Below, piece by piece: positions 1 through 64,000 of a stretch of 64,000 nucleotides of DNA. The stretch's first letter is position 1; each line of letters starts with the position of its first letter. A program made the position numbers and the translations under genes. The DNA is from Taiwanofungus camphoratus (lineage: Eukaryota; Basidiomycota; Agaricomycetes; Polyporales; Taiwanofungaceae). The stretch lies in assembly GCA_003999685.1 (NCBI GenBank), contig CP021231.1, positions 930,001 through 994,000 on the forward strand. The letters run 5' to 3'. The notes under the pieces were generated by a model, which did not search any database, was not told where the DNA came from, and saw nothing but the letters and a program-made list of their open reading frames with translations.

Positions 1-2272
1 GCCGGTTGCTATCAATCTGAAAGGGAAAGAGGGCATGAATTGACTGAACTGACCGAGTGCCATGCGGTCGCGACGACTTTCCGTATATGATCGTCTAGAG
101 CCTTATCGTCTTCGGGAGTATACTTGAGGTCGGGTTCATGTATTCCGATAGGATGCACTTCGGCATGGCAAAGCACTTCGCTGCCATCGGGGAACATCGG
201 ATGCAGTGGCAGACATTCACCACGGTAAGAAGGCATCCGACGCGCAAACTCACGACCACGTTTATAGCCCCACCTTAGGACGGAAAGGTCTTCAATACTA
301 ATAAAGAGATGAGTAACGTTGTTCAACAACCCTACAAGTCATGTGTTGGCGTACCGGCTGAGGTATCCAGGGTTAAAGTCCGGCGCTGCGTCGACGTCCT
401 CTGCAGATGTGATATGGACATGTCCAATAGATAGGGGATAATCAATATAATCTCCCATGCTGAAGTACTTCCTGGCAGGTACCGCCGAAGGATCTCCAAC
501 AAGCCTACCGGGATGGTATTAGTAGTGTATAGAAGGAATAAAAAGCACGATTCACAAAGCAAGAGGTCCCAACCACATCACCGGCTTATCAGGTGCGTGT
601 GCGAAACGCTCCATCCAAACCTGTTGGAAATCGGGTCCCAAAGCCTCGAGCTCTTCTGCAGAGGGGCGTATCCTGATACCGGCGTCCATACCACTTGAAT
701 ATCACGGAAATCAGACTTCTGTAAATTGCACCAGAAACGCGCTAACTTATGAGCCATAAGACCTGATCCGGTCTTGTCCCATTCTGAAGACCATTCTAGC
801 GAAAAGTTCGTAAGACATCGCAACGGCAATGTCCCTGTAATTTACTTGCTTTCAATCTCATCTTCATCGCCGCGAATTATGCCATCGAGAGTTTCCGCCT
901 CGTCACTGGCCAAGTACGGAGCAAATGTGGCTTGATGATCTACGCCCCTTTTTCAACCCAAGTTCTTAGAGCCGTAAGTCAAATCCTTTTTACCTTGGTA
1001 GTTCTCCCCTACACCAGGCAAATCGACAACAGCAGTGATGTTATTATTCCGCAGAACTAGTGACCCTCCAATACCAGATCGTTCCAGAATAGCGGGGGAA
1101 CCGAAGGCACCGGCGGATACCACCACCAACCGCCGCGCTCGAGCGACTCGTACTTTATGCTTTGCAGTTGGATGAAACCGAGAGTTGGGAACATACTCTA
1201 CACCAACGGCGCGCTTGCCCCTAAAGAGATCAGACGTCTGCTTAGTCATCTGTATTCATGGTGATTTGCCATTCTCGCGTACTCACTCGAATATGATCCG
1301 TTTCACCAAATAACCGGTTACGACATGCAAGTTCTTGTTATGATCTTGATTGTAGACGTAATAATGAGGCACATCTGAGCGTTTCCCTGTATCAGCATCA
1401 ATCCATCTGGGGAGAGGCGTATTGAGCGATGCTGATAGCATAGATCATAGAACTTCGTTTCGTGATCACGCACTTCTGCCACCTCTATGTACTCGTTGAA
1501 TACAAGATAACGAGGATGATCACGCGACTTACCCCATAAACGTTGCATTCCAGCAGCCCATTGGCATCATCGGTCATACCACGATCCTTGTCATACTGGG
1601 CTGCGACGTCAAGAAACTCCTTCCCGATATTGGTGAATGCTCCGCCATACGAGACCTTGAGAGGTCCGGAGTAACCATGTGTGACTTTCTCAGGTTGTAC
1701 CTGGTATGTCTCACTCTGTGCAGCATTTGAGTTTATGAGAGGACATGAATCAAGAGATACGAGCCTTGCGAAGAAAAGGAATGAGATCCTTGGAGCCCCA
1801 GCCCAGGTTCCCATGAACGGTTTCCCAATCGTCATAATCAGAGGCAGCAGCACGGGTGTACATGGCGACTTCGATCAAGAATCATGAAGGAGGACCAACA
1901 GACTGTAAGAGGCCAGGACTAACAATTGACACTGGAGCCTCCGCCTAAACACTGCCCGCAGGGGACAACTGGAGCACGGCCTCCGAGGTCTTTACTTTCC
2001 TGGCCAACATAGAACTTCACCGTAGTGCTATCTGGAAGAAGATGGCTCAAGTAGCGAGCTGGTTGGGTGTGTATCAAGCGATCCCTCGTGGGAGGCCCTG
2101 CCTCCATAACCAAAATCTTAAGGGATGCATCTGCGGCGGCTAGACGGCCAGCAATTATGCAGCCGCAGGTTCCGCCTACGACAGAAGAGAGTCAGGAATA
2201 CGAGGGGGATTAGGCAATGTAAAACATACCTCCAGCTACAATAATGTCGAACTCGGACTCGTCAAGAAACAT
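1..2272 (-). CDS. Alcohol oxidase-like GMC flavoenzyme (partial)
   Basis: FAD-dependent glucose-methanol-choline oxidoreductase of the methanol/alcohol oxidase group, which oxidises short alcohols to aldehyde and hydrogen peroxide, classically in peroxisomes. Exon 1 reads MFLDESEFDIIVAGG, the start of the FAD-binding Rossmann motif, then an intron, then GRLAAADASLKILVMEAGPP and the family signature PCGQCLGGGSSVN. Later exons give ETYQVQPEKVTHGYSGPLKV, RAVGVEYVPNSRF, a GAFGSPAILERSGIG segment (GMC signature 2 type), DHQATFAPYLASDEAETLDG, IRIRPSAEELEALGPDFQQV and, near the left edge, ARRMPSYRGECLPLHPMFP followed by TAWHS with the active-site histidine region. The order is collinear with full-length alcohol oxidases, and many short introns explain the broken frames. 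The C-terminus lies beyond base 1. The start is the ATG at 2272; a TATATAAA on this strand lies at 2335-2342. It is divergent from the peroxisomal malate dehydrogenase. Family assignment is firm; substrate is inferred. Confidence 0.88.
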
Positions 2273-2725
2273 CGAAAGGCCAAGGTATAGATAACAGTAC
2301 TGCCAATTAGCCCAGTACAATCAAAGCTGAGAGGTTTATATACCCCTCGTACCAGAAGGCCCATTGCTAGCGAAAAGAAGCTCAACCAGAAGTCATATAC
2401 GGTATGGGTCAGTCAGTAAGTACGACCCTATGATCGCGTGATAAACGTCTTCGGATACGTCTGGGCGCCAACTTGATAAGATAACTCATGTTACAGCTGT
2501 GACAAACCCGTGACACTGATCACGTGTGTACTAATGCACGCCCACAAGATACATCCCATTATGGAAGGTACCACGGGGTGCTCAACCGGGATTTCTGACC
2601 CCGTGTCCCGATTTATGTACACCCCTTACTGGGCGTCTTAGTACGGCTGCCGTATATAAAGACATCAAGTTGCACATTGAACAGTCTAAATCTATTGTCA
2701 GCTACACTTGATACAGTCATACACG
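2273..2725. promoter_or_regulatory. Shared divergent promoter with a TATA box on each strand
   Basis: A 453-base gap between two divergent starts. TATATAAA is seen on the minus strand at 2335-2342 (about 65 bases before the alcohol oxidase ATG) and on the plus strand at 2653-2660 (about 70 bases before the malate dehydrogenase ATG). Between them, 2548-2600 is an inverted copy of part of 16496-16576. Confidence 0.6.
2653..2660 (+). promoter_or_regulatory. TATA box of malate dehydrogenase
   Basis: TATATAAA, 66-73 bases upstream of the ATG at 2726; position is typical for a fungal TATA-driven promoter. Confidence 0.5.
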
Positions 2726-4216
2726 ATGGTCAAAGCAGTTGTTCTTGGAGCTGCAGGTACCATTACGCCTACGCGATCCCTTTTGATGTCTTTCTGATAA
2801 GTTCGACCAGGCGGAATCGGCCAACCTTTAGCTCTTCTCTTGAAAGGCAACCCGCTCATCAAAGAGGTGCAGCCGTTTCTTTAATCCATGATTCTCCTTC
2901 ACTGGATCCCAACAGCTTGCTTTGTACGATATCGTTAACACCCCCGGAGTCGCCGCGGATCTGTCGCACATCTCTACTCCAGCGAAAGTTCAAGGTTTCT
3001 TACCCCCAGATGACGGCCTAAAGAAGGCGTTAACTGGGGCTGATATTGTCGTTATCCCTGCGGGTGTACCGAGAAAGCCTGGTGTAGGTCGCGTTTGTCT
3101 TTACTTCTGTCTGATTTTGTGCTGAAGCTGTATGCGCAGATGACGAGGTCAGTTCATTATCTCATTGCAGTTCGTAAGCTGATGCCATTGCGTCTTTGAT
3201 CTCAGGGACGATCTATTCAAGGTAGGCATTTTGAGTTCTCACAAACTACAACGATTGATTTTTCTAGATCAATGCGGGCATCGTGCGTGACCTTGCGACT
3301 GGGATCGCTTCGGTTTCTCCGAAAGCGTTCGTACTCGTGATCTCGAATCCCGTAAACTCGACAGTCCCTATCGTTGCCGAAGTTCTCAAGAAGCATGGCG
3401 TTTTTGATCCTAAACGGTAGGTTCATCTCTAATTAGGTGGTTGCACAGATGATCATCGACCATTAGACTATTTGGTGTCACTACTTTGGATGTTGTGCGT
3501 GCGTCAACATTCGTATCTGAGGTCCTCGGGGACCTTTCTTTGGCACCATCAGTTACTGTCCCAGTTGTCGGCGGTCACAGCGGAGTGACTGTGAGTGGGC
3601 CCTACCGTCTTACCTTACATAGCTATAACCAGAAATTTCTACTTGCAGATTGTGCCTCTCCTATCTCAGTCGTCTCCTTCGTTACCAGCTGGGTTCGCCA
3701 AGTCTGATCTCGAAACCCTTACGAACCGGATTCAGTTTGGGGGGGACGAGGTGGTGAAAGCCAAGGACGGTGCTGGCTCTGCCACTCTTTCTATGGCGTA
3801 TGCGGGTGCCGAATTCACCAGTAAGATTTTGAAGGCATTGCAAGGGGAGAAGGGAGTCGTTGCGCCTAGCTATATCAATCTCGCCGCAGACAAGACAGGT
3901 GGCGATGCTGTGAAGAAAGACATCGGAAAGGATTTGGACTACTTTTCGGTTCCTGTTGAGCTCGGGGTATGTGCATACTGATTTCACCACCCAGTTATAT
4001 TCCCTGATCTCTCAAATCGTATGCAGCTCAATGGTGTTTCCAAAGTACATTCTCTTGGTCGGCTTTCAGAGTATGAGCAGACCCTTATAAAGGCTGCTTT
4101 GCCTGAATTGGCAGCTAACATTGACAAGGTATGTGTCTTGTTATTTGCAGAGGCTGATCAGTATTGAAGCAATGCATTATCAGGGTGTTTCGTTCATCGA
4201 ATCGTCTAAGCTCTAG
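2726..4216 (+). CDS. NAD malate dehydrogenase with C-terminal SKL (peroxisomal)
   Basis: Interconverts malate and oxaloacetate using NAD. The first exon reads [11 protein letters not shown] and is spliced to [18 protein letters not shown], giving the glycine-rich NAD site with no mitochondrial transit peptide in front. Next come [20 protein letters not shown], then [12 protein letters not shown] (mobile loop arginine), [37 protein letters not shown] (catalytic histidine), then [16 protein letters not shown]. The last exon, after an intron at about 4128-4185, reads [10 protein letters not shown] and stops. The terminal tripeptide SKL is the canonical PTS1 import signal, so a peroxisomal location is inferred. 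Length is about 335 residues, normal for the family. At least seven introns are needed. The pairing with a divergent alcohol oxidase fits peroxisomal metabolism, where this enzyme reoxidises or supplies NADH. Confidence 0.95.
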
Positions 4217-4819
4217 AAGCTGTTGTAATTAGATGTTGAAGTTGCTGAAAGCAAGAGAGGTGTAGTGAATAGCTAAGAGGAAATGTCTTACGGCGCTGTA
4301 GTTTGTGTCCGAATCTGTAAGAAGTCACGGACACGTTGAGGGACGTGAACCATTGTGCAATGGACGTAACTATGTAAACGACGCCGATACACATGTAGGT
4401 AGGTGGCTGTGGTCACCAAGCCCCCTCACTTTAACATTCAACGATTATACTCGATTACGTAAACGTAGAACGAGCTGCAGTGCAAAGCTGAGAGTTGTGG
4501 CGTCAAAGTGATGGTAGTCTTGCTACTGGATCGCTTTCACGGTGCCTAGCATTCCTTCATTGTTGACATCTTTCTGACGGAGGGTTCAGCAAAGTTGTCC
4601 GACTGTGCTGTTTGTGTTCTAAGATACTGAGTGTCTTGCTCGCCGGGGCCGTTTCCACTAGCGCCGCAATCGACCTCCAAAAGTGGGGCATCGCGAAACC
4701 ACCATTAGACAACACCTGCGAATTCTGCTACATTCAGCCCGCATCGTGTCCATTAGTTCTGTGGCTGGATGTCTTATTCATGTTCATGACCGGGGTCTTC
4801 CTCTGAAGCATTATTCACC
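4217..4819. other. Intergenic region
   Basis: About 600 bases between malate dehydrogenase and the RasGEF gene. There is a hydrophobic open frame at about 4612-4806 with no ATG start; I do not support it as a gene. No repeat or RNA gene recognised. Confidence 0.4.
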
Positions 4820-7800
4820 ATGGACTTGAACCTTTCCAAAGAACGCGATGATTCTGGCACCTCAGCACCTGCGATCTTTCATTCGTCTGCAACGCCTGCA
4901 GATTCGTCGGCTGTTCCGACGTCTATCCAAGTGCACGAATTGCTAGGGAGGGACTCGCCGTCATCTGCCGCAAGGTCTGAACCTCAATTTACGCCTCCTG
5001 CATTGTCCGAGCCGAGTACCGCCCAATTCCTTGCTTCCCATGCCGCTCACATACCACCTTCGGATCCGCTGCAAAGTTTGTACGCGACGGCAGAAGTACA
5101 CAAAGTGCAAGGCTCTTTCGGGTTCGATGTTCCCTTGCCATCCGAGGTCGCGACTGCTGACATCTCAATCGCGCGTGAGTAGATGAGGGCTATTGTGTTG
5201 CATAAGGGTCGAAATCTGATGTTTAAAACAGCTGACGGGAGGTTTGTCGAGACGTCTTCCGGTGCCGCAGCTCGAGAATTGAAAAGGCGCTACGACCAAT
5301 ACCTTGGCGTAGGCAGAGACGTGCGCTCACCCTATGCTATAACGGCGTTTGTCAATCAGCATGGTAAGCAGATGTATCGGGTTGGGTAAGTCGTGCTAGG
5401 TTTCGACGGTGTTAGAATTTGATCTGATGATGTTGAGACCGTGCAGACATCGAGACCTCTCTGCCCCCGCTGCTTCTGCAGAGGATGCTGAACAAAGAGC
5501 AAGCAAATCCCAAAGCTCGGGCCAAATATCTCAACAACCTCATCCTTATCCTCAGCAGATCAAGCGTCGTTCCAGGATGAGCGTGCATTCGTTCCTTCCA
5601 GCCTCTGTCTTCAACAAGAATGGTAGCACTTTTGCAACAACGACATCCAGTCATGACGGTAATCGCTCACCTCCGGTACGAAAGTTGAGGAAGACGCGTT
5701 CTATACCCAATATGTCGGGTAATGGATCCGATTCATCCTCCCGCCGCCCCGCTCCACAGGCTTCCTTGGCAGGTCGGCCCCATGCCCACAGTGTGTCAAG
5801 CGCTGATGCATTTCGTCCACCTTCAATCGCTGCTAATGATTCCGGCAAACCTTTGCAGAGAGACGTTTTTGCAGATGTGATGTCATGGCAGGACCTACCT
5901 ATTCCTCCGCCGGTCTCAAGTTCTGCATCTCTGTCAACGCGCAGCCTTCACCTTCCTAGAGATCACTCATCCAATCCACATGATTACGGCAAAGTCACAG
6001 ACACGATACCTCATCCTTTCGGACCTGGTGTTTCGTTTGATGCACCATCATGGCGTTCAGCAACACATATACCGCCTTCTCCAACATTACGGGAAATGCA
6101 TTCCTTCGAGTCTGGCCTTACTGCACGTGCGGATCCGCAATTGAAAGAGTCGAAGTCATCTTCTGGCGTTAGTTCACGTCAATCATCGCCCGACGAGCGA
6201 CAATGTGCAGATGACCGGCGATCATCAAAGTTTTCTACCACAACCACCTCTGCATCCATGAATGCAGGATACACACCACTGGCTGAGACTATCATGCATT
6301 CACCGTATTCGACCGACATCTTCGATGTGCTACAGACGTCGCGAGGCCTACCAGCACTAGACAAAATTGCCCAGTCATCAAACGAGAGGACCATCAAATT
6401 GTCATTGAAGGCAGATGAAAGCGCTGCCCCGCGCGATGACCCCCGCTTTGTCATATGGGGTGAGGTGGAGTCTTACGACTTTGACGAAGTGACACCAAGT
6501 AGCGTGACAGACCTTTCATCGACACACTCAGGCATCTCTCGCAGAAGGACTGCAACAGAGAGGAGTACCCCTGCTTCTAAGGTCTCTGCAGGAGAGGGGC
6601 CGAAGAAGATGTTGGTTGCCGCCACTATTGAACGGTGGATAGCGCAACTTACTAGCGAGCTGGATTATGACGAGTTACTGTTATTCTTCTTGACATACCG
6701 AACATATGTCTCCGCTGTGGACCTCGGGCACCTGCTAATTTGTAGATTCCATTGGGCGCTAGGGGAACCTACATCTTCACGGGATGAAATGGTCCGCCGA
6801 ATCGTTCGTGTCCGAACGTTCACGGCAATCCGATACTGGATCTTGACGTTCTTCGCCGTCGATTTTGTGCCGAATCGGGAACTTCGGCTGCTATTTGCAA
6901 ATTGGTTGAACACTCTCAGAAGGGACCCGATTCTGGAGAGGCATAAGGATGCTCTAGTACGATTACTTTTGGATACGTTTCCATCTGTTCTCTGACCAAC
7001 TTTCTCTAGAAAATCGTTCGGCAATTACGAAAGGTGGTCACAGACTGCCGAGATGCTCATCTCCGGAAAGGAAGGGGGACTACAAGACATTCAGTCGAAC
7101 AACCCGAATCGTCTGGAGCTCGACCTTCTGTTGAAGATTGTGGTGTTGAAACATCAAGACCGATGGTTCAGAACGACTCAGAAGATTCTGATATTGACCT
7201 AGATTTCGATGGTGGAGAACCTTTGAGTGAACAGAGTTTTGGCGTCAACGCATCCGCCTTCAACAGCCTCTCCTCTAATCCAGCTGATCTTGCGCTGTTG
7301 CGGCAACCGTTACATCTGGCATTTCTACAGTTTGGCAAACAAAACCCTACTTCTTTTCAGCCATCGGCTGTTTCGACTCCTATTCTTCTACCAATTCCCC
7401 ACAGCACATTTTCCCGGGTTTTAGTTAATACCATTGGTCGACTTGGACGATGGAAACGTGTTTTGAACTCTCGGTCGCCCGGACATAATCCTCTCAGTGC
7501 AGGTGTTGACGTCTCAGCTTTTGATGTGGAGGCCAACGAGACTGGAGATCTGTTATTGGTGCGTGGAGGGGTCGAACAATACCTCAAGATGGTTGAAAAC
7601 CACATGTCCCAAGTGGCTCTGGTCAGACAAGATTCCAGAGAGATAGCTCCCGCTGTTGCTCCACGAAGCTACGGTCAGATTACCACTGCTTCTATATCTA
7701 GTACACGCCCCGATTCGGTCATAAACGTAAATGCTGGCATACCTGTAGAGACAACCGTCAATGCCGAAGCAGGTTCAGTACATTTGTCCACCACAACGAA

Positions 7801-9900
7801 TGCTTCGGATATGTCGATGACATACCGCTCCTCTGTCTCCACGGCTCTGTCCGACTCAATCGAATCGCCTAGGACTCCAACCCTTGTCGAATCCAAATCT
7901 TTGCAGCCTGGCCGCCCATTAGAGGTCGTATCTATTGATGAATTAGACCTTTCCGACTTGTCATCCGATGAGGATTACCACTTATCCTCGCCTCCTGGCC
8001 TGAAGAAGCCTGCACGACGGCTACCGACTCGTCGCGACTTCGAATTTGTGCGCCATTCCACAGACAGTGTATCTTCGATGGGAATTAGAACCCATGATTC
8101 ATTGATGTCAGGCGATTCGAATTCTTCCGCCGGTGTTGAATTGGGAGGCACCATTCATCAATGGCAAATGAATGCATTGGTTGAGTCGTTGAGCGATGAA
8201 GAGGAAGTGGGGGATGTAGAAGCAGCCCTACGCCGACTCGAGGGACAAATCAGTCAAGACAAACAACGGGCAAAACAATCAAAGGTGGATAGATGGGTCC
8301 AGTCCATGCAAGACAGACAAGCTGCTGGACATTTCGGCCCCGGACGCTCACGCAGTTCATCCGACGAAGAGGATTACGGAGAAGTAGAATACATCCAACA
8401 GCAGTACAGTAACGATGACTATGAAAGCCAAGGTAGTCCTTCACAGGGCTCCTTTTCTCATCAAAGTCCCCGTAGTTCCATCGAGTCGGTGCTGTCCCCA
8501 TCAGCCACTGCAAACTGGGACTCGAAAACCTTGTCGATGATGGAAACTTCTGCCCCTCCTTCCTCAGACCCCAGCTCCGCAACCCTTGCACTTGGTTCAA
8601 AGCCCATCGCGGAAGACGCCGTGCCACTCGAGATACTACGTAGTAGGCTGTCTTCAAGTCTTTCGACGTCTCCTCAATCACCTAAAGCCAATGTGACCAG
8701 TCCTCTTCCAAGCGTCACTACCGCTCCATCGAATAGGCTCGTACCACGCGAGGACTTTAAATGGCATCGCTCGTTCATTATGAGTTACCGTGCGGAGACG
8801 TTAATGCAGCATTTCTCGATGATCGATCGTGAGCTATTCCTCAATATCAAATTTGAAGAATTAGTGTCGCCGTACTCGATGGGAACTGCCGAGGACGCCA
8901 ACATCCTTGACTGGGGCCAATTCTTGCGAGAGCGTGCGCGACTTAAGGCCGAAGGGCGAGAGGGACACAAAACAGGATCGATTACAGTGGTGCGCGGCCG
9001 ATTCAATTTGATTGCGAATTTTGTACTTTCGGAGATCGTGCTCACTCACCCTAATGAGCGTGCGGCTATCTATAGAAAATTCATAAGCCTGATTTGGGTA
9101 AGCATTTCTGTTTTGAGGCGGGTCGTCGTTTCTTACATTCCGGGTCATCCTATGATAGATAGCATACAAGACGAAGAACTTCAATACACTTATTGCCATA
9201 ATTGCTGGCTTGCGCAGTGAATGGGTTACAAAGGCCATGAAGCAGACGTCAGGTCGAGTGGGTCTACGGGAAAAGCGCGTTCTGAAAGATTTGACGGACT
9301 GGACATCGAGAGCGGGGCATTTCAAACTTATCCGGCAAACGGTTGAGGCATTGGCGGAAGCGAAGCCCATCCCTTTGAACACCCGTGACACGTCCAGCAT
9401 GAGCACGGATGGTCAATCGTCAACCACACGCAGTAGGGCTACGTCCGAATCCAAGCCACCGCCGCTTCCGGCATGTGTGCCTTTCTTTGGTAAGGAGCCT
9501 TGTTCCTCAACAGGCTGTGATGCTGAGACACGGATCACTAGGTGTCTATCTCTCGCAAATGCATCGCTACAGCAGCCTCCCCGACCTGATCGACCCAACA
9601 GCGCCCCACGAGCCGGTAGGCATTGACCCACTCTCGAACACGTTCGAGACGCCGGCGCACCCGGAGGTGTTCTCGATGCTGGCGCCGCTCCCCCCGTCTA
9701 TCCAGCTGGAGCCGCTGATCAACGTCCACAAGCAGCGGCTGATCGCGGGCGTCGTCAAGTCCCTCGTGGCGGGGCAGCACCTCGCGTCGCGCGTGCAGTA
9801 TCCGCTAGACAAGAAGCTCTTCCAGAAATGCCTCAAGCTGCGCGGGCTGGACGCGGACACGCTCCAGCGCGCGCTTGCGCTCTACTCTGATACTAAGTAA
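4820..9900 (+). CDS. Ras-family guanine nucleotide exchange factor, Lte1-like
   Basis: Activates a small GTPase by catalysing GDP release. The ATG at 4820 is in good context (CACCATGG). The protein of roughly 1,600 residues has: a Ser/Pro-rich N-terminus; a short conserved block (GRFVETSSGAAARELKRRY); a long disordered Ser-rich stretch; a RasGEF_N (REM) domain at 6600-7050 (KKMLVAATIERWIAQLTSEL, ELLLFFLTYRTYVSAVDLG); a disordered acidic/Ser linker of about 600 residues (7050-8750); and a C-terminal CDC25-type catalytic domain from 8790 (AETLMQHFSMIDRELFLNIK, RFNLIANFVLSEIVLTHPN, NFNTLIAIIAGLRSEWV, CVPFFG joined to VYLSQMHRYSSLPDLIDP). The introns I placed are about 5170-5231, 5389-5447, 6963-7011, 9100-9157 and 9491-9541; each restores the family frame. 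Sos and Cdc25 proteins have REM directly next to the catalytic domain; the wide separation resembles yeast Lte1, a mitotic-exit and polarity regulator. The GTPase partner is not shown by sequence. Confidence 0.9.
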
Positions 9901-10288
9901 GCTCGTAAATAATATTCGTCAAGAACTGTACTAGTTTCTCGCCTTCGCACGGGCTCCTCTGTTTTGCTGTTTGGGATATGTCAAGATGGGCGATGTTGTC
10001 GCTATGATGCTTATGATGACTAAGATTGCAGGTGGCTGTATGTTTTGCTCTCTAGCCCGTTGTACCAATGTTGTCTCGTTACATTATAGATTATAGGGTA
10101 AAGTTTGCCCATTATGTCACGATAATGAAAACATTCTACCATGTATCCAGACCCTCGATATGGGTTGTTCGCCACCATTCGCAGTGTTTCAGTACACTGG
10201 CTGTGCAAATTTGGATTTCGATTGTATAGCCAGCTGACTGTACATAACGTCCAACGATGAGTTTCGCTTTGGTTGGGAGGTTGTTTTG
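9901..10288. other. Convergent 3' intergenic region
   Basis: About 390 bases between the ends of the RasGEF gene and the minus-strand gene at 10289. AT-rich, no recognisable element. Confidence 0.4.
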
Positions 10289-10880
10289 CTAATCAGAGAA
10301 CATCCCGCCTTGTAGCGTTGTGCCGGTCTTTGAACCATTGACTACCCTCTTATGTCCAGCGCGCAAGCTGTCGATCTCTTGTCTCCAGTTTATGAACTTT
10401 TGCACGAGAGTTTGCACCTCGGGTGACGCGCCGACGCTGGACTCCTCGCACTGAATGGCGGAAATAACATTGGTCAGGGAGAGGTCCAGCTTGCCAAGTG
10501 CGTCGTCGAGGGCGTACGGGTTGCCGAGAGCATGCATGACCGACGGATCGTGCTCACCGCCTGTGCCGGGGACGGATTTCTGGGGCGCAGCTGATCGACG
10601 GTCAGTATGGGATCCATGAAGCAAGAGTAGATCTGTACACACCTTTTGGATCTGACTTGGGATATACCTGTGGATTACACGGTCAGTCTTGTCCAAATCG
10701 AGGATTTCACGATGAGCTCTTGCCTGTCCAGGATTCTCTCGAGATGGTGAAGGCGGAAATGCGGGGCTCGCTTGTCCGGGGAATTTTGCATCGGCTGGTG
10801 TCAATTGTAACGCATGTCTATAGCAGATCCGTCGTATGCAGAGACACAATTAGGCAGGACTTACCTTCTCCCAAAGACAT
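10289..10880 (-). CDS. Small conserved-looking protein of unknown function
   Basis: I do not recognise the family. Splicing three exons gives about 135 residues: MSLGEADAKFPGQASPAFPP, then a Pro/Ser stretch, REILDLDKTDR, then after an intron at about 10593-10643 APQKSVPGTGGEHDPSVMHA and a probable helical region LDDALGKLDLSLTNVISAIQ followed by VQTLVQKFINWRQEIDSLRA, ending GGMFSD. The start is the ATG at 10880, and the first intron begins five codons later with GTAAGT. The predicted product is soluble, with no signal peptide or membrane segment. The helical second half would suit a small subunit of a larger complex, but that is a guess from composition only. Confidence 0.7.
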
Positions 10881-11219
10881 GTTGAAGTGGCCGCTCGTTG
10901 TGAGACTTGGAAGGAAAGAATTCTGAATGTCTGGGTGTGGGTGTGTATGCGGTGACAATTGTTGCACCGCAGACTATGTTTGATGAAGTTGATGCATCTT
11001 ATAGCGGTGCTTATGCCACTCGGTGAACGTGACCGGTGGCCCTTTATGACGCGCCAGAGCGTTCAGTAGCAAGTGACGTCACGGTCACCACATAAGTACT
11101 TAGTATTGGTTTGAACGAGTTTTACTTTTTGGACGGTTTTTTATTGCATCTATTTTGTTTACATATACAACTGTACAACATACACTATTGCTAAACATGA
11201 ACATGGCACTGCCGGTGCA

Positions 11220-14200
11220 TCATGACACTATTGCGCCCGGAGTAATTGGCACCTCCTCAATCAATGGAGCCTCTATCCGGATCTCTGGGCCCCTGATGCG
11301 CTCTATGAATTTGCTTGTGGTGGATGGCACTACCACCGGACTTGAACTGTACGGGAGGCTGGGCTCGAGCACAGACAGGCCACCGGCAGAGGTAGTCGAG
11401 TCGACCGTGCGCAACCTCACCAAAGGTACCTTGCCTTCATTGAGGTCAAGAGCCAAATATGGTGGTGCAGGCTTGCGATTAGACACGTTCTTGCCAGAGG
11501 ATGTCGAAGCACGCGATACAGACGTGGACGGGGCCTCGGGAGGCATAGCAGGCGTCGCAGGCACCGCGTCTAGGGTGTTGACGTTCGTCTCTGTCGAGAC
11601 GAGAGACGGAACATGGCTCTCGACGGTCGACAAGTCCACATCGTTCCCGGCAGCGATGACCTGCGGAACAGCCTCCGCGACTACAGGGCCGGGAGCAGCA
11701 GCATCGGACTTCTTGCTCCTGCGTAGCTTCTTGAGAATCCGACGATGCTTCTTCGCCGCCGCCTTTTCGACGTCCTCGACCTTGGCATTCGCGCCGCGGC
11801 GTGCTCTCCACTTCTTCTTCGCCATGTAGAGGTAGTATTTGGTTTCGCCGATAATGACGTCGGAGTACACGTGACTGACGGGAGCAAGCCCGATAATCGA
11901 GATCAGCCAGAAAAATGGCTGGCTGAAGATTGTGGCAAGGAAGTATCCCAAGCCGACAGACAGAGCCGTGTACCACACGGCAAGGTGACCAACGTGCGTA
12001 GTGCGAGACAGGAAACTCTCAGGACGCGCGAACTCCGACTTGGAGCGAGCGGACGTGCCCCAATTAGTGATGTGGACAGTGAAACAAGCGAACAACTTTG
12101 ACGGCAATAGACCGAAGAAGTACTGCAACAAAGTCATTAAGTCAATCTCATTGATCGGCGAGCAAAGCTCAAGCAGTCTCACCATGAAGCCGTACAGGCC
12201 GAACAAAAGCTGCTTGGGATCCCGGAGAAGGATGACACCGTAGATGCTCTTGATGACTGCGACACCGAACATGGTAGCCAACCAGATGACCGGACGTATC
12301 CATTCTGAAGGCGTATACAACATGCGAATAACGGTAGCGGTCAGCACCATGGGGTACAAGAACTGCTTAGTGGTCTCGACAGTCAACCACTGCAGGCGAA
12401 AGTCAGCACATGAAAGGACTGAACAGGATGACACTCACGAAGTCGTGATATGCGAAGCTCTTGGGGAACCAGAACGCCTCTCTGAAGAAACTCTTCGACC
12501 AACGTGTCTGCTGCTTTACCCAGCGCACATAGCTAGCAGGCGTATCGCTGTCGCACATAGCGAGATGTGTATAGCCAGTCTTGTGCCCCAGAGAAAGAAT
12601 TCGATTACTGAGATGGCGATCATCGCCGAATGTTGTCTCCTTGCCCAGAAAGCTCTGCAATATCCAAGGGCCGAGCACCGACATGAGGTCAGCAGTTCTG
12701 TAGAGACCCAACTGTATAACCCCTTCGAGTCAGAGAGGAAATGAAACAAATAAGAAATTAGGCGTACCGGACCAGACAGACATCCGACACAGCCGAACGC
12801 GCTTTGGCAGGCACGCTCGACGTTGAAAGCGAACCAGTATCGGATGGAAGACATGAGCGCAAGGAAAGAGTCGGACTTGTTCCAAATGCGGACATCGCCA
12901 GTCACGCCTGCGATGCGATCATCGCTGAAAAGCAGAGCCATCATGTTCTTGACCGCATCCGGGTGCACGTAAGTGTCGCTATCCGTGGTGAGCATGGCGT
13001 CCTTCGTGCCTAGTGCATACGCGCCGACCATGAATGCCGTGAACATGGCATGACGTTTGTGACCGTGCGGTCTGAAACGAAATGTCAGTCAAATCGGTGA
13101 GCACAATGCGGGCTGCAACGACTTACTGAGAGAAACAGATGCCCCTCCAATCGGCCCAGCGTTCCTCCGTAGCCTTAGTGTGCAAATAATTGAGGATGTA
13201 GCTCCAGGCGACCTGATGCGCCTCCCCTTGACCTGGCCGCGGAGCTTGAGTGAGCCACATCTTGAAATATTGCCAGCGTGTCAACGGTGGATGATTCAAG
13301 GCCTTGATCGTCTCCCAATACTTCTCTTTGTACATGACGGAGAGGAGGACAGGAAGGTGGACGATGAGACGCTGGTCCTCAGGAAAGGCCTTGCCGAATG
13401 CATCTGCCATGTCAAGATCGGGACCGTCGTTTCCGTCAACGACACCGATGACGTGCTTAATAGGGAACTCTTGCGCTTGTAAAGATTTGAGGCACTGAAA
13501 AATGCTCATTAGCTCCAAAATATATCGAAAATTCGCATATCAACGCACGCTGATCCATGCTTCCTCATCTTCACGATATCCGACGACTGCGATACTGCAT
13601 TCCGGCAGAGGAGTCGGTTGCGTCTCTGTAGCTGTATCACGGAGGGCGAGGCGCTCAGAGACCCCTTTGACGATCGGCGAATTTCTTGTAAGCTTGTTTA
13701 CTCGTCGCCGGTTGAACGAAGCGGCTATCGTCTGCACGGTGAAGTCTGACACGAGTTCATCAATTCATCGTCGAAAATAAAAAGCAAATCGGCAAGTACC
13801 AATGACCAACAACAAGCCATACATGCCGAAGCTCCATGGGCCGACTTTGACGATCTTTATACCCAAACCATATCCGACAAGCAGACTACAGACCACGCTC
13901 AAGCTGAGAGAGATCTTCACCGTCGCCCAGAACTTCCTGATGCGAGGAGCCTCGCGCTGGGTGATATTGAATGGAGGAGTGGTCCAGGGATGCTGGAACT
14001 GGGGCTGAGCCAACACTTGGGCTTGTGGAAGGGAAAGCGTCACGACGGAAGCATTAGGCTCGATGACCGGGATTTCGGGGTCGATGGCCTCAAAGGCAGG
14101 AGGTGGAACTTCTGGTGGCGGTCCGAGGTCGTCGTCGTCGTCGTCTGAATCCTCTTCGTCTTCATCGTCGTCATCTGAGAAGTCCGACGGTGCAGGTGTA

Positions 14201-15507
14201 GGCTGGCGTGACAACTGGGGAACGACGAGGTACGGCTCTTGGTCTTTTACGCGAACGATTTTCACCTCTTTTTCAACCGGCTCGATATCTTCCTTTATAG
14301 CTTCACTGGCCTGCGCCCTACCGATGGCAGAAGGCCGTCGCAAGTCGGTGAGCGATGCCGACCTCGAGATGTCAGAGATGCGGGCAGGTACCGGAGATTT
14401 AATCCGGTCGAAGTCGATGTCAGCATCAAGGCTTTTTGCAGACTTTGACCTGACAAGCGTGTTCCATGCGGGGTCATATAAATTTGCTGAGGAACCTCCA
14501 GTTCGGGAACCCGACGAGTAGGATGGTGAAGGCAGCGATGTGAGCGCCATTGACGAGGAACTAGGTGACATGGAAGGAGACGGAGAGCCCTGGGAAGAAC
14601 GAGATCTAATCCTCTCTTGCCACCTCTTGTTCGCCTGGCGACCTCCAGGACTGTACGCGTACGGATCCAGCAGCTCTCGAGACCTACCCCGCGACTCCAT
14701 GACGCCAGCCGCAATATCCTTGATTGCGAAGTCCTTCACAACAATAGGGCGACGAATTCCTTCCCCGTCGTCGTCGTCGTCGTCAGAGGCTGATTTAATC
14801 TCATTCTTTGAAACGGTAGACGAGATGAAGCCGACCTTTCGGCTCGGCTCCTTGACATCTTCCCCCGAGTCAACGGAAGAGTGATCTGGAGTGATTTCAG
14901 GAGTCTTCAGGCGCAAGTTAGTGTCCAATCCTGCACTTCCTGGTATGCGGACACTTACGAAGTGCGACTCGCCAGAAGATCTTCCGGCACCAGGATCAGT
15001 GCTGTCGCCATCCTGCCATGGACGAGCAAATTGAACAGAAGAGACCTCGGTCTCATCTCCAGATTGTGTGGCGATCTGCGGAAGGCCATCGAAAGATAGT
15101 GATGCCACCGCGGGAGTGTCAAGGGTTAGCGGCGGTCGATTCTTACTGATCCATTTGGACTGAAGTCTCGTAGTTGATGGTGACTCCTTTTTTGACAGTT
15201 TTGGAGTCTGCTTGAAGAGGTAAATATGCGTCACATGAGGCAAGAATTCTTAGCCTACTTTGAGAGCGGACGAGGACTTTGTCCTGGACAGGGTTCTTGA
15301 GGGGTTTCTAAGAAACGAGAGCCTCGTATTCGGGGTCAACAGCTGAGACTGCTCGTTTGCTGGAGTGCCAGGCGTGGATAGTGTAGCATCCCCGGGAGTA
15401 CGGGGAGTACCGAGTGAAAATACTCTGCCGGGTTTCAGAGAAAAATACGACGGCTCAGGGTACTGAGGAGCAGGGCTTTGGGGGGCGCTGCTAGAAAAAT
15501 CAGACAT
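11220..15507 (-). CDS. Family 2 processive glycosyltransferase (hyaluronan/chitin synthase type)
   Basis: Membrane polysaccharide synthase adding UDP-sugars to a growing chain. About 1,300 residues. The N-terminal 500 are disordered (SP-rich, a run of D/E near 14100-14180) and end in two membrane segments (KISLSLSVVCSLLVGYGLG, FGMYGLLLVIGTCRFAF). The catalytic core follows: CSIAVVGYREDEEAW, VIGVVDGNDGPDLDMADAFG, TTDSDTYVHPDAVKN (DxD-type metal/UDP site), GDVRIWNKSDSF, CLSGP, GDDRHLSNRILSLG (acceptor aspartate region) and YVRWVKQQTRWSKSFFREAF with the Q-x-x-R-W product-binding motif. Several membrane segments follow (about 11870-12380), then a basic and Ser/Thr-rich cytoplasmic tail of about 170 residues. 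The start is the ATG at 15507; the first intron is at about 15196-15252. The core resembles fungal Cps1-type synthases (Cps1 of Cryptococcus makes hyaluronan), but the long N-terminal and C-terminal extensions are unlike them. The polymer cannot be told from sequence alone. Confidence 0.9.
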
Positions 15508-15790
15508 GATGGAAAAAAAGCGTCAAGTACCAAAGAGTGAAAAATGCAGTAAGTTGGGTGGATGAAAAGTCAGTAGCAGAAAACTTGTGGATTTAAATCA
15601 TGAGGGGAGGTCGAAGAGTTCGGATGACGGATAATGGATGCATATGTCAAACACTAGGTGAATTCTAGTCTCCAGTATCCGACATGCCATTTTAGTATAT
15701 CCATGCTTCCGCTCGCCGAATCCGACGTGGGCGGAGCGAGACTCGAGATTTGGGCTAATTTTCAGCGACATGCCACATGGAGTTTTCTAG

Positions 15791-15825
15791 GCACCAATGC
15801 TCGTGCGACGCACGATCATTGGTGC
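15791..15825. repeat. 35-base near-perfect palindrome
   Basis: Arms 15791-15807 and 15809-15825 (GCACCAATGCTCGTGCG and its complement, one mismatch) around a single base. It lies about 290 bases upstream of the glycosyltransferase ATG and could be a regulatory dyad or a small element footprint. Confidence 0.7.
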
Positions 15826-16495
15826 GAAGAAAACGTCAACGTAGAATGTCAGTAGCATCTTGCAACAGAATGAGAACTTGCTATTGACATATCACTGGAA
15901 GGAGAGAAGGGCGAGAGAGAGGGATGCCTGATTAGGCACTTGCTACATATGGTATGTGGAGTGGTTGGCGGGATGTGCTTCATCCGAGTGCGGAAGCAGT
16001 CTTGCCTCATCCCCTATCCGACACGCTCGCCGGTCAACATCACCATTGGAGTGAACCCAAGTCACGTACACCAATGTAAGAGGCAGCTGTGTCTATCCGA
16101 CTCCCAATCATCGCCACCGCCATTTGACCAACGAGGGAGGACCGCGGCCTCCGTCATCCGAAAGGCATAAGTGAAACCAACGTGCGAGCAGCCATTGTGA
16201 ACATGCCCAGTCTTGTCTGTGTCGTTCACAACAAGAGAACCTCTGGCCATATGCGACATGTCAACGTCCTAGAGCGGACGACACATGCTACTGGGTGAAT
16301 TGCAATGTAAACCAATCAGTACATAGAATGCCCGTGTGGTCGAAAGCTAGAGACACCCGGTGTTACATTGCTGGGTCATACCAAATCTGACCATCCAGAG
16401 CATTTTAGTGGCATATGGATTAGAATGCATATGTATCGCAGCGCTCACTCGCTAGATGGTCGCGCCGGACGAGAGTTCAACTGACGAAGGCCCAA

Positions 16496-16576
16496 GGTCA
16501 GAAATCCCGGTTTAGCACCCCGTGGGAATTTTCCACGAAACATATATGGTATGCACCTTCCATAATGGGGTGTATC
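16496..16576 (+). repeat. Dispersed repeat, inverted copy of 2548-2600
   Basis: GGTCAGAAATCCCGGTT, AGCACCCCGTGG and CTTCCATAATGGG occur here and, in the opposite orientation, at 2548-2600. This copy has about 28 extra bases in the middle. Likely fragments of a small non-autonomous element. Confidence 0.6.
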
Positions 16577-16607
16577 CGTCGGCACGTGACCACTACCATG
16601 TTACACT

Positions 16608-16742
16608 CATCATCATCATGAAATCAGCTAGATTAGTGGCGTATTCTAATACGTACTATATTGTATATACCGCGTAACACCGCACTAGTTTGCTTGTGGC
16701 GGTATGTAAATGCTGATTTCATCATCATCATGATGAAATCAG
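16608..16742. repeat. Hairpin-forming MITE-like sequence
   Basis: CATCATCATCATGAAATCAG at 16608-16627 recurs as part of a near-perfect 30-base palindrome at 16713-16742 (CTGATTTCATC arms). A second dyad (ACCGC ... GCGGT) lies between them. Confidence 0.5.
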
Positions 16743-17485
16743 TATACCGCAACCGCTACTTTTGCACAACTGCGAAATTGAGAAGAATATTCATCTACTT
16801 TTAGTATAGATACTAGTGTACCAGTTACAGAGAGGTATATTCAATGTTAAAAGTAAACTCTGAAGTGTTTCAGAGAAATTTGAGCAAACTTACTGAATAG
16901 ACTCTAGTACAAATAGGGAAATAGTATTTCTCAAATGGGAATATTTTACCCAAATGAGAAATAATTATGTCATACTGCGAAATTGAAAAGTATCACTCCG
17001 TTAGTTTTGAGTTTTAGAAAAATCGCTTTGGTAGAAATGATCCTCACAATAAATGAAGCATTTTGGCTAGAGGGATAAGGGATTTATAAAAAATTCAATG
17101 TAGTATTTTCTTTGTAGCGGTGACTAAGTGTTTCGCACCATAGTGCTAAGACGCGGTGTTGTCACACTCATGACAGGTGTAACTCTATGGTCAACTTACC
17201 ATATATGGTAGCATGGTCATTTGGCGTCGATGAGATCTCTAAATTCAGAAGAGGCTTAGTTACAGTATACATTGGTGTCTATGGCTTATTTTTTACTATT
17301 TTTATAACCCATTGAATACATGGAAGAGAATCTGGTAAGGCTGAGAGCACGTCCCTAGCGAAAGGTCTCGGCGACTGCCACATTGTCACATTGTCCGGCG
17401 CGTGACAGCGTGTCACGCTTGACTCGACTTTAATCTCGACACTGGGACTAATTCCTATTGACTACGTTTGCACAGTCCCACTATC

Positions 17486-19236
17486 ATGCCTGGAGACGAG
17501 AAACCGCATAAAATCCATGAGGACTTCGACAGTGAGGGAGAAGAAAGTGACGCGGAAGAGACCGTCGCCAACATTGACATTGATCCATCGAAATTAACCC
17601 CCCTCTCACCCGAGGTTATCTCAAAACAAGTAAGGATTGTTCCCTGGTGATATTGACGACTCCGAGTCTGACCTTTGGTCCAGGCAACGATAAATCTAGG
17701 TCTGTGTATCATTGCTAGTGGCGCGCAAGTCTAACATGCAAATTTTCAACTGCGCAGGGACTATTGGACATGTCGCCCATGGGAAATCTACAGTAGTGAA
17801 GGCGATTTCTGGTGTTATGACTGTACGGTTCAAAAACGAGTTGGTGCGGAATATCACCATCAAGCTGGGTTATGCTAATGCAAAGGTGAGCAATCATCTG
17901 AATTGGCGATCATCGACCCGTATATAACCCATCATGACAGATCTATAAATGTGAAAATGAAGCCTGCCCACGGCCAGGTTGCTACCGTTCATATCGTTCC
18001 GACAAGGAAGATAACCCACCATGCGAACGACCTGGGTGCGGTCACCGAATGAAACTCATCCGTCATGTCTCTTTCGTCGACTGCCCAGGTCACGATATTT
18101 TGATGGCTACGATGTTGAACGGTGCAGCAGTCATGGACGCCGCATTACTTCTCATTGCTGGAAATGAAACCTGCCCGCAGCCGCAGACCTCAGAGCATTT
18201 GGCTGCAGTGGAAATCATGAAGTTGGAAAACATTATTATTCTACAGAATAAGGTCGACCTCATCAAGGAAGCGCAGGCGCTCGAGCACCAGAAGAGTATA
18301 TCAGCGTTCGTAAAAGGTATTTCTTCTCGATCAATTTCCTCCGCACATTTTCACCCTCTTTAGGAACTGTTGCCGAGTCATCTCCTATCGTGCCTATCTC
18401 CGCTCAACTAAGGTACAACATCGACGCTGTCAACGAATACATCGTCAAGCGTATACCCATCCCAGTCCGTGACTTCACCACAGATCCTAAGCTCATTGTC
18501 ATTCGGTCCTTTGACGTCAATAAGCCCGGAGCTGAAGTTGACGAGTTGAAGGGTGGCGTCGCAGGAGGCTCCATCCTCACTGGTGTCCTGCGTTTGGGCC
18601 AGGAAGTAGAGATTCGGCCGGGAATTGTGACTAAGGACGCGCAAGGTCGGAACAAGTGCAAACCAATTTTCAGCCGTATCGTCTCGCTACACGCAGAAAG
18701 CAACCATCTACAATTCGCTGTGCCGGGCGGACTGATTGGTGTCGGGACGCGTATAGACCCGACACTGTGCCGCGCGGATCGGCTGGTTGGTCAAGTCTTG
18801 GGGGCTGTAGGCAAGTTGCCGAAGGTCTTCAGCGGTAGGCAACGTGCAGCATCTTTCTGTTAATCTCACATTCACAAATTCACCAGAACTTGAAATCAGC
18901 CTTTTCTTGCTTAGGCGACTTCTTGGTGTGAAGACTGAGGACAAGAAGCAGACGAAGGTCGCCAAGCTTGTCAAGAATGAGCTTTTACTTATCAACATCG
19001 GTTCTACATCAACTGGTGGGCGTGTTCTTAGTGTCAAGGCGGATCTCGCAAAGATCCAGTTGACGTCGCCGGCATGTACAGAAGTAGGAGAAAAGGTTGC
19101 ATTGTCTCGCCGTATCGAAAAGCATTGGCGCCTAGTTGGTACGTATTGTATACTCATACCTCTTGTGCAGATATTAACGCATGGTCATTTAGGCTGGGGC
19201 AGTGTTCAACGGGGAACAGTGCTCGAAGTAGATTGA
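17486..19236 (+). CDS. Translation initiation factor eIF2 subunit gamma
   Basis: GTPase subunit of eIF2, which delivers initiator Met-tRNA to the 40S ribosome. Splicing gives about 460 residues: an acidic N-terminus, [20 protein letters not shown] (G1 loop), [20 protein letters not shown] (switch 1 type), a cysteine cluster ([13 protein letters not shown] ... [13 protein letters not shown]) forming the eIF2-gamma zinc ribbon, [19 protein letters not shown] (G3), [32 protein letters not shown] (G4), and domains II and III ending [16 protein letters not shown]. Introns lie at about 17630-17683, 17700-17757, 17886-17940, 18316-18363, 18835-18886 and 19140-19192. The gene is complete, with no unusual residue seen in the GTP loops. 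Confidence 0.97.
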
Positions 19237-19485
19237 TAGTCTCGGTGTATTTCCGTCAGCTGTTATCGCGTCGTCTTGAATGCTTTCATGTATTGTAGCG
19301 GTAGAGAGCATCTCAGCGTATAGCATTTCGTATATTGTATTATGTGATATGTGAGACTCACGAACAGAACTTGCATTTTAATTTGTCAGTACACTTGAGG
19401 GTTATATGTTCAAATTGCAATTATGTGAGTAGTGTGTGCGCAGAGGGTCAGGATTGGTACAGTGTCTGATACAGATACAGTTATA
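19237..19485. other. Convergent 3' gap
   Basis: About 250 bases, AT-rich, between the ends of eIF2 gamma and the RING-CH gene. Nothing recognised. Confidence 0.4.
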
Positions 19486-21279
19486 CTATAAGAATGTAGG
19501 CGGAGGATGGATGAGTTCTAGCTCTCTGATGTCTACTCCCGCAAACGAGCGGTTTTTTACTCGTCGAGTTTCTAGCTCACGCTTCGCCAGCCATAAATGG
19601 AGTAGTTTGATACAGTCTTTGGCCTGAGGATTATGAAGTGTCAAAGCCTCCGTGAGATTAATGAGACTATGCTTACCACGATGAACAAACCTAAACCAAT
19701 TGAGTTCCTCCACCTAACAACGAATGATACGTCAATTGTCAACTGGCCAAACATAATGTCTTTACTGACCAAACGGGATCACATTCAGCCCAGGTGCGAG
19801 TGCCAGCAGCCACCAAGTTGAGAGCAAGCTTCAGTCCAACGCTAGCTTGCTCTGTATAGCTCATCTTATTCCATGGCTGATTGTCAAACCAACCGCCCGG
19901 CGAAAACAAGGATGCCCTGCTCAGGGGTGGTCGAATCGCCAAGACCTTCCGCAGAATCTGTGAATGCTTTGCTAGCCGCAACAGTATGGAACCCATGAAA
20001 TTTGAGATGGCAGGCATCATGAGTGCGCCTCCTATGAAGCGTCCAAGTGAAGCATTTGACACTCGCATCGTGCGCTCTGCGACAGCTGCGGGGTCATCCG
20101 CTTGCGCATCTGCTTCTATCTGATCTTGGTTCTCCCCACCTTGTTGGGGTGCTTGCTCACCCTGGGCCTCCTGCTCTGCACGACGTTGTTCGGGACCTGG
20201 TTCGATATTTGCACCGATCCGGAGGCGGAACGGGCCCGGGCCCTCCTCGTTGAGACCCCATATTATGCGACGTACGGTTGGCCTGGGTGAAGGCTGCGTG
20301 CCCATAACCCGGTGTTTCAAGCGCTCGAAGCCCCGCCGATAGAGCCCTACGAGGAATGGGTACAGAGAGGTCACAATGATGGGAGGCGGCGGCCAGGTAA
20401 GTAGTGGAGCAGATGGATAAAGCTCATTTCTACGGCCGGACAAGTTCCAACGAGCAGTGATCATGTTTTGAGTTGTAGGCACCGGGGGTGATGACGTCCA
20501 CGCAAGAAAGAGAGGCACAATGGGGAGCACATCAAACATGCGAGTACGAGAAAATACAAGGCTGAAAGGGATCAGAGGAAGATTGATGAAAGCATGCCAC
20601 GGCCAATTGCTGGGATCATCACTTAGGAGAAGGTCATATCTACAGAGCACTCGTTTAGTTAGAAATCAGCCAACGCAAAAGCATACTGCACATTTCCTTC
20701 CCTAGGAACTCCTTCATAGCGTACGAGCCATACGAGGTGCAGATAATGTAGACACCTGCATTTATCGCGGGTTCAGACAAGGGACAAGAACTAAAGAAAA
20801 AACACACACCAAATCCAAATGATATTATAACTGCCGTCAGACCAGCAATGCTCACCACCTTCCCCACCAGTGACAAGCTCGCATTGACATTGTCGAGAAG
20901 CTTGAGAACGAACGGATTATCGCTCTCCAGCTCATATATAGCGCCGCATTGCGGGCACTTGAGTGCATTCTTGGCGCGAGACGGGTCCTGCTGTGCTGCC
21001 CTGATCCAGTGCAAAAGACAAGATTCATGTGCAACAAGGGTGCAATTGCATGGGTGGGTCCAAGCTCTCCTGGGCTCTTCTGGATCTAGGGAAAACAATG
21101 TCCAATTGAGCCCGCATACGAAACAGTAATTGCGCACTGTCGAACCGCTCCTCTTCCCGGCAGATGTAACACAATTTGACCTGTTTGAGGGTGGTGTTCA
21201 GAGAGGATGACACGGGAGGGCTAGTCTGAAACCATACCCGCAAATCGTCGACCGTCGGCACCCAGGTCTCTGACTGCAT
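19486..21279 (-). CDS. RING-CH (MARCH-type) membrane E3 ubiquitin ligase
   Basis: Predicted membrane-bound ubiquitin ligase. The N-terminus reads MQSETWVPTVDDLRVWF, then KQVKLCYICREEERFD joined across an intron (about 21087-21137) to PEEPRRAWTHPCNCTLVAHE and SCLLHWIRAAQQ, then ALKCPQCGAIYELES. This is the C4HC3 pattern of the RINGv domain. Membrane segments follow (LVGKVVSIAGLTAVIISFGF, then a 20700-20760 segment, then HAFINLPLIPFSLVF, MFDVLPIVPLFLAW and IIVTSLYPFLVG), then a cytosolic E/Q-rich stretch (EQRRAEQEAQGEQAPQQGG) and a final hydrophobic or amphipathic region. The last exon reads VEELNWFRFVHRGKHSLINL and ends PPTFL. RINGv plus several membrane spans resembles MARCH5-like ligases of mitochondria/ER; the compartment is inferred. 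An upstream in-frame start at 21354 is possible. Confidence 0.88.
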
Positions 21280-21588
21280 GATGTATGAATAAAGAACGTG
21301 TTCACTGTCCGGGCGTGAGTCGCGTGTGGTGTTGTACTGCTTACTACAGCGCAATTATCCACCTCGACCACGGCGACAGGCGCTGCTCACATTCCTCAAT
21401 TATTTAAATTAACAAGCTCTACATACTCAGAACAGACGTGATCTCGTTCAGGAACAAAATGCGATGATAATCATCAAATTTGCCTCATTGAGCTATCGAC
21501 TACATGCTGGGCAAGAAAAAAAACATAATTATGCGCACCAGCTGAAAGGCTGCGCCAATTTTTAAAGTGGTCCGAAAGAAAACCCGAT

Positions 21589-22592
21589 CTAATGCTCATA
21601 GGGTGGTGTTTGGGCCCTGTCGTCTTCTTTTTTGGCCTCATCCAACGGGGGAGGCGTTCTCGCTCTGTCATCCCTCCCCCGTTTTTCAGGAGTTGGGCTC
21701 CTGCGGCGTTCGGGAGTTCTGCTCCTCCTCCTTCTGTCCCTGTCCCTGTCAGCATCCCTATCCTTATCGCGGTCGTCCCGGTCACGCTCACGGTCGCGGT
21801 CACGATCAACTCTGTCCCGGTCACTACGACGACGGGGGCTACGAGAACGATCGCGGTCACGACGTGGAGGTGGGGATCTTCTATCGTAGCGCCATACAGA
21901 AGAGGGAGGATTTTTTGCCCACTGTTGCCAATGTTCCACATAAGAAATCGTGAAACATTCTTGTCACGATTCAGACCGGACATACCTGGATGCTCAGGCG
22001 AGAACCTTCGAAGCTTCTTCCATGCCTAATGCAGTCTAATTACAGCCTCTGTGTAATAGTATACACTGTAAAAGATCACGTACATGTCATAGTAGGCGTC
22101 CTCAGCATCGCGCGTGCTGCGAAATTCGACAAAAGCGTAACTGCGATAGTTTCGAAGGGGAAGGCACGTTGAGCGAGGACGTTCTCGGGCGAAACTCGGG
22201 ACATCGAACGATCGAAAGGGATTGCGCTTCGTACGAGACGACGCTCCACGGTCCAAGCGAGATTCGTTCGAAGGATTGACTCGACGGACGACAGCGGGGA
22301 TGGGAGCTCGGCAAGCTCCCGCTCGGGATGGCGTACGCGGGCAACGGACGTTCGAGGCCACTCGACTAGAGCAATAGGGGTGAAACTTGTAGGAAAATAC
22401 ACTCACGGATTGGAATTGGCATGCGGATTGCGCGGTGCCGGAACGTCGCAACGGACCAATGGGCCATAGCTGATTATGGAATTAGAACAAAGAAGACGTG
22501 AAACTCAGGGTGACACACCGTTCAAACTCATATGCAAGATCCCGGGCGCGAGTTGCTGGGTGAAACCCACTCACAAATAGAATGCGAGGCAT
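21589..22592 (-). CDS. SR-type RNA-binding protein (RRM plus RS domain)
   Basis: Predicted splicing regulator in the nucleus. Exon 1 reads MPRILFVSGFHPATRARDLA and YEFER (RNP2 is ILFVSG); exon 2 YGPLVRCDVPAPRNPHANSN; exon 3 YAFVEFRSTRDAEDAYYDM (RNP1); exon 4 HGRSFEGSRLSIQ; exon 5 WAKNPPSSVWRYDRRSPPPR followed by a long RD/RS repeat tail and the C-terminus ARTPPPLDEAKKEDDRAQTP, then PYEH. The single RRM with a C-terminal RS/RD domain is the SR-protein architecture; about 200 residues. The intron at 22141-22406 is 266 bases, about five times the local norm, and retention would place TGA at the donor site, so unproductive splicing as a regulatory switch is plausible. The gene is divergent from the PPR-like gene. 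Confidence 0.92.
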
Positions 22593-22643
22593 GTTTGTCG
22601 TCGACGGCTCACCGTCGTCGAAATAGCGAACAAAGTTGGAACA

Positions 22644-25336
22644 ATGTCGATACAAAGCAGGCGAAGGCGCGGAGCTGAACGGAGTTTCTTTTCTGGTTTA
22701 TTTGGCTGTGGCCAATCCTGCGCACATGACACGGTCTGTCTTGGACCTTCAGGCAGCTCGCTGCAGGTGTCGACGGTAAGCGGCTCATATCTTTTCATCT
22801 GGGCACAAACTCATGGTCCACAATCTATTGAAGAGAGAGTACACTGTGTACGGTTCGTCCGATCCATCGTGTCTGCCGGTCAGTCCTCAAATTGCTGCCG
22901 CATGACATCGCAACTCACATCGACATTCGTAGATGCATGTGGCGGTGGAAAGCACTCCCTCTCAAGTCGACGAGGGTCCATGTCCGTCTGTCTTCATTGG
23001 ATGCTGCACAAAAATCCACTGACACACACGAACATGCGTTACACTATGAGAAGATATCTCGTTTGACCAAGTACTACGGCGTGCGATGCGGCGATCCCGT
23101 TTTCCTCTTTATCAGGAAACTATCACGGACGCCCATGGTCCATGAATCGTCACTGCGTCGTCTGGGTATGACTGTCTATGACTATGGTCTCTGGAGACAA
23201 GCCACCCATGCTCCCAACCTCGATTCTGCCATAAGACTTATGGAGAAGAGGGCAAGCAAGCTTGTTCGCCCGGATGCGCTTCAAGAATCGAAGGTTGATA
23301 GCGTCGCACAGCCTGGTCATCCACCGACGTGGCTGGTCCTATTTATGATATGTTACAAAGTCAGAAGTGCGGCTGATGCCCAAAGGGCGTGCTCGTTGGC
23401 ACTTCATCACCTTCCGGCGGCACCATCTCATCTTCAGCCACCGCTATTGATGTTCACTGCATTTTGGCTTGCCGTACACAACCTGCTAGTCCCATTACAA
23501 CAACTGGTGAAAAAGTTTCTGGATCTCCCCACAGAACGCCTTGGCTACCATTTTGATGTATTGCTGCAATCACTATCCCATACTTCTGCATTGAAAGGTG
23601 CCAGTGTTATCGCTATCAATCTTATGGAGACTGTGTCCAGACATAATCTTCATCTCAACGAAAAGACGTACACTATACTTCTTACTAGCGGGCTCGCTAC
23701 CCCCGAACTGGGTCTGACAATAGCCAGGCAAATGGAAAAACAGGCCTTTACCCCCAGCGACGGACACTTGGCGTGTCTTATTAAGTTGTTTGCTAAAGCA
23801 AGGTGGCAAAGAAAAGCTGGAAGGTGCCTCTCCGTCCTCCGCCAGCGTTACGCAAAGGTTAATCCCGAGAATATACTACCCGAGACTGCTTCTATCCCCA
23901 CCTCAGCTGTTAAACGAACATTCTACGCGCCTCAAAACTGGTTTATGTCTGCCTTTCGCTCCACTACGGCACTCAATGCATACCTTCGACGTATCAGCCT
24001 TCATGAGAAGCATCGGTTCATGAGAGGGCATGCTCAGCACAGTGCCTCGCATTTCAGGAACGTCCTCCGTGTTGCAGCTTTTGATCGCATTATTCCCGCC
24101 GACTCTCTCGTCAAAGCAATTGAGCGCGCGAAATCACAGATTCCAGCCTTGCGGTCGGACGTCGCGATGTACATTTTTGCTATCCAGGGCCTTCTTTACC
24201 GCAGAGACAATGCGAATGCGATACATCTGTGGGACGAGATCAGTCGATATAAGAGCAAGTTGACGACATGGGCGGTGGGAGTAGGCGTAGGAGCATTGAC
24301 ATTGGGTGGCCGCGGAGACAAAGCTTTTGCTCTCCTGCAAGAAATAGTTACATCCTCACATGCAGACGCTTCGAAGACTCAACAGAAGACTCAATGGAGG
24401 TGCAAATCAGTTGATACCCCAACCGTCAATATTTTCATGGTATCGTTGCAACGTACAGGCCAGCTCGACATCGTATTCCAGTTTTGGGACCACATGGCAA
24501 CGCTATTCGAGGTCCGTCCAGACAAACACAGCTTGGCCATCCTGCTTAAAGCTGCTCGCCTTGCTGGCAAATGTGACCCGTCTTTCCGAGGCGCGTTGGT
24601 TGAGCTCGGTCTGGGACGCCTGTTCGGAGAATCGCCGTCAGGCGACGTATCTCATCAGTCAGCTCACAGCAGCCTAGTCTCCATGATTCAAGGAATGCTT
24701 TCCTCAGAAAGGCACGTCACTATGACTGGCTTGTGGAACGGAGAACGCGCTGGAATTGTAGCTCTTCGAGTTTTGCAGGACATATTCTTCGGCAACTGGC
24801 CTGACTTGGCGACCGTACGATCTCCTGCTCATGCTATTCGACCATCGGCCAGTTTTCAAGCAATTTTCCCAGTTACAGATCTGTTCAGAAGCGTCATGGG
24901 CCATTCTTCCACCAGTGAAGGTTCGCGCACTGGTCTAGTTCCTACTGTTTCCGGACCGCTGCCGATGTATGCGCAGATTATACCGAACGATGTTGTCTTC
25001 CGCGCCTACATTGATCTTCTTGCCGCGGAGTCCTTGATACCACGGATACCCCTTGCGCTCGCCTGGATGCGCCACCTGGGTGTCCGGCCCTCGCAGAACA
25101 CGCTCGCTACAGCGCTTGTCTATTGGGCAGAGGTCGGCATGGATAGCCCAATGGTCGAGCACTGGAAGAGCAGTCGAAGCCAGTACGATAAATTGATGCA
25201 TTGGTTATATCATTGGGTTGGGCCAAAAAACATGCCCACCCATGGCGATGTTGGAAGGGCTATTCGGCGCATCAGGTTCATTAGAGAACTTCGGTATTCT
25301 AGGCCTGTGGTAAAGAATATGGAAGGCGAGGCATAG
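22644..25336 (+). CDS. PPR-like large protein, probably mitochondrial
   Basis: A single open frame from about 22892 to 25336 encodes about 810 residues, with at least one more 5' exon, since no ATG begins this frame. Candidate first exon starts ATG at 22644 (MSIQSRRRRGAERSFFSGLF), basic and suitable as a mitochondrial presequence, but I could not place its splice sites with confidence. The body is alpha-helical with repeated 35-residue-like units (LNEKTYTILLTSGLATPELG, VAMYIFAIQGLLYRRDNANA, PTVNIFMVSLQRTGQLDIVF, PDKHSLAILLKAARLAGK, NDVVFRAYIDLLAAESLIPR), the look of pentatricopeptide repeats. Such proteins bind organellar RNA. Family call is moderate because PPR motifs are weak by eye. The gene is convergent with the PP28-type gene. 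Confidence 0.75.
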
Positions 25337-25801
25337 TGTGTTATGGCGTGTGCACCGTATACCGGCCAAGTTCCAAGACTTACACGTGAATGCGGACACT
25401 CAGGGGGTGTGGTACAATTCACTTTCTTAAGCCCATTCATCAGCCATCACTTCGACTCCATTTCCCCTCTTGATAGGTGCTGCACCGAAACCAGTGCCCT
25501 CAAGAGAATAGGCTGGTCAACGCCGAAATACGCACCAGAGGACGTCCTGCAGCCCATAGTACGGGGTCGCACAGTCGTTCCTGCCCTATCATAGCTACGT
25601 TCTTGCTCGTCACGATTTTGAACAGACAGTACTGCAGAGCGGACAATTGGTTTGCAATTGGTCAATAGCTCGAGTTGCGAGCAGTTTCCCATTGCACGAG
25701 TGTTCTTGTGTGACCATATAATTGATTGCGTAAAGTTGCTTCCATCGTAGTACAACATCTCTTGACGGTATCTAACGTACAACATAGAATGAACTGCATC
25801 C
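25337..25801. other. Convergent 3' intergenic region
   Basis: About 465 bases between the ends of the PPR-like gene and the PP28-type gene; no element recognised. Confidence 0.4.
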
Positions 25802-26764
25802 TTATAAACGCTTCCCCCTAGCTGCCGCCTCTTTCTTCTTGGCTTCGAGTTCGGCAGCCTTGGCTAAAATAAAATCAGTGAATATTGACAGACTTCGAAG
25901 ACCAGTAACGAACCTTCAGATTCCGCCTTTCTCTTCGCCTGAGCAGCCTCACGCTCGGCACGAATCTTCTGAAGCCGTGCAAGGTCTGCTTTGGCTTGTT
26001 CAGTCTTACCTTGCTCATGAAGCTGCAAATGCCATGAGACATCAACAGCCAGTATTATCCATGCTTGAAGCCGCTCTGTATCGCTTACCTTCCAGTATCT
26101 CTCTTTAGCCTCCTTCTTCTCCTTCTCTTCCCTAGTATCGAGATAGTGAGTAAATGGCAAAAATGCGATCAAGGCGATTGTCCAACCTCTCTCGCCGGGT
26201 GAGCTCTCGCGGTGCAGCGAGATCCGAGATGTTTAACTTCTTCCCCGCGACGATGTTTGGATTGGCGAAGAGCGGGTCCTGGTCGCCGTCCTCTTCGTCA
26301 TCTCCATCATCCTGTTCATTCGCCTGTGCTTTCTTCTTCTTGAGGGCGCGGCGTTGCTCCCGAGTGAGCTCAGGCTGTTTCACTGCACTCGCGCCTGCAG
26401 CCTCTTCCTCGGACTCTTCCTCAGACTCGTCAGATTCTTCCTCTTCGTCTTCATCGTCTTCATCGTCGTCGTCTTTGCTTCGAGCGGCCCTGGTGAGGAA
26501 AAAGGGTGTCGGCACTTAGCTACCTCTAAGAATGAGTCGTCCGCGACTAACCATCTATCGGACGCTACAGCAGTCCCATTCTCGTCGAGGACGAGATGCT
26601 TGCTATTGAAGTAATCATGATCAGGAGCGATCCAATCTGTGGCGTACTGCCCAGAAATACCTGAAGCTATAATAAAGAATGGATCAGGGCTCGGTGCCAG
26701 ACCGCAGCTGTAAGGCATACTTTCGTCCCCCGCCGCGTTTCTGCTTGAAAGTGCCTCGGGCCAT
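25802..26764 (-). CDS. PDAP1/PP28-type casein kinase substrate phosphoprotein
   Basis: The start MARGTFKQKRGGGRK at 26764 and the C-terminal block EREEKEKKEAKERYWK joined to LHEQGKTEQAKADLARLQKI and RAEREAAQAKRKAE match the 28-kDa heat- and acid-stable phosphoprotein family (PDAP1). Between them are an exon GISGQYATDWIAPDHDYFNS and a highly acidic D/E/S segment (about 26390-26500), rich in casein kinase 2 sites, then DPLFANPNIVAGKKLNISDL. It ends EAAARGKRL. Members are small nuclear/cytosolic proteins implicated in ribosome biogenesis and translation control; the exact role is unsettled. Five or so introns. It is divergent from the NDUFA6 gene, with 217 bases between starts. Confidence 0.88.
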
Positions 26765-26981
26765 TGAAGAGAACACAGAAAATAAGGTGCAAGTGAGAAC
26801 CAAGCACGGCAGACTGGAGGAACGAGTCAGATAAAGGGTCACTGAGCGCCTGAGAGCTAGTCAGACTCCAAGCGGCGACCTGCCTATCTGGGAATGCCTC
26901 TCGCGCTACGGAGCTAGCGCGCGTAGGGTTGAATATCTTGAAGTAGGACTGTCACCAGCGACGAGGACCCAGTGTACAACC

Positions 26982-27485
26982 ATGACTACGATACCAGCTC
27001 GTCTGGCTCGGACTACCGCAGTCTCTTCTAGCCCCGCTCATGCTCGTGAACGGGTGGTCCAGCTATACAGGGATTGGTACCGCGGGGTGCGTCTCGTAAC
27101 CAGCATTTCATGCAGATGGTCACTAACTGTCTCCGTGTAGGCACCCGAGATTGTCTCTTTATACGCTCTGAATGTTTCTCCCGCCTACGTCCGTGCATGC
27201 ATCCGCAAACGATTCGAGGAGAACCGCTATGTCACAGACACCCGTGTCATCGACGTCCTCGTGACAAAGGGGAGGCAGGAGTACCAGGAGACTCTGAACT
27301 GTTGGAAGCAAGTAGATCATGTTATGGGTATTCTTCTTCTGCCGAGGGGAAGGCCACAACGCACATTCTTGCAAAAGTTCTATGAAGGCGCGTGTCCTCT
27401 CTTACTTGCTCACAATTTTCCTAATTTCGATGCTACAGGCAGGGATGAGGATGCTGTATTACCCGCTGCATCTGGAATTCTGTAA
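26982..27485 (+). CDS. Complex I LYR subunit NDUFA6/B14
   Basis: Accessory subunit of mitochondrial NADH:ubiquinone oxidoreductase that binds acyl carrier protein. Exon 1 reads MTTIPARLARTTAVSSSPAH then ARERVVQLYRDWYRG with the LYR motif (LYRDW); the second exon, after an intron at 27089-27140, reads APEIVSLYALNVSPAYVRAC and IRKRFEENRYVTDTRVIDVL, then VTKGRQEYQETLNCWKQVDH. The end reads GRDEDAVLPAASGIL. The last junction is odd: KFYEG joins RDEDAVLP best if the intron at about 27388-27438 starts with GC instead of GT; a GT-AG alternative gives EGADEDAVLP. About 130 residues, normal for the family. Confidence 0.93.
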
Positions 27486-27810
27486 AGTAGAACTGCAAAC
27501 ATTGGATCACAGTTGACTTCAACAAGCCTGAGCCGCCATGCAAGTTACGTTATAAGAAGATAGCTTGGGTGGTACATCTTCATCTCATTCACTATCATCG
27601 CCCCATTACGAAATGACTAATCTCCTCATTCACACGTTCACGAATGAAGCATATTTCTGAATATGAATATATGAATAAACAATACATTGCTTCCTAGGTC
27701 CATAACATTGTTCATAATGCAGGAATGGCGCAAACGTTGTGCGTAGGCTGATGGTAGGCTTGTGCTATCGTCTAGAGAAATAAATCAGTCAGACTGATAT
27801 TGGGGATTGT
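27486..27810. other. Convergent 3' intergenic region
   Basis: About 325 bases, AT-rich (poly-ATGAATAT-like stretch near 27640-27680); no gene. Confidence 0.4.
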
Positions 27811-30148
27811 TCACGAAAGGAAATCAATTGGGTCGTCCTCGGTATCTGTGACAGGTGCAGGGGTTGGGAAGAGTGACAATCTAGGCTGTTCGATCGCACA
27901 CAATTATTCGAGATCTCATTATGACAACTGCAATAGCATCTCACCCTGGGCTTCAATTTATATCTGCAAGCTGACCCCTTCAGAGCCTTGGAAGGTGCTT
28001 CGCTAATCTGGTTGTGAGATCTAAGGGAGGGTTGGAAACTGAGCATAGAAAACAATTAAGCAGGAAGAAACTCGTACTCACGCCTGAGCCTTCGATCTTG
28101 GTACACTGTTTTTGGATGTATTCGTCTTTTGTGTTGGATCAGAAGACATGGCATGATCGCCCCTCCGTTTTGTGACACCATCATTCTGGACCATCATATC
28201 CACCAGGACCGTGTCAACAGCAGCATTCTCATTGTCGTTTGGTACTTTCGTCCGTTTACAAGGCCGAGCAGCTGTCTTACTTTCAACGTTCCCGATACCT
28301 GGTTCTTGCGTGATGGTCTGATTTTCGCGTGAGCGCTTTCTAGACAATGTGGACTGGCCAACTTTCACGAGAGGGACATTTTCCTTGTCATCAGAGGGAA
28401 CACGGCCCACCTTGCGACCAGATTCTGACGAAACTTCAACGGTCTCTTCCATTCGTAGGATATGATCAGCGTTCGCTTTCCTAACCTTCTGTGAAGGGTC
28501 TTGCAGCCGAAGGGGAGAACCTTCATTGCGTCCAGCGGTAGATTTGACTGCCTTAGTATGTCTACGCATTGCCAACGGCCTGTCAACTTCTTCGTCTGTC
28601 GGTGCGCCGTCGCGATCAGCCATATTTATAGACGGGCGATCGTCCTCGGAAGCTCGACCTGCTGTATATTTGCCTGTCTTCAGTCGGCTTTCAAGCTTGG
28701 CGCTTTGCAAATCTAGGTCAAGCTGTACGACCGAAGACGATGCGGTTTTCGCCTTGGGAGCTGATGGAGCGTCAACTGCACTTGTCACGCTCTCAGACAA
28801 ATGTACTTCCCCCTTCGCCTTGCGAGTGGACCTAACCGCTTTGGAGGATGAGGCATGTCTACCCGGACCATTTCCGGAGTTGAGGTGGAGCGTTTCTAGT
28901 GTAGGTCCTGCGGGCTTAGGGCTTGGAGGTCGATGGCTGCTATTCAATCTGTCCTTTGCGATTGTCTTTTCCTTTTGTTCATCCCCGTCAACATTGGAGG
29001 CGGGCTTGAGAACAGTCTTGGCCCGCTTGACTGGCTGAGCGAAAGCAGTACCATCTGGAAAATGTGGTGCGCTCGTGAGCGCACCGCGCCTCGAACGACT
29101 CTCCGGGTGAGCTGAAGACAGAGGCTCAGTTACGAGAGATGGTGCAAGGGACTCTGAAAGACATGATCAATTATCATAAGAGTTGTGGTAGAAGTTCGTA
29201 GCTTACTTGTGTCACTCGAATTGACGACCTTCCGCTTGCTCCTGCCTTTAGTACTTCTAGGCTTCGCGCAAGCCTTCGCGTCATCCTCATCGGTCTCAAG
29301 CACACGCTGATTTGGTAGTGTCTTTGAGCATGCTTTCCTAGAACTGGAAGTGTTGGGCACCGCTTTCTTGGGCTTAGTCTTACACGTTTCGTAATCGGAA
29401 AGATCGTCCGCGTCGTCGTGAGCAATTATAGATCGTTTCTTCACCCTTTTTCCGGGTTTCCCGCGGGCCTCTTCAGGATAAAATTCTATGGCGAAATGAA
29501 GTATTTGCAGGTCGGCGAAAGGATAAGTACAGCACCTTTGTTGCTTACAATAGATGACTCGTCTGGCGCCTTGGCTGACCTCTTCGATGTAGACATACGA
29601 GAAGGCATAGTAGCATCATTTTCGCCTGCTACGCAAGAAAAGGGCTGAGTATAAAATACTCCAAAATGATAGAGCAGCCTTAGGAGCTGCTTACCTACTG
29701 CCTCGACCATGGCTTGCTCCTGCCTAGGATCGGTGAGAGATTTTCCAGCAGCACCGATATTCCTTGAACGAGATGAGCCTAGTGGTGTTGGATTGGGTTG
29801 GGGATTAGGGGAGCTACACTTAGCGATGAACACGGATATATTTGGCTCACCTGCTTGAGTCTGCTCAAACTCGGCTGTGACCGCCTGCTCAGCGTTATCC
29901 GCCCTCCTGGACATCTTAGTCGTTTTCTTGGCCCTTGTTTTCGTTGTCTTCGTCAATGCTTTCGCCTTGCCCTTAGCAAGCCGAGACACGGGTATATCTT
30001 CAGATATGAGCCCTGAATCCGCGTTCTCCGAACCTTCATCTTGGCGCAACGCAAGCGGAGACCCAGTACCAGCTACAGCAGATCTTCTGCGATTCCGCAA
30101 CTTCGAAGGTGACTCGCCGTTGACGCCGCGGGCAAGCAAGATGTCCAA
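27811..30148 (-). CDS. Large basic disordered protein with KEN box, unknown function
   Basis: I do not recognise the family. Exons read on the minus strand from about 30180: a short helical N-terminal part (LLDILLARGVNGESPSKLRN, then RRRSAVAGTGSPL), a Lys/Arg/Ser-rich body (AKGKAKALTKTTKTRAKKTT; SRKRSRENQTITQEPG; CKRTKVPNDNENAAVD), a KEN-box-like DDKENVPLVKVG, and a C-terminus joined by two introns (about 28037-28080 and 27893-27953) reading RLSLFPTPAPVTDTEDDPID then FLS. Overall about 650 residues, low complexity, with likely nuclear localisation runs. A KEN box suggests cell-cycle-regulated turnover, but one short motif is weak evidence. The true ATG was not found in frame; a 5' exon beyond 30150 is likely. 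Confidence 0.6.
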
Positions 30149-30434
30149 GAGTGCGTTGTGGGCGGACGGGACGAAGACACTACGACGCGTCAGGCAAGGT
30201 TGTGAGAATACCTGCTAGATGCATCCACCTACCCTCCTCTGTCCCTGAAGCGCGATTTCAGGCGTTCGATACGTTTAGTACGACTCTCCTCGACGTTCAA
30301 GCCTTCAGGCATATGTACAATTTCACGGTCAAGAAGCCAACACAGAGCGACCGCCACCCCACGCAGATCACGACGTGTCACAATGTGACATTTATCGTCA
30401 CTTGTGTGACGTCCCGGAGTTGTAAAAGCCAGCT

Positions 30435-32157
30435 ATGCAGTGTTCACCACTGCTGCCGGCATCGCAGGCTATGGGCCACTCGCGAGGAGCGCCAAATCGT
30501 GCCTATATTCTGCAAAATAGTGTAACACATCGTAGGCTGCTCCCAACCGAGTCGGCCCATTCGTTTAGTTATCCGACGCTTGCGCTGCTCGTTTCTTTGA
30601 ATGCCCTCGAGTCGCATTCTCTCGACCTGGCCCGGGGCTGGGTTTTTGGCTATGGAGGACTCTACTGGAGAATAACTGGGCTAAGATCGTCTGCGTATTT
30701 GACCGACGAGAATGACAGCAAGCAGAGTATCAAAAGCAAGCTACTCAAGATACTATCATCTCATGGATATGACGAGCGGCTCTTCGACGACGCGTGGATG
30801 ATGACTATGCCTAGTTACCTAGGGTTCGAAGGGATCAATCCATTGACAGTTTACTTTTGTTATCAGACGGGTGGAAATCTTTGGATAGTTGTTCTTGAGG
30901 TAACTATTATGAAAATTCCCACTGGCTACTTCTTCAAAGTCGTTCAGATACACAATACCTTCGGAGAGCGTCATGTGCATGTTTTAAAGATAGGGCTTGG
31001 TGAAGACCCAACTCCTTTCAAAGGGTAAGTGCATCCATGTCAGACACATGGTTGTAATTGGAAGCCGATCGCGCTTGCACAGATTTCAACATCAATGGAC
31101 GTTCCCTCGACAGTTCCATGTCTCACCCTTCAACGATCGCTCTGGTTTCTATACTGTTTCCATCACAAGTCCACCTCACCATCCTTCGACTCTATCGACG
31201 TCTGATGCTCCTCGCCCGAAAGTTCGTGTACATCTACACGCTTTGGAACCTGCTTCGCCAAATATACCGGGGCCTCTGAAGTTAACGGCTGTCTTGCATG
31301 CCAGAAAGTCTTACCCGCTCACCTCCCGAAACTTCCTTTCTGCTCTGACACGACAGCCATTCGTGCTCATGCTATCCTTCGCTCGGATCCTGTACCATGC
31401 GTGGATACTGTATCATCAAAAGCGACTTGATATATACGTACGGCCAGAGCCAAAACCCGTGCAGCGAGACTGGGGCGGAACAAGGGTCCCAAAAGAGCCT
31501 CGTAGTGGCGGTATAGGTTGGCAATCAGAGAGGTTTTCAGAAATATATGCGAGGAGGCGTGTAGAAGCATTCATCAGTCGCCGGGCAGAAGAGACTGGTA
31601 TCAGAGTGAGTTTGGTGTCAGCGAACCCCGCCGTGCCTCCTCGCATATTCGGTTCCCCTAGGTCAGAAACGCCTAAAGACGAGGTCCGTATGCAAACAGA
31701 GAATTCAATTTTGACAATCTGGTACCTCTCATCGCAGTTCTTCACCACTCTTCTGCTGGCACCATCTTTCGCTCACGCAGTGCTGGTGGCAAATACCACG
31801 GAGGGCATGTTCGTCGCTTCATCAGCAACGCTACTTCACGCCTTCTTCATAGACGGCCTGTCTCCGCTTGAAAAAAGCACGTCACCCACGGTCGCCCAAC
31901 GTTTGCGAAGTGGTGCGGTGCTGCACGAGCTGCTCGTCGACCCAGCTTGTCCAGTACCACCTCAACACTATCTTGATCCCACTGAATATGGCTTTTCATT
32001 TATTATGAATATCGTTTACCTATGGACACTCCTCATTCTAAGTCACCTGGAGGAGCTACTGTACAAGGCGGTGCGGGCGAGGTTCGTTCCGGGTCAAGAG
32101 CCATGGCAACGATGGGAGCGAGCACTTAACTTGCTGCGGTCAGAAGGAGTGAGATAG
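30435..32157 (+). CDS. DUF1365 family protein
   Basis: The first exon gives RAYILQNSVTHRRLLPTESA and HSFSYPTLALLVSLNALESH, the N-terminal hallmark of DUF1365, followed by GWVFGYGGLYWRITGL, DAWMMTMPSYLGFEGINPLT and VYFCYQTGG. An intron at about 30900-30948 joins to IHNTFGERHVHVLKIGLGED, and another at about 31025-31082 to FQHQWTFPRQFHVSPFNDRS and GFYTVSI. The rest includes KLTAVLHARKSYPLTSRNFL and LHELLVDPACPVPPQHYLDP, then a hydrophobic C-terminal segment (FSFIMNIVYLWTLLILSHLE). About 550 residues. Bacterial relatives sit with cyclopropane-fatty-acid synthases, so a role in lipid modification is often suggested; biochemical function is not established. The start ATG at 30435 is the first in frame. 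Confidence 0.9.
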
Positions 32158-33460
32158 CATGGACGCCGGGGCTGACGCTGGACGAGCAAGAGAATGGTAG
32201 TGTACGAAAGGTTCGACCAGTGCAGTATTAGTAGCGAATGCCACGACTCCAGTGCGGTGGGCAAAACTCCAAGAGATCTTGCCAATCGCCGGCGAGGCAA
32301 TACTGTCGTCGGTGCTGCCTGGCGACTGCTGAACCCGAGTTCACATAGGCCTGTTCTGGGTATCCGGATGAGTTGGCGCGAAATGGAGGCTTGGGACCGA
32401 CAACCGTATGAATTTTAGAAAATGAGCATGAGGCTAGCGAAAATCCGAATGTTTTTTGGGCAAAAACAATTTGTACTGTCCAATTGTTTTTGGTCAAAAT
32501 TGGGCAAGTTGGGACCATGCCTCCCCACCTATTATGCTTACATATGGAGTCAGCACCCTGACTCGGTCAGCAATTCCTTCTGATTGATCAAATGCTCTCC
32601 TTTTTGATGACTTTCACAAATACCGAAAATGTTATCCATAGAGACCCTAAGTGCCAACTGAGGGAGTGTGCCGACTCTACCAGTAGGCATAGTATATTCG
32701 GGGGTCCTGATTCATTGTTGCATCTTTTTACCTCAGACACTCGCTGAAGGGCTACTTCCGCAAGACTGGAAAGGGTGTAGCGGTCCTTCCGTAGGAGTGG
32801 AAGAACCTTCACAGTGGTTCGCCGGTGGGTAAGGGGTGAGCTACACAAAGGACCGAAGATACTTAGCGGGAAGATCTCGTCTACTTAGGCCGCTGGCAGG
32901 TCTCTTCGTGGACTTGTTGGTGGCCAACGGACGCTCGAGTGGAAAGGGAGAGCGGGTACCACTTCTCGGTTCAGAGCATGTAGTCGGGCACTATCACTTT
33001 TACAGTATAAAGTATTTTCACAAGGTAACAGCGAGTACACGTCCGAGTTACATGAAGAGAGTTCTTAAGATTGTCCTCTCACCGCTTGTTTCTCAAGGTC
33101 CGCATCTGCTACTCCGCTAGGTAGCGGGTGGAGCATTCCCTCTGTTGCCCGTCACAAAGGGTCTGGGAAGCAACTCACACGTCCTTCAACTAGACAAAAA
33201 GTGGTGAAGGTAAGTCATAACACAATGCTCAGACTGAGACAAGACATGCATGCAACGATAGCTGTGATTAAGAGAAATACAATTGAGAGAAAGAGCGCAA
33301 AATAACAGTACTTCAGCTGGGAGCAGTGCACAAAGAGCAGAATCAGGAAGCCACAATGTACTGAGCATCGAAACAAAACAACAGTATATTGCCACAGGAG
33401 GAAGCTAACAATAAGGAAACAATGACTTGAAGCTGTTCTTGAACCTTTCAGAGTGATACC
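32158..33460. other. Intergenic region without genes
   Basis: About 1.3 kb. The only clear structure is a hairpin at 32462-32491 (AAAAACAATT and complement, 10-base loop) about 300 bases after the DUF1365 stop. No coding signal recognised. Confidence 0.4.
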
Positions 33461-34520
33461 ACTTACAGCAATGTGCATATTTTTGTGGAAACGCAACTTT
33501 TTTTTTGGGTAGCCGAAGTAGGACCCCGATATGAGTTTCCATTCTGAGTACGAAATCTGTCGCGTTAACGGATTTGGATTATACTCGTCGACACGGAGGG
33601 TTTGATACCCACAATGTTACTATCTGACTGCTAGGTCATAATTGGCTCTCTGTGTGTACTCCTGAGCTTTGAATCATATTTGCACTCTATGGAAGGCTTG
33701 GATGTGAGGTTGTGGAGAGGTGTAAGATAGATGGCTAGCAGGGCAACATATATTTTTTGTAAGTGGCAGATACACTCTGTTTCTGTTGTTTTTGTGGTGT
33801 GTACCACCTGTAATCAGCTTGTGGTATAGTCCATCCTCTGGAGAACTCTGATTGTTTTTGCACAACTCAGACAACACTCTAAGAGTATCTCAGAGGGTCA
33901 TGAATCAAGTGGTCCCAATTCTGAGTATTGTGATGCCCAAACAAGTTTTTAGTCCACAGTAACCAATGTACATCATCACTCATAGTTCAACATCCAACTC
34001 AATTTTTTTGTATTGTGTATGTTCTGAAGACAGTATGCTATGACAAAATACAATGAATGTGCACAAGGTGTAAGAAGGAAATGGTAAAACTTGCAGGGAA
34101 CTCTTGTCCAAGGTATACACATTATACCTCAAGCTTTCAGCCATGTCTCCCTTCCAAAACCTGCATGGTGCCCTGCTAGCCATCTATCTTACACCTCTCC
34201 ACAACCTCACAAGACCATCCAAGCCTTCCATAGAGTGCAAATATGATTCAAAGCTCAGGAGTACACACAGAGAGCCAATTATGACCTAGCAGTCAGATAG
34301 TAACATTGTGGGTATCAAACCCTCCGTGTCGACGAGTATAATCCAAATCCGTTAACATAACGTGAAAACGCTGAGCCATCCGAGAGATATTGCGACTTGA
34401 AGTCAAAGGTGTGGTCGTACGCGACAGATTTTGTACTCAGAATGGAAACTCATATCGGGGTCCTACTTCGGCTACCCAAAAAAGTTGCGTTTCCGTAAAG
34501 ATATGCACATCGCTGTAAGT
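33461..34520. mobile_element. Foldback (long inverted repeat) non-autonomous DNA element
   Basis: Left arm 33461-33744 and right arm 34170-34520 are inverted copies of each other, beginning ACTTACAGCAATGTGCATAT and its complement at the right end, and running inward past GGGTAGCCGAAGTAGGACCC to GATGGCTAGCAGGGC. By eye the arms are well over 90% alike, except that the right arm has an extra block of roughly 65-70 bases near 34360-34425. The 425-base loop (33745-34169) has no open frame of note. No clear target-site duplication flanks it. Arm similarity suggests it is fairly young. Confidence 0.85.
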
Positions 34521-34740
34521 AATGTGTGAAGCGTAAGTCCTGTGAAAAGCAAGAAGACAAATGAAGGTAAACAATTGCATTCTGGACGTGACGGTACTGC
34601 AAGAAACTATTGTACCAAATGTATTAGATATGTGTACAGGCGGAAACCATGAGCAGCTGAAGAGTTACGGGTCTGTTGACCTACTTGTCCAATTGTCTAC
34701 ATACGGTTGTCAGGCATAGCGGACCGGAAACGTCCACCTA

Positions 34741-36978
34741 TCATCTACCGCGCTTGGCCCGCGCCTGAGGAAATTCGACTGGTACTTTAAGAACTGCTCT
34801 CTTGTTCTCCCCCGCAGAGTCTGGTAATCCCAGCCTCTTCAGTTCTCTAAAGTCCAGTTTCTCTATTTTGCATCCTGTTCCACCGGATGACAATTAGTAC
34901 TTGAACATAGGGATGGCTCAGAGAAAACTACCCAGTGATTTGAAGAGGGTGTTGACTCTGCGGGCAAAATAAAAAAGCAAACAGATTTGAACGTAGTCGG
35001 GCACGTACTTGTTGACAGGCATGCTCAAATCCTGAGCGACGATCGCTGTGTCAGTCGCGTAATCGTCAATGCGGAGACACAGAGTAAAGATATGCGTTAG
35101 CAACATAGTCTCTTTTTGAGTCGTTATCTGAACTCTGAAACGAACAGTTGCGCTGAGATATGAATGTGAGGAGAGAAAGGCAGGAACGTACGTGCCCGCG
35201 GTCCTCGTTGTTTCTGTGAACCGGGAAAGTAGACCGTCGACCACAATCGATGGAACGCCCTTCAACCTATCTTGCAGTGCTGGCTTGTCATTCAACAATC
35301 TAGAGGCCATCTTGAATGCAAACATGGTCGAGATATACAACAGTATTTTCCTGCGATCCGTTGCCACTGATGAATGAAGCTGTTGCCGATAGAGGTATTG
35401 TGAACATACATATCGGTCTTTTTAAGCTTTGGTGCACTAAAAAGGAGACGTAGATGCTGGTTGATCCAGTCAGATCTCGAGAACGGTAGAAGAGCGATGC
35501 GTTCCTTGTCCGATGCCGCAGACTTGAACGAAGAGGTCGACAGCGCATTGAACTCGGCCTCCGGGATAATGTCGTGTAAAGAATAGACATCTTCTGGACG
35601 CTGTGCGTCTGTATTATGAGGCGGGATGAGTCGGCTGCTGTCCGCCGATGCCTTAGCCTCCTCTGTCATTTCCTAGTCAGCATTCTTGTGGTGATCCAGC
35701 GTACCGATACCTGAGCACTTACCCAATGTCGGCAGATTTCCAGTGTTCTCCATGATTGTCTCCTGTAAATGTGCGGTAACCCCCTTCATTGCGTCGATGT
35801 CGACTCTGTTCCTCTCTTGCGCGCGTATGGCTGCCTTCGCCTTCTTCGTCCCAAATGTTTCCCCAAGTTTATTGCGCAACTGCGCACGGTCATCGGTCGT
35901 GACTTCCATCGGTGGCAAGTTTTTGAGAGCTTTAACTTGGCGAGTAAGGATATGCAATGGGGCAGGACGAAGAGTCGTCACTCCTGTACGCTTGTTGTGG
36001 ACACCGACTAAATAGCTGAATTGCAAAGGAAACGCATGAGGCACAGATCTTGAGCAAGACTACCAAATTGTTCCCTCTGCAGAAGTTTGTGAACTGGGAC
36101 AGAACAATATTCGCACAGAATGGGCCAGCGATGAGACCTGAAGTAATAACCCACGCGAAGCAACCCAAAACGTATCGAGGAAGAAATCGAATGTTCAAAG
36201 ATGAGCAGAAAAGTGCGATCACTAGTACCTCATGAAGAATTGTATGTAGGCTGTCCTCACTGTCTGACCCACCCTGAATGGGAAACACTACTGTTATGAG
36301 AGTGGAGTAAATGTACCCGGAAATCCAACCTTGAGAGACAACGTAGACGTTATTGGCTACGCGGTGCAGTAGGCTTGACTTCTGTACCAGTCCGTGCATA
36401 TGCCCGCAAAGCAACCATAGGACGCGTTCACAGCAGTATTGCCTGAGAAACAGTGGAGAAAACGCGTTGGTGCTGATTATCACTGACGACCTGAGAGGGT
36501 AAGACAATGCCGTCTGCCAGAACCTGAATACCCATGCTGGGAGAATCTGCGCGTTCTTCAGCACCTCTCATGCCGTAGTGATAATCCATATGTATATACC
36601 CGAAATGCCTACTATGTTATATACAAAGCTGCTTACCTGCACCCAGCCAAGGTTTGCCCGACTTCATTTGAGGTAGCGAATTCCACGGTATCTGCCTCAC
36701 CCGCTATCAGAGTGTCTTGAGAGGCGAACGGCTCATCGCCTTTGGGATTCCCATTTCGCAACCAACACCTGAATGATGTTGTTTTGGGTGGTTGAAGAGC
36801 GGGGAAACTAGCTGCGTTGCCGATCTCAGAATGTTTGCGAAGATGATGAAAACTTTTCAGTACCTAGAACCGGTCCCAACGCAGATGGTGGTTGAGTCGA
36901 TACTTGCAGAGCAATATTTTCTGCATCGTCAGAATCGCGCTTACGTTTTTTTGAGCTTGAAATAGAGGGGGAGACCAT
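34741..36978 (-). CDS. RPA49: RNA polymerase I subunit A49
   Basis: Pol I-specific subunit that stimulates initiation and elongation on rDNA. The start MVSPSISSSKKRKRDSDDAE at 36978 is followed by ALGPVL, then ASFPALQPPKTTSFRCWLRN, FASQDTLIAGEADTVEFATS, NEVGQTLAGC, and after a 621-base intron (36016-36636) YLVGVHNKRTGVTTLRPAPL (end of the dimerisation domain that pairs with A34.5). Next comes the linker LGETFGTKKAKAAIRAQERN, then the tandem winged-helix region YSLHDIIPEAEFNALSTSSF, WINQHLRLLFSAPKLKK, LLYISTMFAFKMASRLLNDK, PALQDRLKGVPSIVVDGLLS, LTHIFTLCLRIDDYATDTAI, VNTLFKSLGCKIEKLD, ending RAKRGR. Introns other than the 621-base one are short. The long intron carries an unexplained open frame on the same strand. 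Confidence 0.93.
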
Positions 36979-37250
36979 ACTGAGCGCGACTGTGAGAGAG
37001 ATGTGACTTCGTGTCGCACTTCACGTTGGCGGTGGCCACTTCTTCTTTCTGCCGTTTCCTGGGTCCTCTCATACAATCGGTTCCCCTCGGTTCTTGGGCT
37101 TGCTGTTGCTATCTTATTGCACTCAGATCCTATTACTTTCTTTGTTGCTCTTACTGCGCCTACTATAATTTATTTCTGACTTCAGAGCGTATTTACTTTC
37201 AGGCATAGTTCGGTCGTTTTGTCCGACCACTGCTTGTCGATAATTCGACA
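36979..37250. promoter_or_regulatory. Divergent promoter of RPA49 and SET2
   Basis: A 272-base gap between divergent starts, T/C-rich on the plus strand (37080-37200), with no TATA box. Such pyrimidine tracts are common upstream of fungal housekeeping genes. Confidence 0.45.
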
Positions 37251-40200
37251 ATGTCGAGCTCCCGAGCATCCTCACCAAAGAGACAGAACGACAATCCTTC
37301 TTGTTCGGACAGCCGAGAGAATGGTAATGCACAGTACACCAAGGAACTCAGTAGGGTGAAGGTCGGAGCTATCGATCTTGGACTAGGTGTCGGCGCCAAG
37401 CCGGAGGGAGACTCCTTCAAGGACGAGCAGGGCGATGTCAAGCAGGACGAATCATCCACTTCGCGTAGCACATCTGCAGAACCCAAGCAGGAACTAGCTT
37501 CCGTCAGATTTGAGGATTCTCGTCCATCTGCAACCCCACCCGTTTCCTCCAGGTCCCGAAGCAAGAGCGAGCCTTCGGAACCGCAGCTTATTGGGCATCT
37601 TCCTAGAGCAGATGAAGCAGCTCGACGTACCTTTGTTGAGATTCTGGAGAATCACTATCAGTATGGCACTCTCGGACGGTCTAGGGAGGCTCTCGAGAGC
37701 ATGACGTGTGATTGCCAGTACGAACACGGTCAGCACTGTCCCTCTTTAAATACGTAGATAGCGATCCTCGGAAAACCTTGTTGACACCTTAAGGTTCATG
37801 TTACTGACATAGAGTTCATTGATTGTAGGAGTGGACGCTCCTCGTGATGCCTGCGGCCATGGCTCGGATTGTATCAATCGGCTTACCCAGGTTGAATGTC
37901 TTCCGGATGACTGCCGTTGTCGCTCGTATTGTCAGAATCAACGGTGTGTCATCCACTGTAAATGTATTGTATGAATGCTCATCCAGGTGACGATTCCTGC
38001 ATGTAGATTCCAGCGTAAGCAATACGCTGCGATTGAGATTGTCCAGACTGAGAAGAAAGGGTTTGGTCTCCGGGCGACAGTAGATTTGCCCAAGTGTGTG
38101 ACCGCTGTACCGTGGACCTTTCTACCGGGAGTTTAACGTTCGATTCTCTGCAGAGATACATTCATCTACGAGTATGTCGGCGACGTCGTTAGCCAACCTT
38201 CATTCTTGAAACGAATGCGCCTGTATGCGGAAGAGGGCATTCGTCATTTCTATTTCATGATGCTTCAAAAAGATGAGGTATGTAACGGGTCCGAGTCATG
38301 TGTCTCTCTGTATTTACCGGTAAAACATAGTTTATTGATGCCACCAAACGTGGCGGAATTGGTCGTTTCGCCAACCATAGTTGTAACCCGAACTGTTATG
38401 TCGCTAAATGGACGATTGGCGATCATGTTCGTATGGGTATCTTTGCGAACAGGAACATCAAGCAATACGAAGAGTTGACGTTCAATTACAATGTCGACCG
38501 TTACGGGTCAGTAATTCCGCTCTTTGAAGTTGTCTGGAGTAAGAATATCACCGCTTCCTTTATTCATATATATTCCTTACTTTAGACATGATGCACAACC
38601 ATGCTACTGTGGTGAACCAAATTGTGTTGGCTTTATTGGCGGCAAGACTCAGACGGATATTGCGGCGATGGACGATCTCTATCTCGATGGTAAGCACCTT
38701 GGTTGAATGGATGTTCATATCAAGAAACACATCAATTCTCCCAGCCCTTGGTATCTCAGAAGAGGTTGCAAACCTAGGCTTGAAGGGGAACAGGAAGAGG
38801 AAAAGCAAGAAACTCGACGAAGACTTCATAGTAAGCATTCGCGTGAGACTGTCCACTGTTCTCCGCTAACTGCGAGTTGCCGTGCTAGCCTACTCTCAAG
38901 TCGTTGGTTGAGAAAGAGGTGCCCAAAGTGGTGCAGGCAATGCGTCAAACCCAGAGTCGCAAAGTCATGGTAAAGCTATTGACGCGTCTCAAGGTTCTGT
39001 TATTCCACCGTATTATGTTCCTTGTGTGTTCTGACTCTCCGTCCGGTCTTTGGTAGTTGACCGAAGACCAATCTGTATTGCGAGAAATAATGCGACTGCG
39101 AGGATTCAGTCTTATGAATAACATTCTGCAAGATTATAGCAATGATGTCGAAGTTTGCATACTGGTAAGCGAGAGATGCAATCCTTCTGCGTTTGCCAAG
39201 ATATAATCACAATTTTGCAGGCGATCGAGTGCATGACGACATGGCCTCTCATCCAACGAAACAAAGTGTCTGATTCGAGAGTGGATGAGCCTGTTCAAGT
39301 TTGTGCCAAGTCGGAAAACTTGGTGCTCGCGCAGCTGTCTCAGAACGTATGTACTTGATGTCCCCCAAGAGGTCACGAGTCTCAGCTAATCCTTCAAAAT
39401 GATTACAGTTGTTGTGTGAATGGGAGAAGCTGGACTACGCTTATCGAATACCGAGGCGGATGAAAGGGGTGCGCCATCTTTCGACTTCTATTCATGTTAT
39501 CAGTATCGATCTTCTCACAGGAAGGAGAGGACGATGAGCCACAACAAGCTGCCGCCCTTTCTGTCGAAGATGACGACGGCCCGCGGCCATCAAAGCGGCT
39601 TAGACAAGACGATTGGCACAGTTATTTCGATGCAAAGCTGGCTATCAAGCCCCTCGGTTTCGCTTCTGGACCTTCATCTCGTTTCAATAGGCAACCCAAT
39701 CGCCTTTCAGAAGGCACGGCTATTGGCGTCTCGCCTCAATTGAGTGCTACCGATGCTTCAGCGCGGGCTAACAACGAACAGTACTACGTTCGACGACAAG
39801 AGATCGCTGCTATCATCGCCAAAGCGTCAGCTGCTGCTGCCACTACCTCTACCGCTGCTGTTCCCGCGGAGGTCGAGACCACGACTGCAGAGACTGAAGA
39901 GGACGGTGCAGCGCGGAAGAAGTCATCGAAGCATAAGAAACAACCCAAGGAAGAGAAGGAAGCTAACAAGGACAAGCGGTTACTCAAGCTTGTTGGCGTT
40001 GTGGTCGTGAAATGCATGTCGAAGTATCAGAAACAGATGAACCATGATTACTTCAAGAAACATGCGAAAGAGGTGAGTCACTGCGGATGTTCTCGTTGGG
40101 ATTCATGACTGATGTATCCTGATAGTTGACCCACCTCATCGCGGAGAAAGAGAAAAAGTCTTCGAGTTATAGGGAGGGCAAACTCGACGCACTATCAGAA

Positions 40201-40302
40201 GAGAAAGTGATCAAGATAAAGAAGTTCGCGAAAGAATATATCGCAAAGATTCTGCGGAAAATGGAGAAGGAGAGACGGACATCCTCCTCAACAGCAAGAT
40301 AA
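37251..40302 (+). CDS. SET2: Histone H3 lysine 36 methyltransferase SET2
   Basis: Methylates H3K36 co-transcriptionally, bound to elongating RNA polymerase II. The N-terminus ([20 protein letters not shown]) is disordered. The AWS cysteines are CDCQYEHG, then after an intron [20 protein letters not shown] and [18 protein letters not shown]. The SET domain follows: [51 protein letters not shown] and [26 protein letters not shown]; post-SET is [16 protein letters not shown]. Then a helical TFIIS-N-like part ([20 protein letters not shown]) and a C-terminal SRI domain ([40 protein letters not shown]) that binds the phosphorylated polymerase CTD. I did not find a WW motif. About 850 residues with about ten introns. 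Confidence 0.95.
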
Positions 40303-42200
40303 GCTGAAAGTTTTGCAGGGACTTGGCGCTGTTTCTGTGGGATCATAGCCCCTGTGGTTGCTTTCATTGTCCTCTAGTTGTATTACTCCCACGAGTCAGG
40401 GCTCGGTGGGTAGTGGGGCCACATTAACGATTTCCATTCAATACATACAACACTTGGTGAAGACGGTTGCGTCCCTCCGTATGTGAATCACGCAAGCCCA
40501 ATTTGGTCTGTATCGATACACGATGAACTTGAAACTGTTCTTGGCAGCTGGCACGACTTCAAATTTCAAGTTCATTGAACCATTCATATGTAAGTATGTG
40601 ATTCCCTCTTTCAAGACAGTCACTATAAGTATCTACTCGAGTAGTAGCCGATAAAATCATTGTGACCTTCATTCGAGTCTCGAGTAGTATGTACTTATGT
40701 GCCAGAACGCTTGATAGGCCAGCAGCAACTTTTTCGGAACAGTCACTTCTTGACCTCTTACCACCACCATCTCGGTGGGCACTTGTCACTCATTGCTCCT
40801 TTATTCTACCAATCCTCTCTTAATATCCCTCATTCTTGTGTCAAGACCATCTAACTTGGCCCCCACTGTCTTTATCTACGCATTGGCTAAGTCGATTATA
40901 GGATTGCTGCTACATTGGACAGAGGCAAGTCACGCAGCTCCTGTAACAGGAGGTGCCTACATGGCACGTTGTGTGCTACCCCTGACCCGTAACGACATCC
41001 TCCACGCCGTCTTTCCTACTTGTCCTGGTCTGGGCAAATACGGTACAGGGTGCTCCTTCTATCAAGGGGGAGTATCTAAAAGAAAACCGAGAAAAAAAGG
41101 CCATCGGATCCGTCTCGTGAACATGCCTCGGTGGGGCCCAATTGTTGTTGAAGAACACTAGCTTGTAGTTAGGAAGGGGAGGCCAGGGTGATGAATTATG
41201 CATTAGGATGCAGCAACCCCATCATCACACCTCACCTGCCAGAAGCCACAAACCTATGCAAGCTGGGCAGCTGTTATTGATGTTATGGGATACATATGGT
41301 AGCACTGCAAAAAGCTCTTAATGAGGTTGTGGTATATGGTGTCAGACTTGTTATTCGGTGATCCAGCCAGGGAGGGAGAGGAGGAGGGGTGAGATTCAAT
41401 TGTTGGGTATGTGGGCCTCCTTCAGTGGGCCACAAACATGTGGATTGAGTAGTCTGCTGAATTGGGTTGCCACAAGATGATGAAGATCCAGGAGTTCTTA
41501 ATTTGGCTTGGGACCAGCCAATAGCACTCAGTCGTGAAGTGCAGGTTCCCCTTCGAGGCTCTTCCTATTGGAAGCCCTCCTCTTTCTGCTGCTATCCATG
41601 GATACAACAGCCTTGTGAAACACAGCTGACTTACACCACTGCAGCTGTTTCCCCATCTGATTTTGACAAAATCTTTGTTATCAAACCAACCTTCAATCTG
41701 TGAGGCAATACCAGGGTGTGAAGTTCTACTTTTTATGGTCTGAACTGTATGAAACCTACCATAATTGTTAGTAGTGTGACTCTACATGTACCAGTATGAA
41801 GTATAAATCCGAGAATTTAAAATAAAATAAAAATAAAAAAACTTTCTCATAACCTCCACACATGCACCGCACATGCTGGCCACTGCACTTGTTGTCTAAT
41901 GACCTTTGCCTCACCTCACAGTACTCACAGCACTGCTTAGTGCTGCTGTGAGGTGAGGTGAAGATCACCTTAATACATATCCACAAGTCAGGGCTCAGTG
42001 GGTAGTGAGGCCAGTGTTTCAACTCCCTTTTAACCCATACCTCTCAAAACCCATACTCTCTTGTAACCCATAGGTTTTTCGATCCACCAAGATGGTTCAT
42101 GAGGATTTGGTACCCATAACACATTGATATCCAATAACCCATATCTTTTTTGAGAGGGTAAAATCCATACATTAGCACAGGTAGCTCCAGAATAGTAACT
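40303..42200. other. Transposon-derived intergenic sequence
   Basis: Downstream of SET2 the sequence loses coding character. A roughly 30-base direct repeat (AGTCAGGGCTC[GA]GTGGGTAGTG) occurs at about 40394 and 41988, possibly marking the ends of an old 1.6 kb element. A dyad (CCTCACCTCACAG, 41909-41921 with 41946-41958) and several dispersed AACCCATA motifs (about 42034-42150) are present. No supported gene. Confidence 0.45.
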
Positions 42201-42579
42201 AAATTAGGAAATTATAATTATATAATCATGACTTTTAGATGTCTGATGAGGTAAAGAAGAACCAGCAAGTCAGCACCATCGCCAATGAAGCCTGTCAACA
42301 TTCTAAAGAAGGGTCTATGTGTTACAGTTGTAAAATTCAGTTGTGCCATGCTCGTGGTAGACGACTGATTGCTATATTGTATCTGTTACAGTTGTAAAAC
42401 TACATGTTGTCACTATTAGCTGATTGAGTTCTGTATTGTCTAAGAAGGACCTTATCTCAGTCATGCTGTGCTCATGGTAGATGACTGAGGGGTCTCACTA
42501 TCTACTTTGCATCCAAGTGTTCTGTGTCACAATCACGTTTCTGTTACATTCGTGTCAGCGACCTGCATGCACTGACACT

Positions 42580-43160
42580 ACAGACTCTGAGAAATCAGAT
42601 TTGAGAACATAAAGCAAAAATTGAGGCTGATTTGAAGGCCCAAAAGGTGATTTTGAAGAGTAATGAGAAATGGTTGAATGGTAGAGCAAATATGGTGGAT
42701 AAAGAGCACATTCTTGAGACATTGGAGAATGCATTGGACTATAAGATTAGACTCAAAGGACAAAACTGTTGTACAGGAGCTGCAGAAACTGGCTGGTCAC
42801 ACTATCAATGCCTCGACTAAAAAGCACAAGTGTATATCTTTTTCTCTGTTTTCTTTTTTTATAAACACTTACAGCATCAATTCTCTGAATTTCACTTTAT
42901 AGGCTCTGATCAGCTTCAGAAACCACCTGCAGTCAAGAAAAAGAAACCTGCTGCACCAGAATTTACAAAAAAAGAGAATGCTACAATGAAACAGAGAATT
43001 GAGATCCTTGACTGGCATAATGTGAACAGTGATAGGTGCCAGGCCCTTTTAGACCCTGCAGAGCACTCTAACTCGACCCTGGAGCCTTTGTCACCCCTTC
43101 AACACCACTTGATGCAGCTGATACAGCTTATATGCCACAGCAAAATTCTTCAAGACCTCT
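42580..43160 (+). pseudogene. Decayed pogo/CENP-B-type transposase fragment
   Basis: Two reading pieces, KAQKVILKSNEKWLNGRANM and, after a possible intron, KPPAVKKKKPAAPEF followed by ENATMKQRIEILDWHNVN. The latter resembles the first helix of the CENP-B-like DNA-binding domain found in fungal pogo transposases (K-x-x-I-L-D-W-H). The frame then loses similarity and no DDE core is present. It would be a remnant only. The family call rests on one short motif and is tentative. Confidence 0.35.
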
Positions 43161-43271
43161 GAATCATACCACAGCCACTCCATCAGTTCCAGTCTGATGT
43201 TTCAGTGCACTGTTCCCTCTGTGTGCAATATATCATATGCAGTGCCACTAAATATTCTCACACATGACTGG

Positions 43272-44932
43272 TGATATGACCTAGGAGACCCTGGTATCTA
43301 GAAAGTGCTCTGTAATGTGGCTAAGAAGTAGTGGGGTAAACTGTGGGGATGTGAGAAGAGGAGCTACAACCTGTATGATATCGGGAGGCCTGTATGTCTT
43401 GTTTTATATAAGTAAGGGAGTAAGGGGTCAAGGGTCCTGTGCAACAGGATCTTGCTCCTATGTGCTAGACAATCCCAAAGACCTTGCGAGGCCCTCTGAA
43501 GTGTGTGAAGTCCTTCAAAGTTCTGCGAAGGCCTTTGAAGTTTTAGCTAAAGTGCACTAGCTCACTTCATAGGCTGCGTAGAGTTAGGGAGCAATAAGTC
43601 AACGGAATATGGGTTCAACTAATCGGCAAAGAATACAAGACTGCTCTGAAGTCTTTAACTAGAGTTAGCTAAAGGGCGTAATGCTTCAAAGTTTGTTAGA
43701 GCGAGGTGTGCGAGATTTGACTAGCGTAGGAGACCTATAGAAGAGGTCAGATGGTTCGGGGAGTCAATACTTGGAGTAGGGATGGGAGAACAAGGTCACT
43801 GGAAGTTCCAAAATGTCTGTTGGCTTCGGAGTGTAGGTCGGAGAGTTCGAGGGCATAGGGGGATGTACTATGACCTGAAATGGAGGTTATAGGAGAGTTG
43901 TAGTACTATTGTGGGACGTAGGGATGACACAACGTGAGCCTTTGGATATAACTAAGGTGGAGGCCCACCAGATAGGTGCTATAGGATGTACTGAAGGGTG
44001 CAAAGTCACATCGGCTTCATGGATCGTAGTGCACAGTTCGAGGGGCATAGACGTAGTTCGTAAATATATCGTGAGCATAAATGTAGTTCAAAGATACTGA
44101 AACGGAGCTAGGGTGAAGACTTTAGGGGCTTAGGACTGTTTCTAAGGCTGCACTCGTGGCACTTTCTGAGGTCAGAGCTATAGGGGACTTGTATTCTAAA
44201 GGAAGAAGCATGCACTGAGGAGTCTCTCTGATACATGGTAAACTACCTCTGACTAAATAGGAGAGAGTGAGGTGAACTATTCTGACACGAAGTGATTCTT
44301 ACAAGTCCGAAATGTGTACTCAAGTGCATGGGCTCTGAAGTGAACACAAGAAGGATAGAAACTAAATAGGAACTGAAACAGGGGAACTATGTATGGTAGA
44401 AAGGTGACCAAGTCCATCCATGAGGGCAGGATGACTATTCGAGAGCAGCCATGCACCATGATCAACTGTCTTAGTTGGCTAAGAGCGTACAAAGTTTCTT
44501 AGCAGTGGGACTTGTTCTAATCAAGGTAGGAAATGCCCTAAATGGGTAGAGGATCATATGGATGCACCATAGAAGGACCTTATGATATAGGATCAAGACC
44601 CAGAGGGTGCGCAAGGCTTCCTGAGTCCAGCCTTTGAAACTTCGGACCATTTTGGAGCCTATCGGAGGTGCCTGCAGTTACAAGAGATTGGAGAGACTTA
44701 GCTAAGCCTTCTTAGCTAAACCCAGGATGAGTGACATAGTAGCTGAGGCCTGGACCTAATAGAACAATATGAGAGGGCCAGCAGTGTCCGATAGTGGACT
44801 TAGTAGGAGTTAGGGATATTGTGGCTAGTGTTTGAAGCTTTGTAGCGCCTCGTGTGACTTTGCAGGACTTCGTGGGGTGTTAGAAGGGTTTAGGAGACAA
44901 AGGAGATGTTAGGAACATCATAGGGACCTATC
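43272..44932. mobile_element. Old solo-LTR-like element (same superfamily as 49041 and 58335)
   Basis: It begins TGATATGACCTAG like the two copies at 49041 and 58335 and shares, in the same order, blocks such as GTAAGGGG ... CAGGATCTTG, the GGTAGAAAGGT block and a GATCATATGGA block, at clearly lower similarity. The right end near GACCTATC is approximate. No coding content. It looks like the oldest of the three copies. Confidence 0.5.
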
Positions 44933-45029
44933 CCACCTGTTGTAGGCTGTAGAAGGATCATAGGATGGTCTGTGAGGGGATTAAAAAGCTCCTAAAATCA
45001 CAATTCAGAGCCCAGAAGACTACAGAACT

Positions 45030-47545
45030 CATTCCTGGCCTCACCACTCCAATATTGCACAATCTGTTTCAACACACCACTTAATGCACTCGATAACACT
45101 ACAGCCACAGATTTTGTCTTAGTCTATTTTATGTACATACATTCCTGTGTCTCAGCCTTTCTAGTGACATCAGTATAATAGCCACTCCCTCTACAAGCCA
45201 CTCTGTAGTTCATAGTATGCAAGTAGTTAGGATACCACTCATACTACACCACTTCTAATACATCTTACATTATAGCACAGTAGTATAAACACGATGTACG
45301 GCATTTTGAAACAACAAAGAAGTTTCCCTCATCCTATAGAGCTTAAAAAGAGCATCTTCAATTCAGTCTTCTACTGCATTCTACTGCATCTTTCTGTCTT
45401 TGATTATATTCAAAGAGTTGCATCTCTTATCCACCTTTTACAGTATTTTGAAGGGTTGTGTCCTATTGATACGTACTACAACACTCCAACCCCTACTGGA
45501 TACAATCTAGAGAAGCTGAAAGGCTATAGAACTGTTAGTGAGCAAGGGGAGAGTCAGCAGCAAAGGGTTCTCGAATTAAATTGGTTGAGAAACATCTATG
45601 AAGGTCTTTGATGACCTACAACGTGTGTCATAACTGCTCGACATAGCTTCGATGTGCAACTATGCTGTACTAAACTAGAGAGGGACTAGATATAATGACT
45701 TGACTGATATGCAACCCTTCAACTACTGTAGAAGGCAGACTTGGGTTGAGATGAGATACTAGCACAACCCTTTAATGTGACTCAAAGGTGGACGTAAGAC
45801 TGAGATACTAAAATGCAACTCTTTAACAGATGTCGAAGACAGATAGAACACAACTCTTTGATGTAAGTCAAAGGCAGACTGAAATGCAACCCTTTGATGG
45901 AGTCAAAGGCAGATAAGTGTAAAGAATAACTGAATGCAACCCTTTGATGGATGTTGAAGATGTGTTACGGGGGAGTCTACGCCTGTAGGTGACTACTGTG
46001 ATGGGGAGTTGTTGAGTAGTCAGGTGTGAAGTGTAGACGAGGAGTCAGCCTGGCTGATGACGAGTATACGCCTAAATTTTCAACCGTTAGCCCAACGGTC
46101 TCAAGAGAGTTGCGGGCTAAGTCACAGCCTAAGTCCTAGTGTAGTCACAAGGATATAGACGAAGGTATGAGGGCCTAAGCCCAGATGTAAGGTACAAATG
46201 ATAACAACAGCACCAAAGTACACAGTGTAACTAAAGAGGACAAGATTGGGGTGCTCCGCAGTGAGCCAACCCCTTAAGTATTATGGTGGGTTTAGGGCAA
46301 GCCAGCCCTCACTCTCACAGGTGCCAGTACCTAAGTGTCCATAATTAAGCGGGTGACAGTCAGCCCATCAGGAATAATGGTGATAACTGTAAGTGTACAT
46401 GACCTGCTAGTCCAGTATAGTGAAGAGAAATGAAAATATATATTCGCACCGTTACCACCTTGTAACAAGATGGACTAGACACAATCCTTCAAAATACTGT
46501 AGAAGGTGGATAAGAGATGCAACTCTTTGAACATAATCAAAGACAGAAAGATGCAGTAGAATGCAGTAGAAGACTGAATTGAAGATGCTCTTTTTGAGCT
46601 CTACAGGATGAGGGAAACTTCTCTGTTGTTTCAAAATGCCGTACATCATGTTTATACTACTGTGCTACAATGTAAGATATATTGGAAGTGGTGTAGTATG
46701 AGTGGCATCCTAACTACTTGCATACTATGAACTACAGAGTGGCTCATAGAGGGAGTGGCTATTGTACTGATATCACTAGAAAGGCTGAGACACAGGAACA
46801 TTAATACACTTTATAACACTCCAACCCCTACTGGGTACGACCTAGAGAAGCTGAAAGGCTATAGAACTAGTTAGTATGCAAGGAAAGTCAGCAGCAAAGG
46901 GTTTCCGATCTCAAATTGGTCGAGAGATGTCTTCGAAGGTCTTTGATGACCTACAACATATGTCACAACTACTCAACGTAGCTTCAATGCGCTACTATGA
47001 TGTACTTGTACTAAGGAGAGGCTTAAATGTGAGAACTTAGCTGAATGCAACCCTTTAAGGTGACTCAAAGGCAGACATAGGACTAGACACAACCCTTTGA
47101 TGGATGTCAAAGATGGACTTAGATACAACCCTTCAAGATACTGTAGAAGGTGGATAGTAAATGCAACTCTTCGAGTATAATCGAAGATGAAAAGACGTCG
47201 AGAAACGCAGTAGAAGACTGACTTGGAGGGGCTCTTCTTGAGCTCTACAGAATGGGGAAAACTTTTCTGTTGTTCTGAGACATCATACATCATGTTTATA
47301 CTACTGTACTATAATGTAAGGCACATTGGGAGTGGTGTAGTACAAGTGGCATTTTAACTACTTGTGTACTATGAACTATGGAGTCGCTCGTAGAGGGAGT
47401 GGCTACTGTACTGATGTCACTAGAACAGCTGAGACAAAGGAACATACATAAAATAGACTAAGACAAAACCCATGGCCATCATGTTATCAAATGCATCAAG
47501 TGGCACGTCAAAGCTGATTGAGTGATATTGGGGTGGTGTGGCCGA
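45030..47545. repeat. 2.5 kb imperfect palindrome with three related arms
   Basis: The segment 45030-45470 reappears inverted at about 47100-47545, and its inner part also inverted at 46475-46800. A block starting CACTCCAACCCCTACTGG at about 45482 is copied in direct orientation at about 46818. Short tandem units containing CAACCCTTTGATG ... GTCAAAGGCAGA, each able to form a CTTTGA/TCAAAG hairpin, fill 45700-45962 and 47040-47200. The arms contain short open stretches (for example MYGILKQQRSFPHP), but these look fortuitous. A solo LTR splits it. Confidence 0.65.
45963..46467. mobile_element. Solo LTR, 505 bp, Gypsy-type
   Basis: Ends TGTTAC ... GTAACA form the standard LTR inverted termini. 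The five bases AGATG flank it on both sides (45958-45962 and 46468-46472), a clean target-site duplication. No internal coding region, so it is a recombination relic. It is inserted in the hairpin tandem repeats of the palindrome at 45030-47545. Confidence 0.9.
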
Positions 47546-47609
47546 TCATGTGCGAAGACATTTGAGTGGCAACTGCATATGGCATATTGTGCGTAGAGAA
47601 TGGTGCACT

Positions 47610-48624
47610 GGAATGTCAGACCAGAATTGGCAGAGTGGCTGTGGCGTGATTCGACGCTATCAGAGAGTTTTGCGGTGGCTTTTTGGGCTGTATCAGACGT
47701 ATCGAGTGGTGTCGAAGACTGTGGCTAAGGCTCATTGTGTCAAAAAGGAACACCACCAAGAAGAAGCCACACATGTGGCTCGAGAGCATGAAGAGGTGGC
47801 TGCCTGTCAACAAGAGGTGGAGGAGGTCATGCAGTTAGCTGATGTCAAGGTTTCTAGGCTGGTGGAGGGTATTAGAGAGCACGTCAAAGAGGCCACCACC
47901 CCTTCAAAGAGAAGGAAGTGGGCTCGGGATGATGAGGGTGACACTGCAGTGGTAAGTTACAGAGTCTTGTCCTCCTGTTTGATTACTGACCAGTTTGTAG
48001 AAGGTGTTGAAGAGCAGCTGTGACGGTTCAGTGACATCCAAGACTGACTGGGCATGAGTCGTGTGGATGAAGCAGCAGGTGGGGGAAAAGGTACGTGAAT
48101 TGTTTCCTTCAGTTATTTTCCTGTGCTAACACTTCTTCATAGTGCAATCGATGTTGGACCCGCACTCAAACCATCAAATGTGTCTGGAGAGAGGGCGCTA
48201 CTGCATGCAATCAGTGTATCCAGGCAGCACAGGGCTGCTATTTTGGTGGCGTCCTGGTTCTGGGTCGTACAAAGAAGACTTGCAGTGGTGCGAAGAAGCA
48301 GGGTGCATCCTTTTTTTTCTTGTCTCTGATATTGGTCTTGACTTGTCTTTTTCTGCAGCCCCCCCTCCTTCACCTGGGCCTTCAATGGGTGAGGCCAGTG
48401 GATTGAAGCGACACTGGACCATTTGACAACCGCACCCTTCCGTGAATGTTCCTCTGGATGGTGGCAGTCATCTGGGCTTAGAGCAAGATGACCTCAACTC
48501 CCTCCCTCTTGATGAGCGTTCTTGTGCCACCATCCGCCTTATTCGAGAGGAGCGTGCAAACATTGCGCTCCATCACACCATCCTCCATGACATAGATGTA
48601 GAGTTGATGAGGCTGAAATAGGAG
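47610..48624 (+). pseudogene. Zinc-cluster-like protein, interrupted by one in-frame stop
   Basis: From an ATG near 47610: MSDQNWQSGCGVIRRYQRVL, a coiled-coil-like middle (HVAREHEEVAACQQEVEEVM), TPSKRRKWARDDEGDTAV, then, after an intron (about 47953-47999), a short exon with one TGA at about 48056-48058 in the frame that leads into the cysteine cluster CNRCWTRTQTIKCVW and ACNQCIQAAQGC. The spacing C-x2-C-x8-C-x8-C-x2-C-x6-C resembles fungal Zn2Cys6 binuclear clusters. The last exon gives a helical tail ending LHDIDVELMRLK. It may be a DNA-binding protein carried by, or next to, the mobile block. Unlike the TET/JBP gene it is not CpG-depleted, so it may have a separate origin. Confidence 0.55.
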
Positions 48625-48639
48625 GTGGTCACACAATCC

Positions 48640-49040
48640 AGTAAGAAAACCCGATTGCAACGGGCCAATAAATGCTGAGTTTGGCCCATTGTGAATGGGC
48701 CATCCAACATTGGCCAACCATTGAAACAAGCCCCATTGCAATGGGTCGGCCGGGTGTGAATGTATTCTCATTGTAACGGGTCGGCCAGACATGAAACCTA
48801 TCTTCAACGGGTCAGCCAGGCATGATATCTACCCATTGCAATGGGTTGGCCAGTGATGGACCCATTCTGTTGCAATGGGTCGGCTGGCCATGGAAGTAGC
48901 CCATTGCAATGGGTTGGCCGGAGATGGGACCAGCCCATTGCAACAGGTCAGCTGGTGATGGACCCATCCCATTGCAACAGGTCAGCTGATGATGGACCTA
49001 TCCCGTTGCAACGGGTCAGCCAGCGATGGTACCTACCCGT
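48640..49040. repeat. 34-bp minisatellite, left half
   Basis: About a dozen diverged units near 34 bases long, each with the palindrome CCCATTGCAATGGG followed by a GGTCGGCCAG-like stretch and ATGGACC. The array continues at 50943 after the inserted LTR-like element. Non-coding between the zinc-cluster gene and the TET/JBP gene. Confidence 0.8.
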
Positions 49041-50942
49041 TGATACGACCTAGGGAGTCCTGAACTGGGGGGATGAACCTAGAGAGTAGGTCCGATGCGT
49101 CCCAATGAGTAGAGAGAACTAAAGCGGTGTGGTATCTGTGAAGGATACCAGAGGAAAAGGTAAGTGAGGGAACATGACAGAGAAACTACCTAGACCACTG
49201 TCAGGGGCCTAAAAGTCTAGTGTGTGCAGAGGAGTAAGGGGCCAATGAATCCTGCACGACAGGATCTTGTGCCGAGGTGTGGACAGTCCCAGGAAGGTAG
49301 GAGCATGGTCTTCTAATCTAATGGCAGTGGGCTGGTCAAATGACAGCCAGGTGCAAAGGAGTCAAAGAAACTGAGGGCGCACTGGTGGTAAATCGAGAAC
49401 CGAAAGATAAACCAAAAACTGATGTAATCAGGATAGGGGGTACTGCTGAGGGCTGATGTCGTAGGAATGGTACATTGGGCTGTTATAGGTGATGACTGAT
49501 AGACTGGACTGTGCGCAACACGTGCCTATGGGGTATAACGAGGGCGGAGGCACGTCGGATGAGGAGGAGAAGAGGGACTGATTACTCAGGCTGAAGTTAC
49601 TTCAACTTCAGGAACGTAGGACATAGAAGACGTAGAACTGCTGTGATATAATGGAGAGGAACCTTGTCAGACTGTAGGGAAGCCTTAGAGCAGGGGAAAC
49701 CCAAATCTGAACTCTGGGGGACAAGTCTGTAGATTCTGCGAGACAAGACAGGAGTATGTATCTTCTCTCTCATCTGGTAGGTACAGGAGACTACATAAGG
49801 GGTCCGTGGTGTCAAAGTATCTTACGCAAAATAAAACTGAAGAAACTGAAAACAAACTGAAAATCATAAAATCTAGGATTTGATCAGCGTACCATATGGG
49901 GAACTAAACTGAAGTAGGACATGAAACAGGAACACTGAATGCGGTAGAAAGGTTACAGAGGAATGACACAAGGTGAGGGATTCTTATCTAGAGATCATCG
50001 TATGGAAGATGGGCTATATCAAAATGGGACGCAGGGAACAGCAATTAAGTGCTGGAGTCCGAAGTAAGCCACAGAGATGTATTCAGATAATGTACTCTAC
50101 TACATACCTGGAGTCCGAAGTAAGCCACAGAGATGGGGGCTACTCCGGACTACAGGGCACTATTTATGCTGGTGAGAACAAAGGGCTCCACCACAGAACA
50201 ATAGAGTCCATCAAAAAGGGAACAATACAAACATATGACCCAGCCACAAAACTAATGTGGCCTGTGTTCAACTCCAATCCAATAGCTCCGCCACTAATGA
50301 TGTAAGTGGCCCACAGTCTACTGTGGCCACTCCAAGTCCGGCAGCACTCCAGCTTGACCAAGGGACTGTGGCAGAGCACATTATTGTGACAGGCTATCTA
50401 ACCAGGCCTTGGGGGGAATAGGGACCTAAGAGTGCTGAACTGTCAAGCCGATGCGTAGGGAGTCTAGGCAATACCAAGAGATCATATGGACATTATGAAC
50501 AAGAGGCTGGGACTCTGGACCAAGAGACCAAGAACCAGAACTGAGGATCAAAGACCAAAAACTGAAGTGGCTTTTCTCAGTTGATCTCAACCAAAGGCCC
50601 AGAGTTGTCAGAGGTCAGAAGGATGCTAGGGGAGGCAGCAGGCATGCATTCTAAAGTGTGAGGGACCACTTCTCTTCAACAGGGCTTCTGGAGTATCAGG
50701 CAGACCTTCTATCATCAGAAATCCCATTGTTCTTTCTGGATAGGAAGGCCGGATTGCCAAGGCGTGAGTAGACACATACAGTGCACCTGCCTGCCGAGTT
50801 AGGGCACTTCCTAGTGATTGAATAGAGCTCTCTGTCCTTGTTACGACATTCAGACTTTCGAAACTCGGCAGTACATTCCGAGAAAGGGGCAGAAGACCGA
50901 AAATACACAAATTTGGGGCATGGAGTTGTACCAGACCTATCA
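49041..50942. mobile_element. Solo-LTR-like element, copy 2 (1.5 kb plus a 380-bp nested insertion)
   Basis: Starts TGATACGACCTAG and ends AGACCTATCA, giving 5-base inverted ends TGATA/TATCA. Flanked by CCGT on both sides (49037-49040 and 50943-50946). It is collinear with 58335-59896 at roughly nine in ten bases by eye. It interrupts the 34-bp minisatellite. No internal coding region. Confidence 0.8.
50018..50397. mobile_element. 380-bp insertion nested in the LTR-like element
   Basis: Absent from the sister copy at 58335-59896. GGCTAT stands on each side (50012-50017 and 50392-50397), a likely 6-base target-site duplication. Contains two copies of CTGGAGTCCGAAGTAAGCCA about 57 bases apart. 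Family not recognised. Confidence 0.65.
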
Positions 50943-51205
50943 CCGTTGCAATGGGTCAGCCAGCGATGGACCCATCCTGTTGCAACCGGCCAGCTGGCGA
51001 TGGACCCATCCTGTTGCAACAGGTCGGCTGGACAGGGTATCTACCCATTGCAACAGGTCGGCCAGTCATGAAACCATCTTATTGCAATAGATTGGCTGGG
51101 CAGGGTACCAGCCTGCAGTAATGGGTTGACTGACAATGGAACCAGCCAGCTGCAATGGGTCAGCGGGCAATGAACCCAACCTGATGCAATGGGTGAGGCA
51201 AGAGT
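50943..51205. repeat. 34-bp minisatellite, right half
   Basis: Continuation of the array at 48640-49040 (about seven units, GTTGCAATGGGTCAGCCAG-type), separated from it by the LTR-like insertion and ending about 215 bases before the TET/JBP ATG. Confidence 0.75.
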
Positions 51206-51419
51206 GGGTCAGCTGAACTGGGTTCAACCTGTTTCTGCCCATGTTTTGCTGATTTTGTCTATTATATACATATATTTTTTATTGGCTTTCATTTACAGTC
51301 ATTGTCATATTGTTTGTCATCATATACATACATTTGGTCCATGTCAATCATTTTTTTTTCCACTTGCCAATTTCAACTGTACCTCAGACTCATCATCTTT
51401 GGTTTTGAATGAAACTGTC

Positions 51420-52713
51420 ATGAGCACACCTATGGCCAATCACTTTGAATATACTGAGAATGTGGCATCTTACCTTCATCAACTTTTCTTACATTACCTG
51501 TCTCAAATGTCCCTTGATCCCCCTCCACCTCCTTCTTCTATATACCCCAGCTTGAGCTTCTCATTGAGATTTGTTCAGAATGCCTATCAGATATCTGCCA
51601 AGTTGGCAGAAGCCTATATGACCCACTGTGAGCCAGAGACAGTTGTTCTGATGTCTCCATTGCTGATGTTGTATGATTGAGCAGTGACAGTGCCCTGGGA
51701 CATCAGAGCCTATGCTGAACAGCTGACCCCTCAAATTTCTGGGTTCAACAAGGCTCAGGAGGCCAGGATCTCTGAACAGTTCCCTCCATTGTTTGAAGAT
51801 CCCATGCCAGTCATCAAAACCCCAGTGACTGTAGTGGATCAGCATGGGAAGATTCTGGTATGGCATCTACCTGATGTGCTGAGCCCAGAGCATCAGGTGA
51901 GTTTGATCTGATTTTTGCTTGTGATGATGAGCATGATGTTTGAGATGGTCAGCACCAGATATGGGATGATTCAGTGATGCTGAACCAGATGTTGAAATCC
52001 CATCATCTCCAGTCAGAGGGCAACTGGAGGATGAAGTCTGAGTATTACATGAATGAAGATCAGTGTGAGCAGTTTCTCCCTGGATGCATCAACCTGTCTC
52101 TAGCATGGTTTCAACAAGGACATGAGGTGAGTGACAAGGGATTTTATACTCACACTAGTTCTGAGATGAGGCCAACACCTAGAGCATAAGTTTCAATCTA
52201 GAGGTTTGCAGTGTGCTGAAGAAGCTAGACTCTGTGAGCAGGGTATGGCTGCAGAGGATGAGGGAGACCTCTGCATTGATAGGGGAAATAATGAGCATTA
52301 TTCACCCTGAGCTTTACAGGTCTGGCATGGCCTCATTAAGAGGGATGCAATGGCTTCCAGGGGTGGATGAGGTGCTGAAGGAATGGCATTCGCCCTTCAA
52401 TGTGATGAGCTTCATTGCCAACAGGGAAAGTCCCAGTCACAGGGACTGGAAGGCCATGGCATGCTGGTATGACATCTTGGTGACCATTGAGAACTCTCAA
52501 GATTTGACCTTGGATCTGAAGGGGGTGGGGGTGAGACTGGCCTATCCTAGTGGGACCATCACAGCCCTGTCTGGGAGGACCATTTTGCACAGGGTGGTGG
52601 GGAAGGAGAAGGAGAGGATATGTCTAGCCTACTATATGAGGACCAAGATACATGAGAGAGCAGAGGTGTCATTGGCTGGTTGGATGAGTGTAGATACATA
52701 TGATGGAGTGTAA
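51420..52713 (+). pseudogene. TET/JBP-family DNA dioxygenase, one in-frame stop before the catalytic domain
   Basis: 2-oxoglutarate/Fe(II) dioxygenase of the fungal TET/JBP family, which oxidises 5-methylcytosine or thymine in DNA. The start MSTPMANHFEYTENVASYLH at 51420 is followed by SLSFSLRFVQNAYQISAKLA and LMSPLLMLYD, then one TGA (51678-51680), then the same frame continues AVTVPWDIRAYAEQLTPQIS, ending exon 1 with WHLPDVLSPEHQ. Introns at about 51897-51957 and 52127-52204 join MNEDQCEQFLPGCINLSLAW and FQQGHE to VLKKLDSVSRVWLQRM. The catalytic core is whole: MSIIHPELYRSGMASLRGMQ, SFIANRESPSHRDWKAMACW (H-x-D iron ligands), YDILVTIE, GVGVRLAYPSGTITALSGRT and ILHRVVG (third iron ligand), ERICLAYYMRTK (2-oxoglutarate arginine). 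All expected ligands are present, so decay is recent, or the protein starts after the TGA. The gene is nearly devoid of CpG. Confidence 0.88.
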
Positions 52714-53189
52714 TATGCAACTTGACATGCCCACACTCTCAGACATTGATCCAATGACCAAGCTTTGAGACATCAAAGGACTGTATCCACCACCCCTCTG
52801 CCCACAGGCACTGGACCTTACCCAATGGCACCAGTCCTGACCTGACGGTGCTGTACATCTTTGCACTGGCATCGAACATCTGCCTGATGGTGCCATTCCT
52901 CTGCCAACTGGTGTCAGACCTGACCTAATGGTGCCATACCTCCTTGGTCCAGTGCTGGACCTCCACCCACCAGCACTGCAACCTATCAATGAGTTTGATA
53001 GACCTCATGAATGTGAAATTCTGTGACTTGTTTGGCATCTGTGATTGCCATGCCCATGGGCAGAGGTGCTGATCTTGAGTCCATCAGTGGCATATCATGT
53101 GACCTTTAAGGTTGAAATGATGCATCTGATATCAACCTCCCCATCTCCATCCCATTCACCTCCCTGTCCATAAGACCTCTGTGACCTCA
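52714..53189. other. Gap between TET/JBP gene and the next cargo gene
   Basis: About 475 bases with loosely repeated CACTGGACC/CAGTCCTGACC-like segments (52800-52990), possibly an old minisatellite. No gene. Confidence 0.4.
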
Positions 53190-54248
53190 ATGGCCTCTGC
53201 TGCTACCATTTCCCTGCTTGACTCTATGGAGGCACATCTGGTCCTCTCTGTCCATCTGGAGATCATGAGGGCCAACACCTTTCCTGAGGATGCAGAGGTG
53301 CAGATGGTCATGGCCAAGGGAGTGGTGAGTACATGATGGACCCTTGGTGCCATTGTCTGAAGGACTCACACATTCACATCCCCTGTTGCAGCTCCAGGCT
53401 GCCATGACCATTGGCCTGAGAGCCATTGCAGGCTTGGATCTTCACATCCCTCCCAGCCTTGAGGACTTGGTGAAGAGTGATATGCAGGGGCTTCTCCATC
53501 AGGTGAGTGTCATCCTGAACTCTTCCATTGCCTGGAGTTCATGGTCCTCCATAGACCCAGCTGGCTCCAGCATTGCCCAGAGAGTCTGAAAGTGTGGTGG
53601 ACACAGGGCCCACTGAGCTCCAGACCCCATCAGAGGATGTCCAGCACTCTGCTGTTGAAAAATCCAGGTCACACCCCAACCTGAAGCTGTGCAGTGCCCC
53701 AGGTCCCAGCATCTCCCAAGATCATGCCATCAGGATGGGCAACTGGTGGAAGGCCCAGATGGGTGATGCCCCTCCTCCCTGTCCTCCAGAGATCCTTGAT
53801 CTCTTGCAGTTTGTCCAGCAGATCTTTCAGGGGAATGACAGGTATCTGAGGCAAGAAATGGTGCTTGCTGTCAAGCACAAGATGGAGGCTGATGCTAATG
53901 TGAGAGACATAAAGAGAAAGGTGAGTGCTCTCTAAGTGCCTCTTGTCCCCTTCCATCTTGAACCAGACCATACAGATCAATGAATGGAGAGCCCATGTGG
54001 AGGAGCAGCAACATCCTGCTGTCTCAGCTGCTTCAGCATATGAGGGGCCCAATCTGGAGGAGTTGGCAGAGAGGTTGTCTGCCCAGATGGATAGGTCCAT
54101 TGTGAAGTACTTGGAGGGAGTGCAGGCCCACATGCTGCATGTGAATCAGCAGCTGGAGTATGAGATTGGGGTGAGGGTCAACATGCTCAGGGAGATTGAC
54201 ATGATTGCCAAGATATGGGACCTGGAGAAGGAGCCTGTGCTTCTGTAA
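53190..54248 (+). CDS. Intact helical protein of unknown function in the KDZ/TET block
   Basis: No family recognised. Four exons splice cleanly with GT-AG introns (about 53323-53391, 53502-53552, 53922-53967) to about 300 residues: MASAATISLLDSMEAHLVLS, EIMRANTFPEDAEVQMVMAK, GLDLHIPPSLEDLVKSDMQG, TQLAPALPRESESVVDTGPT, NWWKAQMGDAPPPCPPEILD, LLQFVQQIFQGNDRYLRQEM, then coiled-coil-like NEWRAHVEEQQHPAVSAASA, LAERLSAQMDRSIVKYLEGV and AHMLHVNQQLEYEIGVRVNM, ending WDLEKEPVLL. No stops break it. I saw no CpG at all between 53041 and 54248. Same strand as the TET/JBP gene and convergent with the KDZ transposase, so it is likely cargo or an accessory factor of the transposon. Confidence 0.75.
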
Positions 54249-54324
54249 TTGTTATATGAACTTATCTGTAGCTTGTCCACACAATGATATCAATTTCCTT
54301 CCTAAAGGCTTGAACTGTTGTGTC

Positions 54325-54620
54325 GATGTCACAGTAACAGTTCCAGCATAAAGTTGCAGTGCAGTCAAAGTAGCAGTGCCAGCAGTCCCAGGTTCAGTTC
54401 CAGCCATCGAAGTAATGGTGTTAACAGTGAAAGGTGCATAAGGTGATCAGGCCAGCAGGTAAAGTTGCGATGCTGGCAGGTGCAGTTGCGGTGCTGGTGG
54501 GTGAAGTTGCGGTGCCAATGGGTGAAGTTGTGGTGCCAGCAGGTGCAGTTGTGGCATCAACAGGTGCAGTTGCAGTGCTGGTGGGCAAAGTTGCGATGCC
54601 AGCAGCCCAAGAGTCACCCC
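54325..54620. repeat. 24-bp minisatellite between convergent genes
   Basis: Units close to GGTGCAGTTGCGGTGCTGGT, period 24 bases, about 8-12 copies, best ordered at 54430-54620. Lies just after the stop of the KDZ transposase (54689) and after the helical gene (54248). Both strands are open across part of it because the period is a multiple of three. Confidence 0.7.
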
Positions 54621-54688
54621 ATGGTAGTTATGTGATGTTGACATAGGCTGTGGTCATGCATGAATACAAACATCCTACAGTACATGGG

Positions 54689-57600
54689 CTACTTGCTCCA
54701 CCCATTGACATAGCCTCTCTGCATCTCTTGCCAATGCCAAGTACAAGGATGCCTGTTGAGCACCATATGCCTATGACCTATCTGGTCCCTGTCTGTGAAT
54801 TCCTGCATGAGCCTCACCCACATCTCGCTCTGGTGGGCAAAGTAGTTGGTAGCAAACCTCATCTCATACCTCAGCTGCTTCTCTTCTTCCACCACCCTGT
54901 CATACCTGGACTTTGCCCTAAACCAATTCACCCTATAAACTGTCACCCCCAGCCATTCATGAGACACAGCCCAAGGGGTGATGGCACTCACATTCCTGCA
55001 TATATGAGTCCGTGTCGCTTTCCCCTTGAATATCCATGGTCCAGAATCATGGAAGAGATGTCTCCCTTTCTCCCCTTTTATTGGGATCTGCCACTGCAGT
55101 GCTCACTTTCAGATGCTCTCTGTGCAGAACCTGATACTTGGCCAGGAGGTCAGCTGGGGCCTCAAGAAGCACCAGGGCCTTCCAGGCCTTGCTGTACACC
55201 CTGGCATGATGCTGCAGGGTTTTGTCTATGGTGTTGACATCCTGCCATGCCCTGGTCTTCCTCTGCTGGGACTTGGCATGACGCACTTTGGTGCGGAACA
55301 AGAATGACTTTTGCCTGATGGCGATCCAGATCTGATGAAGGGCATCGTTGGCCTGACCTTCCCTGAGATCCATCTCCTGCTGCAGAAGCACTTGAAGGCC
55401 TGCCCGGTGGCACCTGTTCACTCTGGTGGTGGATGAAAGGGAGAGAGATGAGTATTTGGCCTCCACCTCAGGGTTGACCCCTTGCGAACTGGGCACCTCA
55501 AAGGGATTGTCCATCTCAGTGACATCCCACTCCTCACCCAGATCCTGATCCAGTGGTAAAACCTCATCTTCCCACTCCTCCCCATTGTCATCCATCAGGC
55601 TGGCCATGTACCTTGATCTTTGGGACTCAAAGCTGTTAATTCTCATTTGCAGCTTCCTCCTTTTTTCCACCAACTGGATCTTCTGCTGGGTGGTCAAATT
55701 CTGGCCCATGGATCTGACCTCAGTGGCCAAGGAGATTCTGTGCCCATCATGAGAGGATGAAGATGTCATGATACATGGCACCACTCACTGTGTCTCCTGC
55801 ACCTTCAGGCCCTGAGTCAACCATCCAACAGCCCCTCAGGACAAACCCAGGTGGGGCTCCTTCTCGGCCAGCCTCAGTTGGATGTCAGCCTGGCTGGGTG
55901 CTGGAGAATGAAGGCTGATGTTGGAAAGAGATGGTTCCAGCTGCATGCTGATGCACTTACCTTTCCTGAGCTCCACATCAAAGACATTCATGGCTTTTTC
56001 ATTCTTCAGCCTGTGTCGTTGAGCCTTTCTCATCTGCTGTTTCCACTGGACCAGCAGAGTGGGATTGGTGCTGGCCTCCATGACCTGATATGACCTTTTG
56101 GTGTCTGTCAGTATGGGCTTGATGTTCTTGTACTTTCTCTGCAAGGAAGACACTGTGTGGGATGCCCTGGGTCAGCCGAATCCACTCATTGCCAGGATGG
56201 GACCATCATACTGGTGTTGATGATCTTTTTCCAGTTGGAGTCATTCATGTGCTGGTTGATAACCTCCTTCCAGTGAGAGGTGGCCATGCCTCTGTTGCTG
56301 CCGGACACCTTGTTCAGAGAAGACCAAAGAGTCTCGAGGATCTCCCCGTCCACCAGGCTGACACCAGGGATGAAGCTGGGTGAGTATCGAATGAAGCAGG
56401 CATCCTGGTGCCCATGCACATGAAACAGGCTGATGTCCTTGACAATTTTGAGACCTTCGGGCATCTGAAGATAGGGATTTTGCTGGAACTGCTTCAGCAA
56501 ATACTGACCATACTGGCAGTTGATGTCATAAAGCAGGAGCATCCTGCCAATGTCCTTTGTGTTGTACCCAATGGCATTGGACAGGGAGTAGTCCATGTTC
56601 ATCTGTCTCTCCCCCTTTTGAAAGTCCACGACGGAGTGTGGAACAAAGCAGCCATGCCGAGGACAGGCAGTGGCTCCGATCCCAGTGGACTCCAGCTTGT
56701 GCCGGTCAGCATTGGCCAGGTTGATGGCCTTGTGGTTGTGACAGGTGGTCAGCTGTGCAATGGAAAGAAAGACACATGGGATCATGGGCATGGGGACCAG
56801 TGAGATGGGAACCTACCCCCTTGAGCTCCTTGGCCACCTGGAGATGGGCCTTGTACCTGCCATTGGCCACAAAGAAGCTGGTGCTGTCAGTGATCCCCAT
56901 ATCGTTCCTGGGCCTCCTCATCTTGAGATGCTCTGCAGAGAAGTTGCCATCCATCATGAACCCTTGGGTGTACACCGATCTGGACATGGTCAGACCGGGC
57001 ACAGCCAGACCAGGGTCAGATCGCTTACTGGTCAGAATGTTCCTTCCAATCTGGGTCCAGATTGACTCCAGGTTGTGGGCAGGCAGCGCAGAAAAAGACA
57101 AGGTCACCTTCTCCAGGCTGCTGTCTGGATGGGTATCCAAACCCATGTTGCATGAGGTCCTTGAGATGAGACCACTGTCTGGTGACCCTGAGGAATTGCT
57201 GATACCAGTCCTTGATGGTGGGGTACCCCACGAGCATTGGCAATCTCCTGGTGTGTGGCGGTGGGAGCACTCACTGGCATGGCTTGGGGGAAAATGGGAT
57301 TGGTTGCCCTCCTGAGCCGGCTATAGAAGTTGAGGGTGGAGGTCTTGCACTTGAGGTTCTTCAGCAGGAAGTCATTAAGGACCTTGAAAGTTAAACATGT
57401 TTTGATGCACCTGTGGCTGGCCAGGTAGAGGCCCATGTCCAGCAGCTGGTCTTCATGACGAGGGGCATTCACGCACCCACACCAGTGAATGGAAAGTTGG
57501 TGAATGCCAGAGGTATCGACCACGACCATCATTCGATGGTTGCTTCTGGCACCAAACACCACAAAGGCATGATTCCTGTCAATGTACTCTGAAGGCGATC

Positions 57601-60304
57601 CCAATTTTGCATGAGGTATGTGTTACCGGGGGGTTCACCCTGGTAATGCTGCAGAAGCTTGGAGCGGTGTGCAGCGAAGGGTCGAAGAGGAGCGACGGTG
57701 ACGACGAGTCACGATCCTCGTTGGTCTTCAACTACAAGCCCTATGTAGTCGCGATAGTCTTTACGGGCTTCTTGAGGTGCGAGAAGATGTGTGAAGACTA
57801 GCGTGTATTGGTACTAATGCGTAGTACACTTCTAGGAAAGGATGAACGAAGAGAATACGACTAGGGGAACCTCCAACAGTGGGACCCCCCTTTATACTGC
57901 CACCATCAACCCCCAGGTATACTAGCAGCCCCCCAGAGACCGCATAAGGTGAGAGGAGTCAGCGGCCCGAAAGTACATAACTACCATGGCGTAAGCGGGG
58001 ACGGTCGGCCCGTCAGTCAATCTGGGTAAATAAGGTGTGGAAGGGATGCCGCGCGTCCATGGTGTGACAAACAAAGGGAAAGAAAAAATGAACACGTCTC
58101 TGGTCCTATCCGACAGTAACAGTATGCCCTGTGTCTCGCTAATGGCACTGCTATCTTCACTGGCAGCACCAAGATCATCACCGTCGGTGCTGCACTCATT
58201 GCCATCAGCACCACACTCATTGCTGATGGTGCCACAGTCATTGCTGCTGGTGCTGCAGTCATTGTCACCGGTGCTGCACTTATTGTCGACAGTGCCGCAC
58301 CCCTCACCGATGGTGCTGCACTCATCACCACCGGTGATATGACCTAGAGAGTCCTGAACTGTTGAGATGAACCTAGGGAGTAGATCCGATGCATCCCAAT
58401 GAGTAGAGAGAGCTAAAGCAGTGTGGTACCTGTGAAGGATACCAGAGGAAAAGGTAAGTGAGGGAACACGACAGAGAAACTACCTAGACCACTGTCAGGG
58501 GTCTAAACGTCTAGTGTGTGCAGAGGAGTAAGGGGCCAATGAATCCTGCACGACAGGATCTTATGCTGAGGTGTGGACAGTCTCAGAAAGGTAGGAGTGT
58601 GGTCTTCTAATTTGATGGCAGCAGGCTAGTCAAATGCCGGCCAGGTGCAAAGCAGTCAAAGGAACTGAGGGCGCACTGATGATAAACTGAGAACCGAAAG
58701 ATAAACCGAAAACTGATGTAATTGGGATAGGAGATACTGCTGAGGGCTGATGGCGTAGGAATGGGATGTAGGGCTGGCGTAGACGATGACTGATAGACTG
58801 GACTGTATGCAACACGTGCCTATAGGATATAATGAGGGCAGAGGCACATCAGATGAGGAGGAGGAGGGGGACTGGTTACTCAGACTGAAGTTACTCCAAC
58901 TTCAGGAACATAGAACGTAGAGGACGTAGAACTGCTGCAATATACGATATAATAGGACTGCTGGCCGATGATAGACGTAGATACAATGGAGAGGAACCTT
59001 GTCAGACTGTAGGGAAGCCTTAGAGCAGGGGAAACCCAAATCTGAACTCTGGGGGACAAGTCTGTAGATTCTGTGAGACAAGACAGAAGTGTGTATCTTC
59101 TCTGCCATTTGGTAGGTACAGGAGACTACATAAGGGGTCTGTGGTGTCAAAGTATCTTACGCAAAATAAAACTGAAGAAATCAAAAACAAACCAAAAATT
59201 GTAAAATCTAGGATCTGATCAGTGTACTATATGGGGAACTAAACTGAAGTAGGACATGAAACAGAGACACTGAATGCGGTAAAAAGGTTACTGGGGAATG
59301 GCACAGGGTGAGGGATGCTTATCTAGAGATCATCTATGGAAGATGGGCTATCTAACCAGACCTTGAGGAGAACAGGGACCTAAGAGTGCTGAACCATCAA
59401 GCCGATGCATAAGGGGTCTAGGCAATACCAAGGGATCATATGGACGTCATGAACAAGAGGCCAGGACTCCAAACTGAGGGACCGAGAACCAGAACCAAGG
59501 ACCAAAGACCAAAAACCAAAGTGGCTTTTCTCGGTTGATCTCAATCAAAGGCCCAGAGTCGTCAGAGGTCAGAAGGATGCTAGGAGAGGCTGCAGGCATG
59601 CATTCTAAAGCGTGAGGGACCACTTCTCTTCAACAGGACTTCTGGAGTGTCAGGCAGACCTTCTATCATTGGAAATCCCATTGTTCTTCCCAAATAGGAA
59701 GGCCAGATTGCCAAGGCGTGAGTAGACATATGCAGCGCACCTGCCTGCTGAGTTAGGGCACTCTCTAGTGATTGAATAGAGCTCTCTGTCCTTGTTATGA
59801 CATTCAGACTTCCAAAACCCGGCAGTACATTCCGAGAAAGGGGTGGGAGACCGAAAATACGCAAATTCAGGGCATGGAGTTGTACCAGACCTATCACCGG
59901 CACTGCACTCATCGCTGATGGTGCCGTGCCCCTCACTGATGGCACTGCACTCATCACCGACAGCACTGCACTCATCACTGACGGTGCTGCACCCATTGCC
60001 GATGGTGCCGCACCCCTTGCCACCGGCACTGTAACTATTTTTGACGGTACTGTGTTCATTCCTAACAGTGCCATTGGTATCATTGTGTGGTGATTCCCAA
60101 TTATCTGATTCTGGAATGAGCACACACAAGATCCTGTTCTTGAGCACACCTCTGAGGGCACCACTCACTCGGCACGTCATCTGGCCCTGGGTTTGTGAAG
60201 ACCAGAATGTCATCTGGCACCTCTCCCCCCTCTCCTTCCAACACCCAGTCATCCTCGGCCTTTTCCTCATCAGAGGACATCCCATCCTGTCCATCCAGGG
60301 TCAT
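54689..60304 (-). CDS. KDZ-family transposase, split by two LTR-type insertions
   Basis: DDE transposase of the Kyakuja-Dileera-Zisupton class. From 60304: MTLDGQDGMSSDEEKAEDDW, VLEGEGGEVPDDILVFTN, an intron, then a cysteine heptad array encoded by a 21-bp minisatellite (59897-60080 and 58140-58334), then KLGSPSEYIDRNHAFVVFGA, a CxC2-type zinc region (HWCGCVNAPRHEDQLLDMGL, CKTSTLNFYSRLRR, DWYQQFLRVTRQWSHLKDLM, VFFCAACPQPGVNLDPDW), the catalytic core (GFMMDGNFSAEHLKMRRPRN, MLLLYDINCQYGQYLLKQFQ, VKDISLFHVHGHQDACFIRY, VDGEILETLWSSLNKVSGSN) with the acidic residues expected for DDE chemistry, and a helical C-terminus (APSQADIQLRLAEKE, SAITPWAVSHEWLGVTVYRV, TWHWQEMQRGYVNGWSK). Exons are open on both sides of about seven short introns. 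The insertions at 57621-58121 and 58335-59896 and a Gypsy LTR two bases before the ATG must abolish or alter expression. Terminal repeats of the element were not found. Confidence 0.88.
57621..58121. mobile_element. Solo LTR, 501 bp, Gypsy-type, inside the KDZ gene
   Basis: Ends TGTTACC ... AGTAACA. GTATG flanks it on both sides (57616-57620 and 58122-58126). Same terminal bases as the solo LTR at 45963 but a different body, so a related, separate family. No coding region. Confidence 0.9.
58140..58334 (-). repeat. 21-bp minisatellite coding for cysteine heptads, first part
   Basis: About nine units of GGTGCTGCACTCATTGCCAT type on the plus strand. Read on the minus strand in the KDZ frame it gives units such as GDECSTI, NKCSTGD, NDCSTSS, NECGADG with Cys every seven residues. 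Continues at 59897. Confidence 0.8.
58335..59896. mobile_element. Solo-LTR-like element, copy 3 (1,562 bp)
   Basis: Starts TGATATGACCTAG and ends AGACCTATCA, flanked by CCGG on both sides (58331-58334 and 59897-59900). It is the uninterrupted sister of 49041-50942. Inserted exactly within the 21-bp minisatellite. No coding content of its own. Confidence 0.85.
59897..60080 (-). repeat. 21-bp minisatellite coding for cysteine heptads, second part
   Basis: About nine units; on the minus strand in the KDZ frame it reads NEHSTVK, NSYSAGG, KGCGTIG, NGCSTVS, DECSAVG, DECSAIS, EGHGTIS, DECSA. In phase with the part at 58140-58334 when one CCGG target copy is counted. Confidence 0.8.
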
Positions 60305-60306
60305 GG

Positions 60307-60783
60307 TGATACAAATTGGTATCTCGGATCCTATACGTTGCCTCACACGTGAGGGCCTGACCACGATAGAAGGTGGCGAGGTCTTATGGTCGATATGGAC
60401 CGAGTGTCGTGAAGTCCGTAGACTCGAGTGAGTATCACTCAGATGTGAGCGAGAGGATACAAGACACGAATATAGTGGTAACAAGATCAGACTTAAGGTC
60501 CGACCTAAGCTAAGTACATGGTATATATACAAATACCAATCATGAGCACGGACCAAGAACTACTCTAGGGCAGGAGGTCCGTTAATGTGGTACGACTATA
60601 GATAAATAGAAAGTGGTACGATCCGGGCGTATTAGCAATACGTATAAGTGATGAGGAATGTGGTAAGCGGCCCGGATATGAGTCAGAGTCCTATGTGTAA
60701 GCGGGGCCGAACCGGGGCCCATACAGTAATAGTCCATGTGTAAGCAATGACCGTGGTAATGACAAGAAATAGAAATTGTATCA
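60307..60783 (-). mobile_element. 3' LTR of the Gypsy element
   Basis: TGATACAAAT ... AATTGTATCA, 477 bp, with 10-base inverted ends. The adjacent TTACCCCCTTA (60784-60794) is a polypurine tract on the minus strand, as expected just upstream of a 3' LTR. The left flank is CATGG, which includes the ATG of the KDZ gene. Confidence 0.85.
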
Positions 60784-63700
60784 TTACCCCCTTACTAAGG
60801 TCGATCTCTGAACGACCCTACTTGATTTTCCGTTAAATAAAATGTTCATCAGCTGTACGGGTGTTTCACCGCGTACCGTGAGGGTGTTTCACCTCGAATC
60901 CCAATGAGAGTGTTTCATCTCGTTCCGTGTGAGACAGACAGCGACCGGGTAAGGACCCACGACATCGTGTAAGCCTTGTGCAATGTAGGCATGTGGGCGG
61001 CCGGGTAAGGACCCAGCACCGCTTGCAACCTACCGCCTCAAGCAAACAGTACCCCTACTGTTCACCATCCCTGTAATCCTCGAACCCATAGTCGTCCCAT
61101 TCATCGTCATTCATGTACGAGTTAGAGGGCGGGTCGTAAGTCCCACGACGGTAAACAGGTGGTGAAGAAATGACTTGGGGGAGGTGATAACTCGGTGGGG
61201 GAGGTGGGATGACTGGGGGAGGTGGGATGACTGGGGGAGGAGTGAATCGGCCGTCGGGGCCATGAGTAAAGGGGCCAATACTTGCCCCGGGTTCTGCAAG
61301 GTGTTGGTTGGGCAGTATACCCGGTCCGGATAAATGGTTGAGTGGTGGCCCAGGTGCGCGTGGGTGAGGGTGCGGGGTATCGATTCGGGATGGACCGGCC
61401 GTTGCGTTAGTGCGAGGGGTTGACGCCTCATTGACTCTGGGGCGGGATGGGGTAGGGGGAAGGGGTTGCTCTCTTCTGGACATGAGAACACGTGGAGGGT
61501 TGGTGGCTGACATGACCGGGATGGGTGCTTGCGTGGGACAGTGGATCGAATCGACTATCTCGCGACGACAATCTTCTCCTGAGGCAGGTAAGATGGGCGG
61601 CGCAGAAGCGTGGCGTGCTACTGTACACTCTCGGGATAGGTGTCCCGGGGCAGTGCGATGACATCTGGCACAAGTGTAGTCTGGGCAGTCACGTACCCAG
61701 TGCATCATACTGCCGCAGGCGTGGCAGCACCCTCGAGGTCTCCAGTTGGGTCCGGGGCGCATGTAGTTCGGGAGCGAGTCGATTCTACTAGGTACGGCTC
61801 CGATGGACTCTTGCCCGGCCGGGGTGTCGATGAAGGTTTGCAAGGGGTCTTCGGGTTCGGGTGGTGGGGTGGGCCCGCGCGTGACAATGTCGGGCTGAGA
61901 TCGTCGTATAAATCGGTTGTGGCTGGACCGTCGGTGCGGGGCGATCATGTCCTGGAGGTGGCGAGCCATGGACATGTCATCCATTCTTCTCATGGTGCGG
62001 ACCACCTTGAAGTCTAACTGCCAGATTTTGTTCTTCCATATGGCCAGTTGCTCTGTTGCGTCGTCTACCGCTCCTAGATATTGTAGCCTAGTGTCGATGT
62101 ACTCTCCGAATGCCTCTTGTTCATCCTGGTTGTTTCACGTGTTTGGTAGAGACACAAGTAGTCGTGCAATGTCCCTCGAGTGTCGAACCAGGATGTCGAG
62201 GAGGACGGGGTCCACATCGTAGATGCAATGCGGGTAGTAGATGACGTCGGCTTGTCGGGGTAGGGTGCCTTCTCCCGGTATGGGGTTGCGAAAGTGTGCG
62301 GCAGTTTGAAAGCCAAAGAGTGGGCCGTGACCAGAAGACGTCAAGGATGCCGATGACGAGGATTGTACTGCCGTAGGAGAGGTGGTCGTCTGAGGTGTGC
62401 GGGTAGCACGTCGAGTGGCGAGGAAGGCGCGGGCTCGGCCACGAGCGGCAGCTTGGGCGGTGGTGTTAGACTGGTGAGGCATGTTGCGAGCGGGTGGTAG
62501 TTTGTCCGACGGGAGTGAACTGGACTTAACTCAAGTTCTTTCTCCCCTTATATGCTCCCAGGAGTTCCTTCGCAGTACCGGCTAAATTTGCTTCTGGTTC
62601 CCATGAGTCATCCGCCGAAGAATATCCTTTCCACCTGACCCTGTACTCGCGGCGGTTCTTCCGTAAGTTCTCCCGATGTCCGATGATAGCTTCGACTTCG
62701 TAGTTATCTTTGCCTTTGATAAGTTCCGGGGGTGGTCTCGTGTAATTCTGGCCATGGATCTCCATCTCTGTATATGGTGATAGGAGGGTAGCGTGGAAAA
62801 CGGGGTGTACCCGCCATGTCTCCGGGAGTTTTAGTTTGTATGACACCGGGCCTAGGACTTCAATGATTTCGAAGGGTCCCTCTCTCTTGAGTGCTAACTT
62901 CCTGGAAGGGTACGGCAGTTTTAGGTTCTGAGAGTCGAGCCAAACCTGCTGTCCTTTACGAAAACCTTTCCCTCGTGGTTTGATCCGTTTCGCGAGTACT
63001 GCCTGGGCTAGCTCCATCGCCATGTGTGCTTGTTCTCTTATCTTCTGGAGGTTCTTCAAGCGATAAGCTGCGCCGGGTGTGTCCGATCCTTTGTGTACGA
63101 CGGGAATTCCTCACGGTTCGAAGCCCATCATGACTTTGAACGGCGACGTCTTGATCGTCGAATGTTCCCTGGAGTTGTGAGCGAATTGTGCCGCGCTGAG
63201 TAAGGAAGACCACTTGTCCGGGTTGTTGCTCGTGAAGCATCGAAGGTATACTTCGAGCTCCTGATTGACCCGTTCCGTTTCTCCGTCCGTTTGAGGGTGG
63301 AAAGCCGTGCTCATGGTGGATTGCACCCCTGTCATGCGGCATAGCTCTTGGAATATCTTTGATGCGAATTGTGGTCCACGATCGCTGATCACCTTGTCTG
63401 GGAGTCCAAACCATTTGTAGACCTCGTTGTAAAGGAGTTTCGCCGTTCCTTGCGCGTCAATAGTTTTGTTGCATGGAATGAAAATTACCCCTTTACTAAG
63501 GTCGTGGTCCACTACGACCAAAATTGAATCGTAGCCCCCCGAAGTTGGCAAATCCGTAATGAAATCGCAGCAGAATGTACTGAACGGAGTGGCGTGCTGC
63601 GCGGACTTGATCGGGAGTAGGGCTGGTCGGGTAGGGTGCGTGTTAGTTTTCATTTGTTGGCATGTGCCGCAACCTTTGACGTATTGCGTGACGAAGTCCG

Positions 63701-64000
63701 CCATACCGGGCCACCAGTAGTCCCGTCAGATAGACGAGAGCGTCTTCTGAATTCCAGGGTGGCCGGCAGAGGGGAGGTCGTGATAATTCGAGACCATTTG
63801 TCGTCGTAGATCCTTGTCTAGGGGAATATACACCCGATTGTCATAGAGGAGGTCTCCGTCCTGAATTGTCCAGTGGTCACTTGAGCCTTTTTGTGCATTG
63901 TGCATCCCTTCCAGATACATTGAATCATTTACGCCTGCTTCCGCGATGGAAGCCCTGAGACTCGTGTCTATGGCCGCTGCCCATACTTTGTCCGGTAGGA
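60307..64000 (-). mobile_element. Ty3/Gypsy chromovirus-like retroelement, partial at window edge
   Basis: Virus-like fossil running off the right edge. On the minus strand, from the right: the zinc-binding H2C2 region of integrase ([14 protein letters not shown] near 63650), the integrase core ([59 protein letters not shown]), a chromodomain (YRVRWKGYSSADDSWEPEAN, about 62560-62700), then a separate reading region at 61055-62482 with Arg/Pro-rich sequence and CCHC zinc knuckles (CHACGSMMHWVRDC, CARCHRTAPGHLSREC), the polypurine tract and the 3' LTR. Reverse transcriptase and the 5' LTR lie beyond 64000. The sequence is CpG-rich and only lightly decayed (about two or three breaks in this window), so it is probably recent. 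A zinc-knuckle region downstream of integrase is unusual. Confidence 0.9.

Follow-up and report, generated by a model that had tools for sequence, protein, structure and literature searches.

The CpG-poor core in our window (the whole stretch of 64,000 nucleotides of Taiwanofungus camphoratus DNA analysed) very probably belongs to an old Kyakuja-type transposon whose CpGs were lost one by one, in two phases, through methylation-type deamination. Both phases can be demonstrated from the nucleotide patterns of the copies, and we infer 5-methylcytosine as the cause. According to this explanation, CG-type methylation by the host would mark the CpGs of the element, and the methylated CpGs would deaminate singly, on either strand, to TpG or CpA. 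In the first phase, which precedes the spread of the copies, ORF3 of the source lineage would have lost nearly all of its CpGs and the TET gene most, with the frames staying usable. In the second, after insertion, the remaining CpGs, located in the KDZ gene and the minisatellites, would decay near-neutrally, each copy to its own extent, and transposase frames would break, in part by CGA-to-TGA stops. The same wear would have affected at least two more repeat families of the genome.

The features are listed in Table 1. The right part of the window copy is severed by an LTR element at 60306/60307, and other copies extend at least 3 kb further right. The nearest reverse transcriptase match of this LTR element lies just beyond the window edge; in a related element inserted into another KDZ copy, the LTRs are 99.2% identical. 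The second nested insertion (58326-59897) interrupts a frame that stays open for 326 amino acids in another copy.

Table 1. Features of the transposon and its surroundings (window coordinates).
Feature	Position	Strand	Remarks
MITE-like repeat	33594-34325		inverted ends, without TET (internal control); almost entirely one 730-bp CpG-free run
CpG-poor neighbour stretch	40900-48629		outside the KDZ element; CpG o/e 0.34
TET/JBP-carrying KDZ transposon copy, probably Kyakuja-type	48630-60306		left terminus CACACAATCC at 48630; from homology limits against other copies and the shared left terminus
34-bp minisatellite	48732-49042	+	two present or former CpGs per unit; resumes at about 50943-51186 past the nested insertion
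Nested repeat, 1.9 kb	49043-50942		matched at dozens of sites across the genome
CpG-free run, 1226 bp	51164-52391		across TET exons and introns; second longest in the window
TET/JBP dioxygenase gene	51438-52709	+	HxD and distal His present; true start uncertain
TET modelled exons	51438-51627, 51685-51896, 51953-52126, 52183-52709	+	
CpG-free run, 1450 bp	52873-54324		across ORF3; longest in the window
ORF3, the element's putative third gene	53190-54244	+	model uncertain
KDZ transposase gene body	54710-57588	-	six modelled exons, CxC2 cysteine cluster
21-bp minisatellite	58181-58325	+	CG, TG and CA unit variants; resumes at about 59895-60031
Nested repeat, second copy of the 49043-50942 type	58326-59897		87-90% identical
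LTR retrotransposon cutting the KDZ element	60307-64000		LTR similarity; CpG o/e 0.96

The KDZ transposase domain (PF18758) scored 142.3 bits (cut-off 26.6), the KDZ-associated CxC cluster (PF18803) 81.9 bits and the TET/JBP domain (PF12851) 62 bits; two pieces of ORF3 searched against Pfam gave nothing above a family cut-off. The TET domain of this putative dioxygenase is homologous to that of CcTet from Coprinopsis cinerea (PDB-codes: 8jkk, 7vpn, 7w5p; 62.8 bits), with HRD and the distal His aligned. An Asp aligns with CcTet Asp337 (numbering inferred from a passage of Kojima 2025, PMC12730594). The element type is already known from that work: as described there, TET+ Kyakuja of Agaricomycotina likewise unite a KDZ transposase and a TET/JBP gene in one element, begin with CA, lack a long inverted repeat and carry Asp337. 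They differ at the position of CcTet Gly331, where the window copy has Ala and the passage gives Gly or Ser, as an observation and not as a definition. TET+ Kyakuja have 5'-CA...TG-3' termini without terminal inverted repeats (TIR) and a 7-bp target duplication, whereas here only the left CA, common to the copies, was recovered. No inverted repeat of at least 30 nt was found in 48000-62000. The right terminus and the 7-bp duplication were not recovered, the right arm extending past the stretches compared; with that end not located, the 7-mers preceding the left end had only scattered matches downstream. The element is provisionally called Kyakuja-type, rather than Zisupton or Dileera, because it has the TET gene and the CA end and no TIR was found. 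Because the term CpG is absent from the main text of Kojima 2025, CpG loss is not described there, and none of the titles found in a literature search dealt with loss of CpG from Kyakuja or KDZ elements, which is not to claim absence from print.

In the block that spans the three genes (51205-57615) we counted 45 CpGs, an observed/expected ratio (o/e) of 0.11. The original prediction had taken two stretches to be free of CpG: 53041-54248 indeed has none, against about 81 expected, and 51215-52392 has one. Its estimates of two or three CpGs in 52392-53041 and about six in 55041-55640 agree with counts of 2 and 6, and the KDZ gene (54689-57600) is very CpG-poor, as described (36 CpGs, o/e 0.18). 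With expected numbers scaled by the o/e of 0.965 in window positions 1-40000, the deficit has a Poisson log10 P of -22 for TET, -35 for ORF3 and -44 for KDZ. The modelled TET introns contain 0 CpG vs. 6.8 expected, and those of ORF3 are likewise without CpG. The ratio in 200-bp intervals, for which a value below 0.1 in the block was to count as support, lies below it in 14 of 16 within 51201-54400 and in 5 of 16 within 54401-57600, compared to 4 of 39 in 40801-48600 and 3 of 204 in 1-40800, all three inside the repeat at 33.6-34.3 kb. Across 51-57 kb, GpC o/e is 0.80-1.16 where CpG o/e is 0.00-0.22, and TpA shows no excess (o/e 0.24-0.62), which excludes Neurospora-type RIP (CpA-to-TpA). Per kb, the block lacks 46-67 CpGs and has 54-66 surplus TpG and CpA, so that the gain matches the loss, as methylation-type deamination would have it. 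The genome also encodes DNA methylases, and for one of them an RFD match lies at a distance of 2.5 kb.

The CpG desert had been thought to be confined to this block, but all of 40.9-60.3 kb is CpG-poor, the block being lowest (o/e beside it 0.39 in 48630-51204 and 0.49 in 57616-60306). The zinc-cluster gene at 47.6-48.6 kb, supposedly CpG-rich, falls in a region (47-49 kb) with an o/e of 0.40-0.43. In these flanks (40.9-60.3 kb minus the block) the TG and CA surplus of 18-25 per kb accounts for only part of the deficit of 30-35 per kb. Normal CpG content was correctly predicted for the LTR (Gypsy) element (0.96) and the housekeeping genes (0.965 in the gene-rich part); the LTR element nested in another KDZ copy is CpG-normal too. 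Nor does the desert mark a transposon by its TET gene: the MITE-like repeat and a mariner family, in which all five copies examined (from 34 long ones found) have an o/e of 0.00-0.055, both lack TET and are equally bare, and therefore the CpG loss is mostly ordinary wear. TET-carrying transposons have been proposed to evade host methylation. Because the copies studied are as worn as the two TET-less families examined, the encoded oxidase does not seem to have shielded copies, once inserted, against the loss of CpG on an evolutionary timescale.

Can loss in the source lineage be told apart from loss after insertion? A family of copies permits this from sequence alone, and separating the two phases makes the idea of methylation escape testable across species. 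We compared 13 copies or parts of the element, in alignments that omit pieces of 250 bp or less and are anchored on the window copy (on copy B2 for some, including transversions), insertions in other copies having no columns. The union of CpG sites across all copies covering at least 90%, with both members of the near-identical pairs B5/B6 and B9/B10 included, is 2 in 1211 bp for ORF3 (10 copies), 16 in 1671 bp for TET (9 copies) and 96 in 2981 bp for KDZ (7 copies). A tree simulation gave a progenitor site a chance of 0.93-0.97 of being recovered from 7 copies at the retention seen. The progenitor was uneven, with about 4 CpG sites per kb in ORF3, 13 in TET and 36 in KDZ, and with CpG-dense minisatellites. 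Relative to gene density, the KDZ progenitor kept codon-boundary CpGs at 0.86 and NCG at only 0.27, a contrast that is not predicted by simple deamination with selection.

A joining event could account for the unevenness: the TET-ORF3 cassette would derive from an old copy already worn by methylation, or from a different genome, and would have been fused to a fresher KDZ half. Such an origin does not conflict with the two-phase explanation, and we regard it as possible though unlikely. Modules do move, ORF3 being inverted in the C13 copy and a 9-kb stretch of C5 having TET without KDZ. Transversion divergence between copies in ORF3 is three times that in TET (6.7/kb) or KDZ (7.1/kb), and therefore one uniform history does not fit. 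The equal values of TET and KDZ, however, argue that these two spread together, and 8 of 11 TET copies, one of them only half complete, are without a stop (small indels disregarded), which also speaks against this reading.

The second phase is visible at individual sites, where a mixture of TG and CA among the copies reveals independent losses. CG, TG and CA occur at the same sites: in the KDZ gene of 7 copies, 58 sites segregate all three (6 in the GpC control), 13 are TG/CA only (control 1), and no CpG is common to all vs. 116 GpC. ORF3 has no such trio (control 1) and 6 TG/CA sites (control 1); therefore, the route of its CpG loss is not readable from the copies. The singleton C-to-T rate at CpG is 25/93, and 7-20 times less, 0.013-0.036, in other contexts (CC 0.036, CA 0.023, CT 0.013), with contexts defined by majority neighbours; unanimous neighbours left just 4 CpG contexts. 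C-to-T change is raised outside CpG as well, a point against the two-phase explanation; for the CC and CA contexts it was also tabulated by trinucleotide. From copy to copy, CpG retention in the 34-bp units tracks that of the KDZ gene, with a Spearman coefficient of 0.94 and a Pearson coefficient of 0.78 (P 0.07) for n = 6; for the 21-bp units the agreement is poorer (Spearman 0.71, P 0.07, n = 7), their motif also arising by chance (11 in 40 kb) and the counts for both motifs covering whole blocks, not arrays alone.

A RIP-like burst of C-to-T change, aimed at repeat CpGs in the sexual cycle, is improbable. Repeats are targets in such a process, and retention does vary strongly between copies (0.12-0.45). 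For Basidiomycota that possess a Masc2-type DNMT, Amselem 2015 (PMC4352252) reports CpG-to-TpG signatures in repeats; the signal was clear in a smut, and in two rusts it was very weak. Kojima 2025 (PMC12730594) cites hypermutation as undetected in Agaricomycotina. Here, however, neighbouring losses are of the same strand type in 253 of 494 cases vs. 249.5 expected (P 0.04 in one of 7 copies), giving no overall sign of strand-run hypermutation. A TCG preference is also missing, in small numbers (TCG 8/26, CCG 12/51, GCG 4/8, ACG 1/8), and an LTR element that sits within one of the copies shows no such change, though it is young. Compared with the decay described there for Basidiomycota repeats, the present one is extreme, and it looks slow rather than burst-like.

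The survival of reading frames had been read as a sign of selection, which fits the source lineage only, up to the spread of its copies. Changes in ORF3 common to several copies have an omega of 0.46 (z -3.1). Single-copy changes look near neutral, with context-corrected omega values of 0.91 for TET, 0.79 for ORF3 and 1.02 for KDZ (6 TET copies, namely WIN, B2, B3, B4, B5 and B8, and 7 each for ORF3 and KDZ; one per near-identical pair; restricted to two-state sites that split unequally). Under the window exon model, 11 of 12 KDZ copies or parts contain stops; 5 of the 13 stop positions are of the CGA-to-TGA kind, present in 8 of 12. Singleton nonsense changes number 0 vs. 4.9 expected in TET, 3 vs. 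4.1 in ORF3 and 7 vs. 10.8 in KDZ. The TET deficit hints at selection and is not used as evidence, because the set omitted the stop-bearing copies B9, B10 and B11 and the half copy B7. Taken as a whole, the CpG counts of the original prediction largely hold, and methylation-type deamination is supported by the TpG/CpA gain, the KDZ trios and the DNA-methylase genes; confinement was wrong, and the TET mark is not supported.

More speculatively, the active element might have a mosaic design, to which we give little credence. In the source lineage, CpG-dense arrays at the ends and between genes would have been maintained as CpG targets, perhaps unmethylated via the element's own TET, and would decay only after insertion and silencing; with the TET-ORF3 block depleted of CpG, host methylation could be removed at the points that count and would have nothing to mark in the eraser gene. 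Still less probable is selected CpG avoidance, in which the TET-ORF3 half would have been cleared of CpG since a coding segment that cannot be methylated would spread better. In the progenitor, KDZ was half worn and the arrays CpG-dense, but ORF3 and TET were poor in CpG, and every arginine codon of the window copy is AGR in TET (17/17) and ORF3 (14/14), vs. 68% CGN in 17 long window frames. Yet the modelled introns are equally bare, the TG and CA surplus indicates the ordinary mutational route, the mariner progenitor was already depleted too, and three other TET copies retain one CGC codon each. Composition or codon usage alone is ruled out by the bare introns and normal GpC, and, despite the AGR arginines, the TG and CA surplus and the segregating CG/TG/CA sites leave hardly any probability that these, and not mutation, lie behind the CpG poverty.

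Shifts in amino-acid content were also seen (Met, Trp, Gln and His up; Arg and Thr mostly down), confounded by protein type. Three further KDZ places with four matches (C4, C8, C9; L019-L022), included in the CpG tabulation only, have o/e values of 0.52, 0.14, 0.19 and 0.26, flanks included.

Recomputed CpG counts for four stretches of the block at 51205-57615 were within one site of those in the original prediction, with 1 CpG in 51215-52392, 2 in 52392-53041, none in 53041-54248 and 6 in 55041-55640. Measured against the observed/expected ratio (o/e) of 1-40000, the gene-rich part (0.965), a CpG deficit of 46-67 per kb (Poisson log10 P of -22 to -44 in the block) and a TpG+CpA surplus of 54-66 per kb are found in the TET, middle, ORF3 and KDZ parts, while the KDZ sub-stretch 55041-55640 lost 59 CpG and gained 49 TpG+CpA per kb. 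Because the surplus matches the deficit, the Poisson probabilities are small and TpA is low rather than raised, the CpG loss is real and its product is TpG/CpA, as had been predicted. The loss is not confined to the block, however: CpG poverty spans 40.9-60.3 kb, where the block flanks show a loss of 30-35 CpG per kb versus a TpG+CpA gain of 18-25 per kb, and another CpG-free run of 730 bp, at 33594-34325, lies in surroundings of normal CpG.

Features of the TET-carrying KDZ element in the window
Feature	Position	Strand	Remarks
Element	48630-60306		left end at 48630; an LTR retrotransposon interrupts the right part at 60306
TET/JBP gene	~51438-52709	+	PF12851, 62 bits
ORF3	53190-54244	+	putative gene of the element; two pieces searched gave no Pfam family above cut-off
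KDZ transposase gene	54710-57588	-	strand opposite TET; PF18758, 142 bits; CxC2, 82 bits
Minisatellites			flank the genes; 34-bp units left, 21-bp units right
Nested repeat, two copies			1.9 kb in left arm, 1.6 kb in right arm

TET-carrying Kyakuja elements of mushrooms are already described in passages of Kojima 2025 (PMC12730594). The TET domain of our element matches CcTet structures, with HRD and the distal His aligned. The nested repeat of the right arm splits a frame that is uninterrupted over 326 residues in another copy. Matching pieces in the genome (12 for the ORF3 stretch, 15 for KDZ and 11 for TET) collapse to 13 compared copies or parts, three more KDZ places being tabulated for CpG only; core identity between copies is 89-97%, two near-identical pairs apart. 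In the copy on contig C13, ORF3 lies in inverted orientation with respect to TET and KDZ, and a stretch of contig C5 (L052) has TET without KDZ; the element parts are thus shuffled. The right arm of other copies holds more open frames belonging to no Pfam family (5076-5549 and 5990-6811 of the stretch L036), and this part is missing from the window copy, up to the window's end.

In the KDZ stretch, 96 sites carry CG in any of seven well-covered copies, and their states are CG 200, TG 217, CA 211 and others 44. Exactly CG, TG and CA occur at 58 sites (6 in the matching GpC control), sites changed on one side only number 24 for CpG versus 63 for GpC, and no CpG is common to all copies, compared to 116 GpC. 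Singleton transitions affect 25 of 93 CpG positions and 0.013-0.036 per site in other C contexts. Losses show no grouping into runs by strand (neighbours alike in 253 of 494 cases, 249.5 expected). Because of these trios, the high CpG transition rate and the ungrouped losses, the pattern between copies fits slow, independent deamination of CpG that would have been methylated. Left over beside this reading is a raised C-to-T rate in CC and CA contexts: non-CpG singletons in the core (51200-57620, seven copies) amount to 0.036 before C, 0.023 before A and 0.013 before T. CpG retention in KDZ varies among copies from 0.12 to 0.45; retention in the 34-bp units tracks it copy by copy (n = 6, Spearman 0.94, Pearson 0.78 at P 0.07), and the 21-bp units, whose motif has a chance background, do so less clearly (n = 7, Spearman 0.71, P 0.07). 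Nearby LTR elements are unworn; for one inserted within another KDZ copy, the CpG o/e is 0.98 and the LTRs are 99.2% identical. CpG-type repeat decay is reported in a smut and weakly in rusts in part of PMC4352252, and hypermutation was not detected in Agaricomycotina according to a passage of Kojima 2025 (PMC12730594). If our fungus belongs to the Agaricomycotina, the strong CpG decay seen here qualifies that statement.

Independent loss leaves TG in some copies and CA in others, so a CpG of the progenitor, the common ancestor of the copies, leaves a trace; by simulation on the tree, the chance of such a trace with seven copies is 0.93-0.97 at the observed retention. Progenitor site density was estimated over sets of five copies by adding the sites that show only TG/CA to those that bear CG. 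The three sets tried agree on ~4.1 sites per kb in ORF3, 12.3-12.9 in TET and 35.6-36.2 in KDZ, whereas present composition predicts 62-79, ~54-64 and 60-83, respectively. Since these densities are far under expectation in ORF3 and TET and about half of it in KDZ, the progenitor was already bare in ORF3 and much of TET and about half worn in KDZ, with CpG-dense minisatellite arrays. Array CpG ratios are ~1.0-1.9, inflated by misaligned units; a copy taken by itself has 24-60 CpG per kb in the left array versus 0-16 in the TET gene. No paper matching such an uneven progenitor was found in the literature searched. The modelled introns of the window copy are free of CpG in TET (6.8 expected) and ORF3 (10.4 expected), which argues for regional mutation over codon choice. 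Also left over beside the deamination reading, KDZ progenitor CpG stands, relative to gene density, at 0.86 across codon boundaries but at 0.55 and 0.27 within codons. ORF3 traces are too few to show the route of loss directly (trios 0, control 1; TG/CA-only 6, control 1). Transversions between copies reach 21.6 per kb in ORF3, compared to 6.7 in TET and 7.1 in KDZ, so no single clock runs through the three modules. The excess may reflect either exchange by recombination among copies or an older origin of ORF3.

Context-corrected omega for single-copy changes is 0.91 in TET (76 changes), 0.79 in ORF3 (94) and 1.02 in KDZ (200), while for changes found in several copies it is 0.88 (17), 0.46 (56, z -3.1) and 0.75 (130, z -1.7). 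Under the exon model of the window, by whose construction the window copy is open, stops occur in 11 of 12 KDZ, 4 of 10 ORF3 and 3 of 11 TET copies or parts. The CGA-to-TGA kind accounts for five of the 13 KDZ stop positions, and at least one such stop is found in 8 of the 12 KDZ copies or parts. All arginine codons of the window's TET (17) and ORF3 (14) are AGR, and KDZ has 47 AGR and 13 CGN; the share of CGN is 68% across 17 long frames of the window that have no stop. Taken together, omega, stops and arginine codons indicate that frames were kept in the source lineage during CpG loss and that near-neutral decay followed insertion. The proposal that CpG was lost alongside selection with surviving frames had mixed these two phases: it fits the source lineage but not the time after insertion.

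Two kinds of repeat without TET are as bare. A Tc1/mariner-type family (DDE_3, 38 bits; 34 copies of at least 1.1 kb) has a CpG o/e of 0.00-0.055 in all five copies read, one of which lies ~1 kb from a TET copy and the other four near no TET match. With only 8 CG-bearing and 11 TG/CA-only sites in 1288 columns, its progenitor was likewise depleted. The CpG-free 730 bp at 33594-34325 form a MITE-like repeat whose inverted ends agree at 93% and which has at least seven relatives elsewhere in the genome (82-87% identity). TET is therefore neither required for such CpG loss nor protective in inserted copies, and the idea that the desert marks a TET-carrying transposon is not supported. DNA-methylase matches over the cut-off lie at four places in the genome, and an RFD match sits 2.5 kb from one of them; such genes occur in other Basidiomycota too, according to part of PMC7862722. 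On contig C9, a 3.5-kb insert in a KDZ gene (L042, 1784-5287; CpG o/e 0.09, TG+CA o/e ~2.0) has a relative in the stretch L044, and a Pfam search with its longest frame gave no family. Near a TET copy, also on C9, PF04082, a domain of fungal transcription factors, scores 46.8 bits (L050, 2071-2946) in a stretch whose CpG o/e is ~0.13; it looks as though a host-like gene wore down together with the repeats.
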